64,000 nucleotides of DNA from the NCBI RefSeq assembly GCF_011039085.1, contig NZ_JAAKEI010000010.1, positions 1 through 64,000 of the forward strand, in the 5' to 3' direction. The translations under genes and the position numbers were made by a program. Position 1 is the stretch's first letter; each line of letters starts with the position of its first letter. Of the stretch, positions 1-64,000 are shown piece by piece. The notes beneath the pieces are model-generated. The model was not told where the DNA came from, made no database searches, and saw only the letters and a program-made list of their open reading frames with translations. The stretch is from Desulfovibrio sp. ZJ369. GTDB taxonomy: Bacteria; Desulfobacterota; Desulfovibrionia; Desulfovibrionales; Desulfovibrionaceae.

Positions 1-127
1 CAGCGTCACTGGTTTGCCAGATTCCGCCGAAAGTCGGTCGTTGTTTCACGAAGTCTGCACATGGTTGACTTGACGATGGCTCTTTTTGCCAGGTTTCATG
101 TGAATGGAACTCTGGATGACATTAAAA
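1..127 (+). pseudogene. 3' fragment of an IS1-family transposase (window edge)
   Basis: This stretch is identical, base for base, to positions 754-880, the 3' end of the complete IS1-family transposase that follows. The upstream part lies outside the window. At base 127 the identity stops and the left inverted repeat of the next copy begins within 3 bp, so this copy lacks its last ~23 bp, including its natural stop and right inverted repeat. It may be the tail of an otherwise whole element outside the window or a remnant. Confidence 0.85.
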
Positions 128-129
128 TA

Positions 130-903
130 TTGAGAGTATTAACAATATGATGTAAATGTGTTATATCCCTCCAAACGGAGGAGCCCATGGAAGCAAAGCC
201 CGACTGCCCCAAGTGCCATGCCAGCACGGTATATCGAAGCGGAAAGATTCTGGGAAAACAAAGGTATCGCTGCAAGAATTGTGGATTTCAATTTACTCGC
301 ACCACTCCACGCGGCCGCCCGGCAAGTGAAAAAGCCCTTGCCGTCACGCTTTATACCATGGGTCTGTCCCTGTCCGCCATTGCCCGAATTTTTCATGTTT
401 CACCCCCCGCTGTTTTACGTTGGGTACGAAATTTTGCGGAACGTGTTTATGAAAAGCCTGAACCTGGTGAGCCCATCATTGTTGAGCTTGATGAAATGTG
501 GCATTTTCTAAAGTCAAAAAAAAACAAACGTTGGCTCTGGAAAGCCTATTGTCGTGATACCGGTCAACTCATCGACTGGGAATGTGGAGGGCGTGATCAG
601 GCTACCCTCCACAGATTGATGGAGCGATTGAAAAAGTGGAAAGTCTGGTTTTACTGTACGGACAAGTGGAAGGTTTATCCTCTGGAGATAGCCGAAAACG
701 ATCTGCTTCAGGGGAAAAGTGGCACAGTCCGCATAGAAAGGAACAATTGTCGCCAGCGTCACTGGTTTGCCAGATTCCGCCGAAAGTCGGTCGTTGTTTC
801 ACGAAGTCTGCACATGGTTGACTTGACGATGGCTCTTTTTGCCAGGTTTCATGTGAATGGAACTCTGGATGACATTAAAACATTATTTAGTTAATACTAT
901 CAA
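130..903 (+). mobile_element. IS1-family insertion sequence, single-ORF type
   Basis: The element is delimited by near-perfect terminal inverted repeats: TTGAGAGTATTAAC at 130-143 and GTTAATACTATCAA at 890-903, with 13 of 14 bases complementary. It encloses one transposase gene and is about 774 bp, typical of IS1. No clear target-site duplication is visible at the flanks, which fits insertion next to another copy followed by rearrangement. Confidence 0.8.
187..894 (+). CDS. IS1-family transposase
   Basis: This 235-aa DDE-type transposase would catalyse cut or copy and reinsertion of the surrounding element. Residues ~8-34 form a CxxC...CxxC zinc ribbon (CPKC, CKNCG), followed by a helix-turn-helix at ~45-80 (ALAVTLYTMGLSLSAIARIF). 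The catalytic part shows the IS1 signatures ELDEMWHFL, TDKWKVY and a basic RIERNNCRQRHWFARF box. IS1 proper makes InsAB' by frameshifting; here both halves are in one continuous frame. A GGAGGAG ribosome-binding site lies just before the ATG. The gene appears intact, so the copy could be active. Confidence 0.9.
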   Translation: MEAKPDCPKCHASTVYRSGKILGKQRYRCKNCGFQFTRTTPRGRPASEKALAVTLYTMGLSLSAIARIFHVSPPAVLRWVRNFAERVYEKPEPGEPIIVELDEMWHFLKSKKNKRWLWKAYCRDTGQLIDWECGGRDQATLHRLMERLKKWKVWFYCTDKWKVYPLEIAENDLLQGKSGTVRIERNNCRQRHWFARFRRKSVVVSRSLHMVDLTMALFARFHVNGTLDDIKTLFS

Positions 904-916
904 AAATACAAACAGT

Positions 917-936
917 CATGCCGCCCTTTCGGCATG
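917..936 (+). terminator. Hairpin, possible weak terminator after the IS element
   Basis: CATGCCG (917-923) pairs with CGGCATG (930-936) around a 6-base loop, and a short TTTT run follows at 940-943. It lies just outside the IS right end. Confidence 0.4.
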
Positions 937-1148
937 AGGTTTTCCCGGCCGGGACCGCAATCAGCGCATTGCTTTTCTACGGTGAGGCCTATAAGTTCTT
1001 GTTTCGCAGAGTGAACGAGGCTAACAGTCCTTTTAGGTTAATTTTCTGTTTGAATCAAGCAAAAAAAGCAGAAAAATGTTTTATTTTTTAGCTTGAGCAG
1101 AAAAGAAGCCTTTTGACTGGATATTCCTTTTTGCGCAAACAGGACACC

Positions 1149-1592
1149 ATGACCACTCTCGGTTCACGCATCAAAATGGCTCGCGGCAAGGAATCACAGG
1201 AAAAATTCGCCGCCAGGCTCGAGATCAGCAAGGGCGCTCTGGGCTTTTATGAGCGGGACGAAAATCTGCCCAAATCCGACGTTATTCTTAAAATCTGCTC
1301 CTTCACAGGCGCTTCGCTTGACTGGCTGCTGACCGGCGCGGAATCCGCCTCCCGAGAACCGGCGCGCAAGCTCGCCCCGTGCCCGACCCCTGCGAATCAG
1401 GCGGAACAGACCGCGGCCGCCGCTCCGCAAGCGAGCAGGGAGTGTTCCTGCCCGCAGTGCGCGGAGCTGAAAAAACGCCTGACGGCTCTTGAGGAGGAAT
1501 GGCGGGAATTGTGCGCTGAAAACAGAGGCTTGTGGAAAAAGGTTTGCCTGCTGCTGGAAGGAATTGCCGGTCCGCGAGAGCGGCAGCCGTAG
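1149..1592 (+). CDS. XRE-family helix-turn-helix regulator
   Basis: A 147-aa probable transcriptional repressor. The N-terminal ~65 residues form an XRE/Cro-CI helix-turn-helix with the usual pattern (QEKFAARLEISKGALGFYER, then a second half ending DWLLTG). After a low-complexity Ala/Pro/Gln linker comes a CSCPQC motif and a predicted coiled coil (CAELKKRLTALEEEW), likely for dimerisation. No S24 autopeptidase domain is present, unlike full-length CI. The ATG at 1149 is preferred over an upstream start at 1113 because AGGA precedes it and the HTH begins there. The upstream 897-1112 is AT-rich and could hold its promoter. The neighbours are an IS element and repeats; the target is unknown. Confidence 0.75.
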   Translation: MTTLGSRIKMARGKESQEKFAARLEISKGALGFYERDENLPKSDVILKICSFTGASLDWLLTGAESASREPARKLAPCPTPANQAEQTAAAAPQASRECSCPQCAELKKRLTALEEEWRELCAENRGLWKKVCLLLEGIAGPRERQP

Positions 1593-2398
1593 CCTCCAGG
1601 GGCGGGCGATTGCTGCCGTAAGGCTCGTCGCACTCGCCAAGGGCAACGGCCGCCGTGCATTGGCCTGGAGGAGAAAACGCCTTGGGAAGAGCCGAGATTG
1701 AGCTTGGGGGATTGTCTCCCGATCATTTTGTGCGCTCTGCTGAGCGCGGCTGCCTGCGCCTGTTTTTCTTACTGCGGCCGCAAGCAGAGCGGGGGGCGTC
1801 TGGCCTTAGAGAATATTGCTTTTAAAACGCTCGCTCCGGCGCTTAACGGCGAAAGTAAATTTCGCCTGCGCCTATCTCTGCTGTCGTCATCCGTAAGGCG
1901 GCACAGCCGCCAACGGCTGACGCGCGCGGCGGGCATGGCTTCGCCCTGCCAGAGCGTTTAGCTAATTTCATTAGCAAAAACGCTCTATATGTGGCCGGAG
2001 CGGCAGGCGTTTGCCTGGGCTGCCTGATCGTTTTTCTCGCGCCGGGCAATGCGCCTGCGCCCTTCCCAACCGGCTCACGTCTGTTTTTTTTCTGGCTTGC
2101 GCAGGCGGCGCGCCTGTTTTTCATAGAGCGGTTTGCTGTTGAAAACGGCAACCGCTCTGGCGGCCGCGGGAGCGGACGCCCGCGCCGGCGGTAGCCGTTA
2201 GCAAGCTTTGCTTGCTTGCGCCAGCCGTTGGCGAGTCTGCGAGCCTTACGGATGGCGACAGCGGTTTCGTTGAATGTTTTTTGTGGTAACTCATTGCTGT
2301 CTCCATCCGTAGCTTCCTTCGTCGCAACGGCTGAAGCCTGGACGCGAAATGATGGCGGCGAAGTGATTGAAAATAGATATGTTCAATCAAAAAATGCT
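1593..2398. other. Repeat-rich intergenic region, no convincing gene
   Basis: About 800 bp holding only short GC-rich open frames without family resemblance or good ribosome-binding sites. Most of it is made of modules that recur around 21.7-22.1 kb and 23.8-23.9 kb, listed separately. A degenerate AGAG...CGCTC hairpin lies at about 1809-1834. Confidence 0.7.
1878..1986 (+). repeat. Composite repeat C, copy 1 (ends in AGAGC...GCTCT hairpin)
   Basis: Matches 23815-23922 over its length with scattered differences: a CTGCTGTC..ATCCGTAA start, the palindromic CCGCCAACGGCTGACGCG region, GGGCATGGCTTCGCCCTGCC, then a hairpin AGAGCGTTTAGCTAATTTC (1951 on) closing at GCTCT (1986). No protein is encoded in common. 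Confidence 0.75.
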
Positions 2399-2400
2399 CT
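2125..2400 (+). repeat. Composite repeat B, copy 1 (~275 bp)
   Basis: Starts with an AGAGCGG...CCGCTCT hairpin (2125-2158) and ends in GCTCT at 2400. The interior (GGCGGCCGCGGGAGCGGACG, then a GTTAGCAAGCTTTGCTTGC stem, then CATCCGTAGCTTCCTTCG and GGCTGAAGCCTGGACGCG) recurs at 21762-22029. The right edge supplies the stop codon of the thioesterase gene on the minus strand. Confidence 0.8.
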
Positions 2401-2806
2401 AATGAGGGCTGACCTTGGGCAACGGCACATCCGTAAGAAAGCCCGATGACATGCACTTGGCCACCAGGGCGCCGGAACCGTCAAACACTTCCACGTCATA
2501 CGTCAGAATATGCTGGCCCGCGCGCACGACCCTGGCCTCGGCCGTGAGCGGGCTCACTTTGCCGGGCCGCAGAAATTCTATGGTGGTGGACAGGCTGACC
2601 ACGCCGGTTTCCGAGCCTGCGTTGGCTGCCGCGCCGAAGGCTACATCGGCCAGGGAGAAGATGGCTCCGCCGTGGGCCATGCCCATGCCGTTTTTGTGGT
2701 TTTCGGTGATCGGCATGGTCACTTTGGCGTAGCCCCTGCTCGCGCTTTCTATGTTCATTTGCAGATGGCGCACCAACTTGTCGTGCTTTGCGACGTAGTT
2801 TTCCAT
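2399..2806 (-). CDS. PaaI-like hotdog-fold thioesterase
   Basis: A 135-aa acyl-CoA thioesterase of the PaaI/4HBT hotdog superfamily, expected to be cytosolic and to hydrolyse CoA thioesters such as aromatic acyl-CoAs. The family signature is clear: NHKNGMGMAHGGAIFSLAD, with the conserved HGG at about residues 45-47, then the strand-rich half (VSLSTTIEFLRPG, LTAEARVVRAGQ, LTYDVEVFD). Length is normal. The ATG at 2806 has GGAG seven bases upstream; an upstream TTG in frame is less likely. The TAG stop is the start of a TAGAGC repeat boundary. It stands alone, with no phenylacetate genes nearby, so the substrate is open. Confidence 0.85.
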   Translation of the reverse strand: MENYVAKHDKLVRHLQMNIESASRGYAKVTMPITENHKNGMGMAHGGAIFSLADVAFGAAANAGSETGVVSLSTTIEFLRPGKVSPLTAEARVVRAGQHILTYDVEVFDGSGALVAKCMSSGFLTDVPLPKVSPH

Positions 2807-3083
2807 ATTTTGCTCCGGAATTCTCCGCAAAAACGGGCCAAAAGCCTGAGCTTTCAGCCCGCGTCAAAGGTTGGAAAAAAGGCCTGTAAAAAGACTGCCG
2901 CCGGCCTTCTCATCCGGAAAAGCAGCGGAGAAAAGAACCGGAGCAACGCAGAACGCGGGCCGGAGAACGCTTGCTGCGCACGCCGTGCGCCGTTGCCTCT
3001 GTCCCGGTCTGCCTTGAAAAGCGGGCATGCCATGCTGCGGGAATCTTGCCCCGCTGCTGCCCGCTGCCCGCCGAATGCGCGCG

Positions 3084-4031
3084 TCACTCCACCTGCTGAA
3101 TGCCGTCCAGCTTCCAGGTACCGCCGGAGGACGGACGCAGAAAATGCCAGATCTCGCGCACAGTGGACGGAGCGTCTTGATCCGGGCTTTCACGCAGCAG
3201 CACGTCAAAAAAGACTTCAGCCCGCTGTTGATCGCCTTCGCTTTCCACGCCGAGCAATTGGGCATTGACCAGAAGGATTTCCGTTGTGCTCGGATTCGGC
3301 TCTGCGGCCAGTTGCTCGCGCACGGCCTCCAGCACCGCCGGAGTGGCGAACTGCGCAATATCGTCAAGATCGCGCTTGTCCCATGAGCTTTGCAGGCGGT
3401 TATAAGCCATTTTTGCGCCGCGCAGAAATTCGTCGGCGTCAAAGTCCGGGGGAATATTCACGCCGGAATCGGCCGCAAAGCTCTGCGGCCCGCTGGACGT
3501 GGCGTCACGGCTTTTGTCGCGCAGAACATCCCAGCCCGTTGTCTGATCGCGACGCAGAGGCGCCTGATCCTGCGCATCGTCCCGCAGCTCGTCCATCTGG
3601 GGCGAAACGCCGCGTGCACCGGCAGGCGCCGGGGTCCGGCTGCTGCGGAAGCGTGCAAAGAGTTTGAGCCCCAGAAAGACCAGCAGGCCGATCAGAATGA
3701 TATCCATCAGGCCGCCGCCCGAGAAGCCGTTGCCGGAGAGCAGCGAACCGAGCAGTGTGCCTGCCAGCAGGCCGCCGAACAAGCCGCCCATGCCGCCGAA
3801 CAGACCGGCACGCGGCGCTGCGGCCTGGGCCTGATTCATGGGCTGGCGTTGCGCGTTGGGCGTCTGCTGGCGCATGGTCGGCGCGGGCGCGGGGCGGCTC
3901 ATGAAGGGCTTGCCGCCGAAGGAACGGCCCCCTCCCATGCGGGCGGCCTCAACCTCTCCGGGGGTGAAGAGAGTCAGGCTCACCGCCCCGAAAAGCAGGA
4001 GTACAATAGTCAAAAGAGCGCTTAGTTTCAT
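3084..4031 (-). CDS. Tim44-like domain membrane protein
   Basis: A 315-aa protein with an N-terminal signal or anchor (MKLSALLTIVLLLFGAVSL), a flexible Ala/Pro/Gln- and Gly-rich segment (~30-105), a transmembrane segment (LMDIILIGLLVFLGLKLF, ~108-126), and a C-terminal Tim44/MBA1-like domain (~180-315; FLRGAKMAYNRLQSSWDKRD ... GTWKLDGIQQVE). Bacterial proteins of this type are inner-membrane proteins of uncertain role. The ATG at 4031 is preceded by GGGAG; an upstream start at 4076 would bury the signal sequence. The Gly-rich GLFGGMGGLFGGLLAG stretch before the membrane segment is typical of the family. Confidence 0.8.
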   Translation of the reverse strand: MKLSALLTIVLLLFGAVSLTLFTPGEVEAARMGGGRSFGGKPFMSRPAPAPTMRQQTPNAQRQPMNQAQAAAPRAGLFGGMGGLFGGLLAGTLLGSLLSGNGFSGGGLMDIILIGLLVFLGLKLFARFRSSRTPAPAGARGVSPQMDELRDDAQDQAPLRRDQTTGWDVLRDKSRDATSSGPQSFAADSGVNIPPDFDADEFLRGAKMAYNRLQSSWDKRDLDDIAQFATPAVLEAVREQLAAEPNPSTTEILLVNAQLLGVESEGDQQRAEVFFDVLLRESPDQDAPSTVREIWHFLRPSSGGTWKLDGIQQVE

Positions 4032-4141
4032 GGAAAACTCCCTATACCGGGGGTGAATAAAAATATGCGCGGGCACGTTTGTCCACGCATACTGAAAATA
4101 CTATAATGTTTTGCAGGGAAAAAGCAAGGCCGCTCGCGGGT

Positions 4142-4234
4142 GGAGGGATTCATTTTTCGAGTGAAATTCCTTTCTCAACCATGTAAAATTACAATGAATT
4201 TTTTACGAAAATCATCTTAAAGGTGAATCCCTCC
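4142..4234. repeat. Element D, copy 1: ~93 bp with 11-bp perfect inverted ends
   Basis: GGAGGGATTCA (4142-4152) is the exact reverse complement of TGAATCCCTCC (4224-4234). The inner part TTTCTCAACCATG ... ATGAATTTTTTACGAAAATC ... GGTGAATCCC recurs at 40171-40235. It resembles a MITE-like or regulatory element; no function is shown by the sequence. Confidence 0.6.
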
Positions 4235-4314
4235 GCGGGCGAGGTCGCGGCAGGCGCGGCGCGGGCCTCTGTCATAGCGGCACTGCGAACGCATTGCCCC
4301 ATGCTGCGGGCTTT

Positions 4315-4340
4315 AGAGCGTTTTAAAAGCACTATGCTCT
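4315..4340. repeat. Short AGAGC...GCTCT hairpin, TTTTAAAAGC variant
   Basis: AGAGCGTTTTAAAAGC followed by ACTATGCTCT. The same variant is at ~12353-12377, ~44868-44891 and, reversed, 46650-46675. Confidence 0.65.
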
Positions 4341-4537
4341 AAAGAAACGGAGTGCGGCTTTTGCAAGACTCCATGCCGATATAATCATATTTATGAATAT
4401 ATTTTTTCAGATGCGTCTGCCAGGGGCTGGTGAAACTTTTCGCTTTTCTCAGCGCTTTGGATGCGGTACAAAAAAGTTCCGGCACTGTGCCTCACCGGGC
4501 AGTGCCCTAACATAGGATGCACAAAGGAGCATTTTCC

Positions 4538-5209
4538 ATGTCTTCCATACCCGATATGCTGATGCGCGCCTGGCGTTTTCGCCATGCCTGCAAGAAGTTT
4601 GATCCCCATAAAAAAATCAGCGATGCCGACTTTCAGACCATTTTGGAAGGAGGCCGCCTTTCTCCCAGTTCTTTCGGCTTTGAACCCTGGCAATTTCTGG
4701 TGGTCCAGAATCCCGGCCTGCGCGAAAAAATCCGCGCCGTGAGCTGGGGCGCGCAGCAGCAACTGCCCACAGCCAGCCACGTTATCGTCATTCTGGCATG
4801 CAAGCCCCATGAAATGCAGCCGGATTCGCCCTACATCCAGCAAACCATCATGCGCGAGACGCAGGCTCTGCCGGAGGATGTCGCCGAAGCCCGCACGGAA
4901 AAGTATCGCGAGTTTCTGGAAAAGGATTTTGCCCTGGCGGGCAATGAGCGGGCCGGATTTGAATGGGTCGCGCGCCAGTGCTACATCGCCTTGGGCAACA
5001 TGATGACCGCGGCTGCGCTCCTGGGCATTGATTCCTGCCCCATCGAAGGTTTTCGCAAAGCGGATCTCGAAGCAGTGCTCAGCCGCGAGGATCTGCTGGA
5101 CGATGCCCGCTGGGGCGTGGCCTGCATGCTGGCCTTCGGCTACCGCGCAAAGGAGCCCCGGCCCAAAACGCGCCGCCCGGAAGAGGCCGTAGTCCGCTGG
5201 GTACAGTAG
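4538..5209 (+). CDS. NAD(P)H-dependent nitroreductase family protein
   Basis: A 223-aa FMN-dependent oxidoreductase of the NfsB-like nitroreductase family, expected to act as a cytosolic dimer reducing nitro compounds or quinones with NAD(P)H. Family marks are the N-terminal FMN-binding RFRHACKKFD, RLSPSSFGFEPWQFLVV at about residues 45-61, and the C-terminal MMTAAALLGIDSCPIEGF. Length fits. The ATG at 4538 is chosen because AAAGGAG lies eight bases upstream. The TAG stop overlaps the left edge of the 139-bp composite repeat at 5208. The physiological substrate cannot be read from the sequence. Confidence 0.88.
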   Translation: MSSIPDMLMRAWRFRHACKKFDPHKKISDADFQTILEGGRLSPSSFGFEPWQFLVVQNPGLREKIRAVSWGAQQQLPTASHVIVILACKPHEMQPDSPYIQQTIMRETQALPEDVAEARTEKYREFLEKDFALAGNERAGFEWVARQCYIALGNMMTAAALLGIDSCPIEGFRKADLEAVLSREDLLDDARWGVACMLAFGYRAKEPRPKTRRPEEAVVRWVQ

Positions 5210-5346
5210 AGCATTTTCACTTTGAAAATGCTCTGCTGACGCGAAAGCGGCAGCCGCCGCAACGCGGCGTACATTCAGGCGAAAACCGCGTTTTTCGCCT
5301 GAATGCCACCTTTGACTTTCATAAAAAGTCAAAGGTAATCTGCTCT
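5208..5346 (+). repeat. Composite palindromic repeat A, copy 1 (139 bp)
   Basis: Consists of three stem-loops: AGAGCATTTTC / GAAAATGCTCT; a GC-rich GCGGCAGCCGCCGCAACGCGG section leading to CATTCAGGCGAAAACCGCG / TTTTTCGCCTGAATGCC; and TTTGACTTT / AAAGTCAAAGG ending in AATCTGCTCT. Near-identical copies occur at 12166-12305 (inverted), 24354-24492 and 55836-55974. Its first TAG is the nitroreductase stop. Confidence 0.9.
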
Positions 5347-5524
5347 AGGTCGGCCCTTCCTCAGGGCAGTTTCCCTTTGAAGCTGCCCTGCTGTCGCGAA
5401 AGCGGCCGCCGCTGTCTGTACGCCCTTACGGGCTACAGCTAGCGCGCCCGTCCTTCGTTGCGCTCCGAGCCGTGCTTTGCGCACATGGGGCAGCACGGCT
5501 GCGGCATTGCCGCAGCCGCGCTGC
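5347..5524. other. Degenerate remnant of repeat A
   Basis: GGCAGTTTCCCTTTGAAGC...GCCCTGCTGTCGCGAAAGCGGC (about 5360-5411) is a decayed left part of composite repeat A. The remainder to 5524 is GC-rich and holds no gene that can be supported. Confidence 0.5.
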
Positions 5525-6628
5525 TCAGCGTTTGCCGGTTTCCGCAGCGGGACTATCCACATAGAGCCAGAACAGCGCGCCCAGTTCCAGGGGTTTGGCC
5601 TGGCCGTCCGGCCCGCGCAAGGGATCGCCGGGCGCAACGGCCATGCAGCACCACCAGCCCGCCTGATTGAGCACAAAAGAGAACTGCCCCGCGCTGTCGG
5701 TGCGGGCTTCCAACTGCTCATGCCAGGGCGTGGGCGCGTTGCTTTTGTCCGTGTTGATCCGCGCCATGCGCACGGACGTCCCGGGCAATGGCTGCCCGTT
5801 GAGCAGAGCCCGGCCCGAAAAGAGCGCAGGCGCCGTGAGCCCGAAAGGCCGGGTAAAAGGCTGAATTTCAAAGTGCTGGCCCACCGGCAGATGCCACCCC
5901 CGCTCCACGCCATAGACGGGCAGCGTCGTCTTGACATAGTGCTGCACGAAGCGATCCCGGGCCGCGTCCCACCAGGGCCGGGCCTCAATGATGAATTGGT
6001 AGAGGCCGGGGCTGGTCAGGGCCACATTGGCCCCCCAGGCTTTTTGATCGAGATAGCGGATTTCTTCCACATCGCCCAGCAGGTCGCGCCGCTCCGGCTG
6101 CAATACGCCGTCTTTGGCGGGAGTAGCGTCGTCATAGCGCAGCACGCTGAAAAGCTGCGGCATGTCCATGCCCAGACCCTGATGCTGGAAAGGGCGCATC
6201 ATGGTGATCAAAACATCCACTTCCTCGGCAATGGCGGGTTGTCCGGGCCTCTTTGCGGGCTGTTGCGCCGCGCCGGGCGCGGGGCTTGTGGCGTTTTTGT
6301 CGATGACTCCGGGCGCGGGCGGCGTGGCGGGCCGGGCCAGGGTTGGAAGAACAGCCCGGGCGGGATTTTGTTCCGAAGCCTGTTTTTTCTGCTCTTCCCT
6401 GGTTTTGGCCGGGGGATCGGGTCTTTCCGTCCTGGCCGGAGCCTCAATGCCGGGCTGGCTCGGCACGAGCAGAGTGACCTGCGCCCGGACGCCGGGCGCG
6501 GGCAACAGGCAGCAGAGAGCCAGCAGCAGTGCCGCCGCGCCTGTCTGCCGCGTCGGAGTACGGCCGGCCGGTTCATGTGCAATATGCCCCAAGAAAAGAC
6601 GAAAACGCGAAAAACAGGCGCGTGACAT
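5525..6628 (-). CDS. DUF4198 domain-containing periplasmic protein
   Basis: A 367-aa exported protein. An N-terminal signal peptide (hydrophobic GAAALLLALCCLLPAPGVRA, ~31-50) is followed by a Pro/Ala-rich linker and a C-terminal DUF4198 beta-sandwich domain (~130-365) with the typical GLYQFIIEARPWWD, VQHYVKTTLPVYG and LPGTSVRMARIN-like strands and the final FSFVLNQAGWWCCMAV. Relatives are often periplasmic components near Ni/Co uptake genes, but none is adjacent here, so a metal role is only a possibility. The ATG at 6628 follows GGGAG; longer in-frame starts would precede the signal peptide by over 50 residues. Confidence 0.8.
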   Translation of the reverse strand: MSRACFSRFRLFLGHIAHEPAGRTPTRQTGAAALLLALCCLLPAPGVRAQVTLLVPSQPGIEAPARTERPDPPAKTREEQKKQASEQNPARAVLPTLARPATPPAPGVIDKNATSPAPGAAQQPAKRPGQPAIAEEVDVLITMMRPFQHQGLGMDMPQLFSVLRYDDATPAKDGVLQPERRDLLGDVEEIRYLDQKAWGANVALTSPGLYQFIIEARPWWDAARDRFVQHYVKTTLPVYGVERGWHLPVGQHFEIQPFTRPFGLTAPALFSGRALLNGQPLPGTSVRMARINTDKSNAPTPWHEQLEARTDSAGQFSFVLNQAGWWCCMAVAPGDPLRGPDGQAKPLELGALFWLYVDSPAAETGKR

Positions 6629-7088
6629 GAAGGCTCCCGGCAAAATCTGGTGATACGCCACGCCGGTGCTGTGATACCGGGCGTGAAAACAGCACAGTAA
6701 AAAAGGCGGTTTTTGTTGCGCGCCGCCCTTGACAGCGTGCGCCTCTGTGGACGGGGCGCATGTCATTTGCCACAACACTGGAGGCATGGTGCAAACCCGC
6801 GCGAGGCAGCCGGGATAGCTGCCTGCCGCGGACGGGCGGCGTTCGATTCCGGAAGGGAAAGCCGCGCCCGGAGGAACATAACAAAAGGGGCAGGGCTTGT
6901 CATGCGCGGCCTGCGGCGAGTTTTCGCCGGAAAGATTTTTCTTTTTTAAAAATCAGTATGTTAAAGGTGTAAAGCCCGGCAAGTACGGCGGAATTGAAAA
7001 TGCAGAGTATTTCTTTACTTCGCTCCCACGAGGCCTGCGGCTTTGTCTCCGCGCAGGGGACGCCGCTGCCGCCCGAGAAGGCAACTGC
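6629..7088. other. 460-bp intergenic region, structured but unassigned
   Basis: No gene is supported on either strand. It has a GGCAGC/GCTGCC hairpin (6805-6823) inside a GC-rich stretch and could be the long 5' leader of the DUF4198 gene. A cobalamin-riboswitch-like core was considered and rejected. Confidence 0.5.
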
Positions 7089-8048
7089 TCAGAAATATCG
7101 CGGCGTTCGGGCCGCGAAAAGGACGCTCACTTCTTTCGCGCCTGCCTGGCGCAGAGCCAGAACGGCCGCAGCAAGCGTGCTGCCCGTGGTCATCACGTCG
7201 TCGATGAGCCAGATTCGCAGGCCTTCGGCCTTGCGCGAGGCCTGAAAGCTGCGTCGCACATTGCGGCCCCGCTCCGCAGCCGAAAGTCCGGCCTGAGGCG
7301 CGCCCTGAATCGAGCGGCGCAGGAGATCCGGGCGCAACGGCAGGTCTGTGAGGTTGCGCAGGGCCTTGGCCAGCTCATGGGCCTGATTGAAGCCGCGACG
7401 GCGCAGGTGGGCCGGATGCTGGGGCATGGCCGTGAGCGCGTCGGGCCGGGGCAGGCAGCGCGCCGCTTCAAGCAGACAGGCTCCGAGCAGCGCGGCCAGC
7501 GAGAGTTCGCCGCCGAATTTCAGCCGCAAAAGCGCGTCGCGCAATGCGCCCTGGTAAAGACCGTAATAGGCCAGACCGTCCCAGGGCGGAGTCTGGCTCA
7601 GGCAGCGGCCGCAAGGAATATGGGCGGTGCGGGTGCGCGGGCCCGCAAGTCCGGCTTCGGCCCGGCTCCAGGCCAGGGGCACGCCGCAACGCGGGCAACG
7701 CGGCCCTGTGTACGGAGCAAAAAGCAGGCAGCATTCGGGGCAGAGCGGCGCAAGAAGACCGGCCGGTCCGTTCAGAGGAAGGGCCGGGGGAGTGCCCTGC
7801 GGATTTTCGGCAGGACTGAAGGGCCGCAGGCAGTGAGAACAACGCGTCTGGGCCAGCCCCAGAACATGCAGGGCATCCCGCGCCGCGCATGCCCTGGAAG
7901 CGGCGCGCAGCAGCAGGCCCCGGCGCTTTTGTTCCGGGCGGATGCCTTGACCCCGGCCCAAAAAACAAGCCGACGCGGCAGGCAAAAATTTCTTGCACAG
8001 CCAGTGGCCCAGGCTTGAGGTCCAAATCCGCGGTTTGCAGGGCATCAT
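7089..8048 (-). CDS. comF: ComF-family amidophosphoribosyltransferase-like protein
   Basis: A 319-aa ComF-type protein, known in naturally competent bacteria for a late step in DNA uptake but widespread without competence. The middle carries zinc-binding Cys pairs (CSHC, CPEC, CPRCGVPL, CGRC; ~70-150). The C-terminal half is a phosphoribosyltransferase fold with RRRGFNQAHELA and the PRPP-binding loop LRIWLIDDVMTTGSTL (~280-295). The N-terminal ~60 residues are less conserved. It starts with an ATGATG overlapping the stop of the upstream oxidoreductase gene by 4 bp, so it is translationally coupled as the last gene of a three-gene operon. Confidence 0.85.
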   Translation of the reverse strand: MMPCKPRIWTSSLGHWLCKKFLPAASACFLGRGQGIRPEQKRRGLLLRAASRACAARDALHVLGLAQTRCSHCLRPFSPAENPQGTPPALPLNGPAGLLAPLCPECCLLFAPYTGPRCPRCGVPLAWSRAEAGLAGPRTRTAHIPCGRCLSQTPPWDGLAYYGLYQGALRDALLRLKFGGELSLAALLGACLLEAARCLPRPDALTAMPQHPAHLRRRGFNQAHELAKALRNLTDLPLRPDLLRRSIQGAPQAGLSAAERGRNVRRSFQASRKAEGLRIWLIDDVMTTGSTLAAAVLALRQAGAKEVSVLFAARTPRYF

Positions 8049-8686
8049 GGGTTTGCGTCAACGGGTTGGGCCGCGAGGCGGCGGCCCCAGTCGCGTCCCC
8101 AGGCGATCAGATCGTTACGCACGGCCGGGCGCCGGTAAATGTCGGCCGGTTTTTCCAGGCCGCGTAACAGCCGGGTTTCACATATGCCCGCGTCCAGAGG
8201 GGCCAGAAAATACTTGAGTGTGAGCAGGGAGCCTGAAAACAACTGATTGCCCCGAGGCCTGCCCGCCACCAGCCCCACAAGCACGGGCTTGATGGGCGGC
8301 TGGGGCAGAGCGGCGCAGGCTTTGCGGGTATGCGCCCGCGCGGCCCAGAAGCGCTGGCCGCGGTCGATAAGAGCCTTGAACCGGGCCGGGAGGGCGTAAA
8401 AATAGATGGGCGATGCCAGCAGCACCAGGGGGGCGGCTGTCAGAAGAGCGAAAAGTTCTTCGGCCTGATCCTGCGCTCCGGTCCCGGTCGCGCGCGAGAG
8501 AATGCACATGTGCGGGGGGTCGGCGCAGGCGCCGCAGCCGATGCAGGGCGCGACAGGGTAGTCACGCAACGGCACCAGCCGGATGTCTGCCCCGGCTTCG
8601 GCCGCGCCCTCGGCAAAAAGCCGGGCCAGAGTGTCGGAAACGCCTTCGGGCCTGGGGCTGCAGAGCAGCGCTACCGGTTGGGTCAT
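8045..8686 (-). CDS. Flavodoxin-family NAD(P)H oxidoreductase with Cys motif
   Basis: A 213-aa flavoprotein of the NADPH-dependent FMN reductase/iron-sulfur flavoprotein group. The FMN phosphate loop is CSPRPEGVSDTLARLF (~9-24), and the central LLASPIYFYALPARFKALIDR is typical of the family. Between them is CIGCGACADPPHMC (~48-61), a compact CxxCxxC-x6-C pattern resembling the cluster-binding motif of iron-sulfur flavoprotein Isf; whether it binds a cluster is not certain. The ATG at 8686 overlaps the upstream stop as ATGA, and the downstream comF overlaps in the same way, so all three genes form one operon. Confidence 0.82.
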   Translation of the reverse strand: MTQPVALLCSPRPEGVSDTLARLFAEGAAEAGADIRLVPLRDYPVAPCIGCGACADPPHMCILSRATGTGAQDQAEELFALLTAAPLVLLASPIYFYALPARFKALIDRGQRFWAARAHTRKACAALPQPPIKPVLVGLVAGRPRGNQLFSGSLLTLKYFLAPLDAGICETRLLRGLEKPADIYRRPAVRNDLIAWGRDWGRRLAAQPVDANP

Positions 8687-9309
8687 GCCCTGAACTCGCC
8701 GCAAAAGGGATTGTTTTTGCGCTCGTCGCCAATGGTGGTGGCAGGGCCGTGGCCCGGGTAAACCACGGTTTCGGGCGGCAGAGCAAAGAGCGCGTCGTTG
8801 ATGGAACGCAGCAGCGTGGCGTGATCGCCGCCGGGAAAGTCCGTGCGGCCCATGGAGCGGTAAAAGAGCGCATCGCCGGTAAAGACCAGGCTTTCAGCCG
8901 GAAAATACAGGGAGACGCCGCCCGGCGTATGCCCCGGCGTTTCCAGCACCCGGCAGCCCATGCCGCCGAAGCTGGTCTCGCCCGTGGGCATGGGCAGGCT
9001 TTCAAAGGGCGTCACCTGCGGGAAACCCCAGATGCCGCCTCGGCCCGATTCGGTCTCGGCCAGGCTGTCGTCACCCGCGGGCGCGTACACCGGGGCCCTG
9101 GTGGCCGCGGCCAGCTCGGCAACGCCGTACAGATGATCAAAATGCCTGTGGGTCAGGCAAATCGCAGTCAGAGAGAGCCGGTATTCGGCAAGGTAGTCCA
9201 GCATGGGGGCGGGCTGGCCGCCCACATCCACGGCCACGGCCCGGTTGTCTGCATGGATAAGATAGCTGTTGGTCTGTAGCGGGCCAAGGGGAAAAGTGGC
9301 TACGGGCAT
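8683..9309 (-). CDS. Metallo-beta-lactamase fold hydrolase (glyoxalase II-like)
   Basis: A 208-aa MBL-fold hydrolase, first gene of the overlapping operon. The zinc-binding LTHRHFDH motif is at ~57-64, with GHTPGG and GDALF further on and a C-terminal VVYPGHGPATTIGDERKNNPF. The NSYLI near the N-terminus and the metal ligands match the glyoxalase II/YcbL-like group, which hydrolyse thioesters such as S-lactoylglutathione, though the true substrate is unknown. The ATG at 9309 has AGAGGAA upstream; a longer frame to 9558 has no support and would overlap the divergent gene at 9543. Confidence 0.88.
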   Translation of the reverse strand: MPVATFPLGPLQTNSYLIHADNRAVAVDVGGQPAPMLDYLAEYRLSLTAICLTHRHFDHLYGVAELAAATRAPVYAPAGDDSLAETESGRGGIWGFPQVTPFESLPMPTGETSFGGMGCRVLETPGHTPGGVSLYFPAESLVFTGDALFYRSMGRTDFPGGDHATLLRSINDALFALPPETVVYPGHGPATTIGDERKNNPFCGEFRA

Positions 9310-9542
9310 GGTTGTTTCCTCTGCACTGTAAGTGATGGCAAGTGATGGCCGGAGTCTGTCGCCTGTGGAAAAGCGGCGCGTTTCAAAGAAAATCTGCTCC
9401 GGCGCGCGGATTTTATACCAGGCGCTGTGCAGGAGCAAGCAGGCGACGGGTGGGGCGCAGGGGAGGCGCATAAGATGCGGCAGCCCCGGGGTACTGAGGA
9501 CTGAGTCTGGACAATTGGCCGCCGCCTTACTACACTGAAGAG

Positions 9543-12149
9543 ATGAACCGGACAGCACAGCATCTTGAGCTTGAGCGCGGCGATCTCATGGAGATGGAAG
9601 GGCTTTTGCGCCAAAGCCTTGCCGCTTTTTTTACCTTCAGCGGGCATGCGCTGTATTTCCCCACCCGGAATGCGCCGGATGCGCCTCTGCTTTTGCCGCA
9701 TGAGCGCCGTCTTCTGCTGCCGTTGATCTGGGGCGGGCGCCTGCTGGGAGTATTCATGCTGCACGGCGTTCGCGCGCGTGAAATCAGGCCCTTGCTCGCC
9801 TCATTGCCCGCCATTGCCGGGCTTTGCCTGGAAAATCTGGCCCGGGCCAAAGCCTGCCGCACGGATGCGGTCACCGGCCTGGTCACGGAAGAAGCGCTGT
9901 TTGCACGCATGGAGGACGAAGCGGCGCGCGTGCGGGCCCATCTGGACGATCCCGCCCGGCCGGACGACAGGCCCGCGCCTTTGCACAGGCTCTGCATGGG
10001 CCTTGTGCTGCTGCGGCTGCGCAATGGGGAGGAAATCACGCGGCAGGCGGGTTTTGCCTTTGCCCGGGACTTTCTGGGCGCGCTGGCGGCCGCCTGCCGC
10101 ACGGATCTGCCCTCGGATGTGCTGGCCGCGCGCGCCGGACGCCATGAGCTGGCTCTTTTGCTTTCGGCCAGCGGGCGCGGCGCCTGCCACAAGCTGGCCC
10201 GCGCGGCCCTGGCCCGCATGGAGGCCGTAAGCCTGCCCGGGCCCTTGACCCGCCGCCCCGTGCGCCCTTTGCTCTGTGCCGGGCACGCGCTCTATCCGCA
10301 GGATATGCAGGGCCCGGAGCTGGTGCTGCCCATGTTCGAGCAGGCCCGCCAGCTTATGGCCAGAGCGCGGCTGGCGGCGGATGTGGCGGGCCAGGCGGCC
10401 GGAAGCGGAGCGGCCGCGGGCGGGGAAAGCCGCATCATGCCCTTTGCCCGTATTCTTCAGGATGGCGGTCTGGTTCTGGAAAGTCTGCCCCTTGGCCGCC
10501 TGCGTATCAGCCTGGGCCGGCAGGCCAAGGCCCGCGAGGGCTTGCGCTTTGCGGTCTGGGCAGCCGGAAGCGGCACAGGGGCTCGCTACAAGGGCGAAAT
10601 CGTACTGCTGCATGTCCGGGAATCTGACTCCATAGCCGAAATCCTGCATCTGGCCGATGCGGCGTTCTTGCCTGGGCCGGGCGACAGTCTGGCGCTTTTG
10701 GACGAGCTTCCGGTTCTGGAATCAGCGGATCTTGAAGACGCGGAGATCAGCACGGCAGCCGGGCCGAACGCCTGGCAGAAGTCTGGGGCCGCCGCCGAGG
10801 CAGCCGGGTCGGACAGGCTGGAAAAGGCCGGGCCTGTTGCAACGTCCGCCCCAATCGCGCGGAATGGGGGCTTGAAGCCGCTTGCGGTTTCCGGGGGCAA
10901 GCCTGGCGAGGCCGTTGCCGCGGCCGCGCCGCAGCCCGATGCGCACAGAGATGGCGCGCCGGAGCCCGGGCATGGCGATTTTTACGGCCACGGCGGCTTT
11001 CTCAAGCGTTTCGCGCGCCAGAGGGAGCAGTGCGCCCGCTTTGTGCTGGCTATTGTGCGCCTGACTCCGGCATCCGAACGCGCCAAACAGGATCCGGCAG
11101 AGGATAGTGCGCGGGCAGCAGCCTTGTGGCGCGCTCTCTTTCCGGCCCCGGCCGCCGAAGAAGCAGCGCCAGGCGGCAATGCCTTTGGCGGATGTTACGG
11201 CAGCAACAGCCTGATTTTTTTCCACCCCCGCGCCAACGGGCAGGAACTCTTGCCCGCCTACGCGCGGCTGTGCGAGGGCCTGAAAAAGGAGGGCCTTTGC
11301 GCGGCGGCCGGGCTGGCCGGCTATCCTTTCCTCCAGTTTCGCAAGGCTGAAATGCAGGACTGCGCGCTCAAGGCCCTGGAGTATGCGCTCCTGCTGCCGG
11401 AGCCCAGGGTCGGGATCTGCAATTCCCTGGCCCTGAACATCAGCGCGGATCGGCGGTACAGCCTGGGCGACGTGTTCGGCGCGGTAGAAGAGTACAAGCT
11501 GGCTCTGCTGGCCGATAAAGGGAATGTCATGGCCTGGAATTCTCTGGGCGTCTGCATGGCTGCTCTGGGGCGTCGGCATGAGGCGCGCCGGCATTTTCTC
11601 GAGGCTCTCAAGCACTGCCCCACGGATGCGGGCACCGAGCAGATTTATTACAATCTGGGCACGGTCTGTCACGGGCTGGGCGAACGGCGGGCGGCGGCCC
11701 GCTACTACCGTCGTTGCGTCGAACGCGCGCCCGAGCATCTTTTCGCGCATATCCGGCTGGGCCAGCTCTATGAACAAGCGGGCCGCCGCCGCGAGGCGCG
11801 CGCCTGTTACGAGCGGGCGGCAGGCATTGAAGATGCCCGTCCCGACGGCCCGAGCCTTGCCCGGCGGCATCTGGCCCGGGTGGCCGTTCGCCAGCGCCGG
11901 GGAGGCGAGGCCCGCGAGTTGCTGCACGAGGCTTTGCTGCGCAATCCCAATGACGCGGCGGCCATGTTGCTCCTGGCCAAGTTGTATCTGGACGGCAATG
12001 AAGATCCGGCCATGGCCGAGTTGCTGGCCCGCAAAAGCGCCGGATTGCATGAGCAGCCCGAAGCCTGGCAGACCTTGGCCCGCGCCCTGCGCGCCCTGAA
12101 GAGGGAAGAGGAGGCGCGTCTGGCCGAGGCCCGCGCCGTGCTGTCCTGA
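9543..12149 (+). CDS. Large TPR protein with two degenerate GGDEF-like regions
   Basis: An 868-aa cytosolic protein without signal peptide or membrane segments. Residues ~105-230 resemble a diguanylate cyclase domain (RTDAVTGLVTEEALFARMED at its start), but the catalytic GGDEF site reads AGRHEL, so it should not make cyclic di-GMP. A second GGDEF-like region at ~480-625 reads GGCYGSNSLIFFHP in place of the active site. After it come at least five tetratricopeptide repeats (~637-850; AWNSLGVCMAALGRRHEAR, YYNLGTVCHGLGERRAAARY, AHIRLGQLYEQAGRRREAR). This suggests a scaffold or c-di-GMP-responsive adaptor. The start lacks a strong ribosome-binding site. It is divergent from the MBL hydrolase operon. 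Confidence 0.75.
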   Translation: MNRTAQHLELERGDLMEMEGLLRQSLAAFFTFSGHALYFPTRNAPDAPLLLPHERRLLLPLIWGGRLLGVFMLHGVRAREIRPLLASLPAIAGLCLENLARAKACRTDAVTGLVTEEALFARMEDEAARVRAHLDDPARPDDRPAPLHRLCMGLVLLRLRNGEEITRQAGFAFARDFLGALAAACRTDLPSDVLAARAGRHELALLLSASGRGACHKLARAALARMEAVSLPGPLTRRPVRPLLCAGHALYPQDMQGPELVLPMFEQARQLMARARLAADVAGQAAGSGAAAGGESRIMPFARILQDGGLVLESLPLGRLRISLGRQAKAREGLRFAVWAAGSGTGARYKGEIVLLHVRESDSIAEILHLADAAFLPGPGDSLALLDELPVLESADLEDAEISTAAGPNAWQKSGAAAEAAGSDRLEKAGPVATSAPIARNGGLKPLAVSGGKPGEAVAAAAPQPDAHRDGAPEPGHGDFYGHGGFLKRFARQREQCARFVLAIVRLTPASERAKQDPAEDSARAAALWRALFPAPAAEEAAPGGNAFGGCYGSNSLIFFHPRANGQELLPAYARLCEGLKKEGLCAAAGLAGYPFLQFRKAEMQDCALKALEYALLLPEPRVGICNSLALNISADRRYSLGDVFGAVEEYKLALLADKGNVMAWNSLGVCMAALGRRHEARRHFLEALKHCPTDAGTEQIYYNLGTVCHGLGERRAAARYYRRCVERAPEHLFAHIRLGQLYEQAGRRREARACYERAAGIEDARPDGPSLARRHLARVAVRQRRGGEARELLHEALLRNPNDAAAMLLLAKLYLDGNEDPAMAELLARKSAGLHEQPEAWQTLARALRALKREEEARLAEARAVLS

Positions 12150-12165
12150 GGGGGCAGGCCTCTTT

Positions 12166-12305
12166 AGAGCAGATTACCTTTGACTTTTTATGAAAGTCAA
12201 AGGTGGCATTCAGGCGAAAAAACGCGGTTTTCGCCTGAATGTACGCCGCGTTGCGGCGGCTGCCGCTTTCGCGTCAGCAGAGCATTTTCAAAGAGAAAAT
12301 GCTCT
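12166..12305 (-). repeat. Composite palindromic repeat A, copy 2 (inverted)
   Basis: The reverse complement of the element at 5208-5346, starting AGAGCAGATTACCTTTGAC and ending TTTTCAAAGAGAAAATGCTCT. It lies between two convergent coding units, 17 bp after the TPR gene. Confidence 0.9.
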
Positions 12306-12352
12306 AGAGCCAGGCGCGGGCGAAATTTCCTTGCGCCGTTGAGCGCCGGAGC

Positions 12353-12377
12353 GAGCGTTTCAAAAGCGATATGCTCT
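12353..12377. repeat. Short hairpin, TTTCAAAAGC variant of the GCTCT family
   Basis: GAGCGTTTCAAAAGC followed by GATATGCTCT. The TAG of its minus-strand TAGAGC edge is the stop codon of the duplicated SNF2 tail. Confidence 0.6.
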
Positions 12378-12780
12378 AAACATCAAACAGCATTTCCAGA
12401 TCTTCCCGGGTCAATGACTTCCAGGTGTCCTGGCCCGGGATGATCGCCTCGGCCACGCCGCGTTTGGCTTCCTGCAGCTTGAGGATTTTTTCCTCAACCG
12501 TGTTCTGGCAGATCAGCTTGTAGGAAAAAACCTGACGGGTCTGGCCGATGCGGTGGGTGCGGTCCGTGGCCTAGCTTTCCACAGCCGGGTTCCACCACGG
12601 ATCATAATGGATCACATAATCGGCTGAGGTCAGGTTCAGGCCCGTGCCCCCGGCCTTGAGCGAGATCAGGAAAATGGGAATCTCCGGGGTATTGTTGAAG
12701 CGATCCACCTGTTCGAAGCGATCCTTGCTGGCCCCGTCCAGGTAGCAGAAGGGCACCTGGGAAAATTCCAGCCACTGTTT
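12376..12780 (-). pseudogene. Duplicated 3' end of the SNF2 helicase gene
   Basis: About 405 bp matching 14339-14743, the end of the full SNF2 helicase gene, with roughly a dozen differences (~97% identity). Most differences are in third codon positions, but one makes a stop: CAG in the full gene is TAG at 12571-12573, cutting off the last ~65 codons. The copy encodes the end of the helicase C domain ([20 protein letters not shown]). Its own end, TAG directly followed by AGC of a repeat hairpin, looks like the ancestral 3' flank. The copy is joined upstream, in frame, to a fragment of another gene. Confidence 0.9.
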
Positions 12781-12852
12781 GCGGATTATGGCGTTGACCG
12801 AAACATCCTCTTCGGCAGAGCGGTATATTAGGAATTGGAAGCTCTCATTCAT
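12781..12852 (-). pseudogene. N-terminal fragment of a RhuM-like gene fused to the SNF2 tail
   Basis: Starts with ATG at 12852 behind AGGAG and encodes about 24 residues beginning [17 protein letters not shown]. This resembles the start of RhuM/virulence-associated DNA-binding proteins, which continue with a WLTQ helix. Here the frame runs directly into the duplicated SNF2 tail ([10 protein letters not shown]), so the gene was cut at the duplication junction. The assignment rests on a short stretch and is tentative. Confidence 0.45.
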
Positions 12853-12958
12853 CGGCACTCCTCGCGGGGCTATGTACTGTATAGAGTATAGACCCCCTAT
12901 ACCACGCTTCGGCCATAACCGAACCGCCTCTGCCGCAGACCATACCTTTTTATTTTAT

Positions 12959-13912
12959 TCATTCTCCCAAATTTTCAAAAAAATCCTCGTCCACACGTTT
13001 CAGCTCCAGCTTTCTCTCCCCCCTGACGCCGATGCCATGTTGCACCATAATCTCAGCCAATTCATCACCAGCAATCAGACGCAAGTGCTTATGGCTGCGC
13101 TCTGCATATTCCTTTGCCGCCCTGGTATAACGGCTTGTGGTCACAAATACCCCTTTTAATATGCCGTGCGCATCCATGGCACCCGCGAACTCGCGGATTT
13201 TGTCGGGTCCTATGGCAGAATCCGGACTGTACCTTTTTGCCTGAAGATAGATTTTGTCCAGGCCCAGCACATCCTCGGTGATGACGCCATCTATGGCCCC
13301 ATCACCGGTTCCCCCTGTTCTTTTCCCAGAGCCGCCCTCGCCGTAACCAAGCCCCAACATCAGCTTGACGATCAACTGCTCAAACTGCGTATCATTCAAA
13401 GCCTGGACTCGTTCCTTAATATCGGATTGCAAGGCGGCATTGTAATCCTTGAATGCCCCCTCGATACGTTCTTCCGGGGTATCTTCCTCCGCCTCACGAG
13501 GCTGGCCGATGGGCACCACATTTTCGCCTTCGGCGGGAGTGTCGCTTCCCTCTCTGAACTGGCGAAAGTTTTCTGAGTGGGCTTTTAAAAAATGTATGTC
13601 TATGCGGGGAGGATTCTCGGCAAGAACCTGTCGCCCGGCATCTGTGATGCCATATACGCCACGGGATTCTCGCTTCAATAAGCCTGCCTTGACAAGATAC
13701 TGAAAGTCCCATTGCACTCTGTTGGCAAGCCGGCTCTGCCTGCCACTCGGTAACATTTCGCGCCTGTCATTATCGGACAGGCCAAATTCAGCGGAAACGT
13801 GGGCAACCGCTTCTGCTGTATTCACAGGCCTGCTGGCCGCCACGCGGAGAACCGGTAGCATGAGGGTTTGAAAATCGGGAATAGCCATAACTGATGCCAC
13901 CTCATCATTCAT
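12959..13912 (-). CDS. mrr: Mrr-family type IV restriction endonuclease
   Basis: A 317-aa modification-dependent restriction enzyme. The N-terminal winged-helix domain (~10-100; FQTLMLPVLRVAASRP, FGLSDNDRREMLPSGRQSR) is the Mrr_N type. The C-terminal catalytic domain (~170-300) carries the PD-(D/E)xK-like core RTGGTGDGAIDGVI, then LGLDKIYLQAKRY, closely matching E. coli Mrr in order and spacing (D-x-D...QAK). Such enzymes cut DNA bearing foreign methylation, so this is a phage or plasmid defence gene. ATG at 13912 or at 13888 are both possible starts. It sits alone between the two copies of the SNF2 3' end, so it was probably acquired with that duplication. Confidence 0.92.
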   Translation of the reverse strand: MNDEVASVMAIPDFQTLMLPVLRVAASRPVNTAEAVAHVSAEFGLSDNDRREMLPSGRQSRLANRVQWDFQYLVKAGLLKRESRGVYGITDAGRQVLAENPPRIDIHFLKAHSENFRQFREGSDTPAEGENVVPIGQPREAEEDTPEERIEGAFKDYNAALQSDIKERVQALNDTQFEQLIVKLMLGLGYGEGGSGKRTGGTGDGAIDGVITEDVLGLDKIYLQAKRYSPDSAIGPDKIREFAGAMDAHGILKGVFVTTSRYTRAAKEYAERSHKHLRLIAGDELAEIMVQHGIGVRGERKLELKRVDEDFFENLGE

Positions 13913-14183
13913 TTTTAGGCTTACCTATGAGGGGGAAAATGGCCCGCGCTCACGGGCGGCAATATAGCTCATGCGAACAGAATGGCAAACGACGCGAACC
14001 CCTGACAAGAGGGGCTGCCCTTGAGGATCGCTGCTCGCGGAACACGGCTTTTGCGACCTGGGACGCGGCCCAATACGTTCCTTTTTTCGCTCTTTGCCGT
14101 CCATGACGGTCAACCTTTCGGAAATCCCGAAGAGTTCAAAAGCTGTCGCCTCTTCCCCCTATTTTATCTGCCAATGAGCGGGC

Positions 14184-14338
14184 CTACAAATACTCAAAGG
14201 CATCGCGCATAAACCGAATTTCGGAGGGAGGCGCTTTGACGTGGGTGGCTTCCTGCCTCCAATGCGAGACCGCCTCGCGGATTTCGGTAAGGCGCTTCTG
14301 TGCCTCGTTCTTGCGGAAGCGGAAAAACTCGGCTGCTT
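14184..14338 (-). pseudogene. C-terminal fragment of a HipA-like kinase toxin gene
   Basis: Open on the minus strand from the SNF2 stop to a TAG at 14184-14186. The ~51 residues (FFRFRKNEAQKRLTEIREAV, then SHWRQEATHVKAPPSEIRFM) follow the end pattern of HipA serine kinases, 'I..AV..WR..A...G....EI..M..AF'. No start or kinase core is present, so the gene is truncated at the junction with the SNF2 3' end. The assignment is moderate because the fragment is short. Confidence 0.45.
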
Positions 14339-17300
14339 CTAAACATCAAACAGCATTTCCAGATCTTCGCGGGTCAATGACTTCCAGGTGTCCTGGCCTG
14401 GGATGATCGCTTCGGCCACGCCGCGCTTGGCTTCCTGCAGTTTGAGGATTTTTTCCTCAACCGTGTTCTGGCAGATCAGTTTGTAGGAAAAAACCTGGCG
14501 GGTCTGGCCGATGCGGTGGGTGCGGTCCGTGGCCTGACTCTCCACAGCCGGGTTCCACCACGGATCATAATGGATCACATAATCGGCCGAGGTCAGGTTC
14601 AGGCCCGTGCCCCCGGCCTTGAGCGAGATCAGGAAAATGGGAATCTCCGGGGTATTGTTGAAGCGATCCACCTGCTCGAAGCGATCCTTGCTGGCCCCGT
14701 CCAGGTAGCAGAAGGGCACCTGGGAAAATTCCAGCCACTGCTTGATGATCTGCAGCATCTGCACGAACTGGGAAAAGACCAGCACCTTGTGCCCGCCCTC
14801 CACGATCTCCATGATCATGTCCTTGAAAGCGTCGAACTTGCCTGAGGGCAGATTGTTGGAAAAGCCCGGCAGATCCAGCTTCAGCAGGCGGGGATGGCAG
14901 CAGATCTGGCGCAGTTTGAGCAGGGCGTCCAGAATGGACATCTGGCTCTTGGCCAGGCCTTTCTGGTCCACGTCAGCCAGCACCTGGGCGCGCAGCTTGC
15001 GGGCCAGGGCCGCGTAGAGCTCGGCCTGAGCTTCTTCCAGAGCGCAGCAGGTGACGCTTTCCACCTTGGGCGGCAGATCCTTGGCCACTTCGGCCTTGGT
15101 GCGGCGCAGGATAAAGGGCCGCACGCGGGTGCGCAGATAGTCCAGGGTTTCGGCGTCGCCGTCCTTGATGGGTTTGACGATGCCGCGCTGGAAAGCGTGC
15201 TGGGAGCCCAGAAAGCCGGGCATCAGGAACTCGAACAGGCTCCAGAGCTCAAAGAGATTGTTCTCAATGGGCGTGCCTGAGAGGCAGAGCCGCATGCGGG
15301 AGTTGATCCGGCGCACGGCCCGGGCCGTGATGGTATTGGGATTTTTGATGTTCTGGGCTTCGTCCAGAATCACGGTGTTGAACTCGTATTTCTCCATCTC
15401 CTCCAGATCCCGCCGCAGCAGAGCATAGGTGGTGATGACCAGATCCGAGCCCGCAATGTGTTTGAACATGCCCTCGCGCCGCGTGCCGTAGATGGTCAGG
15501 CGCTTCAGGCCGGGCACAAATTTTTCGGCCTCGCGCTCCCAGTTGGGCAGCACCGAGGTGGGCACCACAATCAGATTGGGGCCCTCATAGCGGCGCTCCA
15601 CCATGTATTGAATGAAGGCCAGGGTCTGCACGGTCTTGCCCAGGCCCATTTCATCGGCCAGGATGCCGCCGAAACCGTATTCCGAAAGAAAATTAAGGTA
15701 GGAAAGCCCTTGCGTCTGATACGCGCGCAGGTTGGCATGCAGTCCCTGCGGCGGGGCAATGGGCCGCACCTCGCGGAAGGAGCGGATTTTTTCGCGCAGG
15801 TTGTTCCAGAAGGAATCCGTGGCCGCGCCGGGCAAATCTTCCAGCAGGCTGTCCAGTACCGGGGCCTCGAACTGCTTGAATTTCTGCTGGGGGGGCTTGC
15901 TCGGATCCAGGCCCAGGGCCGTGAGCTTGTGCGAGAGCTTTTCCAGCCAGGCTTCGGGCAGGCTGGTATACGAGCCGTCCTTGAGCTGCACATACCGTTT
16001 GCCGCGGCTCCAGGCCTTCCAGATTTTTTCCAGGGGCAGGGACTGGCCCTCGTAATCCACGCTGATGTCCAGGGAGAACCATTTTTCCTTTTCGTTGCTG
16101 GTCACCTGCGCCGTGATCGTGGATTTGGCGGCGCGCATTTTGTAGCGCGAGAGGGCCCGCTCGCCGTAAACCCGGTAGTTTTCCACCAGTTTGGGATAGG
16201 AGTCGAGCAGAAAGGCTATGGCCTCCTCCGGCTCCAGAAACCAGAGCTTGCTGGAACGGGACTGGAAGTCCATGCCTGAGAGATCGTTCATGAGCTGGGC
16301 TTCTTCATCCTGATGGCGGCGCACGAGGTAGGTCTGGCCTTCATAGGTGTAGCTGCCTGTCTGGAAATCCGGGTTGGGCCCGTTGAGGGTGAATTCCCCG
16401 TGTCGCGTCTCGTAGATATTGTCGATCTCCAGGGTCAGCAGGCTGCCTTCCTCGTCCAGAAAGAGTTTGGGATTATAGGTGGCGGGCTGAAAGACCGGCT
16501 CCATGAGCTTGAGAAATTCCTGCGGCTCGTACAGCTCCGAGGCGGGCAGGCGGGTCCAGACGCGATCCAGAAATTCCGAGATTTCCTCATGCGGCACCAC
16601 GGGTTTTTCGTAGATCAGGTTGCGCACCAGGGAGGGGTACAAGCCGGTCTGCACCGGGTAGAAATTATGCTGGTAGCAGACCCAGAGCGGCATCTGGCCG
16701 TGAAAGGTGATGGGAGCGTCTTCCGGGTTGGCCTGTTCGTCGTTGTGGGTGTTGGCGGCATTGCCCGCGCGGATGGGCAGGGGCGGGCGGCCCTCGCGCT
16801 TGAGCAGCACCTCGAAGCTGAAGCCCGCGTCGTCCAGCCTGGGCTTGAGCTTGAGTGCAAAGGGCGCGCTTTCGATGCGGCAGGGTTTGTCCGTGTCTTT
16901 CCAGAGCAGATAGTATTCCTTGCGCACGGACCAGAAAAACCAGGAGGTCAGGCCGTCGGGAATTTCCACCCTGTGCCCGTAGTAGTCGAGATGCTGGCCG
17001 ATCTGGCGGGCCACATGCGGCAACTGCGGCGAGAACTCGCACCAGTCCGGGTTATGGATGATCTGCTCCAGGCTTACTTCCGTGTGCACCGTGGACAGGC
17101 CGGATTTGTTCTGGCGGCCCCGGAAAAAGGAGACCAGCAGCCGCCCCTGTTCGGGCGCGAAACGAAAAATCAGATAGTGGCGGCCGGGCTCTGGCTCCAT
17201 GTCCGTGGAGAAAAAGTTACGGAAGCTCTGCTTCCAGTCCGTGACGGGCAAGGGCATTTCTTCCGGGTCGCCCTGTTCCTTGCGCAATTCTTCCACCAGG

Positions 17301-17596
17301 CGCAGGGCCAGGGCCGCCACATGGCGGCAGATGCCGCTGAAGGCGTCCGAGCAGTTGCACTGGTGGCGCGTGCTGCGATCCGTGATGGTAAAGCTCAGGC
17401 TTGGCGTATAGACCTGAAGGTCTTCTCCCTGGATCACTCCCTGCACGTCCCAGGTTTCGCCTTCCTGGATATTTATTTTTTGCGCCCCGCCCTCGGACAG
17501 GATATAGTAGGCCGCGTCGCGGATATATTCCGGCACGGCGTCGTGCAGGAAGGTCTGGCACATTTCGCGGACGACGCTCTGTTCTGATCGGCTCAT
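14339..17596 (-). CDS. SNF2/Swi2-family DNA helicase (DEAD/DEAH)
   Basis: A 1085-aa ATPase of the SNF2 superfamily. Residues ~75-100 have a SWIM zinc finger (HQCNCSDAFSGICRHVAAL). A long SNF2-associated region follows (~200-600), then the helicase core: Walker A LADEMGLGKTVQTLAF (~650), Walker B VILDEAQNIKNPN (~745), and a helicase C domain with [32 protein letters not shown] and the arginine-finger region [10 protein letters not shown] near the end. It likely remodels DNA-protein or RNA polymerase complexes. The gene is full length and intact. Its 3' flank is a novel joint: TAG is followed by AAGC and a HipA-like fragment rather than the TAGAGC hairpin found after the duplicated tail. Confidence 0.93.
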   Translation of the reverse strand: MSRSEQSVVREMCQTFLHDAVPEYIRDAAYYILSEGGAQKINIQEGETWDVQGVIQGEDLQVYTPSLSFTITDRSTRHQCNCSDAFSGICRHVAALALRLVEELRKEQGDPEEMPLPVTDWKQSFRNFFSTDMEPEPGRHYLIFRFAPEQGRLLVSFFRGRQNKSGLSTVHTEVSLEQIIHNPDWCEFSPQLPHVARQIGQHLDYYGHRVEIPDGLTSWFFWSVRKEYYLLWKDTDKPCRIESAPFALKLKPRLDDAGFSFEVLLKREGRPPLPIRAGNAANTHNDEQANPEDAPITFHGQMPLWVCYQHNFYPVQTGLYPSLVRNLIYEKPVVPHEEISEFLDRVWTRLPASELYEPQEFLKLMEPVFQPATYNPKLFLDEEGSLLTLEIDNIYETRHGEFTLNGPNPDFQTGSYTYEGQTYLVRRHQDEEAQLMNDLSGMDFQSRSSKLWFLEPEEAIAFLLDSYPKLVENYRVYGERALSRYKMRAAKSTITAQVTSNEKEKWFSLDISVDYEGQSLPLEKIWKAWSRGKRYVQLKDGSYTSLPEAWLEKLSHKLTALGLDPSKPPQQKFKQFEAPVLDSLLEDLPGAATDSFWNNLREKIRSFREVRPIAPPQGLHANLRAYQTQGLSYLNFLSEYGFGGILADEMGLGKTVQTLAFIQYMVERRYEGPNLIVVPTSVLPNWEREAEKFVPGLKRLTIYGTRREGMFKHIAGSDLVITTYALLRRDLEEMEKYEFNTVILDEAQNIKNPNTITARAVRRINSRMRLCLSGTPIENNLFELWSLFEFLMPGFLGSQHAFQRGIVKPIKDGDAETLDYLRTRVRPFILRRTKAEVAKDLPPKVESVTCCALEEAQAELYAALARKLRAQVLADVDQKGLAKSQMSILDALLKLRQICCHPRLLKLDLPGFSNNLPSGKFDAFKDMIMEIVEGGHKVLVFSQFVQMLQIIKQWLEFSQVPFCYLDGASKDRFEQVDRFNNTPEIPIFLISLKAGGTGLNLTSADYVIHYDPWWNPAVESQATDRTHRIGQTRQVFSYKLICQNTVEEKILKLQEAKRGVAEAIIPGQDTWKSLTREDLEMLFDV

Positions 17597-17723
17597 GGCT
17601 TCCCCGGATAAAGCCCCGCTCCGGGCGACATGCCCGGAAAATCCCAGTTCTGGGGCGCTGTTATGAGATTAGAGATAAATAGCACAGGTTCCGGGACGAT
17701 AGCAATAACAAGCGCGCAAAGGC

Positions 17724-19418
17724 ATGAAAAAAATATTTTCGAGTTATTTTATCAACTTTTTGATGGCAGGGGCGATCCTGAGTTTTTGCCCGGCGCGCGC
17801 CCTGGCCGCGCCCCAGGACGCGGCAGGCGCGGCGGTTCCGGTGGAAAGCGCGCCGGGCGACGCGGCGTCTGTTTTTTTGAAAGACAGCCCGGCGTACGGG
17901 GACAGAATCCTTTTCGGCAGCATCGGCGAGGCTTCCAACCTGATACCCTATCTGACTTCGGACTCGGCCTCGCATGAGGTGGCGGATCTGCTCTATGTGG
18001 CCCCATTGCGTTACAATAAGGATTTGCAGCCCGAACCCTGGGCCGCGGAGTCCTACAGCATTGAGGACCAGGGCCGGCTGATGCGCTTTACCCTGCGCAA
18101 GGGCATTTTATGGGAGGACGGGCAGGAGCTCACCGCCGAGGATGTGGCCTTCACCTATAAGCTCGTCACGGACCCGGCCACAGGCAGCCCCTATGCCGAG
18201 GATTTTTTGCGGATCAAGGAATTCCGCGTGCTGGATCGCTACCGCTTTGAGGCGCGCTACGAGCAGTTTTTCGCCAGGGCCGTGTCCTCCTGGATGAGCC
18301 CCATCCTGCCCAGGCATATTCTGGAAGGGCAGAACATCCGGCATACGCCCTTTGCCCGCAAACCCGTGGGCGCCGGGCCCTACCGGCTCAAATCCTGGGA
18401 GCCGGGCAGCCGGATCACGCTCACCGCCTCGCCCACCTATTTTGGCGGCAGGCCCTGCATCAGCGAGGCGGTCTACAGGATTATCCCCGACGGGGCCACC
18501 ATGTTCATGGAAACCCGGGCCGGACGTCTGGATGTCATGGATCTGAGCCCCCTGCAGTATTTGCGCCAGACCTCCGGGCCCCGCTGGGAAGAGCAGTTTC
18601 ACAAATACCGCTACCTGGCCTCGGTCTATGTATTTCTGGGCTTTAACCTGGAGCATCCCTTTTTCAGGGATGTGCGGGTGCGCCGGGCCATCTCCCAGGC
18701 CATCAACCGCGACGACATCGTCAAGGGCGTGCTGCTCGGGCAGGGCGTGCCGGCTTTCGGCCCGTACAAGCCGGGTTCCTGGGTCTATCACCCCACGCTC
18801 AGGCCGGTTGCGCAGAATAGTGCCGCGGCCCGCGCCCTGCTGGCTGAAGCCGGCTTTCGGGATACGGACGGCGACGGCCTGCTGGATCGGGACGGCAAAG
18901 CTCTGGCCTTCACCATTCTGACCAATCAGGGCAACGAGCAGCGTATTCTGACCGCCACGGTGATCCAGAGCCAGCTCAGGGACGTGGGCATTGACGTGCG
19001 TATCCGTACCGTGGAGTGGGCGGCCTTTATCCGCGAGTTCGTGAACAAGAGGCGTTTTGACGCCGTGATTCTGGGCTGGACCATTCCCCAGGACCCGGAT
19101 ATTTTTCAGATCTGGCACTCTTCCCAGGCCCATGACGGGGGCCTGAACTTTACCCGCTACAAAAATCCCGAACTGGATCGCCTGCTGGAAGAAGCGCGTT
19201 CCACGCCGGATCAGGCGGCGCGCGCGCCCCTGTATGCCCGCATTCAGGAAATCCTGGCCGCGGATCAGCCCTATTGCTTTTTGTTCGTGCCCTATGCCCT
19301 GCCTGTGGTGCAGCGCCGTTTCATGGGCATCAAACCGGCCCTGGCCGGGATTATGTACAATTTTGAGAAGTGGTGGGTGCCCAGGGCTTTGCAGCGCTTT
19401 GAGATAACGGAGCAATGA
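17724..19418 (+). CDS. Peptide/oligopeptide ABC transporter substrate-binding protein (family 5)
   Basis: A 564-aa extracytoplasmic solute-binding protein of the DppA/OppA family. It has a signal peptide (MKKIFSSYFINFLMAGAILS, cleavage likely after ALA ~29) and the family signatures: GEASNLIPYL, LRKGILWEDGQELTAEDVAFT (~120-140), PVGAGPYRLKSWEPGS and a long C-terminal lobe. No Cys-lipobox is seen. It usually works with two permeases and two ATPases, but none is adjacent, so it is an orphan binding protein sharing a transporter encoded elsewhere. Downstream, SpoT has its own promoter-like sequence. Confidence 0.88.
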   Translation: MKKIFSSYFINFLMAGAILSFCPARALAAPQDAAGAAVPVESAPGDAASVFLKDSPAYGDRILFGSIGEASNLIPYLTSDSASHEVADLLYVAPLRYNKDLQPEPWAAESYSIEDQGRLMRFTLRKGILWEDGQELTAEDVAFTYKLVTDPATGSPYAEDFLRIKEFRVLDRYRFEARYEQFFARAVSSWMSPILPRHILEGQNIRHTPFARKPVGAGPYRLKSWEPGSRITLTASPTYFGGRPCISEAVYRIIPDGATMFMETRAGRLDVMDLSPLQYLRQTSGPRWEEQFHKYRYLASVYVFLGFNLEHPFFRDVRVRRAISQAINRDDIVKGVLLGQGVPAFGPYKPGSWVYHPTLRPVAQNSAAARALLAEAGFRDTDGDGLLDRDGKALAFTILTNQGNEQRILTATVIQSQLRDVGIDVRIRTVEWAAFIREFVNKRRFDAVILGWTIPQDPDIFQIWHSSQAHDGGLNFTRYKNPELDRLLEEARSTPDQAARAPLYARIQEILAADQPYCFLFVPYALPVVQRRFMGIKPALAGIMYNFEKWWVPRALQRFEITEQ

Positions 19419-19481
19419 TGCAGCCGGGCTCTCCCGCCAGGGTCAGCCCCGGCCGGCAGCTTTGGCGTCTCCTTTCCGCCG

Positions 19482-19511
19482 TTGACAAGCCTGCTCTTGT
19501 CGGAACATAGT
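19482..19511 (+). promoter_or_regulatory. Putative sigma-70 promoter of spoT/rel
   Basis: TTGACA at 19482-19487 is followed, after 18 bases, by CATAGT at 19506-19511. It lies ~50 bp before the chosen start of the downstream gene and fits a constitutive promoter. Confidence 0.4.
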
Positions 19512-19559
19512 CAAAAAAATGTTTTCTTCCGAGTCCCTATCTCCGGCAGGGTTGATCCG

Positions 19560-21725
19560 ATGATCCGCATTCAAGAAATTCTCGACAAGGTGGCGGCCAG
19601 CAATCCCGACGCGGATCTGGAGCTGATCCGGCGGGCCTATGTGTTTGCCGCCACAGCTCACGCCGGGCAGACGCGTCTCTCCGGCGAGCCCTATCTTTCG
19701 CATCCTCTGGCCGTGGCCGACACCCTGGCCGAAATGGGTTTTGACGAGCCCACCGTGGTCGCGGGCCTGCTGCACGACACAGTGGAAGACACCAGGGTCA
19801 CCATTGAGGAAATCGACGAGAATTTCGGCGAGGAAGCCGCGGACATTGTGGACGGGGTCACCAAGATCAGTATGATCCCCTTTGAAAACAAGGAGGAGGC
19901 CCAGGCCGAGAATATCCGCAAGATGATCCTGGCCATGAGCCACGATATGCGCGTGCTGATGGTCAAGCTGGCCGATCGCCTGCATAATATGCGCACCCTG
20001 GATTTTCAGAAGACGCACAAGCAGAAGCGCATCGCCCGGGAAACCATGGATATTTACGCGCCCCTGGCCAACCGTCTGGGCCTGTACCGCCTGAAGCGCG
20101 ACCTGGAGGATCTGAGCTTCAAATACCTGCGGCCGGATGTCTTTAACCAGATAGATCACTGGCTGGACAACCATCAGGTGGTGGAAAAACAGATCATCGG
20201 CAAAGTGGTGGGGCTCATTGAGGATCTGCTGGCCTCCAACGGCATCAAAGGGCAGGTCTACGGCCGGATCAAGCACAAATACAGCATTTACAAGAAGATG
20301 CAGTCTCAATCCCTGAGCCTGGACGAAATGCACGACATCATGGCCTTTCGCGTGCTGGTCAAGGACATCAGGGACTGCTATGCGGTTCTGGGTCTGGTCC
20401 ATTCCCAGTGGCGGCCGGTGCACGGGCGTTTCAAGGATTATATTTCCATGCCCAAGGCCAACGGCTACCAGAGCCTGCACACCACGGTCATCGGGCCTGA
20501 GGGCGAGCGCATCGAAATCCAGATCCGCACCGAAGAGATGCACCGCCAGGCCGAGCACGGCGTGGCCGCGCACTGGCTCTACAAGGAAAAAGGCCGGGTC
20601 AACAGCAAGGATCTGGAACAGTTTTCCTGGTTGCGCGAAATTTTCGAGCGCCAGAGCGAGGAGGCGGACTCGCGCGAGTTCATGCACTCGCTGAAAATGG
20701 ATCTCTTCAAGGACGAGGTCTATGTCTACACCCCGGCCGGAGACGTCAAGGAACTGCCTGAAGGGGCCACGCCCCTGGATTTTGCCTTTCTGATTCACAC
20801 CAAGGTGGGCCAGCACTGCGCCGGAGCCAAGATCAACGACCGCCTGATGCCCCTGAGCACGGAGCTGAAAAACGGCGACGTCGTGGAAATCGTCACCGAC
20901 CCCTCGCGCAATCCCAACCGGGACTGGCTCAAGCTCGTCAAAACCGCCAGGGCGCGCAGCCGCATCCAACGCTATCTGCGCACCGAGGAACGCGCTCACG
21001 CCGTTACGCTCGGCCGCGACATGCTGGACAAAGAAGGCCGCAAGGTCAGCATCAACGTGGGCAAGGCCCTCAAGGAGGGGCACCTGGCCCTGGTGGCCCA
21101 GGATCTGAATTTCGAGAGCGTGGATGATCTTATCGCGGCTGTGGGCTATGCCCACCTGACGCCGCGCAGGGTTCTGAACCGCCTGTACGCTGTGCTGCAT
21201 CCCGATGAACCCGCTCCGGCCGCTCCCGCCGCGCCCAGCGTCAAGGAAAGCAAGGAAGAAGCTGTCCGCAAAACCGAGGGCGTGGGCATTTCCGGCGTGG
21301 ACGGCGTGCTGATGCGCTTTGCCAAATGCTGCAACCCGGTGCCGGGCGATCCGATCATCGGCTATATCAGCCGGGGCATGGGCGTCAGCGTGCATTGCGC
21401 GGACTGCCCCAACGTGGCCAATATGGAGCCTGAGCGGCTGATTTCCGTGCATTGGGACGGCGCGGAGGAAAAGCCCTACGAGGCGGGCATCTTCATCATC
21501 GCCAAAAATGAGCATGGCGTGCTGGCCGAAGTGGCCCAGGTGCTGGGCACGAACGGCGTCAACATTACCGGCCTGAACATGGAAACCCTGGTGAACGGCC
21601 GCGCCCGGCTGCGCTTTACCGTGGAAGTGCGCGACACCACGCAGTTGTACCAGCTTATTGAGGCCATCCGCGCTCTGCCGCCTATTCTGGAAGTGGTGCG
21701 CGACACCGAGGACGTTGAAAATTGA
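19560..21725 (+). CDS. spoT: Bifunctional (p)ppGpp synthetase/hydrolase SpoT/Rel
   Basis: A 721-aa cytosolic enzyme that makes and degrades the alarmone (p)ppGpp, the main stringent-response control. Domains in order: HD hydrolase (~20-150, intact HDTVED at ~74), synthetase (~220-340, with RFKDYISMPKANGYQSLHT; its RxKD form is that of bifunctional Rel/SpoT rather than monofunctional RelA), TGS (~385-445; DEVYVYTPAGDVKELP), then a Cys-containing linker (AKCCNPVPGD) and a C-terminal ACT domain (~645-715; FIIAKNEHGVLAEVAQVL). It is the only RelA/SpoT homologue in the window. The ATG at 19560 is chosen because the upstream extension covers the promoter-like TTGACA. Confidence 0.93.
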   Translation: MIRIQEILDKVAASNPDADLELIRRAYVFAATAHAGQTRLSGEPYLSHPLAVADTLAEMGFDEPTVVAGLLHDTVEDTRVTIEEIDENFGEEAADIVDGVTKISMIPFENKEEAQAENIRKMILAMSHDMRVLMVKLADRLHNMRTLDFQKTHKQKRIARETMDIYAPLANRLGLYRLKRDLEDLSFKYLRPDVFNQIDHWLDNHQVVEKQIIGKVVGLIEDLLASNGIKGQVYGRIKHKYSIYKKMQSQSLSLDEMHDIMAFRVLVKDIRDCYAVLGLVHSQWRPVHGRFKDYISMPKANGYQSLHTTVIGPEGERIEIQIRTEEMHRQAEHGVAAHWLYKEKGRVNSKDLEQFSWLREIFERQSEEADSREFMHSLKMDLFKDEVYVYTPAGDVKELPEGATPLDFAFLIHTKVGQHCAGAKINDRLMPLSTELKNGDVVEIVTDPSRNPNRDWLKLVKTARARSRIQRYLRTEERAHAVTLGRDMLDKEGRKVSINVGKALKEGHLALVAQDLNFESVDDLIAAVGYAHLTPRRVLNRLYAVLHPDEPAPAAPAAPSVKESKEEAVRKTEGVGISGVDGVLMRFAKCCNPVPGDPIIGYISRGMGVSVHCADCPNVANMEPERLISVHWDGAEEKPYEAGIFIIAKNEHGVLAEVAQVLGTNGVNITGLNMETLVNGRARLRFTVEVRDTTQLYQLIEAIRALPPILEVVRDTEDVEN

Positions 21726-21761
21726 TTGTTTTCCCGGATACCATTTTGAGAGCGTTTAGCC

Positions 21762-22029
21762 AGAGCGTTTAGCTCATTTCATGAGCAAAACGCTCTGGCG
21801 GCCGCGGGAGCGGACGCCCGCGCCGAATGAGCGTCCAGACCGCGTTGCGGTAGCCGTTAGCAAGCTTTGCTTGCTTACGGATAGCGACAGCGGTTGCGTT
21901 GGCTGGCTGCCACAGTAACCAGTTGCTGTCTTCATCCGTAGCTTCCTTCGTCGCAACGGCTGAAGCCTGGACGCGAAATGATGGCAGCGCCGCTTTTGAA
22001 ATTGAATAATTTCAAAAGCAAAATGCTCT
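21762..22029 (+). repeat. Composite repeat B, copy 2
   Basis: Starts with an AGAGCGTTTAGCTCATTTC hairpin (21762-21796) and ends GCTCT at 22029. Its core from GGCGGCCGCGGGAGCGGACG to GACGCGAAATGATGGCAG matches the repeat at 2125-2400, with a short insertion and deletion between them. Confidence 0.8.
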
Positions 22030-22063
22030 AGAGCGGTTTGCTGTTGAAAACGGCAACCGCTCT
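22030..22063. repeat. Short hairpin AGAGCGG...CCGCTCT
   Basis: AGAGCGGTTTGCTGTTG then AAAACGGCAACCGCTCT. It is identical to the hairpin that opens composite repeat B copy 1 at 2125-2158. Confidence 0.8.
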
Positions 22064-22067
22064 AGCT

Positions 22068-22094
22068 AGAGCATTTTCAAAGAGAAAACGCTCT
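22068..22094. repeat. Short hairpin at the porin stop codon
   Basis: AGAGCATTTTC...GAAAACGCTCT. On the minus strand its TAGAGC edge supplies the porin stop codon, so it may act as a terminator or mRNA 3' end structure. Confidence 0.75.
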
Positions 22095-23688
22095 AGAACG
22101 AATACGCAAAGACCAGCTGCGCTTTCCAGGCGTCCTGCTTCTGGTAGGAATCGGCCATCCAGCTTTTTTTCCAGGTGTCATCATCCATCATGTTGACTAT
22201 ATAGCCCAGTTCCAGATTGGCTTGCAGATTTTCATAGATCTGCCAGGCATTGACCAGGTTGAATTCCAGCAGGCCGTCGTTGGTGGTCATGTACGGGCCG
22301 TCATTGGTGCCGTAGCTGTCGCTCCAGGCTGTGGCGCTGTCCATGTATTTGACCATGGAAGGCGCGTTGGTGCCGCCCCAGTAGGCCACGCGGAAGGTAT
22401 GCGTGAGATCCTCAAGAAAACTCATGTCCTTCACTTGCAGGCCGATGCCCCAGGTGCCCGTATAGCTCAGATCACGGTCGTACCAGTCGCCGTTGGGTCC
22501 CCAGGCCAGGTTGCCGTCGCCCATGAAGGAGGTGAAGTTGCCGGAAGCGGCCACGGAAGGCATACGCTCGGAGCCGTTTTTCACGTTGCCGTCGTCGCCC
22601 GAACCATACCAGCCGAAAAGGCCGGGCGTGCCCCAATCCATCTTGTACTCAACAAGGGCCTTGGCCAGCCAGCCCTGACGCTCGCTGCTGCCGCGCCTGA
22701 CGTCATTGGGATTCAGGCGCTTCAGCACGTCAAAACGGCCCATGGCTTCCACATAGCCGTAGTTGAGATCCAATTCAAAGTTCCAGGGATCCAGGGCGGT
22801 GATCGCAATGGGCAATCCGGCCCAGAGCATGCTGCCGTAGGCTTTGCCTGTTTTGCTCAGGCCCTCGGCGGCGAAGCCCGGGTACAGGCCGTTGAGCGTA
22901 TAGTTCAGCGCGCCGTCCGCAGTGCCCCAGCCAGCCTCATCCGGGTTGTTGTTCCAGGGCGAGTGGTAGCCGTCCAGCGCATTTTTGCCCTGCATGCCGT
23001 ACATCACCCAGGGCGTGATGCTGAAGCCGTCAAAATTCATGGGCAGCGACAGGGCGAAAAGATCGATATTGTCCAGGTAGTGCGCCTGACGAACCTCATC
23101 GGTGGAGAACCGGCCTTCGTAATTGTCGTTGACCGGGCGCATCCAGAGGGCGGTCAGACTGACGTTTTCGTTAAACTGATAGTTGGCCACCACGGCGGCC
23201 ACGTCGCCGTCCATCACGGCGGAGCCGCCGGCCACGTTGGGCATGGCCACAGCCTGAAGGCCCATGCGCAACTTCAGATCGGTCTGCGGCACAGCCCAGT
23301 CGATGTAGGCGTTTTTCACCTTGATGATGCTGTTGCCGTCCGCGCCCAGAGCACCGCCGTCATCAGCCTTGCCCCAGGTCTGATCCCCGATTTCAAAAAA
23401 CACCGTGCCGGACAAGGATTCGGAAGCCACGGCGTCCAGCTGCAAGCGGACGCGCTGGCCTGCGGCGAAAAGATCGTCGGTGTCGTCCTTATGCTTGCCA
23501 CTGTCATCCCGCACTTTGTCCACAAGCGAGCTGTCGCCCACGCCAAAGCCCACAAGCCATTCGCCCGCTACCTTGAAGTCAATGGCCTTGGCCCCGTGGG
23601 CCGCGCCCAACAGCATCCCGGCCGCCAGCAGGGCAACCATGCACTGCTTTTTCAAGCGAACCAGCGTCTTTCTTTCCTTGCTCTCCAT
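22093..23688 (-). CDS. Outer membrane homotrimeric-type porin
   Basis: A 531-aa outer membrane beta-barrel porin of the type abundant in Desulfovibrionaceae. It has a signal peptide (LKKQCMVALLAAGMLLGAAHG, cleavage near AKA) and a mature part rich in Gly, Asp and aromatic residues in alternating beta strands (LSGTVFFEIGDQTWGK, AYIDWAVPQTDLKLRMGLQ), ending in the outer-membrane signature AQLVFAYSF with a terminal Phe. ATG at 23688 follows GAGGAG; an earlier start would add 17 residues before the signal. The final residue is followed directly by TAG of a repeat hairpin. It should allow diffusion of small solutes. Confidence 0.9.
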   Translation of the reverse strand: MESKERKTLVRLKKQCMVALLAAGMLLGAAHGAKAIDFKVAGEWLVGFGVGDSSLVDKVRDDSGKHKDDTDDLFAAGQRVRLQLDAVASESLSGTVFFEIGDQTWGKADDGGALGADGNSIIKVKNAYIDWAVPQTDLKLRMGLQAVAMPNVAGGSAVMDGDVAAVVANYQFNENVSLTALWMRPVNDNYEGRFSTDEVRQAHYLDNIDLFALSLPMNFDGFSITPWVMYGMQGKNALDGYHSPWNNNPDEAGWGTADGALNYTLNGLYPGFAAEGLSKTGKAYGSMLWAGLPIAITALDPWNFELDLNYGYVEAMGRFDVLKRLNPNDVRRGSSERQGWLAKALVEYKMDWGTPGLFGWYGSGDDGNVKNGSERMPSVAASGNFTSFMGDGNLAWGPNGDWYDRDLSYTGTWGIGLQVKDMSFLEDLTHTFRVAYWGGTNAPSMVKYMDSATAWSDSYGTNDGPYMTTNDGLLEFNLVNAWQIYENLQANLELGYIVNMMDDDTWKKSWMADSYQKQDAWKAQLVFAYSF

Positions 23689-23814
23689 CCTTGTTCTCCT
23701 CTTGTTACAGGTGGGCGCCCTCTTGCGGACGCTTTCCAAATTGGCTCTTTTGCCTTGCAGTGTCGTCAGACGCCGCTTTTTTGCCCCAGTCGGGCACCAT
23801 AGCCCTGCTGTCCT

Positions 23815-23922
23815 TATCCGTAAAGCGGCTGTGCCGCCAACGGCTGACGCGGGCGGGCGGGCATGGCTTCGCCCTGCCAGAGCATTGAGAGCGGTTAGCT
23901 AATTTCATTAGCAAAACGCTCT
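23815..23922 (+). repeat. Composite repeat C, copy 2
   Basis: Matches 1878-1986: CTGCTGTCC, CCGCCAACGGCTGACGCG, GGGCATGGCTTCGCCCTGCC, then hairpin AGAGCGGTTAGCTAATTTC...GCTCT (23888-23922). Confidence 0.75.
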
Positions 23923-24165
23923 AAAAAAGCGCTTTGGATGCGTTGACAAAGGCCCCGTGCTCCACTCTGCACAGTATCTCCCTGCCTTCCGGCTGTCGCT
24001 GAAAAGAAAAATGCGCTTGCAGTCCTGGTGATACTGCCGCAAGAGACTGATCAGAATCCCGGCTTGCGGAAGATCAAAATGTTTGTTGACGCGAATATGC
24101 AGATTTTCATGGCTGAAGCGGTAACTGAGAGCCGGGAGTTGCACAGCGGTGCAGACGTGCTCCAT
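23908..24165 (-). CDS. Small hypothetical protein, C-terminus read from a repeat
   Basis: An 85-aa frame with a good ribosome-binding site (GGAGAAAGG before the ATG at 24165). It has no recognised family. The middle (LHIRVNKHFDLPQAGILISL, then LRQYHQDCKRIFLF) alternates strand-like and helix-like segments, which is faintly like a STAS-type fold, but that is a guess. The last codons (RAFC) and the TAA stop lie inside an AGAGC...GCTCT hairpin, so the repeat either inserted at the gene's end or provided its stop. It is flanked by repeats on both sides and may be a decaying gene. Confidence 0.4.
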   Translation of the reverse strand: MEHVCTAVQLPALSYRFSHENLHIRVNKHFDLPQAGILISLLRQYHQDCKRIFLFSDSRKAGRYCAEWSTGPLSTHPKRFFRAFC

Positions 24166-24353
24166 AACCTTTCTCCGCGTTGGAATGCAGGAATGAGGGC
24201 ACTCTGGCACAGGTCCGGCCTGCTGTCAATAGAATTGAAATTCATTTTCAGAATATTTTCTCTATCCCACTGAGCTTTTTTGACGCGCGCCCGCTGGCGG
24301 CAAAACTCCTGAAGGTGAGTGCGTCATGCGGCAGCAGCCATTGGCGAAGTTTT

Positions 24354-24492
24354 AGAGCATTTTCTCTTTGAAAATGCTCTGCTGACGCGAAAGCGGCAGC
24401 CGCCGCAACGCGGCGTACATTCAGGCGAAAACCGCGTTTTTCGCCTGAATGCCACCTTTGACTTTCATAAAAAGTCAAAGGTAATCTGCTCT
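24354..24492 (+). repeat. Composite palindromic repeat A, copy 3
   Basis: Essentially identical to 5208-5346, from AGAGCATTTTC to GGTAATCTGCTCT. Confidence 0.9.
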
Positions 24493-24527
24493 AGAGAGTT
24501 TTGCTAATGAAATTAGCTAAACGCTCT
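24493..24527. repeat. Short hairpin AGAGAGTTTTGC...GCTCT
   Basis: AGAGAGTTTTGCTAATG then AAATTAGCTAAACGCTCT, abutting composite repeat A copy 3. It is the TTGCTAATG/AATTAGC variant also seen at 1951-1986 and 23888-23922. Confidence 0.7.
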
Positions 24528-24552
24528 GGCTGATTTCATGAGCAAAACGCCC

Positions 24553-27500
24553 TTAGGCCGTCACGGCCTCAATGCTTCCATGTTCCACTTTGAACAGGGC
24601 GCAATGCGGCTCGGCTTTGCGCAGGATCTCCACCATATGCGGTTGGCAGGTGAAATAGAGCAGTTGATGGGCCGGGCCATCCTGGCCGCTGGTCAGCTCC
24701 ACAAAGGCGCGGGCCGTGCGCTCGGCGCGTTGCGGGTCAAAGTTCACCAGCACTTCGTCCATGATCACGGGTAAAGCCGCGGCCTGGGCCGCGTGATTTT
24801 TGATGTAGGCCAGGCGCAGGGCCAGATAGGCCTGTTCCTGGGTGCCGCGGCTCAAGACTTCAGGCGCGACAGGTTCCCCCTGCTCAGGCAAAATGCTCAG
24901 GCTTGCATTTTCCAGCGAAGCGCTGATGCCCCGCCAGCGGCGGTTGGTGATCCGGGCGAATATTTCCGAAGCCTGGCGGATGACTTCCGGCTGCCGCTCG
25001 CGCTCGAAAATGCGCTTGGCCGCGAGCAGGATTTCCCGGGCCAGGGCGCGGCGGCTCCAGGCAAAGGCCATGCGCTCCATGCTTTCCAGCAGCGAGGCTT
25101 CCTGCTGGCGCAGATCCGCCAGCTCGTCGGCGCGGGCCAGGGTCGCAACCCTGGCGCTCAGGCCAGCCACGGCCGTGGCCAGATCCTGTTCCTGATCCAG
25201 AAGCCCGCTGAGTTCCTCCTCAATGGCCACGCTGCGTTTTTCCTGGCTTTCCTGCTCGGCCTCCTGGAAAGAGGCCAGGAATTCTTCCAGAGGGAGGCGG
25301 TCCGCGGCCAGGCGCAGGGCGTCTTCCAGCTCCTTGCAGCGGCGGCTCAGAGAGCGCTGCTCCTCGCGCAGCGCGGCCAGGCGCAGAAAGTCCTCGGCGT
25401 CGGCAGCCCCGGCAAGAGCCAGCAGGTTGCGCTCGCTGCCGGCGGCCTTGTTGAGAGCGGCCTCGCAGGCGCGGACCTCATCCTCTTCCTCGGCCAGCAG
25501 AGCGGCCAGGCGGGCGCGTTCGGCCTGCGCAGCCGCCATGCTTTCCGCGTCTGCCAGAGCCGCGTCCAGCGCGGCCAGCCAATCCGTTTCGCGCTCCGTC
25601 TCCCTGACATTGCCGGGCATTCGCCCCAGCCCGGCCAGAAGCCCGGCCAAGGGGTCGCGCAGGGCGGCCAGTTCTTCCCGGCTCTGCGCAAGCTCCATCC
25701 GGGAACGCTCCAATGCCGACTCGGCTGCCAGGCAGTTTTCCATATACTTGAAGGCCTCGCGCACGGTTTCCGGGTCCAGATCGTCGCCCAGCCCCAGCCC
25801 CTGAAGGCATTGCCCCCAGATTTCCCGATCCGCACGCAAGCGTTCCTCGGCCGCGTGCAATTGCTCCGAAGCCTCGACTTGCATGTTTTGCGCGCGCTCC
25901 AGCTCGCTCTCGCGGTTCTGAAGCGCGGCAGAGGCCTTGATCCTCTGCTCGCGCGCGGCATCGGCCTCGCGGCAGCTCTCCAGCACCTGGCGCACGCATT
26001 CGGGCAGAGCGGCGCTGTCTGTCCGGTCTGCAAGGCGTTCGGCCACGGCGGGCACCGCGCGCATCCGGTTTTCCTGCTCCCGCAGGTCTTCTTCCAGGGC
26101 GCGCAACTCGGCTTCAGCCGCGGCCAGGCCGCTGAAAGCCAGGCGGGCGGACTCCGCCCGGGCAAAAAAGGCTGCCGCGCCTTCAGGAGCCGGCACAGTG
26201 CTCACATGCAGGCTGAGCATGAACTCGTGCCAGCGGCGACGGGTCTGCTGCACCACGCTTTCCAATTCATGGCGTCTGCTCTGCTGCGCGCTGACCTGGG
26301 TTGCGGCGGCGCCCATTTCCCGCTTCAAGGCGTCCATATCCTTACGGGAACGCTCTTCGTTGAAGCATTGTTCGCGTTCGCGCTCCAGCAGCATTTCCGT
26401 GGCTTCCAGGGTCACCGGATCCATGCTCTCCACATTGGCGGCCGCGCAAAGCTGGCGGGCCTGCTCGCCCAATTCGGCCACATGCAGGGCGCAGGTTTCG
26501 CGCCGGTTGCGCAGTTGATCCATCTCCCGCCGGTGGCGCTTGGCTTCAGGGCCGCTGCGCGGCAGTCCTCCGGCCAGAAAGCCCACGCCGCAGACCAACA
26601 CCAGATAGCCGGACCAGAGGCTCACAGGCAGAGCCAGGGTGTCGGTCAAGGGCAGGCTGGTCAGGCCCCAGCGCCAATAGCCCAGCAGAATGCCCGCGCC
26701 CGCGAGGATCAAAAGCGCGCCAACTATCAGCAGGGGCAGGCTTTTGACCGGCGAGGGAGCCTGCTCGTTGCTGATGCGGTTGTCCAGCTCCTGCAGGCGC
26801 TCGCGCTCTGTGGTCAGGTTGGCGGAAAGGGCCCGCAAGGAGCGCAGCGCGGCGGCGCGCCCATCCAGGGCCTCGCGGCTCGGGCCGCTGACGTTGCGCT
26901 GCTCCTCGCGCAGTTGTTCCATGCGGCTCTTGATCGCTTCCACCTGCTCTTCGGCCTGCTGCACGGCCAGCGACGCTTCGGCGGCTTCGCGCAGGCGTTC
27001 CTGAACGTCAGCGGCCAAGGTGAGGGCCTCTTCCTGCCGGGCCAGCAAGGCGTCCAGCGCGTCGTCGGGCTGCGGGGCGGACTGGACGGACAGGCGCAGG
27101 GGATCATAGGCCCGGGCAAAGGCGGTACGCGCATTGTGCAGGGCGCGTTCCCGGCCAGGCAACTGGCGGCGGCCGTCTTCCAGCCGGGCCAGGGCCTGGC
27201 GCAGATTGTCGCGGGCCTCGTCCGGCAGGGCGGCCAGGGGCACGGGCAGAAGAGCCAGCGACTCTCTGGCCGCAGCCACGTCGCGCCCGGCTGTTTCCAC
27301 CGCGCGGTTGGCCTTGCTCAGCGCGTCCACGGCAGCCCGGTGGGCCGAGTCCGCCGCAGCCATTTCCCTGGCTTGTTTTTCCAGATCCTCGCGCGCGAAA
27401 AGGGAGCGATCCGTGGCGCGAATCCTCTCACAGCTCCAGTCCGGGCCCAGGCGGGCCAGTTCGCGTTCCAGATCCGCCTGTGCCCGTTTGCAGTTTTCCT

Positions 27501-28533
27501 CCTGGACGGGCAAGGCCGTCAGGGCCTGGCGGAAACTGCTTTTGCGTTCGGATAAAATACGCAATTGCGGCAGGGCGTCGAGCAGGCCTTGATCCACATG
27601 TACCGCGTCGCGCCTCGCCCGCAGGCGCGCACGTTTTTCACAATGCGCGGCCCATTGCCGCTCGCAGGAATCCCGCGCTTCCTGAGCGCGCGCCAGGCGG
27701 GCCGCGCCGTCCTCGGGGAAGCTTTCGTCAACCGGCGCAAGGCCCTCCAGGCGCGCGCAGAGCATGCGCCACTCATCCCATTGCCGCCAGACGCCCAGGC
27801 GGCGTTCCAGCAGGCGGCGCTCCCCCTCCAAAGCGCTTTTGCGCTGGCGCAGTTGCGCGAGGTTTTCTTTTTTCTGTGAAAGATCCAGAGCCAGGGCGTC
27901 AAAACCGGCGCACTCCTCCTCCACGTCACGGATCTTGCCGCGCAACTCTTCCAGTTGGCTCAAGGCCTTGTTCAGCGGGGGCTTTACGCCGCCGCTTTTG
28001 AAAATATCCTCGGCCTGCCGTTCCAGGATCTTCAGGGCGTCGCCGGGCGAACGCAGTCCCGGTCCGAAACTTGCGCCGTACAGCGCGTTGCGCACGCCTT
28101 CGGCGCTCAGGCTTTCAAAACGTTCCAGCTCGCTCAGGCTGAAGCCGAAGACATTGCGGTAAACCTCCCGGCTCACGCCGAAGAGCAGTTGTTGCAGCAG
28201 CTCTGGCTGGAGCATCGTGCCGTCCGCCCCGCTCACGGTCAGCACGCCGCCGTTGCCGCCGGGCCGTCGCGTGAGGTGCAGGGGCTCGCGGCCCTCGGCG
28301 CACAGCACCAGACTGCCGCCGGCCGTGCCGCCGTGCAGGGGGGCATGGCTGCGGCGGGCCTCCCTGCTGCGCGGATCGGGATAGCCTGTGAGCATGGCGC
28401 GCAGAAATTCCAGGCATGTGGACTTGCCCGCCTCGTTCTGGCCCAGAAAGATAGACAGGCCGGGCGAAAGGGCTTCCACCCGCACGTCGGAAAAAATGCC
28501 GAAACCGTCAATGTGAAAGGAGCGGATATGCAT
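24553..28533 (-). CDS. yhaN: YhaN/SbcC-like AAA family ATPase with membrane segments
   Basis: A 1326-aa SMC/Rad50-like protein. The N-terminal half-site of the ABC ATPase has GQNEAGKST (Walker A, ~30-38) after the typical HIRSFHIDGFGIF start. Long coiled coils follow, and the C-terminal half-site has LSRGTQEQAYLALRLAY (signature) and LPVIMDEVLVNFD (Walker B). In the middle (~590-655) are two hydrophobic segments (LLIVGALLILAGAGILLGYW and LWSGYLVLVCGVGFLAGG), so the protein is probably membrane-attached. It should pair with the YhaO nuclease for DNA double-strand-break processing. ATG at 28533 overlaps the yhaO stop by one base (TGATG), showing translational coupling. Confidence 0.88.
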   Translation of the reverse strand: MHIRSFHIDGFGIFSDVRVEALSPGLSIFLGQNEAGKSTCLEFLRAMLTGYPDPRSREARRSHAPLHGGTAGGSLVLCAEGREPLHLTRRPGGNGGVLTVSGADGTMLQPELLQQLLFGVSREVYRNVFGFSLSELERFESLSAEGVRNALYGASFGPGLRSPGDALKILERQAEDIFKSGGVKPPLNKALSQLEELRGKIRDVEEECAGFDALALDLSQKKENLAQLRQRKSALEGERRLLERRLGVWRQWDEWRMLCARLEGLAPVDESFPEDGAARLARAQEARDSCERQWAAHCEKRARLRARRDAVHVDQGLLDALPQLRILSERKSSFRQALTALPVQEENCKRAQADLERELARLGPDWSCERIRATDRSLFAREDLEKQAREMAAADSAHRAAVDALSKANRAVETAGRDVAAARESLALLPVPLAALPDEARDNLRQALARLEDGRRQLPGRERALHNARTAFARAYDPLRLSVQSAPQPDDALDALLARQEEALTLAADVQERLREAAEASLAVQQAEEQVEAIKSRMEQLREEQRNVSGPSREALDGRAAALRSLRALSANLTTERERLQELDNRISNEQAPSPVKSLPLLIVGALLILAGAGILLGYWRWGLTSLPLTDTLALPVSLWSGYLVLVCGVGFLAGGLPRSGPEAKRHRREMDQLRNRRETCALHVAELGEQARQLCAAANVESMDPVTLEATEMLLEREREQCFNEERSRKDMDALKREMGAAATQVSAQQSRRHELESVVQQTRRRWHEFMLSLHVSTVPAPEGAAAFFARAESARLAFSGLAAAEAELRALEEDLREQENRMRAVPAVAERLADRTDSAALPECVRQVLESCREADAAREQRIKASAALQNRESELERAQNMQVEASEQLHAAEERLRADREIWGQCLQGLGLGDDLDPETVREAFKYMENCLAAESALERSRMELAQSREELAALRDPLAGLLAGLGRMPGNVRETERETDWLAALDAALADAESMAAAQAERARLAALLAEEEDEVRACEAALNKAAGSERNLLALAGAADAEDFLRLAALREEQRSLSRRCKELEDALRLAADRLPLEEFLASFQEAEQESQEKRSVAIEEELSGLLDQEQDLATAVAGLSARVATLARADELADLRQQEASLLESMERMAFAWSRRALAREILLAAKRIFERERQPEVIRQASEIFARITNRRWRGISASLENASLSILPEQGEPVAPEVLSRGTQEQAYLALRLAYIKNHAAQAAALPVIMDEVLVNFDPQRAERTARAFVELTSGQDGPAHQLLYFTCQPHMVEILRKAEPHCALFKVEHGSIEAVTA

Positions 28534-29813
28534 CAGCGGGCCTCCAGCAAATCCATGCACAGGCGTTCCGCTTCATGCAGCAGGACCTGCATTTGCGCGT
28601 CATCCGGGCGGTTGAGGACCTTGCGCAGGCGGCTATGCCCGAAAAGCGGGTTCAGAGCCGGATCGCTCACTTCGCGCAGGGCCTCGTTGCTTTGGCGCAT
28701 GCGTTCGCTCAGGCGCAATGCCTCGCCCAGCAGATCCTCGCGCTGGAGATATTCGGCGCGATCCCCCAGGGGCGCTGTTTCCACACGCAGATCCTTGAGC
28801 CAGATTCCGGGGGAGCCAGAGTTCAGGTGGGCCAGACGTTCAGCCAGATCTTCCTGATTGGCGGCATCCCGCAGCACGGTGTCCAGCCGGGTTCGGCCTT
28901 TCAGGGTCACCCGGGCCAGAATCGCTTCGCAGCCGGGCTCGGTTGCTTCCCCGGCCTGTTCCAGCAATTGCGTCAAACGGCGTTCCACCTCGTCCAGATG
29001 CTCCACGTTTTCCAGATCAAGCTCGAACCTTTCCCATTGCACCGGTCCCAGGCGCAGAAAAGAAGCCTCACAGGCAAAGGCGTCGCCCCTGGGCGCGACC
29101 GTGACCAGCAGGCAGCCCCGCAGGCCCGCCTCGTTGACGTGCAGGCCCTGGGCATTGCCGGAATAGGCGATAAACGGGCTTTCACAGAGCGTTTTGCGTT
29201 CGTGGACATGTCCGAGGGCCCAGGCGTCCAGGCCGGTGGATTTGAGATCCTCCAGGGAGCAGGGGGCGTAGCGATCCGCCTTGGCTTCGCCGTCCACAGT
29301 GCAGTGCAGCACGCCCAGTTGAAAACAGTCATGCGCCGGATCTCGCTCGAACAGGCGGCCCAGATTGCGGCCCTCCCTGGCTTTGGCGTGGCTGATGCCG
29401 TGAATGACGGCCAGAGGCGCGCCGTTTTTTTTCAGGACATGCCGCGAGGGCTCTGGGCCGAAAATTGTGACGTTGTCCGGCCACTGCACGGCCGCAAGGC
29501 GGGAGGCCAGCGGATCGTGATTGCCGTGGGCCAGAAAGACGCGGATGCCGAGGCTTTTCAGACGCTCGCAGCCGTCGCGCAGCTTGAGCTGGGCTTTGAC
29601 GCTGTGGTTTTCCTGGTTGTAGATATCCCCGGCCAGCACCAGAAAATCCGGCTTTTCAGTCTCGCAAAAGCGGAACAGCCGCTCCAGGGCCGTGAACGTG
29701 GCTTCGCGCAGCAGGCGGGCCAGATGGTTTCCTTGCGCGGCCTCGCGGGAAAGGCCCTGGAAGGGCGTATCCAGATGCAGATCAGCCGCGTGGATGTACC
29801 GAATAACGTCCAT
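28533..29813 (-). CDS. yhaO: YhaO/SbcD-like DNA repair exonuclease
   Basis: A 426-aa calcineurin-like metallophosphatase, the nuclease partner of YhaN (compare SbcD/Mre11). Metal-binding motifs are in order: HAADLHLD (~7-14), LVLAGDIYNQ (~54), FLAHGNHDPL (~89), then H/GHVH (ALGHVHERK, ~205). The C-terminal part is the YhaO-specific capping region. The ATG at 29813 is in frame after a TTG; the ribosome-binding site is weak. It forms a two-gene operon with yhaN, whose start overlaps its stop. Confidence 0.9.
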   Translation of the reverse strand: MDVIRYIHAADLHLDTPFQGLSREAAQGNHLARLLREATFTALERLFRFCETEKPDFLVLAGDIYNQENHSVKAQLKLRDGCERLKSLGIRVFLAHGNHDPLASRLAAVQWPDNVTIFGPEPSRHVLKKNGAPLAVIHGISHAKAREGRNLGRLFERDPAHDCFQLGVLHCTVDGEAKADRYAPCSLEDLKSTGLDAWALGHVHERKTLCESPFIAYSGNAQGLHVNEAGLRGCLLVTVAPRGDAFACEASFLRLGPVQWERFELDLENVEHLDEVERRLTQLLEQAGEATEPGCEAILARVTLKGRTRLDTVLRDAANQEDLAERLAHLNSGSPGIWLKDLRVETAPLGDRAEYLQREDLLGEALRLSERMRQSNEALREVSDPALNPLFGHSRLRKVLNRPDDAQMQVLLHEAERLCMDLLEAR

Positions 29814-30196
29814 GCGCAATAACTCGCTTGCGGAAGGTGGAAGAACGAACGGAAGTAAAAAATCTAGACTTTTTCAAAAGATCTGACAAGCGCGGGATAG
29901 GGGAGTCGGCATTTTCCCGCCGCGTCTTCGGATCACGATTGATCGGCGCGCCTGGAGCGTGAGCCAGGCAAAAAACGATGCCGGGCTGTCAAGGGCAGGA
30001 AGCATACGCCGCAGGCGAGGGGTCTGACGGCCGCTCAGGGGCGCAAGAGCAGGCGCGGGATATGAAGAACCAGGGCTGTGTCCGGGAAAGCTCGCTCCAG
30101 ACGTCAGGAACTGCCGGGGGCGGCAGTTACCGGCGCGACCGGGCGCGATGCCCCGGCCAGGGCAAAGCCCCGCCCGCCGCGGTGTGGCCAAAGCCT
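29814..30196. other. 383-bp intergenic region, no feature supported
   Basis: Upstream of yhaO and downstream of the TPR gene, both on the minus strand. It has a small CCTGGAGCGTGAGCCAGG hairpin (about 29951-29968) and otherwise nothing convincing. Confidence 0.5.
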
Positions 30197-30787
30197 TTAC
30201 TTGCCGGATTCGGCGCGCAGGCGCTTGCACTCCTCGCCCAGACGGAACAGCTCGGCATCCTGAGGCGTGACTTTCAGGCCGTTGCGGATATGGCCCAGGG
30301 CGCGCACATATTCGCCCGCCTCCATCATGGCTTTGGCCATCAGGGCAAAGACCGCGGTTTCGTTTTTGACGTACTGAAGGGCCTGGGCAAAGCTGGCGTC
30401 GGCTTCCGAGGCTTTGCCCTGCGCAAGATAGAACCTGCCTTCCTTGAGAAGGCGATCCAGATTGAGTTTGCGCTGGAGCGTGGTCTCGTAATCTTCCTGA
30501 TCCTCCTGTCCCTTGAGCTCCTTGTAAAGCCCGATGAACAGGCCGAGCAGCGCGCGTTCCGCGCCCGGCTGATAGCTCACCGGGCGGCTGTAGGCCTTTT
30601 TGAATTCAGGAGTGGAGATCAGCACTGTCAGAGCCTCGCGGAAATCGCTGCGCACATCCGCGGGCGCGTTCATCCCGCCCAATTCCTTCAAGGCGGTAAT
30701 GGCCAGGAACAGCGCGCGCGGGAAGTCGCGGCGCATGCAACTTGTTTTGACCCGCCCCAAATCTTCGCGGATTTTACGGATATTCAT
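30197..30787 (-). CDS. TPR-domain protein of unknown role
   Basis: A 196-aa soluble protein. The C-terminal half has tetratricopeptide-like helix pairs (GRFYLAQGKASEADASFAQA, AVFALMAKAMMEAGEYVRAL). The N-terminal half (MNIRKIREDLGRVKTSCMRR, then DFPRALFLAITALKEL) is alpha-helical and contains no catalytic motif. The ATG at 30787 has GGGAGCC upstream and opposes the glycosyltransferase gene that starts 194 bp away. Probably an adaptor for protein-protein contact; the partner is unknown. Confidence 0.7.
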   Translation of the reverse strand: MNIRKIREDLGRVKTSCMRRDFPRALFLAITALKELGGMNAPADVRSDFREALTVLISTPEFKKAYSRPVSYQPGAERALLGLFIGLYKELKGQEDQEDYETTLQRKLNLDRLLKEGRFYLAQGKASEADASFAQALQYVKNETAVFALMAKAMMEAGEYVRALGHIRNGLKVTPQDAELFRLGEECKRLRAESGK

Positions 30788-30980
30788 GATTCGGCTCCCG
30801 TACACTCGGCTATTCTCCAAGTATGCCCCATTCATTTTCGGAGAGCAAGCCGGAACGTCGTGTCGCACAGGGCTGGCGCATCGTATGTGGCAGCCCTGTC
30901 CGGCCTGTCCCCTTCCATTGACGCGCGGAGCGCGCGTTGATAGGTTTATCGCGCACCCTCCACGGCGGCAAAGGAACAGC

Positions 30981-32087
30981 ATGGCACGCGTACTTTACGG
31001 CATCCACGGCACCGGGCATGGACACGCCATGCGCGGCCTGACCATAGCCCGTCGGCTCTCCGGCCATGAATTTCTGTTCGTGGCCGACGACGACGCGCCA
31101 AAGGTGCTGGAGCCAGAGTTTGAGGTTCGCCGTCTGCCCAATCTGGGAACCGTATTCAAAAATTACAAGGTGGATTTGAGCGCCACCATTGCCCGGTCCG
31201 TGCCCCTGCTTCTACGCCGTGGGCGCTATATTGAGCAGACCCTGCGGATCATGGACGCATTCCGGCCCGACGTCTGCATGACCGACCTCGAATATTTCGT
31301 GCCGCGGGCCGCCGAACGCGCGGGTCTGCCCTGCCTGACCCTGGATCATCAGCATGTGCTGACCTGCTGCCGCCACGATCTGCCGCGCAATATGTGGTGG
31401 GACGCATTTACGCAGGGCCTCACCCCGCGGCATCTTTTCCGGCCAACGGACGAAAACCTGATCATCTCCTTTTATGCGCCGCCGGTGCTGCCCCGCTACA
31501 AGGCGCGGATCGCCCCGCCCATATTGCGCGAGAGCGTGCTGGCCCTGAGACCGCGCGATGACGGGCATGTGCTGGTCTACCAAAGCAATTCCACGCACCG
31601 AAAGCTGGTGGATTTTCTGCGCGCGGCCACGGATCGCCTCTGCTATGTGTATGGCTATGATCGCACGGAGGGCCGCGAGGGCAATGTGATCTTCATGCAA
31701 AAAAGCGAAGAAGGCTTTTTGCGCCTGCTGGAAGGCTGCTCCTACGTTATTCTGGGCGGCGGCCATACCCTGATGAGCGAAGCCCTGCATCTGGGCAAAC
31801 CTATCCTGACCCTGCCGCTCAAGGCTATGGTGGAACAGCGTTTCAATGCCTTGTATGTGGAACGCCTGGGCTACGGCATGCAGGCCGACATGTACGGCCT
31901 GGAACCAGGCCTGTTGCGGCGTTTCGAGGAAAACCTGCCCCGGTATAAAGCTGCCATTGCCGGAGGAACTTTCTGCGGCAACGACCTGGTTTTTGGCCTG
32001 ACGGAGTATTTTATCCGGCACGGCAGTCTGCCGCTGAGCGGCGCTCCCGGCGTGGAAGAACAGGGCACAGGGCAGCCGCGCCATTGA
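30981..32087 (+). CDS. MJ1255/VC2487-type glycosyltransferase family protein
   Basis: A 368-aa GT-B-like protein. The start MARVLYGIHGTGHGHAMRGL is the hallmark of this group, with a Gly/His-rich nucleotide-sugar loop. A DLEYFVPRAAERAGLPCLTL segment follows (~90-110) and, in the C-terminal domain, YVILGGGHTLMSEALHLGKP (~255-275), the donor-binding region of UDP-sugar transferases. It likely adds a sugar to an envelope or capsule component. The ATG at 30981 follows AAAGGAA. No other polysaccharide genes are near, so the acceptor is unknown. Confidence 0.8.
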   Translation: MARVLYGIHGTGHGHAMRGLTIARRLSGHEFLFVADDDAPKVLEPEFEVRRLPNLGTVFKNYKVDLSATIARSVPLLLRRGRYIEQTLRIMDAFRPDVCMTDLEYFVPRAAERAGLPCLTLDHQHVLTCCRHDLPRNMWWDAFTQGLTPRHLFRPTDENLIISFYAPPVLPRYKARIAPPILRESVLALRPRDDGHVLVYQSNSTHRKLVDFLRAATDRLCYVYGYDRTEGREGNVIFMQKSEEGFLRLLEGCSYVILGGGHTLMSEALHLGKPILTLPLKAMVEQRFNALYVERLGYGMQADMYGLEPGLLRRFEENLPRYKAAIAGGTFCGNDLVFGLTEYFIRHGSLPLSGAPGVEEQGTGQPRH

Positions 32088-32116
32088 CGATCGCGCGGCT
32101 GCGCCGTTGCGGCAGC

Positions 32117-32165
32117 AGAGCATTTTTCAAAGAGAAAATGCTCTAATTCATTAGCAAAACGCTCT
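32117..32165. repeat. Hairpin between convergent genes (possible two-way terminator)
   Basis: AGAGCATTTTTCAAAGAGAAAATGCTCT (split: AGAGCATTTTT and AAAATGCTCT arms, 32117-32144), then a half-copy AATTCATTAGCAAAACGCTCT to 32165. It lies between the glycosyltransferase (plus) and livF (minus) stops. Confidence 0.7.
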
Positions 32166-32186
32166 GATGGACCGGGTTTGCCTGCC

Positions 32187-32891
32187 CTACATGCCGAGGT
32201 AGGCGCTGCGCACCTCTTCGCTCTCAAGCAGCCTGGCGGCTGTATCCTCCATGACGATGCGGCCGTTTTCCATGACATAGCCGCGGTGCGCGATGCGCAG
32301 GGCCTGATTGGCGTTTTGCTCCACCAGAAAGACTGTGGTGCCGTCGGCATTGACCTTGCGGATGATGGCGAAGATCTGCTGAATGATAATCGGCGCAAGG
32401 CCCAGGGAGGGCTCATCCAGCAAAAGAAGCCTGGGCCGGGCCATCAGCGCGCGGCTGATGGCCAGCATCTGCTGTTCCCCGCCGGAAAGCGTGCCGCCCG
32501 CCTGGCGGCGGCGTTCGGCCAGAATGGGGAAGAGGCTGAAAACATAGTCCAGATCCTCTTTGACGCCCTGCGTGTCGCGGCGCAGAAACGCGCCCAGATC
32601 CAGGTTTTCGCGCACGCTCAGATCCGGAAAGATCAGGCGGCCTTCCGGCACCTGAGAGATGCCCAGGGTCACGATTTCATGCGGCGGCAACTCGTGGATC
32701 GGCGCGCCGTTCCAGAAGATCTCGCCGCGCCTGGGCCGGTTGATGCCGCAGACGGTCATCAGCGTGGTGGACTTGCCCGCGCCGTTGGCCCCGATCAGGG
32801 TGACGATTTCGCCGTCGTCCACGCGCAGGGAGACGCCGCGCAAGGCCTGGATGTTGCCGTAGTAGGTATCCACATCCCTGAGTTCAAGCAT
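32187..32891 (-). CDS. livF: Branched-chain amino acid ABC transporter ATP-binding protein LivF
   Basis: A 234-aa ABC ATPase, one of the two energising subunits of a HAAT-family importer. Walker A GANGAGKSTT (~35-44), signature LSGGEQQMLAISRAL (~135-149), Walker B LLLLDEPSLGLAP (~155), and the switch His in FLVEQNANQ. The short VPEGRLIFPDLSVRENL insert is typical of LivF. Its start overlaps the end of livG by 8 bp, a sign of coupling. It is the last gene of the liv operon. Confidence 0.93.
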   Translation of the reverse strand: MLELRDVDTYYGNIQALRGVSLRVDDGEIVTLIGANGAGKSTTLMTVCGINRPRRGEIFWNGAPIHELPPHEIVTLGISQVPEGRLIFPDLSVRENLDLGAFLRRDTQGVKEDLDYVFSLFPILAERRRQAGGTLSGGEQQMLAISRALMARPRLLLLDEPSLGLAPIIIQQIFAIIRKVNADGTTVFLVEQNANQALRIAHRGYVMENGRIVMEDTAARLLESEEVRSAYLGM

Positions 32892-33669
32892 CACTTTCCC
32901 CCAGGTAGGCTTTGATCACCCGCGGGTCGGCGCGCACTTCGCCGGGCTTGCCCGAGGCGATGCAGGAGCCGTACTCCATGACATAAATGCGATCCGAAAG
33001 AGACATGACCATGCTCATATCGTGCTCGATGAGCAGAATGGAAAGTCGGCGGCTGTCCCGGATAAAGCGCACCAGCTCTTCCAGCTCATGCGTTTCCTGG
33101 GGGTTCATGCCCGCGGCCGGTTCGTCCAGCAGAAGCATGCGCGGCTGTGTGGCCAGAGCGCGGGCTATTTCCAGGCGGCGCTGCGCGCCATAGGCCAGAT
33201 TACGGGCCTTTTCGTTCCAGAGGTCCTGCAAATGCACGGTTTCCAGCAGGGCATAGCTGATGTCGATGCTTTCCTGCTCTTCGCGACGGGTGCGGCCGTC
33301 CCGCAGCACAGCGCCCAGAATGCCCGCGCGGGTGCGGCAATGGCGGCCCACCATGACATTCTCCAGCACGGTCATGTCGCTGAACAGCCGGATGTTCTGA
33401 AAGGTGCGCGCCATGCCCAGGGCCGTGATCGTGTGCGGCTTTTTGCCGTTGAGCAACTGCCTTTCGCCGTCCGCGGCATGGAGGTACATTTTGCCGTCAG
33501 TGGGCGTGTAAATGCCGGTGACGCAGTTGAAAAACGTGGTTTTGCCCGCGCCGTTGGGTCCGATCAGAGCAACGATCTCATTGGCGTCCACATGCAGATC
33601 CAAATCGTTCAGCGCGCGCAGGCCGCCGAAATCCTGTGAAAGACCTATGACTTCCAGCACCGGTTTCAT
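32884..33669 (-). CDS. livG: Branched-chain amino acid ABC transporter ATP-binding protein LivG
   Basis: A 261-aa ABC ATPase, partner of LivF. Walker A GPNGAGKTTFFNCVTGIYTP (~38-57), the LivG-type TARTFQ-like MARTFQNIRLF, a modified signature (NLAYGAQRRLEIARALA), Walker B MLLLDEPAAGMNP and LLIEHDMSMVM. It starts with ATG overlapping the livM stop (ATGA). Probably takes up amino acids for use as electron donors or nitrogen source. Confidence 0.93.
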   Translation of the reverse strand: MKPVLEVIGLSQDFGGLRALNDLDLHVDANEIVALIGPNGAGKTTFFNCVTGIYTPTDGKMYLHAADGERQLLNGKKPHTITALGMARTFQNIRLFSDMTVLENVMVGRHCRTRAGILGAVLRDGRTRREEQESIDISYALLETVHLQDLWNEKARNLAYGAQRRLEIARALATQPRMLLLDEPAAGMNPQETHELEELVRFIRDSRRLSILLIEHDMSMVMSLSDRIYVMEYGSCIASGKPGEVRADPRVIKAYLGESDA

Positions 33670-34889
33670 GCCCGGCCTCCGTTCCTGGCCCGCTCCAGGC
33701 CGCTGATCCGGTAGCGGCGGCGTTCGCCGCTGATCAGCCCCTGCGGCCTGAAGATCATCATAACCACCATGATCGCGCCGAAGATCAGCATCCGGTATTC
33801 GGAAAAGGCGCGCAGATATTCCGGGGCAAGGATCAGAATCATGGCCGCGATAACCACCCCGGATATGGAACCCATGCCGCCCAAAACCACCATGGAGAGG
33901 ATCATGGCCGATTCCATGAAAGTAAAGCTGGAGGGATTGATGTAGGTGGTCTTGGCCGCGAAAATAACCCCCGCAAAACCGGCCCAGCAGGAGCCCAGGG
34001 CAAAGGCCGAGAGCTTGACGCGGGTGATGTCCACGCCCATGGCCTCGCAGGCGATTTCATCTTCGCGCAGGGCTTGCAGAGCAAGACCCACCCGCGAATT
34101 CTTGAGCCGGTAGATCACGATGATTGTGATCGCCACAGCCGCCAGCACCAGATAATACACATAGGTGGTGGAGGCGTTGATGTCCATCGGCAGGCCGAAC
34201 AGGCCGGGCCGGGGAATGTCGCTTATGCCGCGCGGGCCGCCGGTCAGGCTGGTCCAGTTCTGCAGGGAAAGACGCACGATTTCGCCGAAGCCGAGAGTGA
34301 CGATGGCCAGATAATCCCCACGCAGACGCAGCACCGGGAAGCCGAGCCCCAGGCCGAAGAGCACGGCCACAATGCCGCCCGCGGGCAGGCAGGCCCAGAA
34401 ACCCCAGCCCAGAAACTGGTTGAGCAGGGCATAGGTATATGCGCCCACGGCATAAAAGGCCACATAGCCCAGCACCAGCTGACCCGCCAGGCCGACGACG
34501 ATGTTCAGGCCCAGGGCCAGCATCACATAGAGCAGCGCCGAAATCATGATATTGGTCTGGTAAAAGGAGCCGAGCACAGGCATGATCAGCATGATCACGC
34601 CGAGCACCGCAAGGCCCGTGGTCTTCAGCCAGGGCCTGCCGCCCGGCAGGGAGCGCAGCCCGGCGGCCAGCCCGGCGGGCAGACACAGCAGCGGCAGCCC
34701 TTTGGCCCTGCGTGAAAAACACCAGTCCCAGATCAGCGCAAGAACAAACACGCCCAGGCCCAGCCAGAGAATGCGGTCAAAACGCCATTGCACGCTTTTA
34801 TCAAGCGTATTCAGCTTGATGCCCATGACGGGCAAGGTGAGCAGCATGAACCAGAGAGCCGTCAGCAGGGCTTTGAGTGAACGCCGCAT
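33666..34889 (-). CDS. livM: Branched-chain amino acid ABC transporter permease LivM
   Basis: A 407-aa integral membrane permease with ~10 predicted membrane helices. The N-terminal ~80 residues carry extra helices (ALWFMLLTLPVMGIKL, WLGLGVFVLALIWDW), then the family core: YVMLALGLNIVVGLAGQLVLG (~135-160), VTLGFGEIVRLSLQNW and VVLGGMGSISGVVIAAMILI near the end. It forms the translocation pore with LivH. The gap to livH is 2 bp and the stop overlaps the livG start. Confidence 0.92.
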   Translation of the reverse strand: MRRSLKALLTALWFMLLTLPVMGIKLNTLDKSVQWRFDRILWLGLGVFVLALIWDWCFSRRAKGLPLLCLPAGLAAGLRSLPGGRPWLKTTGLAVLGVIMLIMPVLGSFYQTNIMISALLYVMLALGLNIVVGLAGQLVLGYVAFYAVGAYTYALLNQFLGWGFWACLPAGGIVAVLFGLGLGFPVLRLRGDYLAIVTLGFGEIVRLSLQNWTSLTGGPRGISDIPRPGLFGLPMDINASTTYVYYLVLAAVAITIIVIYRLKNSRVGLALQALREDEIACEAMGVDITRVKLSAFALGSCWAGFAGVIFAAKTTYINPSSFTFMESAMILSMVVLGGMGSISGVVIAAMILILAPEYLRAFSEYRMLIFGAIMVVMMIFRPQGLISGERRRYRISGLERARNGGRA

Positions 34890-34891
34890 GC

Positions 34892-35800
34892 CTATACCTT
34901 TTGCACCTTGGCTTTGCCCAGAATGCCGTCGGGCCTGAAAATCAGAATCAGAATCAGAATGGCGAAAGCCAGGATGTCTTCATAGTTGCCGGCGAAATAG
35001 CCGGTGGTAAAGCTTTCGGCCAGGCCCAGGACCAGGCCGCCGACCATGGCCCCGGGGATGGAGCCGATGCCGCCCAGCACGGCCGCGGTAAAGGCTTTGA
35101 GCCCGGCCAGAAAACCGATGCCGAAATTGACCTGGCCCATGTGCGAGGCAATCAGCACGCCGCCCAGCGCGGCCAGACCCGATCCGATGATGAAAGTCAG
35201 GGAGATGATCCGATCCGCGTTGATCCCGAGCAGCAGGGCCATTTTGCGGTTCTGGGCCGTGGCGCGCATGGCTTTGCCCATGCGGGTGAAGCGGATGAAG
35301 AGCGAAAGCGCGATCATCGCCAGGGTGCTGACCAGCAGGATCAGAAAGTCGCTGGGCCCCATGACGTAGTCGATGCTCTCCAGAAATTCCATGTCCGGCA
35401 AAAGGCGGGGGAAGGGAACAAAGTCCGAGGTCTGGGCCAGCAGCACATAATTCTGCAAAAAGATGGACATGCCGATGGCTGAAATCAGCGGCGAGAGGCG
35501 GGGAGCGCCGCGCAAGGGCTTGTAGGCGACTTTCTCCAGGGTAAAGCCGTAGGCCGCGCACCACAGAATGGCCACCAGCGCGGCCACGATCAATATGCCG
35601 CCTGCCGGAAAGCCGTAAACGCCCAGGGCCCCGGCAACCAGCAGCGCGGTGAATGCGCCGAGCATGTAGATTTCGCCGTGGGCGAAGTTGATGAGCTCAA
35701 TGATCCCGTAAACCAGGGTATAGCCCAGGGCGATCAGGGCGTAGATGCTGCCCCGTGTCAGCCCCCCGAAAAAGAGTTCTATGAAGAATTGTATATCCAT
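34892..35800 (-). CDS. livH: Branched-chain amino acid ABC transporter permease LivH
   Basis: A 302-aa permease with ~8 membrane helices. Family marks: GSIYALIALGYTLVYGIIEL INFAHGE-type segment near the N-terminus (~16-42) and LGGIGSIPGAMVGGLVLGLAE (~235-255), the EAA-like loop that contacts LivG/F. ATG at 35800 is selected because the hydrophobic start MDIQFFIELFF fits the family; an upstream in-frame start at 35830 would add a charged tail. Confidence 0.93.
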   Translation of the reverse strand: MDIQFFIELFFGGLTRGSIYALIALGYTLVYGIIELINFAHGEIYMLGAFTALLVAGALGVYGFPAGGILIVAALVAILWCAAYGFTLEKVAYKPLRGAPRLSPLISAIGMSIFLQNYVLLAQTSDFVPFPRLLPDMEFLESIDYVMGPSDFLILLVSTLAMIALSLFIRFTRMGKAMRATAQNRKMALLLGINADRIISLTFIIGSGLAALGGVLIASHMGQVNFGIGFLAGLKAFTAAVLGGIGSIPGAMVGGLVLGLAESFTTGYFAGNYEDILAFAILILILIFRPDGILGKAKVQKV

Positions 35801-35947
35801 ATTTTCCCGCGCGGGCCTGCGCCCGCCCATTTGTCGGGCGCGCCGACAGTCCAGAGCGATTCAAATTCAGACCGCGCAGTCCACGGCGGGTGGAAAGCGG
35901 CGGATCGGCCCCCTGGCAGGCCCCGCAAAACGGCACACAGCGGAAAA

Positions 35948-35969
35948 GGGGCGCGGCGAACCGCGCCCC
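35948..35969 (-). terminator. Hairpin between livK and livH (attenuator or terminator)
   Basis: GGGGCGCGG pairs with CCGCGCCCC around CGAA. On the minus strand the stem is followed by TTTT, so it reads as an intrinsic terminator just after livK. Partial read-through would make more binding protein than permease, a common arrangement in ABC operons. Confidence 0.65.
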
Positions 35970-35976
35970 CCAATGC

Positions 35977-37107
35977 TTACTCAAGGGTGATGCTGTGATC
36001 AAGCTCCACGAATTTGCCGTCTTTGACCTGATAGATGGAAAGCCCCATGCCCGCCGCATCTCCGGTCTTGCTGAAGGTAAGCGTGCCGAGCGGCGTCTTG
36101 ACCGGCGCGGTGTGCAGCGCTTCGATAATCTTGTCCGTGTCCGTGCTGCCGCTTTTTTCAATGGCGTTGACCAGGGCCAGCATGGCCGAATAGGCATTGT
36201 AGTAGAAAGAGCCGGGCTCCACGCCGAATTGCCTGACGTGGGCTTCGCGGGCGTGCTTGAACTCTGGCAGGTTGCGGGTGTCTTTGGGATAGGAGGAGTA
36301 GACGCCCTCGCTGTCCTTGCCGGCCATTTTGATGAAGGCTTCGTCCATGAGCCCGTCCGGGCCGAGCACGGGGGTGGTCACCCGATCACGGCGCATCTGC
36401 TGGATCAGTTTGGAGGCTGTGGGCTGGTAGCCCCCGAAAACCAGAATATCGGGCTTGGCCCGGCGCAGCTTGCGCACCACAGCGGAAAAGTCCACGGCAT
36501 CCGGCGTCACGGCTTCAAAAAGCACTGTTTCCACGCCGGCCTTTTCCAGGTGGGCGCGGTTGATGTCCGCAAAGCCCTTGCCGTAATCCCCGTTATCATG
36601 CAGATAGGCGACTTTTTTGACCTTGAGATTGTTGAGCATGAAGTCGCTGGTCAGACGGCCCTGGGCATTATCGTTGGCAATGGTGCGGAAGAAGAAGGGA
36701 TTCTTGCCGCCCGCGGTCAGCTCCGGGGTGGTGGCGGAAGGGGACATGGCCACAATGCGAGCCTCGGCGTAAAGGGGCAGGGTGGCCTTGGTGGCGCCGG
36801 AGCAGATCGGGCCCATGACCACGGTCACCTTGTCGGAAATGAGCCTGGTAGCCGCGCTGGTGGCCAGTTCGGGCTTGCATTGGTCGTCCTGGGCGACCAG
36901 TTCGAGCTGACGGCCCAGAATGCCGCCTTTGGCGTTGACTTCATCAATGACGAGCTTCGCGGCGTTGAGGCTCGGCACGCCGTAGGAAGCCAGATCGCCG
37001 GAATGGGCTCCCTGCACGCCGATCTTGATGGATTCCGCGGCGATCGCGGGCGCGGCGGCAGCCACGCAGAGCGCCATTGCCGCAAGCCAGGTCATGCATT
37101 TTTTCAT
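35977..37107 (-). CDS. livK: Branched-chain amino acid ABC transporter substrate-binding protein LivK
   Basis: A 376-aa periplasmic binding protein (type I fold). Signal peptide MKKCMTWLAAMALCVAAAAP ends near AIA, and the mature part begins ESIKIGVQGAHSGDLASYGV, the family's first strand-loop. The Leu/Ile/Val ligand-binding region YGKGFADINRAH and ILVFGGYQPTASKLIQQM are present. First gene of livKHMGF; the leader (37108-37326) has a partial repeat-A hairpin. The substrate (Leu, Ile, Val or another amino acid or amide) cannot be settled from sequence. Confidence 0.9.
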   Translation of the reverse strand: MKKCMTWLAAMALCVAAAAPAIAAESIKIGVQGAHSGDLASYGVPSLNAAKLVIDEVNAKGGILGRQLELVAQDDQCKPELATSAATRLISDKVTVVMGPICSGATKATLPLYAEARIVAMSPSATTPELTAGGKNPFFFRTIANDNAQGRLTSDFMLNNLKVKKVAYLHDNGDYGKGFADINRAHLEKAGVETVLFEAVTPDAVDFSAVVRKLRRAKPDILVFGGYQPTASKLIQQMRRDRVTTPVLGPDGLMDEAFIKMAGKDSEGVYSSYPKDTRNLPEFKHAREAHVRQFGVEPGSFYYNAYSAMLALVNAIEKSGSTDTDKIIEALHTAPVKTPLGTLTFSKTGDAAGMGLSIYQVKDGKFVELDHSITLE

Positions 37108-37141
37108 TTGCCCATCCTCCGGAAAAAATGTGTGCGCGGAT

Positions 37142-37200
37142 AGAGCGGTTTCACTTTGAAACTGCTCTGCTGACGCGAAAGCGGCAGCCGCCGCATCCGC
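37142..37200 (+). repeat. Partial copy of repeat A (left part)
   Basis: AGAGCGGTTTC...GAAACTGCTCT followed by GCTGACGCGAAAGCGGCAGC, which is the left half of composite repeat A; the rest is absent. It lies in the leader region of the livK gene. Confidence 0.75.
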
Positions 37201-37262
37201 GCATGGATAAGATCTCTCTATTGCATTATTGCCAAAGCCGTGTCAATGCGTTTTGCGCACAT

Positions 37263-37285
37263 GCACCGCCCCTTCGCGGCGGTGC
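37263..37285. terminator. Hairpin after der
   Basis: GCACCGCC (37263-37270) pairs with GGCGGTGC (37278-37285), between the der stop and livK. There is no T tract, so terminator activity is uncertain. Confidence 0.4.
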
Positions 37286-37326
37286 GTCCGGCCCGGGCAG
37301 GCAAAAGATCACGCTGTGGCCGCCGC

Positions 37327-38691
37327 TCAGCTTTTCTTCTTGTGGCTGGAGCGCAGATGAATGCGCATGGGCGCATGGCTGATGCCGAATATTTTGCGCA
37401 ACGCGCGCTCCAGGTAGCGGGTATAGCTTTCCGGCACCCTTTCGGCATCGCTCACGAAAAAGACAAAGGTCGGCGGCGCGGTTTCCGCCTGGGTCAGATA
37501 AAAGAATTTGGCCCGCACTCTTTTGACGACCGGCGGCTGATGGCGGGTCAGCACTTCTTCCATGGCCCGGTTGAGCTGTCCTGTGGGGATGCGGATCGAA
37601 CATTCCTCATGAATTTTTCGGGCCAGAGGCAGAATTTTCTGAAGGTCTTTGCCGCTGGCCGCGGAAACCAGCAGCATGGGCACATGCCCGCAGAAAGCCA
37701 GCAACTCCGTCACGTTTTTTTTGAGCTGGGCAAGCGAGCCGCGGGGCACGAGATCGCATTTGTTGATCAGCACCATGAAAGGCGTCTTGCGGGTATCCAG
37801 CATGTCCATGAGCCGCTTGTCCTGCTGGCTCACACCTTCCGCGGCGTCCAGCACGAGCAGTGTCACGTCGGCCTTGGTGCTGGATTTGATGGCCGCGTTG
37901 ACCGAATACTTTTCCACGTTGTCCGTGATTCTGGTTCTCCGGCGCACGCCCGCAGTGTCCACAAAGACGTATTCCAGGCCGTTCTTTGCAAAGCGCACGT
38001 CCACGCTGTCGCGGGTGGTGCCCGCCACGTCGGAGACGATCATCCGTTGCTCGCCGGACAGAGCGTTGATCAGCGAGGACTTGCCCGCATTGGGACGCCC
38101 CAGCATGGCCAGGCGCAGGGCAGGAGGGGCCGGGGGCTCGGCCGGGCATGCTTCTGCGGGAAGCATGGCGGCGAGATCCTCGACCAGAGCGCGCAGATTA
38201 TGGCCGTGCTCGGCTGAAACGCCCAACAGAGGAAAGCCCAGGCTGTGAAACTCGGCCGTCTGCTCGTCCTCGCGTTCCGCGCCGTCCACCTTGTTGACCA
38301 CGCAGAGCGTGGGCAGGCCTTTGCGCCGCACATGCGCGGCCAGATACTCGTCCAGAGGCAGCAGGCCGTCGCGCCCGTCCACCACGAAAGCCACGGCCGC
38401 GGCTCCGGCCAGAGCGTCCTCGGCCTGATTCAGAATGTCCTGCTCAAAACCGCGGATGCCCTCAGGGCCTTCGGTGACGGCGGCGTGCGCGTCCAGGGTG
38501 ATGCCGCCGGTGTCCACAATGCCGAAGGCGGGCAAGCCTTTGCGGCGCACCAGGCCTTCCATGCGATCGCGCGTGATGCCCGGCCTGTCGTGAGTAATGG
38601 CCCGGTTGCTGCGGATCAAACGGTTGAACAGGGTGGATTTGCCCACATTGGGCCGGCCCACCAGGACAATACAGGGAAGCGATTGGGACAT
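37327..38691 (-). CDS. der: Ribosome biogenesis GTPase Der (EngA)
   Basis: A 454-aa double-Era GTPase needed for 50S ribosome assembly. It has two complete G domains: G1 GRPNVGKSTLFNRL with DTGG (first half), and GRPNAGKSSLINAL with DTAGVRRRTR (second half), followed by NKCD and the C-terminal KH-like domain (FFYLTQAETAPPTFVFF, RYLERALRKIFG). Length is normal. ATG at 38691 has AAAGG ~10 bases upstream; a GTG further up would add 12 residues. It stands in its own unit opposite no operon partner. Orthologues are essential in most bacteria. Confidence 0.95.
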   Translation of the reverse strand: MSQSLPCIVLVGRPNVGKSTLFNRLIRSNRAITHDRPGITRDRMEGLVRRKGLPAFGIVDTGGITLDAHAAVTEGPEGIRGFEQDILNQAEDALAGAAAVAFVVDGRDGLLPLDEYLAAHVRRKGLPTLCVVNKVDGAEREDEQTAEFHSLGFPLLGVSAEHGHNLRALVEDLAAMLPAEACPAEPPAPPALRLAMLGRPNAGKSSLINALSGEQRMIVSDVAGTTRDSVDVRFAKNGLEYVFVDTAGVRRRTRITDNVEKYSVNAAIKSSTKADVTLLVLDAAEGVSQQDKRLMDMLDTRKTPFMVLINKCDLVPRGSLAQLKKNVTELLAFCGHVPMLLVSAASGKDLQKILPLARKIHEECSIRIPTGQLNRAMEEVLTRHQPPVVKRVRAKFFYLTQAETAPPTFVFFVSDAERVPESYTRYLERALRKIFGISHAPMRIHLRSSHKKKS

Positions 38692-38997
38692 AGGGAGAGG
38701 GCCTTTTTGAAAAGCCGGATCGTTCACTGCGCACGGGAAACCCGGAAGTCGGGAAGGCCGCGCGCGTGCGCAGGAAGCAAAGCCGTCTTTTTAAAGTGTT
38801 GGATGTGTGCGCTGGAGCGAGTTTCGTTGCGCAGGCGCGCTCAGGCTGCCTGAACGGCACCGCGCCGCACGGCGGCGTCGGTTCAGCCATAAACGCTTTT
38901 TCAGCGCAACGGCAGGATTGACCTGCACTACAGGATATTGAACATCTGCGCTGCCATGCCGCTTTGCAAAGCGGCATCACGAAAAGCCTGTTTACCA
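38692..38997. other. Intergenic region with one perfect palindrome
   Basis: No gene is supported. It contains the 22-bp perfect palindrome ATGCCGCTTTG/CAAAGCGGCAT at 38956-38977, a likely hairpin after the pseudouridine synthase gene (minus), without a T run. Confidence 0.5.
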
Positions 38998-40092
38998 TCA
39001 TCCCCGCTCAAAAGAAAGCCCGGCGTCGGGAACCTGCGGATATTCGGCGGAGCCGGAGAGATCGAGACAGTCGGGCAAGGCATGCAGCGCGCGTCTCCCC
39101 GGCCATTCCGGCAGGCAGGCAAAAGCCTCTCCCCGCGGCAGGACGATGCGCAGAGCGTGCAGATACATGCGGCCCGCCGCGCTGTCTTCGGGCATTCCGT
39201 ATTTGGCGTCGCCGAGCACGGGATGCCCCAGGCTTGCCAACTGCACGCGTATCTGATGGGTCCGGCCCGTGAGCAGGCGAATCAGCAGGAGGCTTTCCTG
39301 TTCTTGCACCCGCAAAGGCCGGGCCAGGCACAGGGCTTCCCGCGCGGAATGGTCACTGTCGCTGCTTTTCACGGCGCGCATTTTTTCATAACCGCGCTCA
39401 AAACTTTTGCGCAGATGGTGGCGCAAAAGGCGCGTCTCGGCATAGGGCCAACGGCCGCGCACCCAGGCCACATATTCCTTGATCACGGCGCGCTCGCGCA
39501 TGGCCTGCTGTATCTCGCGCAGAGCCTCGAAACTGGCGGCCACCAGCAAAATGCCGGATGTCTCCTTGTCCAGGCGGTGCGCGGGCGTTGGCTTGAAGAT
39601 CGCGCCCGCATGGTGAGCCGCAAGCCGGGTGGCCAGACTGTCGCTGTGGCCGGTGCCGGGGTGGGTCGGCAGGCCCGCGGGCTTGAACACGGCCCAAATG
39701 GGGCCTTCAGCGCGGACAATCACAGGCAGCGGCGGCAAAGAAGCCGAGGGAGCCGCGACCGGAAAAGCCATGCGTTCCGGTAAAAGCGTGCGGCCTGCAA
39801 GATCCCGTTCCGCGCTCCCATTGCTTTGAGCCGCCATTTTCAGGGCAAAGGGCGGCAGGCGGATCACGTCGTCGCGGCGCACGCGGGCAAAAGGCTTACA
39901 GCGGCCGCCGTTGATCCGTATCTGGCCGGTGCGCACCCAACGGTGCAGCAAAGCGGGCGGCAGATTGAGCCTGCGTTGCAGAAATTGAAGAAGTTTCTGG
40001 CCGCTTTCAGCCTCGCTCACAACAGGGCTGTCAGTGACGGCAATGCTGGAGGCCGGATCAGGGGCCGGAGCCGAGGTGTCGTCCGATGGCAT
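38998..40092 (-). CDS. rluC: RluA-family 23S rRNA pseudouridine synthase (RluC-like)
   Basis: A 364-aa pseudouridine synthase that isomerises uridines in 23S rRNA. An N-terminal S4 RNA-binding domain (~28-85; QKLLQFLQRRLNLPPALLHR, with RTGQIRINGGRC) precedes the catalytic domain with AHRLDKETSGILL (~172; the active Asp) and RTHQIRVQLASLGHPVLGD (~280-298). The match is to RluC/RluD; which sites it modifies is not decided by the sequence. The first ~25 residues are a Ser/Pro/Ala-rich extension and could be a misassigned start. Confidence 0.87.
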   Translation of the reverse strand: MPSDDTSAPAPDPASSIAVTDSPVVSEAESGQKLLQFLQRRLNLPPALLHRWVRTGQIRINGGRCKPFARVRRDDVIRLPPFALKMAAQSNGSAERDLAGRTLLPERMAFPVAAPSASLPPLPVIVRAEGPIWAVFKPAGLPTHPGTGHSDSLATRLAAHHAGAIFKPTPAHRLDKETSGILLVAASFEALREIQQAMRERAVIKEYVAWVRGRWPYAETRLLRHHLRKSFERGYEKMRAVKSSDSDHSAREALCLARPLRVQEQESLLLIRLLTGRTHQIRVQLASLGHPVLGDAKYGMPEDSAAGRMYLHALRIVLPRGEAFACLPEWPGRRALHALPDCLDLSGSAEYPQVPDAGLSFERG

Positions 40093-40607
40093 ACAGAATA
40101 CTTTGACCCCAAAGCGCGCCGGCCGTCAAGCAGGAGATGGGGCAGAAGGCATGACGTTTAGAGGGAAAATTTTTTCTCAACCATGGAAAAGTCAAATGAA
40201 TTTTTTACGAAAATCATCGCAACGGTGAATCCCCCAAGAACAGGCGGATAACTTATTGCAACACCAGGAAAATACTTGAACTTTTTTGTATACTGTACCT
40301 GCCTGAAAGTCAAAAATTAGAATGCCTGCCTGCATATAAAAAATTATTTTCCTTATATCCTTATAGACATTTCTATAAATTTGTTCCATAAAAAAGACAT
40401 GACAGCTTGTCAGTCTGCATCAACAAGCTGATATTACTGTAAATAGGAAGATTCTGCAAGCAATACAGGAGAGTAAATTCAGCTCTGCACAAGGCGGAGG
40501 AAACGCATTTTTTGCAGCAGGCATGCGCGCTTGCGCGCCTGAAGACATATCCGTCTGCGCAACACGAATGGCGCCATTGCACTGATCATGACGCCAAGGA
40601 GGTATAT
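40093..40607. other. Divergent AT-rich region upstream of the urease operon
   Basis: About 515 bp between rluC (minus) and ureA (plus). It has element D copy 2 and a long AT-rich stretch (40240-40450) where the urease promoter is likely, with TATACT at about 40291-40296, but no well-spaced -35 box can be named. No gene is seen. Confidence 0.6.
40171..40235. repeat. Element D, copy 2
   Basis: Matches 4171-4231: TTTCTCAACCATG, ATGAATTTTTTACGAAAATC and GGTGAATCCC are conserved with small changes between. The left inverted end is not recognisable here, so this copy may be truncated. Confidence 0.6.
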
Positions 40608-40910
40608 ATGCATCTCACCCCGCGTGAAATTGACAAACTCATGATTCATTCCCTGGCGAGCGTGGCGCTCAAGCGTAAGGAAAAAGGGCTGAAGCTCAAC
40701 CATCCTGAGGCCGTGGCCGTGCTTTCCGCCACGGCCCTGGAAGAAGCGCGTGCCGGCAAGAGCGTGGAAGAGGTCATGGCCGAAACCCGCAAAGTGCTCA
40801 AGCGCGACGATGTCATGGAAGGCGTGGCAGACATGATCCCTGCCGTGCAGGTTGAAGCCGTGTTCACTGACGGCAGCCGGCTCATCACCATTCACCAGCC
40901 CATTAACTAG
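40608..40910 (+). CDS. ureA: Urease subunit gamma (UreA)
   Basis: A 100-aa gamma subunit of the nickel enzyme that hydrolyses urea to ammonia and carbamate. The whole family pattern is present, from [20 protein letters not shown] through [20 protein letters not shown] (~30-49) to the C-terminal [14 protein letters not shown] strong AAGGAGG site precedes the ATG at 40608. The stop TAG opens an AGAGC...GCTCC hairpin in the 36-bp gap to ureB, which could affect subunit ratios. Confidence 0.95.
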
Positions 40911-40934
40911 AGCATTTCATTCTTACAATGCTCC
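40909..40934 (+). repeat. Short hairpin between ureA and ureB
   Basis: AGAGCATTTC...GCTCC, a slightly degenerate member of the family, inside the operon. Its first three bases after T form the ureA stop. Confidence 0.6.
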
Positions 40935-40946
40935 AAGGGAAAGATC

Positions 40947-41354
40947 ATGGACAATGACAATACAAGCGCATCGGAAAAAACGCCTGTGGGCGGCCTGATT
41001 CTGGCTGAAGAGCCCATTGAATTCAATGTCGGACGCAAAACAGTGGATGTGAAAGTGCGCAACACCGGCGACCGGCCCATCCAGGTGGGCTCCCACTTTC
41101 ATTTTTTTGAAGTCAACCGGGCCCTGGAATTCGACCGCCACGCCGCCTACGGCATGCGTTTGAACATTTCCTCCACTACCGCCATCCGCTTTGAGCCCGG
41201 CGACGAAAAAACCGTGTCTCTGATAGCCATCGGCGGCACGTCCGGAACCTACGGCTTCAACAATCTCGTGGACGGCTGGACCGGCGATGAGCACCAGCGG
41301 GTGATCAACGAGGAACGCGCCGACAAACTCGGTTTCAAAAACGCCAGGCAGTAA
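40947..41354 (+). CDS. ureB: Urease subunit beta (UreB)
   Basis: A 135-aa beta subunit that packs with UreA and UreC. Conserved [18 protein letters not shown] (~47-64) and [19 protein letters not shown] (~69-87) are present, with the [11 protein letters not shown] segment after. The first ~12 residues are a polar extension. It starts with a GGGAAAG upstream and is 36 bp after ureA and 39 bp before ureC, as expected for an operon. Confidence 0.95.
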
Positions 41355-41393
41355 GCAGCAACCGCGTTGGGCGCGGTTTCAAGGAGTCTTTAT

Positions 41394-43112
41394 ATGCCAA
41401 CCATTTCCCGCAAGGAACATGCGGCCTTGTTCGGCCCCACTGTGGGCGACAAAATCCGGCTCGGGGATACAAATCTCTACATTGAAATTGAAAAGGATCT
41501 CCGTCACTACGGCGATGAGTCCATGTACGGCGGCGGCAAAACCCTGCGCGGCGGCATGGGCGGCGACGCCCGCCTGAGCCGTGAAGCCGGCGTGCTGGAC
41601 ATCGTGATTACCAACGTTACCGTGCTGGACGCCGTGCAGGGCGTGGTCAAGGCCGACGTGGGCATCCGCGACGGCAAAATTGCAGGCATCGGCAAAAGCG
41701 GCAACCCCTCCATGATGAACGGGGTGGACCCCAATCTGGTGGTGGGCAACTCCACGGACGCCATCACCGGCGAGCATCTTATCCTCACGGCCGGCGGCAT
41801 TGACACGCATGTGCACTATATTTCGCCGCAACAGGCCCTGGCCGCCCTTTCCAACGGTGTGACCACCTTCTTTGGCGGCGGTGTGGGCCCCACGGACGGA
41901 ACCAACGGGACCACCATGACTCCGGGCCCGTGGAACATCGCCAAAATGCTTGAGGCCTGCGACGGCATGCCCGTGAACATGGGCATTCTGGCCAAAGGCC
42001 ATGCCTGCGACGATCTGCCCCTGGTGGAGCAGATCAAAGCCGGCGCCTGCGGCTTCAAAGTGCATGAAGACTGGGGCGCCATGCCCGGCATCATCCGCGC
42101 GGTCCTCTCCGTGGCCGACGATATGGACGTGCAGGTTTCCATCCACACCGACACCCTGAACGAGGCCGGCTATGTGGAAGACACCATTGCGGCCTTTGCC
42201 GGCCGCGTCATTCATACATTCCACACCGAAGGCGCGGGCGGCGGCCATGCCCCGGACATCATCAAGGTGGCTGGCCAGCCCAACGTGCTGCCCAGCTCCA
42301 CCAACCCCACGCTGCCCTTTGGCATCAACACCCAGGCCGAACTTTTCGACATGATCATGGTCTGCCATAACCTGAATCCCAACGTGCCCTCGGACGTTTC
42401 CTTCGCGGAAAGCCGCGTGCGTCCTGAAACCGTGGCTGCTGAAAACGTGCTCCACGACATGGGCGTCATTTCCATGATCTCCAGCGACTCGCAGGCCATG
42501 GGCCGGGTGGGCGAAAACTGGCTGCGCGTGATGCAGACCGCCGACGCCATGAAGGCGGCCCGCGGCCCGCTGCCCGAAGACCAACAGGGCAACGACAACC
42601 AGCGCGTGCTGCGCTATGTGGCCAAGATCACCATCAATCCGGCCATCACCCAGGGGGTGAGCCATCTGATCGGTTCGGTGGAAGCGGGCAAATACGCGGA
42701 TCTGGTGCTCTGGGAGCCCCGCTTCTTCGGCGCCAAGCCCAAGCTGATCATCAAGGGCGGCATGATCAGCTGGGCCAATATGGGCGATCCCAACGCTTCG
42801 CTGCCCACGCCCCAGCCCGCCTGTTACCGGCGCATGTTCGGCGGCATGGGCCTGGCCCTGCCCCGCACCCGCATGACGTTCGTCTCCCAGGCCGCTCTGG
42901 ACTGCAATGTGGGTGAAAAGCTGCAACTGCGCAGCCGCCTGGAAGCGGTGCGCAATATCCGCGGCCTGAGCAAGCAGGACATGATACGCAACAACAGGCT
43001 GCCCAGGATCGAGGTGGACCCCGAAACCTTTGCCGTGAAGGTGGACGGCGAGCACGCCACGGTCAAGCCGGTCGAAAGGGTGTCTCTGGGACAGTTGTAC
43101 TTCTTCAGTTAG
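41394..43112 (+). CDS. ureC: Urease subunit alpha (UreC), catalytic
   Basis: A 572-aa catalytic subunit with the two-nickel site. All ligands can be placed: His139 and His141 (GGIDTHVHY), the carbamylated Lys222 ([10 protein letters not shown]) and His224, His251 ([10 protein letters not shown]), His277 ([15 protein letters not shown]), Asp365 (ISSDSQAMG). The flap Cys324-His325 is kept (VCHNLNP), though the usual HHLDP there reads HNLNP. ATG at 41394 has AAGGAG upstream; a start at 41367 would be outside the family's normal N-terminus. The stop TAG is the edge of another repeat module. The enzyme should be active if nickel is supplied. Confidence 0.96.
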
Positions 43113-43223
43113 AGCGTTTTCCGACGGAAATGAGCCAATTTCAATCGGAATCATTCAGGAAAATGCGTTTTTTCCTGAATCCACGCTTCTTCGAGAGCAG
43201 TTTCCCCCCTGAAACTGCTTTGG
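43111..43223 (+). repeat. Degenerate repeat module between ureC and ureE
   Basis: AGAGCGTTTTCCGACGG, then ATTCAGGAAAATGCG/TTTTTTCCTGAATCC, which echoes the middle stem of composite repeat A, then AGAGCAGTTTC/GAAACTGCT. It provides the ureC stop TAG. Confidence 0.6.
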
Positions 43224-43298
43224 GACCTTCAGCCCGGAAGGCGGCCCCAGACCGCCTTCCGGCCTTCCCTCCGCCCTGGGCGGAGCCAGGGAGACCTC

Positions 43299-44009
43299 AT
43301 GCAGCTTGTGGAGAAGGTTCTCGGCAACATCCGGGAATCGGCATGGAAAGAATGCCTGGACGGGGCCCAAGTGGACACGCTGGAACTGAGCCAGTGGGAC
43401 GCGCAGAAAAACCGCCTGCGCAAGGAAACGGCCGGCGGCCTGCTGGTGGCCGTTTCTCTGGATCGCGACGCCGTGCTGCACGACGGCGACGTGCTGCTCT
43501 GGGACGAAACGCAGCGCCGGGCCGTGGTTTGCAGGATCGATCTCTGCGAAGTGCTGGTCATTGATCTTGACGGCCTGCGCGAACTGCCTGCCGTGGAACT
43601 CATGGAGCACTGCGTGCGCCTGGGCCATGCTCTGGGCAACCAGCACTGGCCGGCCGTGGCGCAGAAAGGCCGCGTGTATGTGCCCCTGGCCGTGAACCGT
43701 CCGGTCATGAACGCAGTGATGCAGACCCATCATTTCGCAGGCATCAGCTATCATTTCGCGCCGGGCGCGGAAATTCTCGACAAGCTCAACCCCTCCCAGG
43801 CCCGGCGTCTGTTCGGCGGCAGCGAGCGCCCCATGCTCGGCGGGCACAGCCATGCGCATGACCACGAGCACCTTCACGGGCAGGAAGAGAGCGGGCATGA
43901 GCACCGGCACGAGCGGCGCGCCTGTCAGGACTGCGGCGATCCGGACCACCAGCACGAGGAAAGCGGCCATGAGTGCGATTATGCCGGCAACGCGCGCCGG
44001 AACGGCTGA
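43299..44009 (+). CDS. ureE: Urease nickel metallochaperone UreE with His-rich tail
   Basis: A 236-aa chaperone that delivers nickel to apourease. The N-terminal ~75 residues are the peptide-binding domain, and the rest is the metal-binding domain with the conserved VRLGHALGNQHWPAV (~105-120). Beyond ~183 is a tail with 12 His in some 45 residues (GHSHAHDHEHLHG and similar) and a CQDC pair, suggesting strong nickel storage. GGGAG precedes the ATG. The 3' end overlaps ureF by 41 bp. Confidence 0.9.
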   Translation: MQLVEKVLGNIRESAWKECLDGAQVDTLELSQWDAQKNRLRKETAGGLLVAVSLDRDAVLHDGDVLLWDETQRRAVVCRIDLCEVLVIDLDGLRELPAVELMEHCVRLGHALGNQHWPAVAQKGRVYVPLAVNRPVMNAVMQTHHFAGISYHFAPGAEILDKLNPSQARRLFGGSERPMLGGHSHAHDHEHLHGQEESGHEHRHERRACQDCGDPDHQHEESGHECDYAGNARRNG

Positions 44010-44754
44010 GGCCCCCGCGCCGGAGGCGGAACAGGACGCGGCGGCCGCCGGAATCCTCAGTCTGGCCCGCGCGCTTCAGTTCGCGGATTCCGTGTTGCCC
44101 GTGGGAGCCTTTGCTTTTTCCGCGGGTCTGGAATCCGCGGTGCAGAAGGGTGTGGTGCGCCATGCCGAGGATCTGCGCCGCTACGCGCTTACCGCGCTGG
44201 AAGTGGCCGCCCGTTCGGACGGCGTGGCCCTGGCCTGGGCTCTGCGCGCCGCGCTGGTGGAGAACACGGCCGAATTGATCCGCATTGATCAGGCTCTTTA
44301 TGCCCGCAAACTCGGCGAGGAAAACCGCCAGATGAGCACGCGCATGGGCCGCAAACTGGCCGAGCTGGGCGCGCAGATCGTGGAAGGGCCTTTAGTGCGC
44401 CAATGGCGCGGGATCCTTGAAGGCGGCCTGGCGCCCGGCACATACGCCGTCTCGCTGGCCGTGCTTTTCGCGGCTCTGGATCTGCCCGTCCGCCGGGAGG
44501 ACGATCTGATCCGCCAGGCCCTGACAGTGCAGTTGTACGGCACGGCCATGACTGTTTTGAACGCGGCGCTGCGCCTGATGCGCGTCACGCACATCGACAT
44601 CCAGCGCATCCTCTATGATCTGACGCCGCGTTTCACGGCACTCTGTGACGCGGCCCTGCACAGCCCTCTGGAAGAGATGCACGGCTACGCGCCCATGATC
44701 GACATTCTGGCCGCCAACCACCTGCGGGCGCGGGTCAGGCTGTTTATGAGCTGA
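43969..44754 (+). CDS. ureF: Urease accessory protein UreF
   Basis: A 261-aa all-helical accessory protein that, with UreD and UreG, forms the nickel-insertion complex and gates GTPase activity. The family motifs are LQFADSVLPVGAFAFSAGLE (~36-55), GEENRQMSTRMGRKL (~123) and LTPRFTALCDAAL near the end. ATG at 43969 is chosen: GAGGAAAG lies just upstream and inside the ureE tail, and the first ~25 residues are an Ala/Pro-rich leader. The overlap of 41 bp with ureE shows coupling. Confidence 0.88.
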   Translation: MSAIMPATRAGTAEAPAPEAEQDAAAAGILSLARALQFADSVLPVGAFAFSAGLESAVQKGVVRHAEDLRRYALTALEVAARSDGVALAWALRAALVENTAELIRIDQALYARKLGEENRQMSTRMGRKLAELGAQIVEGPLVRQWRGILEGGLAPGTYAVSLAVLFAALDLPVRREDDLIRQALTVQLYGTAMTVLNAALRLMRVTHIDIQRILYDLTPRFTALCDAALHSPLEEMHGYAPMIDILAANHLRARVRLFMS

Positions 44755-44867
44755 GCGCGCCGCAGGCAGGGCGCGCGCTGGCCTTTCTGCCGACCGGGGC
44801 GGCATTGGCAAGCGCCGCGGGAGAGAAGCGCGCGCAACAGGGAAGAGCAATGCACGTTGCAACGCCC

Positions 44868-44891
44868 GGCGTTTCAAAAGCACTATGCTCT
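44868..44891. repeat. Short hairpin between ureF and ureG
   Basis: GGCGTTTCAAAAGC followed by ACTATGCTCT, the same variant as at 4315-4340, just before the ureG ribosome-binding site. Confidence 0.55.
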
Positions 44892-44905
44892 AAAAGGAGT
44901 ACCGC

Positions 44906-45538
44906 ATGAAAAAGATAACGCGCATAGGCGTGGGCGGGCCCGTGGGTTCCGGTAAAACAGCGATTATTGAAGCGGTTACGCCGGTCTTGATCCGCAAGGG
45001 GATCAAGCCCCTGATCATCACCAACGACGTGGTGACCACCGAGGACGCCAAACATGTCCAGCGCGAGCTGGCCGGAGTGCTGGCAGCGGAAAAGATCGTG
45101 GGCGTGGAGACCGGCGCCTGCCCGCATACGGCCATCCGCGAGGATCCGAGCATGAATCTGGCGGCCGTGGAGGATCTGGAGCGCGCCTTCCCGGACAGCG
45201 ATCTCATTTTCATCGAAAGCGGCGGCGACAATCTGACCCTGACCTTCAGCCCGGCGCTGGCGGATTTTTTCATCTACGTCATCGACGTGGCCGCGGGCGA
45301 CAAAATTCCGCGCAAAAGCGGGCCCGGCGTCTGTCAGTCGGATATTCTGGTGATCAACAAAGAGGATCTGGCTCCTTATGTGGACGCCAGCCTGGAGGTT
45401 ATGGAGCGCGATTCGCGCCGGATGCGCGAAGGCAAGCCCTTTCTCTTCACCAACTGCAAGACCGGGAAAAACATTGAGGCGCTGGCGGAGATGATCATCC
45501 GCGACGCGCTCTTTGATTTCAAGCCCGCGGAACAATAG
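44906..45538 (+). CDS. ureG: Urease accessory GTPase UreG
   Basis: A 210-aa SIMIBI GTPase that powers nickel transfer to urease. P-loop [14 protein letters not shown] (~8-21), the metal-binding CPHTAIRED (~73-81) on which the nickel dimer forms, [13 protein letters not shown] (~99), and [10 protein letters not shown] (base recognition). Length and motifs are normal. A GGAG site precedes the ATG. The TAG stop is the edge of the next repeat module. Confidence 0.95.
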
Positions 45539-45584
45539 AGCGTTTTGCTATTGAAAATGGATATTTTCAATCAAAAAATACTCT
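45537..45584 (+). repeat. Repeat module between ureG and ureD
   Basis: AGAGCGTTTTGCTATTG...TATTTTCAATC..AAAAATACTCT, related to the right end of repeat B copy 1 (2370-2400). It supplies the ureG stop. Confidence 0.6.
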
Positions 45585-45598
45585 AGGGGAACGGTCGC

Positions 45599-46561
45599 AT
45601 GACCCAATGTGCGGACATCTCGCGCGTGCGGCGCGCGCGCGAAAACCTTGAACGGCTCGGACGCCAGGCGCCGGAATTGCGCGCTTTTCAGAACGAACCG
45701 GCCCAGATGCCCAGCGGCGCGGTGGGCAAGAACGGCTATCTGCGCCTGGAGTTCACGGCCCGCAACGGCCGCAGCGAACTGTCCTTCATGGATCGCCGCG
45801 TGCCGCTGCTGGCCCAGCGCGCGCTCTACTGGGACGAAGCCATGCCCCGGATGCCCTGCGTGTTCATCATTAGCACCACGGGCTGCATTCTTCAGGGCGA
45901 TCGCACGGCCCTGGAGATTGAGGTGGGCGAAAACGCCCAGGCCCATGTGACCACGCAGTCCGCCGGCAAGATCCACATGATGAACGCCAATTACGCCGCG
46001 CAGTGGCAGAATCTGGTGGTGGAAAAGGGCGGCTACCTGGAATACATGCCCGAACCCATGATCCCGCACCGCACCTCGCGTTTTTTTTCCCGCACGGACA
46101 TTTCCATTGCCGGGGGCGGCAGCCTGCTCTACGCCGAAATGCTGTTGCCCGGCCGCAAGCACCACCATCAGGACGAGCTCTTCGGCTATGAGCTCTATTC
46201 CTCTTCGGTGCAGGCCGTGCGCCGGGAAAGCGGGCAGCCGCTGTTCGCGGAAAAATTCATTCTCAGGCCCGGCGCCACGGATCTGGCGCGCACGGGCGTC
46301 ATGAACGGCTTTGAGATTTTCGGCAACGTCATTCTGCTCACGGAGCGGGACAAGGCCCTGCGCGTGCGCGAGGCCGCGGGCGCGGCTGTGGGTCCGGAGC
46401 TGGCGTACGGGGCCGACCTGCTGCCCCAGGACTGCGGCCTGATTTTCAAGGTGCTGGGCTTGCGCTCGGAAGCGGTGCGCGAGGCTATCCGCCAGTTCTG
46501 GCGCATCGCCCGCGGCACGGTGACCGGGCATGATCTGCCCGAAAAATTTTTGTGGCGCTGA
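45599..46561 (+). CDS. ureD: Urease accessory protein UreD (UreH)
   Basis: A 320-aa scaffold for nickel-insertion complex assembly with UreF. Conserved segments GCILQGDRTALEIEVGENA (~95-113), VTTQSAGKIHMMN (~118-130) and PHRTSRFFSRTDISI (~157) are typical. Its place after ureG, at the end of the maturation genes, is less usual than the ureD-first order but the set is complete. Start ATG at 45599 with GGGGAACG upstream. Confidence 0.92.
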   Translation: MTQCADISRVRRARENLERLGRQAPELRAFQNEPAQMPSGAVGKNGYLRLEFTARNGRSELSFMDRRVPLLAQRALYWDEAMPRMPCVFIISTTGCILQGDRTALEIEVGENAQAHVTTQSAGKIHMMNANYAAQWQNLVVEKGGYLEYMPEPMIPHRTSRFFSRTDISIAGGGSLLYAEMLLPGRKHHHQDELFGYELYSSSVQAVRRESGQPLFAEKFILRPGATDLARTGVMNGFEIFGNVILLTERDKALRVREAAGAAVGPELAYGADLLPQDCGLIFKVLGLRSEAVREAIRQFWRIARGTVTGHDLPEKFLWR

Positions 46562-46617
46562 CCGCGCCGCGGGCAAGGCCCGCCCGGTTGCAGCGCGCCG
46601 ATGCAACGCGGGCCTTG

Positions 46618-46675
46618 AGAGCACTTCAAACGTGAAATGCTCTCGCATGAGAGCATATTGCTTTTAAAACGCTCT
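46618..46675. repeat. Two tandem hairpins between ureD and the urea transporter gene
   Basis: AGAGCACTTCAAACG..GAAATGCTCT (46618-46643) and AGAGCATATTGC..TTTTAAAACGCTCT (46650-46675), two members of the family in a row inside the operon. Confidence 0.65.
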
Positions 46676-46704
46676 ATGCCAATCCCTGTGTCCTGGAGGT
46701 ATAT

Positions 46705-47730
46705 ATGACGGCAGACGCAACAAGCGCCCCCGCAGGGGGCTGGGCCGGACTTGCGGCCCGCAATCCCGCGCTGCATTTTATTGATATCTGCCTGCGCGGC
46801 GCAGGTCAGGTGATGTTTCAGAACAACGCGCTCACCGGCCTGCTTTTTCTGATCGGCATTTTCTGGGGCGCGTACCGGGCGCACATGCCCGCCGTGGCCT
46901 GGGGCGCGCTGGTCGGGGTTGCGGTCGGCACGTTGACCGCCTGTCTGCTCAGAGCGCCCAGAGCCAATATCAACATGGGGCTGCACGGCTACAACGGCAT
47001 CCTGGTGGGCTGCGCCCTGCCCACTTTTTTCGCGCCCACGCCCCTGCTCTGGGCCTACATCGTGGCCGGCGCGGTTTTTTCCACAATACTGATGCTGGCC
47101 ATTTCCAGCGTGCTGCGCACCTGGAAGGTTTCGGCCATGACCGGGCCGTTTGTGATCACCACCTGGTTTCTGATGCTGGCCGCCTATAATTTCGGCAACA
47201 TCCGCATCGACGGCCTGCCGCGCCCGTCCATCGCCGTGCAGCCGCCCCTGAGCGATCTCTTTGCCCTGGACTTGCGGCAGCTTGTGAAAGCGGCCTTTAC
47301 CGGCGTGTCCCAGGTGTTTCTGATCAACAACGTCGTTACCGGCGTGATCTTTCTCATCGGCCTGGCAGTGAGTTCCATCTGGGCTGCGGTCTTCGCCCTT
47401 GCCGGCTCCCTTCTGGCCGTGGGCACGGCTCTTCTGCTGGGCGGCGGCTCCACGGCTATTGTGGCCGGCCTGTTCCAGTTCAGCGCCGTGCTGACCGCCA
47501 TCGGCCTGAGTACAACCTTTTACAAGCCCGGCTGGCGGGTGATCCTGTACGCCTTCCTGGGCGTCATTTTCACGGTGGTGGCGCAGGGCGCGCTGAACGT
47601 GCTTCTGCATGTCTACGGCATTCCTACGCTCACCTTCCCCTTTGTCATCGCGGCCTGGATTTTCCTTCTGCCCAATATTGATCTGCATCCGGCCAGCCAC
47701 CAGAGCGAGCCGGCCAGGCCGGCCGTCTGA
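46705..47730 (+). CDS. Urea transporter (UT/SLC14 family)
   Basis: A 341-aa membrane channel for urea, homologous to the urea transporters of animals and to the crystallised dvUT of Desulfovibrio vulgaris. Two homologous halves of ~5 helices each are visible, each with the urea-binding loop motif: NINMGLHGYNGILVGCALP in the first half (~90-108), and a second-half equivalent with GVSQVFLINNVVTGVIFLIG (~210) and GLFQFSAVLTAIGLSTTF (~255). The NH2 terminus is short and cytosolic. Co-location with urease points to uptake of external urea. Confidence 0.9.
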   Translation: MTADATSAPAGGWAGLAARNPALHFIDICLRGAGQVMFQNNALTGLLFLIGIFWGAYRAHMPAVAWGALVGVAVGTLTACLLRAPRANINMGLHGYNGILVGCALPTFFAPTPLLWAYIVAGAVFSTILMLAISSVLRTWKVSAMTGPFVITTWFLMLAAYNFGNIRIDGLPRPSIAVQPPLSDLFALDLRQLVKAAFTGVSQVFLINNVVTGVIFLIGLAVSSIWAAVFALAGSLLAVGTALLLGGGSTAIVAGLFQFSAVLTAIGLSTTFYKPGWRVILYAFLGVIFTVVAQGALNVLLHVYGIPTLTFPFVIAAWIFLLPNIDLHPASHQSEPARPAV

Positions 47731-47740
47731 ATAGAAACGC

Positions 47741-47769
47741 GCGCGCCGGGCACAGGCCGGGCGCGCCAG
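47741..47769. repeat. GC-rich hairpin before amtB
   Basis: GCGCGCCGGGCAC...GCCGGGCGCGCC can fold into a strong stem between the urea transporter and amtB. It could limit read-through. Confidence 0.45.
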
Positions 47770-47783
47770 CAAGGAGTTTACCC

Positions 47784-48998
47784 ATGTATATTCTCAATAC
47801 CGGCGACACTGCTTTCGTGATGCTCTGCACCGCGCTGGTTCTGCTGATGACGCCGGCTCTGGCCCTGTTTTACGGCGGCCTTGTGCCCAGCAAAAACGTG
47901 TTGACCATCATGATGCAGAATTTCATCTCCATGGGGGTCGTTGCCCTGATCTGGATCTTCGGCGGCTTCAGTCTGGCTTTCGGGCCGGATCTGGGCGGCG
48001 TCATCGGCGACATCAGGTTCCATTTCGCTCTGGACGGCGTGGGAGCCGCACCAGGGGCGCACTACGCCCGCACGGTTCCCTTCATCCTCTTTTTCGCCTA
48101 CCAGATGATGTTCGCGGTCATCGCTCCGGCCCTGATCACCGGCGCCTTTGCCGGCCGCCTGAATTTCAAGGGCTACCTCGGCTTTCTGATCCTGTGGATG
48201 ATCCTCATCTATATTCCGGTCTGCCATTGGATCTGGGGCGGCGGCTTTCTGGCCCGCCTGGGCGTGGCCGACTTCGCCGGCGGCATCGTCATCCACGTCA
48301 GCGCCGGTTTTTCAGCTCTTGCCTCGGTGCTCTATCTGGGCCGGCGCGCGGGCATGGCTCCGGGCGCCAGAACCATCCCCAGCAATCTGCCCCTGGTGGC
48401 CGTGGGCGCGGGCCTGCTCTGGTTCGGCTGGTTCGGCTTTAACGCCGGCGGCGCTTACGCGGCCGACGCTCTGGCCTCCTACGCCTTTGTCAATACCACC
48501 ATTGCCGGTTCCATCGCCATGCTCGTCTGGCTGATTCTGGACTGGTCTTCCCGTCGCAAGCCTTCCTTTTCCGGCGTGCTGGTGGGCGCGGTGGCCGGCC
48601 TGGCCACCATCACGCCCTGCGCCGGCTATGTGGAGCCCTGGGCGGCCATTGTCATCGGCGCGGTGGGCTCGCTGATCTGCTATTACGCCAAGCGCGTGCA
48701 GGATCGCTTCGCCTTTGACGACGCCCTGGAAGTCTGGCGGGCGCACGGCATGGGCGGCCTGACCGGCGCTCTGCTGCTGGGCCTGCTGGCCAGCCCGCAC
48801 ATCAATGCGGTAGGCGCGAGCGCGCGCCAGTTCTGGGTGCAGATCTGCGGCGTGGTGATCGTGGCCGTGTACGCCTTTGTTCTGACCCTGATCATTCTCT
48901 GGCTCCTCAGCCGGATCTGCAACATCCGCGTGAGCAGGGAAGAGGAAGAGCGCGGCCTGGACGAATCGCTGTACGGCGAAGACGCCTACCGGCTGTAA
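47784..48998 (+). CDS. amtB: Ammonium transporter AmtB
   Basis: A 404-aa 11-helix ammonium channel. The family shows LFYGGLVPSKNVL (~28-40), DFAGGIVIHVSAGFSALASV (~156-175; includes the pore twin-His first His), GWFGFNAGGA (~215) and the second His in RAHGMGGLTGALLLG (~315). It has no signal sequence; the N-terminus is hydrophobic. Located after urease and the urea transporter, it could retain or export ammonium formed from urea. No GlnK gene is adjacent, which is unusual because amtB is often paired with glnK. Confidence 0.93.
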   Translation: MYILNTGDTAFVMLCTALVLLMTPALALFYGGLVPSKNVLTIMMQNFISMGVVALIWIFGGFSLAFGPDLGGVIGDIRFHFALDGVGAAPGAHYARTVPFILFFAYQMMFAVIAPALITGAFAGRLNFKGYLGFLILWMILIYIPVCHWIWGGGFLARLGVADFAGGIVIHVSAGFSALASVLYLGRRAGMAPGARTIPSNLPLVAVGAGLLWFGWFGFNAGGAYAADALASYAFVNTTIAGSIAMLVWLILDWSSRRKPSFSGVLVGAVAGLATITPCAGYVEPWAAIVIGAVGSLICYYAKRVQDRFAFDDALEVWRAHGMGGLTGALLLGLLASPHINAVGASARQFWVQICGVVIVAVYAFVLTLIILWLLSRICNIRVSREEEERGLDESLYGEDAYRL

Positions 48999-49019
48999 GC
49001 CGGAAAGAGTCGAAACTCC

Positions 49020-49054
49020 GGGGAAGGAGGCCGCGCATCGGCGCTCCTTCCCCT
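49020..49054 (+). terminator. Hairpin after amtB
   Basis: GGGGAAGGAGG...CCTTCCCC with a C/T tail (CCTTT) lies after the amtB stop and before the FluC genes. Consistent with a terminator, although the T run is short. Confidence 0.5.
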
Positions 49055-49076
49055 TTGGATGTATAAGGATGCTGTG

Positions 49077-49460
49077 ATGACCACGGAACTTGCAAGCGCA
49101 TTATGGGTGGCCGGAGGCGGAGCTCTTGGCGCTTTCGGCCGCTATCGGATTTCCGTCCGGGCCACAACCTGGTTCGGAAAAGCCTTCCCCTGCGGCACGC
49201 TGATCGTCAATGTGCTCGGCTCGTTCTGCATAGGACTGCTGGCGGGCTTGACGCAACACGCGCTCATTCCCCCGCGACCCTGGCATGATTTCATCGGCGA
49301 GGGCCTGTTGGGCGCGCTGACCACCTTTTCCACCTTTTCCATGGACAGTTTCGCGGCCTTCCGCGACGGACAGCCCGGGACGGGCGTGCTGAACATTTTT
49401 TTGAACGCTGTGCCGGGCTTGGGCGCTGTTGCGCTGGGCTTCTGGCTGGCAGCTGAGTAG
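49077..49460 (+). CDS. crcB: Fluoride channel subunit FluC/CrcB (first)
   Basis: A 127-aa four-helix protein of the Fluc fluoride channel family. Fluc channels are double-barrelled dimers that expel F-. The marks are GGGALGAFGRYRIS (~14-27), GTLIVNVLGSFCIG (~41-54) with the channel Asn, and the sodium-binding/pore TTFSTFSMDS (~84-93). ATG at 49077 is used because AAGGAT precedes it. The second FluC lies 9 bp after the stop, so they are probably co-translated. Confidence 0.9.
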   Translation: MTTELASALWVAGGGALGAFGRYRISVRATTWFGKAFPCGTLIVNVLGSFCIGLLAGLTQHALIPPRPWHDFIGEGLLGALTTFSTFSMDSFAAFRDGQPGTGVLNIFLNAVPGLGAVALGFWLAAE

Positions 49461-49469
49461 GAGGCGGCT

Positions 49470-49877
49470 GTGGGATATGTCATAAATGCGGCGGCCGTGA
49501 TGATCGGCGGCGCGTTGGGCGCGCTCGCCCGTTTCAGGATGGACGCCGCAATCACGCATGCCTTCATGATCAATTTCCCCGTCGGCACCCTTTGCATCAA
49601 CGTGCTCGGCGGTTTGCTGATGGGTCTGCTTCAGGGCGCCATGAAGCGCAGCGGCAAACCCTTCGCCCTGGGGTACAATCTGCTGGGGACCGGCTTTCTG
49701 GGAGGCTTCACCACATTTTCGCATTTTTCCCTGGACGTTTTTGATCTCTGGCGCGGCGGGCAGGGCGGCCTGGCCGCGCTCTATGCGTTCCTGAGTCTGG
49801 CGCTCTGTATCGGCGCGGTCTGGCTGGGCTACCGCCTTATGTGCCCGCGCCGCGCCGCGACCGGCACGGCCGCCTGA
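49470..49877 (+). CDS. crcB: Fluoride channel subunit FluC/CrcB (second)
   Basis: A 135-aa FluC paralogue with GTG start behind AGGAGG. It keeps GALGALARFRMD (~14-25), GTLCINVLGGLLMG (~40-53) and TTFSHFSLDVF (~79-90; His replaces the Thr of TFSTF). Two different adjacent FluC genes usually encode a heterodimeric channel, as in some Firmicutes, so this pair probably does the same. No fluoride riboswitch was found ahead of it. Confidence 0.88.
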   Translation: MGYVINAAAVMIGGALGALARFRMDAAITHAFMINFPVGTLCINVLGGLLMGLLQGAMKRSGKPFALGYNLLGTGFLGGFTTFSHFSLDVFDLWRGGQGGLAALYAFLSLALCIGAVWLGYRLMCPRRAATGTAA

Positions 49878-49953
49878 CAAACATTCGACGCCTGCTGTCA
49901 GAGCACTCTGAACTGCTACCCAAGAGGGGAGCGACTTTTGCAAAGAGGAACGC

Positions 49954-50244
49954 ATGCACTACGCAGTTCATGATGTTATCGGCAATATCGGGCTGGTGCT
50001 TCTGCTCGGCACATATCTTTTGTTGCAGTTGGGCAGGATTTCAAGCGGACAGTTACGCTATTCCATTTCTAACGCTCGTGCTTCGCTGCTGATCGGCATT
50101 TCATTGCTCTTCAAATTCAACATATCTGCATTTCTTGTGGAAGATTTCTTGTTTGTGTTCAGCCTGTACGGCATCTTCAAATATTTTTCGCCGCGCAGCA
50201 TTGTCCGGAGTGTAGCGGCAAAAGAACAAAAAAATAAAAATTAA
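49954..50244 (+). CDS. Small membrane protein, CBU_0592-like
   Basis: A 96-aa protein with three predicted helices (NIGLVLLLGTYLLLQLG, SLLIGISLLFKFNISAFLVE, FLFVFSLYGIFKYF) and a basic tail. It looks like small membrane proteins related to CBU_0592 of Coxiella, whose role is unknown. Its upstream spacing to FluC is 76 bp, so it may or may not be cotranscribed. The assignment rests on the helix pattern and a likely short family signature. Confidence 0.55.
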   Translation: MHYAVHDVIGNIGLVLLLGTYLLLQLGRISSGQLRYSISNARASLLIGISLLFKFNISAFLVEDFLFVFSLYGIFKYFSPRSIVRSVAAKEQKNKN

Positions 50245-50385
50245 ATGACTTGACTTTGCCGTTTGCGGCCTGTATCTTCATTTTCGTTCATTGATTGGGT
50301 GTCGTATTTCTTTTTTGCCAGAGACTTTGCGTGTGCCAAGGCTTCAAGCGAAAGTGTACCTCCCCGCAACATTTGGAGCCTTATC

Positions 50386-50649
50386 ATGGCCACTTCTCTT
50401 TATGTGGGCAATTTGCCCTTTACCAGCAGTCAGTCCAGCGTTGAAGCCCTTTTTGCCCAACACGGCACGCCCATTTCCGTCAATCTGATCATGGATCGCG
50501 TCACCGGCCGCCCCCGTGGTTTCGGTTTTGTGGAAATGGAAGACAACGACGCCCGCAATGCCATTGCCGCTCTTAACGGTACCGACTTTGAAGGCCGCAC
50601 CCTGCGTGTGAACGAAGCCGAAAAGCGCCCGGCTCCCCGGCGCTGGTAA
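50386..50649 (+). CDS. RRM-domain RNA-binding protein
   Basis: An 87-aa single RNA recognition motif protein: RNP-2 LYVGNL (~5-10) and RNP-1 RGFGFVEM (~43-50), then a short basic tail RPAPRRW. Such small RRM proteins are found in Desulfovibrionaceae and cyanobacteria, often induced by cold or stress. GGAG precedes the ATG at 50386. A strong terminator follows at 50674-50700. Confidence 0.93.
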   Translation: MATSLYVGNLPFTSSQSSVEALFAQHGTPISVNLIMDRVTGRPRGFGFVEMEDNDARNAIAALNGTDFEGRTLRVNEAEKRPAPRRW

Positions 50650-50673
50650 GCAGTTACCGGCAGACAGCCTTAC

Positions 50674-50702
50674 GGCCGCGGAATTTTCCGCGGCCTTCTT
50701 TG
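50674..50702 (+). terminator. Intrinsic terminator of the RRM gene
   Basis: GGCCGCGG, AATTTT loop, CCGCGGCC, then TTCTTTG, a textbook Rho-independent structure 24 bp after the RRM stop. Confidence 0.88.
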
Positions 50703-50801
50703 TTTGAGGCGGGGCCGCGGCGGCGTCCGCCGTAGGGTGCGCGGGCCTGCCGACGCCCTGCGGCGCGGGACGTTCCGTTGTCGGGCAGCAGCCGTCTTTT
50801 T

Positions 50802-50850
50802 AGAGCAGATTACCTTTGACTTTCATAAAAAATCAAAGGTAATCTGCTCT
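50802..50850. repeat. Solo hairpin corresponding to the right end of repeat A
   Basis: AGAGCAGATTACCTTTGACT...TCAAAGGTAATCTGCTCT: a perfect inverted repeat of the last ~19 bases of composite repeat A. Only the right end is present, on both arms. Confidence 0.85.
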
Positions 50851-51280
50851 AAAAACAAGATATTTCAGTCTCTTATATGCGTGCTCCCTCCCCGGGCGTG
50901 AAAGGCGTCCCTGAGTTTTCCCTAAAAAAGACGGGTAATTACGCACGTTGGGGCGGCATCTTTCGTGCGGGCATCGCGTGAAAAAGGAACTTTCACAGGA
51001 TATGTCCCAGAAAGGCGCGGTTTGTGCTCTCAAACGGGAAAATGTGCCCCGCCACAGCCCCCGGAGGGGGAGGGCGGCTTTTTTTGATCTAAAAAAGTTA
51101 ATAATACCCCTAAGTTATATTCTGAGGCAAAAAAGCCGTTTTCTTTTTCACTTGACAGTCTTATATAAGACATATTACATATATCTCACAATGAGAGGGA
51201 CGCCGCGCCGGACAGGGAGGGCGCGTCGTCCTGTTGCGTCAGATGAGCCGTATCATCCATCTCATCCAAGGAGAGCCTCC
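50851..51280. other. Upstream region of the sulfolactate transporter operon
   Basis: Contains AT-rich promoter DNA with a 14-bp palindrome (listed) and no gene. An in-frame extension of the following gene exists up to 50948 but lacks a signal peptide and ribosome-binding site, so it is rejected. Confidence 0.6.
51152..51180 (+). promoter_or_regulatory. Promoter with GTCTTATATAAGAC operator (tctC)
   Basis: TTGACA at 51152-51157 is followed at once by the perfect palindrome GTCTTATATAAGAC (51158-51171). A TTACAT -10-like box lies 17 bases after the -35 element. The same arrangement precedes suyA. The palindrome has GTCT...AGAC arms as in HutC/FarR-type GntR operators, so the GntR regulator of this cluster is the probable ligand. 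Confidence 0.7.
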
Positions 51281-52237
51281 ATGAAACTGGTGTCACGCCT
51301 TTTTGCTGGCTTCTGCCTCGCCGTCGCGCTGGCGGCCCCCGCCGCGGCTGCCTACCCCGAAAAGCCGATCAATATGGTCATCGCTTTCACCGCCGGCGGT
51401 TCGAGCGACGTACAGGCCCGGATCATGCAAAAATACTGGAACAAATACGCCCCGGAGCCGTGGGTCTTCGTCTACAAGCCGGGCGCGGGCGGGATCATCG
51501 GCTTTACCGAAATCGCCAAGGCCCGGCCCGACGGCTACACCATCGGCGGCCTGAACGTCCCGCACCTCATCGTGCAGTCTCTGGCCCAGAACGCCCAGTA
51601 TACCGCCGACAGCTTCAAGTACATCTGTCAGGTGGTCAACGATCCCCAGTGCGTGGCCGTGCGCAAGGACAGCCCCTTCAAGACCACGCAGGAAATCGTC
51701 GATTACGCCCGGAAGAACCCCGGCAAGCTCCGCGTCGGCCTCGTCGGGCCGCTGTCCGGGCATCATCTGATGTTCCTCAACTGGCAGAAGCAGTTCCCCG
51801 GCTCCAGGCTCACCCACGTCTTCTACAAGGGCGCGGCCGACCAGAACGCGGCCCTGCTCGGCGGCGAGATTGACTTGATTTTCGGCAACATCAACGACGT
51901 GATGCGCTCCATCGACGAATTCCGCGTGCTCAACGTGGCCGCCGAAAAGCGCAACGAGTTCCTGCCCGACGTGCCGACCCTGCGCGAGGCGGGCATCGAC
52001 ATGGTCTCCGACATCCGCCGTTGCTTCGCAGCCCCCAAGGACATCAAGCCCGAGCAGCTTGAAACCCTGCGCGCCATCTTCAAGCAGATTTGCGACGACC
52101 CCGACTACGTCGCGGACATGAAGAAGGCCGGACAGCCCCACGAATACATGGACGGCGAAGCCTTCGCCGCCTACATCGAAAGCCAGACGGAGCACGCCCG
52201 CAAGGCCCTTTCCGAAGCCGGGCTGCTGAAGAAATAG
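51281..52237 (+). CDS. TctC-type substrate-binding protein, probable sulfolactate binder
   Basis: A 318-aa periplasmic protein of the tripartite tricarboxylate transporter (TTT) family. Signal peptide MKLVSRLFAGFCLAVALAAP with cleavage near AAA, then YPEKPINMVIAFTAGGSSDV, the TctC start with Gly/Ser ligand loop, VYKPGAGGIIGFTEIAKARP (~68-87) and FLPDVPTLREAGI. A GGAG site precedes the ATG at 51281. It is the first gene of the sulfolactate cluster, in the position of slcH in other sulfolactate operons, so 3-sulfolactate is the likely ligand; this is inferred from context. Confidence 0.85.
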   Translation: MKLVSRLFAGFCLAVALAAPAAAAYPEKPINMVIAFTAGGSSDVQARIMQKYWNKYAPEPWVFVYKPGAGGIIGFTEIAKARPDGYTIGGLNVPHLIVQSLAQNAQYTADSFKYICQVVNDPQCVAVRKDSPFKTTQEIVDYARKNPGKLRVGLVGPLSGHHLMFLNWQKQFPGSRLTHVFYKGAADQNAALLGGEIDLIFGNINDVMRSIDEFRVLNVAAEKRNEFLPDVPTLREAGIDMVSDIRRCFAAPKDIKPEQLETLRAIFKQICDDPDYVADMKKAGQPHEYMDGEAFAAYIESQTEHARKALSEAGLLKK

Positions 52238-52300
52238 CCCCTGGCCCGCGCCCCCTTCGCGGCGGGGCGCGGGCCCCCAATCCCGAGAAGGAGGTTTCGC

Positions 52301-54277
52301 ATGACAGAATTCCTCTTGCCTGCCTTTCTCCATCTTCTCGAACCCCTGAACATCATCCTGATGCTCGCCGGGCTGACCGGGGGCATCGTCATCGGCGCGC
52401 TCCCCGGCCTTTCGGCCACAATGGGCGTCGCCCTCATGGTCCCGGCCACCTTCGCCATGAACCCCACCAGCGGGCTGATCATGCTCGGCGCGATCTACGC
52501 CGGGGCCATTTACGGCGGGGCCAACTCCGCCATCCTCATCTGCACGCCCGGCACGCCCTCCTCCGTGGCCACCACCTTCGACGGCTGGCCCCTGTGCCAG
52601 AAGGGGCGGGCGGACATCGGGCTCTATTCCTCGCTTCTGTCCTCGGCCTTCGGCGGCGTCGTGGGCACGCTCTTCCTGCTCTGCCTCGCCGCCTCGCTCG
52701 CCCGTTTCGCCATGCGCTTCGGCGGGCCCGAGAGCTTCTGGCTTTGCCTTTTCGGGCTCTCCACCATCGCGGTGATGACCCCGGACAACATGGGCAAGGG
52801 CATCCTCTCCGGCGCGGCGGGCATCCTCGTGTCCACCATCGGGCTCGACCCCAACACGGGCGTGCCCCGTTTCACCTTTGGCATCTACGACCTCTTGCAG
52901 GGCGTCTCCGTCATCCCCTGCATGATCGGCCTCTTCTCCTTCTCGCAGGTGCTCTACCTCATCGGCACGGACAAGACCTTCATCGCGGAATACCACCCGC
53001 ACAAGGGCGCGTTCCGCAAGGTCTTTTCCTACCTCGCCAAGCACTGCAAGACCATCCTCGTGCGCTCCTCGATCCTCGGGACGTGGATCGGGATGCTCCC
53101 CGGCGCGGGCGGCGAGATCGCCTCGATCATCGCCTACAACGAGTCCAAGCGCTGGGACAAGGATCCCTCCCGCTACGGCAAGGGCAGCATTGAGGGCGTG
53201 GCCGCTTCCGAAAGCGCGAACAACGCGGTCATCGGCGGCTCGCTCATCCCCATGCTCACCCTCGGCATCCCCGGCAGCGCGGTGGCGGCGGTCATCCTCG
53301 GCTCGCTCATGGCCCACGGCATCCAGCCGGGTTTCAAGATATTCACGGCCTCGGGCGAACTGGCCTATACCTTCATCGTCTCGCAGTTCGCCGTGAATTT
53401 GCTCATGATCCCGGTGGGCTTCGTGCTCTGCCAGTGCATGGCGCGGCTTTTGAGCATCCGGCTGACGCTTGTGGCCATCGGCATCGTGGTGCTGGCCTAT
53501 ATCGGAGCCTACGCCATCAGCAACAGCCTCGTGGAGATCTGGGTGGTCTTCGCCTTCGGGCTCATCGGCTTCTTCGGGGGAAAGGTGGGCATGGATACCG
53601 GGGCGATGGCGCTTGGCGTCATCCTCGGCCCCATGATTGAAGAGAACCTCGGCAAGAGCGTGGACCTGTCCCGCTCGCTCGACGGGGGGCTCGCGGCGGC
53701 CATGTTTGCTGGCTCGATCAACAAGGTGCTCATCGCGGCACTGATCCTCTCGCTGGCCACGCCTTTCCTCCTGAAGCTGCGCAACCGCAAGAACGCCGCG
53801 CTGCTTCCCGAAGGTCCCCGTCCCGCGTGGACGGCGGACTTCTTTGCCGGGATCGGCTTCATCGCCATCGCCGCCGCCTTCTTCGTGCAGTACGAGGAGC
53901 TTGAGGGCGTGAGCCGGGTCTTCCCGGAAGTGCTGACCACGCTCATCGGGACCGGAGGCGCGTATTTCATGGCCAAGGGCCTGTGGCGTCGGCGCGGGGC
54001 CGCCCCCGCCGGGGACGCCGAGCCCGTGGCGTGGAACAAGGTCGCCCTCATCTGCATGGCCTCCCTCGCCTATGCGGTGGCCATGCCCATGCTCGGCTTT
54101 TTGACGGGGACGATGATCTTCATCGTCTGTTCGACCCTTCTCCTCGGGGACCGCAGCCGGGGATGGGGTCACCTTGCCCGCACGGCCCTCGTGTTCGGGG
54201 TGGGCTTCGGCCTGCTGGTCTGGGGCTGCTTCACGCAGCTTCTCAACGTCCCAGCGCCCACGGGCCTGTTCATCTGA
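52301..54277 (+). CDS. TctA-TctB fused TTT permease, probable sulfolactate importer
   Basis: A 658-aa membrane protein combining two subunits normally separate. Residues 1-~500 are TctA: FLHLLEPLNIILMLAGLTGG, the conserved GALPGLSATMGVALMVPATF (~31-50), GAIYGGANSAILICTPGTPS (~67-86) and GIPGSAVAAVILGSL (~322-336). Residues ~515-655 are the four-helix TctB-like domain (WTADFFAGIGFIAIAAAFFV). AGGAGG precedes the ATG. In characterised sulfolactate clusters the permease is slcF and slcG; this fused form is unusual. Leu codons are often CTC, unlike many neighbours. Confidence 0.85.
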   Translation: MTEFLLPAFLHLLEPLNIILMLAGLTGGIVIGALPGLSATMGVALMVPATFAMNPTSGLIMLGAIYAGAIYGGANSAILICTPGTPSSVATTFDGWPLCQKGRADIGLYSSLLSSAFGGVVGTLFLLCLAASLARFAMRFGGPESFWLCLFGLSTIAVMTPDNMGKGILSGAAGILVSTIGLDPNTGVPRFTFGIYDLLQGVSVIPCMIGLFSFSQVLYLIGTDKTFIAEYHPHKGAFRKVFSYLAKHCKTILVRSSILGTWIGMLPGAGGEIASIIAYNESKRWDKDPSRYGKGSIEGVAASESANNAVIGGSLIPMLTLGIPGSAVAAVILGSLMAHGIQPGFKIFTASGELAYTFIVSQFAVNLLMIPVGFVLCQCMARLLSIRLTLVAIGIVVLAYIGAYAISNSLVEIWVVFAFGLIGFFGGKVGMDTGAMALGVILGPMIEENLGKSVDLSRSLDGGLAAAMFAGSINKVLIAALILSLATPFLLKLRNRKNAALLPEGPRPAWTADFFAGIGFIAIAAAFFVQYEELEGVSRVFPEVLTTLIGTGGAYFMAKGLWRRRGAAPAGDAEPVAWNKVALICMASLAYAVAMPMLGFLTGTMIFIVCSTLLLGDRSRGWGHLARTALVFGVGFGLLVWGCFTQLLNVPAPTGLFI

Positions 54278-54325
54278 CCCTCAACCGCTTTCCACAGGCC
54301 CGGCCTCATTTGGTCATTTTTTTAG

Positions 54326-54355
54326 TTGACAGTCTTATATAAGACATAATACATA
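54326..54355 (+). promoter_or_regulatory. Promoter with GTCTTATATAAGAC operator (suyA)
   Basis: TTGACA at 54326-54331 and the perfect palindrome GTCTTATATAAGAC at 54332-54345, then ATACAT 17 bases from the -35 box. It is an exact twin of the sequence at 51152, so the transport genes and suyAB have separate but co-regulated promoters. Confidence 0.7.
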
Positions 54356-54386
54356 ACTTATGGAAACGAACTTCAAGGAGGCAACC

Positions 54387-54671
54387 ATGTCAGTGCAATT
54401 TCTGGTTCATCAAGACGGCGACAGCGTCGGCGTCGTCACCGTCGAAGGCGTGCAGGCGGGTCAGGAACTGACCGGCTGGGTTATGAAGGAAGACAAGACC
54501 CTTACGTTCAAGGTCCTTGATGATATTCCCATAGGTCACAAGATCGCTCTCAAGGATTTGAATGTCGGCGATACCGTCTTCAAGTACGGCACCGATATCG
54601 GGAAGGTAGTCAAACCCATCCGTCAGGGCGAACATCTCCATGTCCACAACGTCAAGACCAAAAGGTGGTAG
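54387..54671 (+). CDS. suyA: (2R)-sulfolactate sulfo-lyase subunit alpha (SuyA)
   Basis: A 94-aa SAF-like small subunit of the enzyme that splits (R)-3-sulfolactate into pyruvate and sulfite. It matches the SuyA/UxaA N-terminal-type family: [17 protein letters not shown], then [20 protein letters not shown] (~61-80) and [11 protein letters not shown] at the end. The ATG at 54387 follows AAGGAGG. The SuyB ATG lies six bases after its stop. Confidence 0.88.
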
Positions 54672-54676
54672 GTCAC

Positions 54677-55837
54677 ATGCAAAAGACATTCTTTGGTTAT
54701 CGCCGCGATAATGGTCGCGTGGGCATTCGTAATCATGTGCTGATTCTGCCCCTCGACGACCTTTCCCAGCCCGCCTGCAACGCCGTTGCCAACAACATCG
54801 GCGGCGCCATTGCCATTCAGCATCCCTATGGCCGTCTCCAGTTCGGGGCCGACCTTGACCTGCATTTCCGCACCCTGATCGGCGCGGGCAGCAACCCGAA
54901 CGTCGCCGCCGTCATCGTCATCGGCATTGAGGAAAAGTGGACTCAGGACGTGGTGGACGGCATTGCCAAGACCGGCAAGCCCGTCGTCGGCTTCGGCATC
55001 GAGCAGCACGGCCAGATCGACACCATTGCCCGCGCTTCCCGCAAGGCGAAGGAATTTGTGCAGTACGCTTCCGCCCTCCAGAAAGTGGAATGCCCCATCT
55101 CCGACCTGTGGGTTTCCTGCAAATGCGGCGAGTCCGACACCACCTCCGGTTTGGCCTCCTGCCCGACCGTGGGCAACGCGTTCGACAAGCTGTACGAGGA
55201 AGGCTGCACTCTGGTGTTCGGTGAAACCACGGAACTCACCGGCGGCGAGCATCTGGTGAAGGCCCGTTGCATCAATGATCAGGTCCGCAGCGAATTCACC
55301 GCGTATTTTGACCGCTACGCCAAGGTTATTGACGATCACAAGACCTCGGACCTTTCCGACTCCCAGCCGACCAAGGGCAACATCGAAGGCGGCCTGACCA
55401 CCATCGAAGAAAAGGCCCTCGGCAACATTCAGAAGATCGGCACCAAGGCGCCTGTCGTCGGCACTCTGGACAAGGCCGTGACGCCTACCGGCCCGGGCTT
55501 GTGGTTCATGGATTCCTCCTCGGCCGCGGCTGAAATGATCACCCTCGTGGCCGCCGCCGGTTATGTGGTGCACTTCTTCCCCACCGGGCAGGGCAACATC
55601 ATCGGCAACCCGATCGTGCCCGTCATCAAGCTGTCCGCCAACCCGCGCACCATCCGCACCATGTCCGAACACATGGACGTGGACGTGTCCGGCATCCTGC
55701 GACGCGAAATGAATCTTGATCAGGCCGGCGACAAGCTGCTCGACATGATGTTCCAGACCATCGCGGGTCGTCTGACCGCCGCCGAAGCTCTGAAGCAGAA
55801 CCAGTTCGTTATGACCCGTCTGTACGAAAGCGCCTAG
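54677..55837 (+). CDS. suyB: (2R)-sulfolactate sulfo-lyase subunit beta (SuyB)
   Basis: A 386-aa catalytic large subunit of the altronate dehydratase-like UxaA superfamily that acts with SuyA. The N-terminus [20 protein letters not shown] is the family hallmark, then Cys-containing [20 protein letters not shown] (~149-168) and [12 protein letters not shown], with a Cys-based metal site expected. The product sulfite would feed the dissimilatory sulfite reductase of such bacteria. ATG at 54677 is used because GGTAGGT precedes it. Its stop TAG is the edge of composite repeat A. UxaA homologues also act on altronate, but the neighbours (TTT transporter, sulfolactate dehydrogenases) favour SuyB. 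Confidence 0.88.
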
Positions 55838-55974
55838 AGCATTTTCTCTTTGAAAATGCTCTGCTGACGCGAAAGCGGCAGCCGCCGCAACGCGGCGCAC
55901 ATTCAGGAGAAAACCGCGTTTTTCGCCTGAATGCCACCTTTGACTTTCATAAAAAGTCAAAGATAATCTGCTCT
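55836..55974 (+). repeat. Composite palindromic repeat A, copy 4
   Basis: Nearly identical to 5208-5346, with small changes (GCACATTCAGG for GTACATTCAGG; AGATAATC for GGTAATC). It supplies the suyB stop codon. Confidence 0.9.
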
Positions 55975-56259
55975 AAGCTGCGCCTGCGTGCGGATTGAAA
56001 AAGGAGGCGGGGGGGCGACCTCCCGCCTTTTTTTCCGGCTTCGCGCTGGGCTTGAAAAAAATCCTGTCTTTGCGGATGGGAGGCATGGCGTCTGCCCCGG
56101 CGCGGTCCTGCCGCGCGGCCTGGCGGAAAAGGAAGCGGCGTGCGCCGCAAGGCCGCAAGGCGGGGCTTCGGCGCAAGGGAGCGGGAGGGCGCGCCCCCCG
56201 GCAGGGCCGGGGAAGCCTTCCCCACGGCAGGCCCCGCCCCGGCTGGGGCACGGGCGGCG
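55975..56259. other. GC-rich region between convergent suyB and gntR genes
   Basis: About 285 bp with the suyAB terminator (56005-56034) and further GC-rich inverted repeats before the regulator stop. No gene is supported. Confidence 0.5.
56005..56034 (+). terminator. Intrinsic terminator after suyAB
   Basis: AGGCGGG (56005-56011) pairs with CCCGCCT (56022-56028), followed by seven T. It ends the suyAB transcript before the opposed regulator gene. Confidence 0.85.
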
Positions 56260-56988
56260 TCAGCGCAGTTCGGCGCGGTAGACGTGATGTGACGTGTTGA
56301 TGTGGCTGATGCGGAATTCGACGGGCTGTTCCTGAAGGTCGAAGGAGGTCCGGGTCACCAGCAGCAGCGGGTGGCTGCGCTCCACATTCAGTCGCTTGAT
56401 GTCCGCGGGATCGGGCAGCGTAACTTCGATCTGCTCGGTGGCGCGGGCCACGGTGACGCCGAAATGAAGCTGGTAATGCTCATACAGGGTGTTGGGCACC
56501 TTGTCGGACTCGAAGCTGAAGTCCGGGAAGCGCGCGGTCGAGAGCGTGACCCGCTCGTTGATGACCGGGCAGTCGTCGAGCATGCGCACGCGGTCGATGT
56601 GGATGACCTTCACCCCCGGCGCGAGGTTGAGGGCGGCGCGTTCGGCCTCGGAAGGCTGGCCGAGGCGCAGGCCGTAGATTTGCGACAGCGGATAGACGCG
56701 CTTGCCGTGCTTGTCGCTGAACAGGAAGAAGGGAAAGAGGTCGCTGTCCTCGTCAAGGACGGCCACTGCGGTGCCCTTGCCCTGATAGCGCACCAGCCGC
56801 TTTTCGCGGGTGAGCGCGTTGAGGGCCTTGCGCAGCGTGCCTTGGCTGACCCCGTATTCCTTGGCCAGCGCGATTTCACTGGGAAGGAAGCTTCCCGGCC
56901 CCCATTCTCCGGCAATGATGCGGTCGAGGATGGCTTTCTTCACTTGCTCATAGAGGGGGGCGAACGTCAGTTTCGGTGATGGGGTCAT
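56260..56988 (-). CDS. GntR/HutC-family transcriptional regulator of the sulfolactate cluster
   Basis: A 242-aa repressor with an N-terminal winged helix (~8-75; LYEQVKKAILDRIIAGEWGP, LPSEIALAKEYGVSQGTLRK) and a C-terminal UTRA ligand domain (~90-240; LVTRTSFDLQEQPVEF). It is divergent from slcC with a 106-bp gap. HutC-type regulators often bind GTCT...AGAC palindromes, and such sites precede tctC and suyA, so it probably represses all units and is released by sulfolactate or a related metabolite. That assignment is inference from position. Confidence 0.85.
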   Translation of the reverse strand: MTPSPKLTFAPLYEQVKKAILDRIIAGEWGPGSFLPSEIALAKEYGVSQGTLRKALNALTREKRLVRYQGKGTAVAVLDEDSDLFPFFLFSDKHGKRVYPLSQIYGLRLGQPSEAERAALNLAPGVKVIHIDRVRMLDDCPVINERVTLSTARFPDFSFESDKVPNTLYEHYQLHFGVTVARATEQIEVTLPDPADIKRLNVERSHPLLLVTRTSFDLQEQPVEFRISHINTSHHVYRAELR

Positions 56989-57019
56989 GGTTCCTCCGGG
57001 GACTCTTTGGCATGTTCTT

Positions 57020-57040
57020 ATCTTGTATAATATAGAAGAT
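57020..57040 (+). promoter_or_regulatory. Degenerate operator and -10 between gntR and slcC
   Basis: ATCTTGTATAATATAGAAG and AT: a near-palindrome (ATCTT/AAGAT arms) overlapping TATAAT at 57026-57031. It resembles the two perfect palindromes but has changed spacing, which could give weaker binding. Confidence 0.45.
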
Positions 57041-57094
57041 CAAACTCTTCGGCATCCCCGTTTCTTCGTGGGGCGCGCATGAGGGGAACACGTT

Positions 57095-58024
57095 ATGGCA
57101 GAAATCGTCATTTCCGAATTCATGGACGGGGCCGCCGTCTCCGAGCTGGCCGCTTCGTTTGATGTCCTCTACGACAAAACGCTCGTGGACCGCCCCGAGG
57201 CGTTGGCCGAGGCCGCCGCCGGGTGCCGGGCGCTTATCGTGCGCAACCGCACGCAGGTGCGCGGCGCGCTTTTGGACGGCGCGAATTTGCGCGTGGTCGG
57301 GCGTCTTGGCGTGGGCCTCGACAACATCGACTGCGCGGCCTGCCGCGAGCGCGGCATCGCCGTCATCCCGGCTACCGGGGCCAACAACGTGGCCGTGGCC
57401 GAATATGTGCTCGCCGGGCTGCTCATGCTCCTGCGCGGCTCGTACGGCGCAAGCGCCTCCGTCGCCGCCGGGGAATGGCCCCGTGAACGTCTGGCAGGCC
57501 GCGAAATCGCCGGGAAAACCCTCGGCCTCGTGGGTTTCGGGGGCATCGCCCGGGAAGTGGCCGTGCGCGCCATCGCCTGCGGGATGCGGGTCATCGCCCA
57601 TGATCCCTTCCTGCCCGCCGACGCGCCGGAATGGGAACGCTGCGGCGTGCGCCCCGCCGCGCTTGAGGATTTGTTCGCCGAGGCCGACGCCGTGAGCCTG
57701 CATGTACCGCTCACGCCCGATACCCGCCACCTCGTCAATGCCGCGCGGCTGGACATGATGAAGCCCGGCGCGGTCTTCGTCAACGCCGCGCGCGGCGGCG
57801 TGGCCGACGAGGCCGCCCTTGCCGATGCGCTGGCGTCCGGCAGGCTGGCCGGGGCGCTTGTGGACGTCTTCGAGAAGGAGCCGCTCAAGGCCGGGTCGCC
57901 GCTGGCGCAGGCCCCGAACTGCATCCTCACCCCGCACATCGCGGGTGTCACGCAGGAATCCAACGTCCGCGTGAGTTCCCTGGTGGCCCGCAAGGTGGCC
58001 GAAGCCCTGCGGGGTGACGCATGA
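57095..58024 (+). CDS. slcC: (S)-sulfolactate dehydrogenase SlcC-type
   Basis: A 309-aa D-2-hydroxyacid dehydrogenase fold enzyme. The NAD-binding motif GLVGFGGIA (~148-156), the Arg in NAARGGVAD (~232), the Glu in VFEKEPL (~258) and the catalytic His in TPHIAGVT (~280) are all present. In sulfolactate degraders the gene in this place (slcC) oxidises (S)-sulfolactate to sulfopyruvate. It overlaps comC by 4 bp (ATGA). Function as a sulfolactate enzyme comes from its neighbours; sequence alone shows only the family. Confidence 0.8.
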   Translation: MAEIVISEFMDGAAVSELAASFDVLYDKTLVDRPEALAEAAAGCRALIVRNRTQVRGALLDGANLRVVGRLGVGLDNIDCAACRERGIAVIPATGANNVAVAEYVLAGLLMLLRGSYGASASVAAGEWPRERLAGREIAGKTLGLVGFGGIAREVAVRAIACGMRVIAHDPFLPADAPEWERCGVRPAALEDLFAEADAVSLHVPLTPDTRHLVNAARLDMMKPGAVFVNAARGGVADEAALADALASGRLAGALVDVFEKEPLKAGSPLAQAPNCILTPHIAGVTQESNVRVSSLVARKVAEALRGDA

Positions 58025-59019
58025 TCCTCGACGCCGGACAATTGCGCGATCTGGGCATGGCGGTCTTTGTGGCGGCGGGCGTGCCCGAGGCGGCGGCTTC
58101 AAGCGTGGTCGACGCGCTGGTGCTGGCCGAACTCGACGGCCTGCCCTCGCACGGTTTTTCCCGCATCCCCTTCTATACGGATCAGGCCCTCTCCGGCAAG
58201 GTCAATGCCGCCGCCGTCCCGGAGGTTTCCACGCCCGCGCCCGCGTCCGTTCTGGTGGACGCCAGGAACGGCTTTGCGTTCCCGGCCATCGACGCCGGGT
58301 TTGCGCGCGCCGTGCCGCTGGCCAAACGCTATGGCGTGGCCGTGCTCGGCGTGACCCGCTCGCACCACTGCGGCGTGGTCGGCCTCTATGCCGAACGGCT
58401 GGCCGGGGAAGGGCTCGTTTCGCTCATCTTCTCCAATACCCCGGCGGCAATGGCCCCGTGGGGTGGCTCGCGGGCTTCCTTCGGCACCAATCCGCTGGCC
58501 TTCGGCTGCCCGCGCGAGGGGCGGCATCCGCTGGTGATCGACCTGTCCCTGAGCAAGGTGGCCCGGGGCAAGATCATGGCCGCCAAGCAGCGCGGCGAGT
58601 CCATCCCCGAGGGCTGGGCGCTGGACGCGCAGGGCCGCCCGGCCACCGATCCGGCGGTGGCGCTCGGCGGGACCATGATCCCCGTGGGCGACGCCAAGGG
58701 CTCGGCGCTGGCCCTCATGGTGGAAATCCTCGCCGCCGCGCTCCCCGGGGCCAACTACGCCTTTGAGGCGTCGTCCTTCTTCGAGGCCGAAGGCCCCGCG
58801 CCCGGCATCGGCCAGTCCTTCATCCTTATTGATCCCGCGCCCCTCAATCCCGGCTTTGCGCCGCGCCTTGAGGCCTTGTGCGGCCAGATGCTCGCGCAGG
58901 AGGGCGTGCGCCTTCCCGGAGAACGGCGTTTCGCCCTTCGCGAGCGGAACAGGCAGGCGGGCGTCGACATCCCGGACGCCCTTTACGTCGACTTGCGCAA
59001 GCGGGCGGGGCTTGCGTAA
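58021..59019 (+). CDS. comC: (R)-sulfolactate dehydrogenase ComC-type (Ldh2/MDH family)
   Basis: A 332-aa NAD(P)-dependent dehydrogenase of the malate/L-lactate dehydrogenase (Ldh2) family. Marks: LPSHGFSRIPFYTDQ (~41-55), RSHHCGVVGLYAERLA (~114-129), GTNPLAFGCPRE (~153-164) and the Lys in KIMAAKQRGESIPEGWALD (~184-202). ComC makes (R)-sulfolactate from sulfopyruvate. With SlcC it converts the (S) form into the (R) form, the SuyAB substrate, via sulfopyruvate. The start overlaps the slcC stop. Confidence 0.8.
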   Translation: MILDAGQLRDLGMAVFVAAGVPEAAASSVVDALVLAELDGLPSHGFSRIPFYTDQALSGKVNAAAVPEVSTPAPASVLVDARNGFAFPAIDAGFARAVPLAKRYGVAVLGVTRSHHCGVVGLYAERLAGEGLVSLIFSNTPAAMAPWGGSRASFGTNPLAFGCPREGRHPLVIDLSLSKVARGKIMAAKQRGESIPEGWALDAQGRPATDPAVALGGTMIPVGDAKGSALALMVEILAAALPGANYAFEASSFFEAEGPAPGIGQSFILIDPAPLNPGFAPRLEALCGQMLAQEGVRLPGERRFALRERNRQAGVDIPDALYVDLRKRAGLA

Positions 59020-59104
59020 GCCGCCCTTCCCCGCAGCGGCGGGGAGGGGCACCCGGCGCGGGGCCCTCCCGCGCCGGGCCTGCCGGGTTTTTGTATGAAG
59101 AAAA

Positions 59105-59123
59105 CCTCCCGCCAGGCGGGAGG
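59105..59123. terminator. Strong hairpin at the left end of the IS200 remnant
   Basis: CCTCCCGCC pairs with GGCGGGAGG, with one base between. A T-rich run follows on the minus strand. IS200 elements carry such a hairpin near their left end that stops read-through into the transposase. Confidence 0.55.
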
Positions 59124-59160
59124 CTCAAAAAAGCTTACAGCTATACATATGTTATAAAAA

Positions 59161-59227
59161 CTCCTTTTGATTTGTCATACTGGAGACGCGGTCTGGCAAC
59201 TGCATTCCGACGACAAATCAAAAGGAG
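59161..59227 (+). promoter_or_regulatory. IS200 5' leader stem that masks the transposase ribosome-binding site
   Basis: CTCCTTTTGATTTGTC (59161-59176) is the exact complement of GACAAATCAAAAGGAG (59212-59227), and the second arm contains the AAAGGAGG ribosome-binding site. This matches the translation-blocking leader known in IS200. Confidence 0.75.
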
Positions 59228-59233
59228 GTCACA

Positions 59234-59323
59234 ATGAGTGACACAAAGAGTTTAGCCCATACGAAATGGAATTGTAAATATCATGTCGTTTTGGAGACAT
59301 TCACCTTTTCGATGATTTCCTAA
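59234..59323 (+). pseudogene. Truncated IS200/IS605-family transposase (N-terminal remnant)
   Basis: Encodes MSDTKSLAHTKWNCKYHVV, the typical IS200 TnpA start, then runs out of homology at about 59291 (IS200 continues with VFAPKYRRK) and stops at 59321. The rest of the gene, including the HUH and Tyr residues, is missing. The DNA beyond contains an IS1-like gene in opposite orientation, which may have caused the deletion. Confidence 0.8.
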
Positions 59324-59398
59324 AAAATTCGTTTTGAATTTCAGATGGTTGCAATATTATTTTCATTGAAGGCGGGAATGTCTCTCGTTTTGAGGTAT

Positions 59399-60110
59399 TC
59401 ACTTTAGGAGTGATAAAAGCTCATCAATACTTCCAGTGACCCTGACCCTGGCAAACAAAGCCAAACTCATGTTCACCATTTCCTGAGAGCGACTGACAAC
59501 ACAAGTACGACGATGGAATTGCGCCAGCCAATGCCTTTGCAAAAAAGTATTCTGCTCCATCTGGCAGGTATTGGCTTTTCCCTGGCGCAGCGATCGGAAA
59601 CCTATCACTTCGGCAGAGCATACATATCTATTCGTAACAATACGTTTTTCTTTCAGAATACTGATTTTTTACTGAGTTTCAGGAGGGTTTTGGCACTGCG
59701 ATCACCACATATCCACCCGATGAAAGCTCTGCTTGTATGGTCAATAACTTTCCATATCCAAATTGCTTGTGTTTTTTAGCAATAAAATGGTGCATTTCAT
59801 CAATTTCAATTTCTTCAAATTGAGCTTTTTGAAAGAATTCTTCATGTTCTTTTGCGTACTTATAATAATCATCTTTAACCCATCGCAGTATTGTTTGAGT
59901 GCTCACACCAATAATTTTACCAGTCATGCGCATAGAAATACCAGACAGATAAAACAATAATGCTAATATCTTATCTCGTTCCGGTCTTCCCCTTGGGGTC
60001 ATTTTTGTGAACTGATAACAACATTCCTTACATTTATAGCGTTGTTTGCCATGAAGAAAACCATCTTTGACACATGCGCTTGATCCACACTTTATACATG
60101 TTGGCTCCAT
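59399..60110 (-). pseudogene. Frame-disrupted IS1-family transposase
   Basis: Two open pieces together resemble the transposase at 187-894: 60110-59679 (zinc ribbon MEPTCIKCGSSACVKDGF, CKECC; helix-turn-helix; EIEIDEMHHFI) and 59608-59399 (HWLAQFHRRTCVVSRSQEMV and an end). Between them the frame breaks and much of the core, including TDGW-like residues, is lost or scrambled. It is a different IS1 lineage from the one at the left edge. AAGGAG precedes the ATG. Confidence 0.8.
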
Positions 60111-60314
60111 ATTGTCTCCTTGCCATGCAAGGATAACACTTTTTTTTATCGTTTGTCACTCTGAAAGTCATAACATCACGGCAAGCGATTTCTTGCTTGA
60201 GAAGAAGAAATCAGGTAAGCAAAATTTTTTTTGACAGGGGTAAATATATGTACATCACAAGTTCGTAGTCTCTCCTGCGCCCGGCGCCGTCAGTATTTTC
60301 AAAGTGAACTTGCG
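60111..60314. other. Short intergenic stretch right of the IS remnants
   Basis: AT-rich, with TTGACA at about 60228, which could be an outward promoter or leftover IS end. No gene or clear inverted repeat is seen. Confidence 0.4.
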
Positions 60315-61547
60315 CTACACATTCAGATTCAGTCCGGACAGCATGGACAGGTTGCCGTTAGAATACATGCCGAAATAGGAACTGGCATCGTTGGAGCCGG
60401 CCCACCACGCGGCCATGGATTCGATCTGGATGCGTTTGCGCATCTCGTTGGGAGCAATCTGCATGGCCTTGCGGGCATCCTCGATGCCGGACAGGACATC
60501 GATCTGCAGGAATTTTTTGACCAGAGCGGGATTTTCATCAAAGAATTGCTGGATCTTGTCGCGATCCGCGCTGTCGCTGATGATTGACACGCTGCCGTCA
60601 GGATTTATTTGAAGAGAAAAATCGGTGTTCGGGTCAATGCCCAGGCTATCCATGCCGGTTTGGATTTTTTTGCCCAGGTCGTTTTCCTTGTCCAGCACGT
60701 TCTGGATGTCCTTGAGATCCGAGTTGTTGACCGTAATCCGCACCGTGCCTTCGGCCCCCAGCTTCAGGCTGACAGCCGAGGCATCCACATCCCGCTTTTC
60801 CAGCTGCTCTTTGACCGCGTCGGCCAGATCGGGATTTTCCGACAGCCATTGATTGATCGCCTCCGCCTTTTCATGCTCGCCGCTGACCACGAGATTGCCC
60901 CCGGCATCGAACGCAAAAGCAATGCCCGCGCTCAGATCCACGCCCATAGTGTTCAGGGCCTTGCGCACATCCTCGCTCAGCTCCGCGTCGCCATCCAAAA
61001 CTTTTTGCATAGTGTCATTGGTCGCATTGACCACGCTCAATTTGCCGGATGCGCCGATGCGCATTTCAATCCTGGCGTTGGCGTCGATGCCTGCGTCTGC
61101 AAGATTTTTACGAAGATCCTTGCCCAGGGAAGGGTTGGCGTCCAGCCAGGCCTGCACGGTTTTTTTATCCGAGGCGTTGTCGCTGTTGGCCGTGATCGAG
61201 CCATCTTTGTTGAGAGTGAAGGTCAGGGCGCCCGGATCCTTGACGCCTGTCCGGGCAAGCCCGTCTTTCACGCCTTGTGTGAATTCGTTTTTGAGCTGTT
61301 CCCTGTACTTGCTGATCTGGCTGAACGTCACCCGGCTGTCGCTGGAAAGCCCCATGGCGTCCATGGCGTACCTGGTCAGCTCCACCATGCTGGAAAGCTG
61401 GCTGCTCATGGAGGCATTCTTGCCGAACAGACTGCTCAGGCCGCTTGCCGAAGAGCTTTTGGCAGAACCGGCGGAAGTATTTTTCAGCTGCTGGTTCTGC
61501 CACTGAAAGATCATATTATTATAATTGCTTATGCCTGATACGCTCAT
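60315..61547 (-). CDS. Hypothetical protein with ~50-residue tandem repeats
   Basis: A 410-aa protein I do not recognise. The N-terminus (MSVSGISNYNNMIFQWQNQQ) has no signal peptide and looks like the starts of some flagellar or filament-associated proteins. A Ser-rich linker and helices follow to ~110. From ~110 to ~345 there are four imperfect repeats, each with a strand pair holding a Gly turn (FTLNKDGSITANSD, FAFDAGGNLVVSGE, LKLGAEGTVRITVN, LQINPDGSVSIISD) and a helical part with a W/F-L-x-x-NP-x-L pattern (AWLDANPSLGKDL, QWLSENPDLADAV, QFFDENPALVKKF). The repeat unit suggests a modular structural or adhesive role. Upstream neighbours give no hint. Confidence 0.75.
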   Translation of the reverse strand: MSVSGISNYNNMIFQWQNQQLKNTSAGSAKSSSASGLSSLFGKNASMSSQLSSMVELTRYAMDAMGLSSDSRVTFSQISKYREQLKNEFTQGVKDGLARTGVKDPGALTFTLNKDGSITANSDNASDKKTVQAWLDANPSLGKDLRKNLADAGIDANARIEMRIGASGKLSVVNATNDTMQKVLDGDAELSEDVRKALNTMGVDLSAGIAFAFDAGGNLVVSGEHEKAEAINQWLSENPDLADAVKEQLEKRDVDASAVSLKLGAEGTVRITVNNSDLKDIQNVLDKENDLGKKIQTGMDSLGIDPNTDFSLQINPDGSVSIISDSADRDKIQQFFDENPALVKKFLQIDVLSGIEDARKAMQIAPNEMRKRIQIESMAAWWAGSNDASSYFGMYSNGNLSMLSGLNLNV

Positions 61548-61705
61548 ATTTCCCCCGGCAGATTTTACCGTTGCAGGGCACAGGGACCTTTTTCACGGCA
61601 AAATGCAAAGATCAGACCAGGCCTGTCCGACGCTTTCCGCGCACGCGCTGCGCAACGGGCTTTGAAAAGATGGACAGAAGACTCTAAATAAGCTAGTCAT
61701 GACAC

Positions 61706-62704
61706 ATGGCAGTACATTCTTCCATGCTGGAGACAGTGGAGTTTGACGACCCGGCCCTTGCCAACCAGCTTTTCGGCCCTCACAATGCGCATCTTGATTT
61801 GTTGGCCGCGGCCAGCGGCGCGCGGATCAGCACCCGCGGCACAAGCCTCTTTGTTGAAAGCCCGGATCAGGACGCGCGGCAGGCTCTGTGCAGTGCCTTC
61901 CTGCAGTTGTATGAATTGCTGCGCGGCGGCCTCGCCCTGAGCCAGCAGGATATTGCCCGCGCCTATGCCATGCTCAGGGCCGACCCGGGGCTGAATCTCG
62001 CGCAGATCTACCGGGACGCGGTTTTTGTGAACACGCCGCGCAAAACCGTGGCTGCGCGCAATGTGGCCCAGAAGACATATCTGGATCTTCTGCGGCGCAA
62101 TGAGCTGGTCTTTGCCGTGGGCCCGGCGGGCACGGGCAAAACCTATTTGGCTGTGGCAATGGCGCTGTCCATGTTGCAGCAGCACCGGGTCAAGCGCATT
62201 GTGCTTACCCGGCCCGCGGTTGAGGCGGGGGAGCGGCTGGGCTTTCTGCCCGGCGATCTGGCCGAAAAGGTCAATCCGTATCTGCGGCCGCTTTACGACG
62301 CCCTGCATGATATGATGCCCCAGCCCAAGGTGGCTTCCATGCTGGAAGTGGGTTCCATTGAAGTGGCTCCTCTGGCCTTCATGCGCGGCCGCACGCTCAA
62401 TGACGCCTTTATTATTCTGGACGAAGCGCAGAATACCACCCAGGAACAGATGAAAATGTTCCTGACCCGCATGGGCTTCGGCTCGCGCATGGCCGTGACC
62501 GGCGATACGACCCAGATTGACCTGCCGGTGCAGCCCGGCTGCGTGCGCCCCCGTTCCGGTTTGATCCATGCCCTCAGTATCCTGCATAACGTACCCGGCA
62601 TTGCCGTGCATCATTTCAGCAAGGCCGACGTCGTGCGTCACCCCCTTGTAGGAGCCATTGTAAGCGCATATGACCATGCAGAAAAAAACAGCGCGACCGT
62701 CTAG
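61706..62704 (+). CDS. ybeZ: PhoH/YbeZ-family ATPase
   Basis: A 332-aa P-loop ATPase of the PhoH family, linked to RNA metabolism and ribosome maturation. A KH-like N-terminal part (~1-110) precedes the ATPase: Walker A GPAGTGKTYLAVAMAL (~138-153), RPAVEAGERLGFLPGDL (~170-186), Walker B DAFIILDEAQNTTQEQ (~234-249), and TGDTTQIDLP. The next gene starts inside it, 35 bp before its end. The order phoH-pgpH (with ybeY usually next) is common in bacteria. Confidence 0.92.
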   Translation: MAVHSSMLETVEFDDPALANQLFGPHNAHLDLLAAASGARISTRGTSLFVESPDQDARQALCSAFLQLYELLRGGLALSQQDIARAYAMLRADPGLNLAQIYRDAVFVNTPRKTVAARNVAQKTYLDLLRRNELVFAVGPAGTGKTYLAVAMALSMLQQHRVKRIVLTRPAVEAGERLGFLPGDLAEKVNPYLRPLYDALHDMMPQPKVASMLEVGSIEVAPLAFMRGRTLNDAFIILDEAQNTTQEQMKMFLTRMGFGSRMAVTGDTTQIDLPVQPGCVRPRSGLIHALSILHNVPGIAVHHFSKADVVRHPLVGAIVSAYDHAEKNSATV

Positions 62705-64000
62705 CGTCCTGGCGCTTGCACGGACGCTGAAAATCCGGCACCACTGCGGCTGGGGTCTTGGTGCGCTGATCGGTACCCTGTTGCTGCTCTCTCTGCTGGC
62801 CGGGGCCAACTTCGAGGCTGTGCAGCGTTTTTATGTGGCCGGCCAGGTGGCGGAAAACGACGTCATTGCGGATCGGGACATCCTGGTGGAAGACACGCAG
62901 GCCACCAAGGCCCGCCGCAAGCAGGTGCTCTTGCTGCAGCCGCCGGTCTACGATCTGAGTCTGGAGCCCTATACGCTGTTTCAGGGCAGGATTTTGGAAA
63001 CCCTGCGCAGCCTTAACAGCGGGGATCACAAACCGGGGCCTGACGGGCCGCTGCAGCGCCTGATCGAGGAGCTGACGCCCGCCGTGGCCGACGAAGTCCT
63101 GCCGGAACTGGCCCTGCGGGAAGTTCAGACCTATTTGCTGAAAAAATTGCTGCCCCAGATCCGGGAGCGCATGGCCGAAGGGCTGGTGGGGGACATCCGC
63201 TCGGCCCGGGTTGGCCGTTCCGGAGCGATCATCCGCAACCTGGACAATAATACGGAAATTTTGCGCCCGGACATCAACGCCCTGCCGGATGTGCAATCCT
63301 TTCTGGCTGAAATTTCCTCGCAGATCCGTCAGGCTCCGAGCCTGAACCCGCAATCGCGGCGAGCGATCAATATTCTGCTCTCCGCCACCATGCCTGCTTC
63401 CCTGACCCTGAATCGCGAAGCCACCCAAAAGCGCGGGGCCGCCGTTGTCGCCACGGTGGAGCCGGTGTATTACCAGATCCAAAAAGGCGAGCTGGTGGTG
63501 CGCAAAGGCGAGCGGGTGAGCCGCGAGCAGCAGATTAAATTGCAGACATTATATAAATCCGCGGCCGATCCCATGCGCTGGACCACGGCAGGGGGGGCTT
63601 TTCTCTGTTCCCTGCTGCTTTCCATCGGTTTTTTCGTGGCGCCCAGCGGCAAGCCGGGCACGCCGCTGCGATGCAAAGACATGCTGCTCATTTCCCTGGT
63701 GCTGCTGCTGTTCTGCGCGGGAGCCAAGGGCGTGGATCTGCTGGGGCTGCGCATGGACAGCATAAGCCTGCTCAACGCTTTTGCCGTGGGTTTTCCCGTG
63801 GCCGGGGCCGTGGGCCTGGTGGCCATGGTTTTTGCGGCCAGGCGCTATTGCACCATGGGCCTTTTGCTCTCGTTCTTTTGCATGCTCATGTTTCGGGCCG
63901 ACTTTCCCTTTTTCATTTATCATTTTCTGGCCGGCATGCTGGCCACATGGCTGGTGACCAACGCGCAAAGCCGCCAGGATGTCGTCTGGAGCGTCATTCC
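62670..64000 (+). CDS. PgpH/YqfF-type 7TM HD phosphohydrolase, 3' end beyond window
   Basis: At least 443 codons of a protein that continues past the edge. An N-terminal membrane segment (LGALIGTLLLLSLLAG) is followed by an extracytoplasmic region of ~250 residues (the 7TMR-HDED type; YVAGQVAENDVIADRDILVE, VEPVYYQIQKGELVVRKGE, RVSREQQIKLQ), then several membrane helices (FLCSLLLSIGFFV, MLLISLVLLLFC, AGAVGLVAMVFAA). The catalytic HD domain, which would hydrolyse cyclic di-AMP, lies outside. It starts by overlapping phoH. The ATG at 62670 or 62676 may be used. Confidence 0.87.
   Translation, partial: MTMQKKTARPSSVLALARTLKIRHHCGWGLGALIGTLLLLSLLAGANFEAVQRFYVAGQVAENDVIADRDILVEDTQATKARRKQVLLLQPPVYDLSLEPYTLFQGRILETLRSLNSGDHKPGPDGPLQRLIEELTPAVADEVLPELALREVQTYLLKKLLPQIRERMAEGLVGDIRSARVGRSGAIIRNLDNNTEILRPDINALPDVQSFLAEISSQIRQAPSLNPQSRRAINILLSATMPASLTLNREATQKRGAAVVATVEPVYYQIQKGELVVRKGERVSREQQIKLQTLYKSAADPMRWTTAGGAFLCSLLLSIGFFVAPSGKPGTPLRCKDMLLISLVLLLFCAGAKGVDLLGLRMDSISLLNAFAVGFPVAGAVGLVAMVFAARRYCTMGLLLSFFCMLMFRADFPFFIYHFLAGMLATWLVTNAQSRQDVVWSVI

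Follow-up and report, generated by a model that had tools for sequence, protein, structure and literature searches.

A putative sulfolactate-respiration island with a candidate GntR operator in a Desulfovibrio genome carrying sulfate-reduction genes

Genes of the island and of its host

The window, which is the whole 64,000-nucleotide stretch of Desulfovibrio sp. ZJ369 DNA that was analyzed, contained an island of seven genes, identified from open reading frames and domain profiles: tctC, a fused tctA-tctB, suyA, suyB, a divergent gntR, a slcC-like gene and a comC-like gene. All seven were found where the original prediction had placed them; the start that it gave for the island, 51152, is where a TTGACA hexamer 5' of tctC begins, but the coding sequence starts at 51281. 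The tctC gene (51281..52237, + strand) was predicted to encode an SlcH-type periplasmic binding protein of the tripartite tricarboxylate transporter family (PF03401, 141.7 bits), and the membrane subunits TctA and TctB (SlcFG type) were fused in one 658-aa frame (52301..54277, + strand), with PF01970 at residues 18-434 and PF07331 at 515-653. The suyA gene (54387..54671, + strand), predicted to encode the small SAF-domain subunit of (R)-sulfolactate sulfo-lyase (22.9 bits, cut-off 21), has its ATG at 54387 and AAGGAGG upstream, and adjoins suyB, a separate gene for the putative catalytic subunit, of the GD_AH family (54677..55837, + strand; PF20629 274.4 bits, PF04295 115.9 bits). Domain profiles identified the product of gntR (56260..56988, - strand) as a GntR-HTH and UTRA regulator with the recognition helix VSQGTLRKA. 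The last two genes, which share a 4-base overlap, encode a D-2-hydroxyacid dehydrogenase (2-Hacid_dh; 57095..58024, + strand), proposed to be an SlcC-type (S)-sulfolactate dehydrogenase, and an Ldh2 dehydrogenase (Ldh_2; 58021..59019, + strand), proposed to be a ComC-type (R)-sulfolactate dehydrogenase. The gene order tctAB-suyA-suyB-gntR(-)-slcC-comC was common to the window and a Mailhella MAG (L022).

Matches to SuyB in 199 sampled genomes of the family (E up to 1e-50) were either 66-100% or 32-39% identical to it, with none between. The 66-100% group was held by 45 of the 199 genomes. The original prediction had named a placement with altronate dehydratases as evidence against itself, and SuyB did not group with altronate-type dehydratases but fell in the 66-100% group. 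No other gene of the host matched PF04295. In a quick tree of 94 rows, SuyB joined two Mailhella-type and two Taurinivorans-like rows (SH-aLRT 94, not starred). By its sequence, SuyB is a member of the sulfolactate lyase group.

The adjacent slcC and comC genes lie beside suyAB and were homologous to the pair in a published sulfolactate user (genome G039, probably Taurinivorans muris), with 50% identity, and 65-67% identical to the pairs at loci L022 and L027. ComC scored 192.5 bits against the L-sulfolactate dehydrogenase model NF040650, under the cut-off of 500, though this model may represent just one branch of the family; SlcC matched no sulfolactate model and passed no named cut-off. Because no curated cut-off was reached, the substrates of both rest on context and relatives, and the names are proposed here in the sense of 'works like', by context.

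The host genome contained dsrA (642.4 bits, cut-off 392.85) with an adjoining match consistent with dsrB (85.4 bits). It also carried the sulfate activation genes sat, which scored 376.1 bits (cut-off 322.95), and aprA, with 1171.3 bits (cut-off 641.75). As predicted, the putative sulfolactate island, comprising uptake genes, paired dehydrogenases and a sulfo-lyase, has a host with dsrA and an adjoining gene that resembles dsrB, which agrees with sulfite respiration; the presence of sat and aprA makes the host, by gene content, a sulfate reducer and not a sulfite-only specialist such as Bilophila.

The original prediction had also noted the lack of a sulfite exporter in the island, in contrast to many aerobic degraders. 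There was indeed no PF01925 (TauE) match on the contig, the six in the genome all being on other contigs, but the contrast was not seen: among the 44 of 80 loci with full flanks (36 were dropped), a TauE-like ORF was found near suyAB at 1 of 22 other loci versus 0 of 22 Desulfovibrionales/Thermodesulfobacteriota loci, with a profile of modest sensitivity because it was home-made from six sequences. As described in PMC12421959, the TauE gene of the aerobic Paracoccus wurundjeri likewise lies in another cluster. The missing exporter was set aside as an uninformative mark of respiration.

A palindrome and the recognition helix of GntR

The palindrome TCTTATATAAGA had two exact copies in the 2.88-Mb genome, both in the island and each just after a TTGACA hexamer: one before tctC (hexamer and GTCTTATATAAGAC at 51152..51171, + strand, ~110 bp upstream of the start) and one before suyA (the same arrangement at 54326..54345, + strand, ~40 bp upstream). 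No consensus sigma-70 promoter passed the promoter scan at either site, and therefore the TTGACA hexamer alone is claimed. There were no one-mismatch copies in the genome. With two mismatches allowed, the 12-mer occurred at 24 places genome-wide and its reversed control at 107, so there was no enrichment. The divergent gntR-slcC spacer contained the degenerate candidate operator TCTTGTATAATA, with two mismatches (57021..57032, no strand assigned), which we regard as a weak candidate for a third operator-like site; sites with exactly two mismatches numbered 22 genome-wide, a density that predicts ~0.0008 in this 106-bp spacer.

Comparison across loci showed that the palindrome varied with the GntR helix. 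All twelve loci with the helix VSQGT, which belong to the Desulfovibrionaceae and Gammaproteobacteria, had TCTTATATAAGA upstream of suyA, 11 exactly and one with one mismatch, and one of them (L059) additionally matched TCATNTAGNTGA with one mismatch. The 16 loci in which the Q residue is I, V or M all had TCATNTAGNTGA in its place, a form composed after inspecting the same sequences; 12 of these copies were exact and four had one mismatch. These 28 loci do not amount to 28 independent tests, because the correlation may reflect one evolutionary change on the betaproteobacterial branch. Exact operators numbered 19 in 11 genomes, with four located elsewhere than before suyA or tctC. With L063 left out, the 48 loci without a nearby GntR match included five with a two-mismatch site, one with a one-mismatch site (L017) and one with an exact site (L080). 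In G039, the operator was present upstream of both tctC (slcH) and suyA, which belong to the two clusters that sulfolactate has been published to induce.

Proposed function and alternative explanations

Alongside the observed gene content, family memberships, sat, aprA, dsrA and dsrB-like genes, and operator pattern, we consider it very probable that the island is an inducible sulfolactate-respiration module of a Desulfovibrio-type sulfate reducer, comprising uptake, racemization, cleavage by SuyAB, reduction by Dsr and control by GntR. The substrates of the enzymes and transporter are assigned by analogy to published relatives and from context. The TctC-TctAB transporter would import 3-sulfolactate, SlcC would oxidize (S)-sulfolactate to sulfopyruvate, and ComC would reduce sulfopyruvate to (R)-sulfolactate; because SlcC and ComC would turn (S) into (R), both enantiomers could reach SuyAB. 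SuyAB would then cleave (R)-sulfolactate to pyruvate, a possible source of electrons and carbon, and sulfite, which dissimilatory sulfite reductase would convert to sulfide that leaves the cell.

It is very improbable that SuyAB and the dehydrogenases instead use another 2-hydroxy acid or a sugar acid of the altronate/galactarate type, which would make the island one of ordinary sugar-acid catabolism. Galactarate dehydratase was the sole NCBIfam match of SuyA and SuyB, and GarD was the only solved relative of SuyB detected by sequence, but the NCBIfam scores, 34 and 141.9 bits, were far under the cut-off of 730.85, and SuyB shared just 32-39% identity with the other PF04295-type group of its family. 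Furthermore, SuyB was 74-80% identical to its counterparts at 80 kept loci (from 358 confirmed candidates), and the fetched stretches of these included a slcC-like match in 17 of 80 and a comC-like match in 23 of 80. A different origin of the sulfolactate, made in the cell from DHPS or cysteate rather than imported, is also unlikely to be what the island mainly serves, though less so than a sugar-acid role. This is the arrangement in Desulfovibrio sp. DF1, described as converting DHPS to sulfolactate by DhpA and SlaB ahead of SuyAB (PMC6278857), and slcC and comC were outside the fetched stretch in 11 of the 12 same-genus genomes with SuyB. The island, however, has its own putative uptake system, preceded by the operator that also precedes suyAB, and both dehydrogenases required for the other enantiomer, and its seven genes include no DHPS dehydrogenase or sulfolactaldehyde dehydrogenase. 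The host does carry an HpsG-type DHPS enzyme (NF048011, 1557 bits, cut-off 1000), but HpsG cleaves DHPS directly, bypassing sulfolactate.

Import and cleavage of sulfolactate under a common switch remains our preferred reading, and for that switch the regulator has both the GntR HTH and the UTRA domain, and the putative operator is conserved at the target promoters. We infer from this that GntR is the island's repressor. It would hold the tctC and suyA units repressed by binding TCTTATATAAGA just after TTGACA, with gntR and slcC-comC probably under the same control, and would be released once sulfolactate or sulfopyruvate occupies the UTRA domain; the identities of the binding protein and of its effector, and whether control is by repression, are all deduced. 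The palindrome could alternatively be the site of another regulator, the GntR protein having an unrelated role. In keeping with that possibility, TCTTGCATAAGA was found before suyA at L017 and L018, both without a nearby GntR match, and L017 also had TCTTATATAATA. It is nevertheless improbable, as the palindrome follows the recognition-helix residue across 29 loci and, of 12 same-genus genomes in which the fetched stretch around suyAB gave no GntR match, 11 had no exact copy. The sequence comparisons make it likely that this GntR/UTRA protein acts as a repressor dedicated to sulfolactate and responsive to it, with its site being TCTTATATAAGA from the Desulfovibrionaceae to the Gammaproteobacteria and the shifted TCATNTAGNTGA in the Betaproteobacteria, the shift being tied to Q versus I, V or M in the helix. 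No report of a sulfolactate GntR repressor with its operator was found in the accessible portion of the open-licence literature on sulfolactate, SuyAB and sulfonate regulation, and the conserved switch sequence by which the island is apparently controlled may be undescribed so far. If the repressor is as proposed, it offers a marker, readable from genomes, of desulfonation that sulfolactate induces, and could serve as a sulfolactate sensor without further design.

Related systems and ancestry of the island

Sulfolactate arises from the degradation of sulfoquinovose, a sulfosugar of plants, and provides one route to H2S in gut and environmental bacteria. The original prediction had presented it as an added H2S source for such bacteria, but this had already been published for T. 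muris and Bilophila wadsworthia. The island is a further example of a known pathway, since the SlcC-ComC-SuyAB route feeding Dsr is described for T. muris (PMC10507020), and B. wadsworthia 3.1.6 is reported to induce SuyAB on sulfolactate, the donor being lactate (PMC8667426). T. muris has the same enzymes and TTT-type uptake, and G039 has a 54% identical GntR between its two clusters; the window island differs in being without hpsN or a TRAP transporter and in having suyAB between tctAB and gntR, and its host, unlike T. muris, has sat and aprA. B. wadsworthia resembles what is proposed here in respiring sulfolactate by SuyAB, but it is described as sulfite-reducing, and the main text of that report does not name SlcC or ComC (PMC8667426).

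SuyB in sulfate reducers was noted already in 2018. Recombinant SuyAB of strain DF1 is reported as assayed (PMC6278857); as would be the case in the window, this is a SuyAB that supplies sulfite respiration in a Desulfovibrio, but the window has an uptake and racemization island where DF1 starts from DHPS. Racemization by two dehydrogenases together with SuyAB is likewise described in Chromohalobacter salexigens and Paracoccus (PMC10507020, PMC12421959), with the difference that the sulfite of the aerobic P. wurundjeri is described as exported by TauE (PMC12421959), versus the respiration proposed for the window. A genome with sulfate-reduction genes can thus hold what appears to be the same uptake, racemization and cleavage module as the specialist T. 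muris, and the conserved operator provides an easy way to test under which conditions that module is turned on and which sulfonate is sensed.

A possible horizontal transfer of the island was considered and set aside. Its gene order fits that of the Mailhella MAG and not that of its genus mates, and the SuyB and GntR trees leaned in the same direction. However, an AU test did not reject a grouping of SuyB with twelve Desulfovibrio rows, of which seven were coded as same-genus (p 0.31). In addition, the window row formed a long branch, the trees of comC and slcC were not in agreement, and no empty site for the island was found, the genes beside orf410 at L163 and L164 being unlike the window's left flank.

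Island genes and the identity of SuyB

All seven genes of the proposed 3-sulfolactate island were found, in the families named by the original prediction. The tctC coding frame lay at 51281-52237, and position 51152, the start assigned to the island in that prediction, coincided with the start of a TTGACA hexamer. TctA and TctB formed a single fused frame of 658 residues, SuyA was a SAF protein of 94 residues, and SuyB was a GD_AH protein of 386 residues. The slcC and comC frames shared four bases, and gntR was divergent from slcC.

The window's SuyB was the sole match to PF04295 in the host genome. SuyB matches at E up to 1e-50 were found in 60 of 199 sampled family genomes: matches in 45 genomes had 66-100% identity, the others had 32-39%, and the gap between was empty. 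The window's SuyB was a member of the 66-100% group, apart from the 32-39% matches, and therefore the grouping with altronate dehydratases that the original prediction had held out against itself failed when tested. Enzyme assays have been published for SuyAB of Desulfovibrio DF1 (PMC6278857). The only solved structure related to SuyB by sequence was a galactarate dehydratase, 6u7l.

SuyB was present in 13 of the 16 same-genus genomes of the family sample, host included, and 80 named SuyB loci were kept for comparison of neighbourhoods. The island's gene order, which the original prediction proposed to seek in relatives, was found in a Mailhella MAG (L022; tctAB-suyA-suyB-gntR(-)-slcC-comC) and not in the other 12 same-genus SuyB genomes, where the fetched stretch contained slcC and comC in one, tctAB in four, and GntR in none. 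Locus L027 had the order of L022 from suyA onward, with no tctAB match on its short contig, and four loci (L011, L012, L015, and L032) had the order suyA-suyB-tctC-tctAB-slcC-comC. A quick SuyB tree grouped the window with L022, L027, and two rows resembling Taurinivorans; this grouping had an SH-aLRT of 94 and was not starred, and the window row was a long branch. In an AU test, placement of the window's SuyB with Desulfovibrio rows was not rejected (p 0.31). Horizontal transfer of the island is possible. The SuyB of a Halanaerobiaceae (Bacillota) MAG, L029, fell within the Desulfovibrionales branch, a placement that could reflect either transfer or mis-binning. Two suyB copies with near-equal scores were found in each of two Desulfovibrionaceae genomes, at G183:C3 (8.7 kb apart) and G100:C9 (2.4 kb apart).

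A palindromic candidate operator and the proposed GntR regulator

Within the window, a search for the palindrome GTCTTATATAAGAC that allowed up to three mismatches found only two places, both exact, and none of 100 shuffles gave two. With up to one mismatch, the whole host genome contained the same two places only. TTGACA was directly 5' of both copies, which preceded tctC and suyA. The 12-base core, with up to two mismatches, matched 24 places in the host genome versus 107 in the reversed control; three of the 24 fell in the island, namely the two exact copies and one in the gntR-slcC spacer.

Operators were also searched in 24 whole genomes. The 11 with this GntR and an exact site had 19 exact sites (reversed control: none), of which 15 preceded suyA or tctC. 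Each of the remaining four was in a different genome: a third copy fell within a coding frame resembling miaA in G039, a genome that is probably Taurinivorans muris; the G101 site followed suyB by about 0.5 kb; and G125 and G251 had the last two. The 12 same-genus genomes without a neighbouring GntR had one site in total (G162, which, like G176, has the host's genus code) versus one in the control (G126), and the genome of L031, a locus with a one-mismatch site, had no exact site. A second exact operator was seen about 0.5 kb past suyB in a Taurinivorans-like genome (L158 10493 / L006 11626), and the adjoining gene may be a further regulon member.

The core was trimmed prior to inspection of other loci, and the 400 bp before suyA served as the test region. 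Two of the 80 loci had no suyA match and three had fewer than 150 bases upstream, leaving 27 with and 48 without a GntR match within 4 kb. In the former the core was exact in 11, had one mismatch in one, and had at least three in 15, while in the latter it was exact in one (L080, whose stretch begins about 425 bases before suyA), with one mismatch in one and two in five. Twenty-nine loci were sorted by the GntR recognition helix, including L019 and L067, where GntR is 8-11 kb away. The core was present in all 12 loci with the VSQGT helix of the island's GntR (11 exact, one with one mismatch), and the single VSHGT locus had the site TCTTGCATAAGA. Where I, V, or M replaced Q, TCATNTAGNTGA or its complement was found in 16 of 16 loci (12 exact, four with one mismatch), and the first core with fewer than three mismatches in none of them. 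One VSQGT locus, L059, additionally matched TCATNTAGNTGA with one mismatch. Because TCATNTAGNTGA was formulated post hoc, from the sequences themselves, and the GntR tree suggests one operator switch on the betaproteobacterial branch, not many independent events, the helix-operator correlation is suggestive.

Host metabolism and published sulfolactate users

The host genome (2,883,226 bases, 108 contigs) contained dsrA with an adjoining dsrB-like match, as well as aprA and sat, and because of these the host, originally predicted to be a probable sulfite respirer, is a sulfate reducer by gene content. It also encodes one glycyl radical enzyme, whose match to the NCBIfam (2S)-3-sulfopropanediol dehydratase (HpsG) model reached 1557 bits, versus a cut-off of 1000.

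Sulfolactate had been put forward as an added H2S source for such bacteria. Respiration of sulfolactate through SlcC-ComC-SuyAB is already published for T. muris (PMC10507020), and sulfolactate respiration with SuyAB induction for B. wadsworthia (PMC8667426), and thus the island's kind is already known. G039, a single contig of 2,172,708 bases with about 44% GC near the cluster, contained tctC-tctAB-slcC-comC, gntR, suyAB, and, as recognised by eye, an HpsN-like gene, DctP, and a fused DctQM, an arrangement that matches the one described for T. muris LT0009 (PMC10507020). One of its operators preceded tctC by about 40 bases, and another preceded suyA by about 70. Both T. muris clusters are reported to be up-regulated on sulfolactate (PMC10507020), which together with these operators provides the best, though indirect, experimental support for GntR as the proposed regulator at this palindrome. 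None of the terms GntR, repressor, and operator appears in the main text of that paper, and searches of open-licence papers on sulfolactate or sulfonate regulation gave no report of a GntR-operator pair of this kind. A suyR gene is mentioned with Denger and Cook 2010 as source (PMC6018796), and the Cupriavidus hps-suyAB cluster includes a regulator named HpsR (PMC11382572); unless this GntR is one of these, the GntR-operator pair may be new.

Repeats and neighbouring genes

A 22-base element, AGAGCAGATTANCTTTGACTTT, which forms a hairpin in places, was found at window positions 5325, 12166, 24471, 50802, 50829, and 55953. With up to one mismatch it had 107 matches in the 2.88-Mb genome (57/50 by strand; reversed control 0), and none in the small portions of other genomes that were fetched. 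It is a REP-like repeat, with one copy behind suyB.

Mobile-element remnants directly followed comC (59161-59300 and 59679-60110). They included a 16-base inverted repeat with the start of a short frame, presumably IS200-like, and a truncated IS1-family transposase (83.8 bits versus a cut-off of 100), and GC dropped to 0.42-0.44 across them. To the left of the island was a urease cluster (41367-48998) with ureC-, ureF-, and ureD-like genes recognised by eye, a urea-transporter-like gene, and an ammonium transporter (TIGR00836). At 60315-62704, orf410, which had no Pfam or NCBIfam match, was divergent from phoH. Of 14 same-genus stretches (L127-L140), 11 contained the two together, as did L163.
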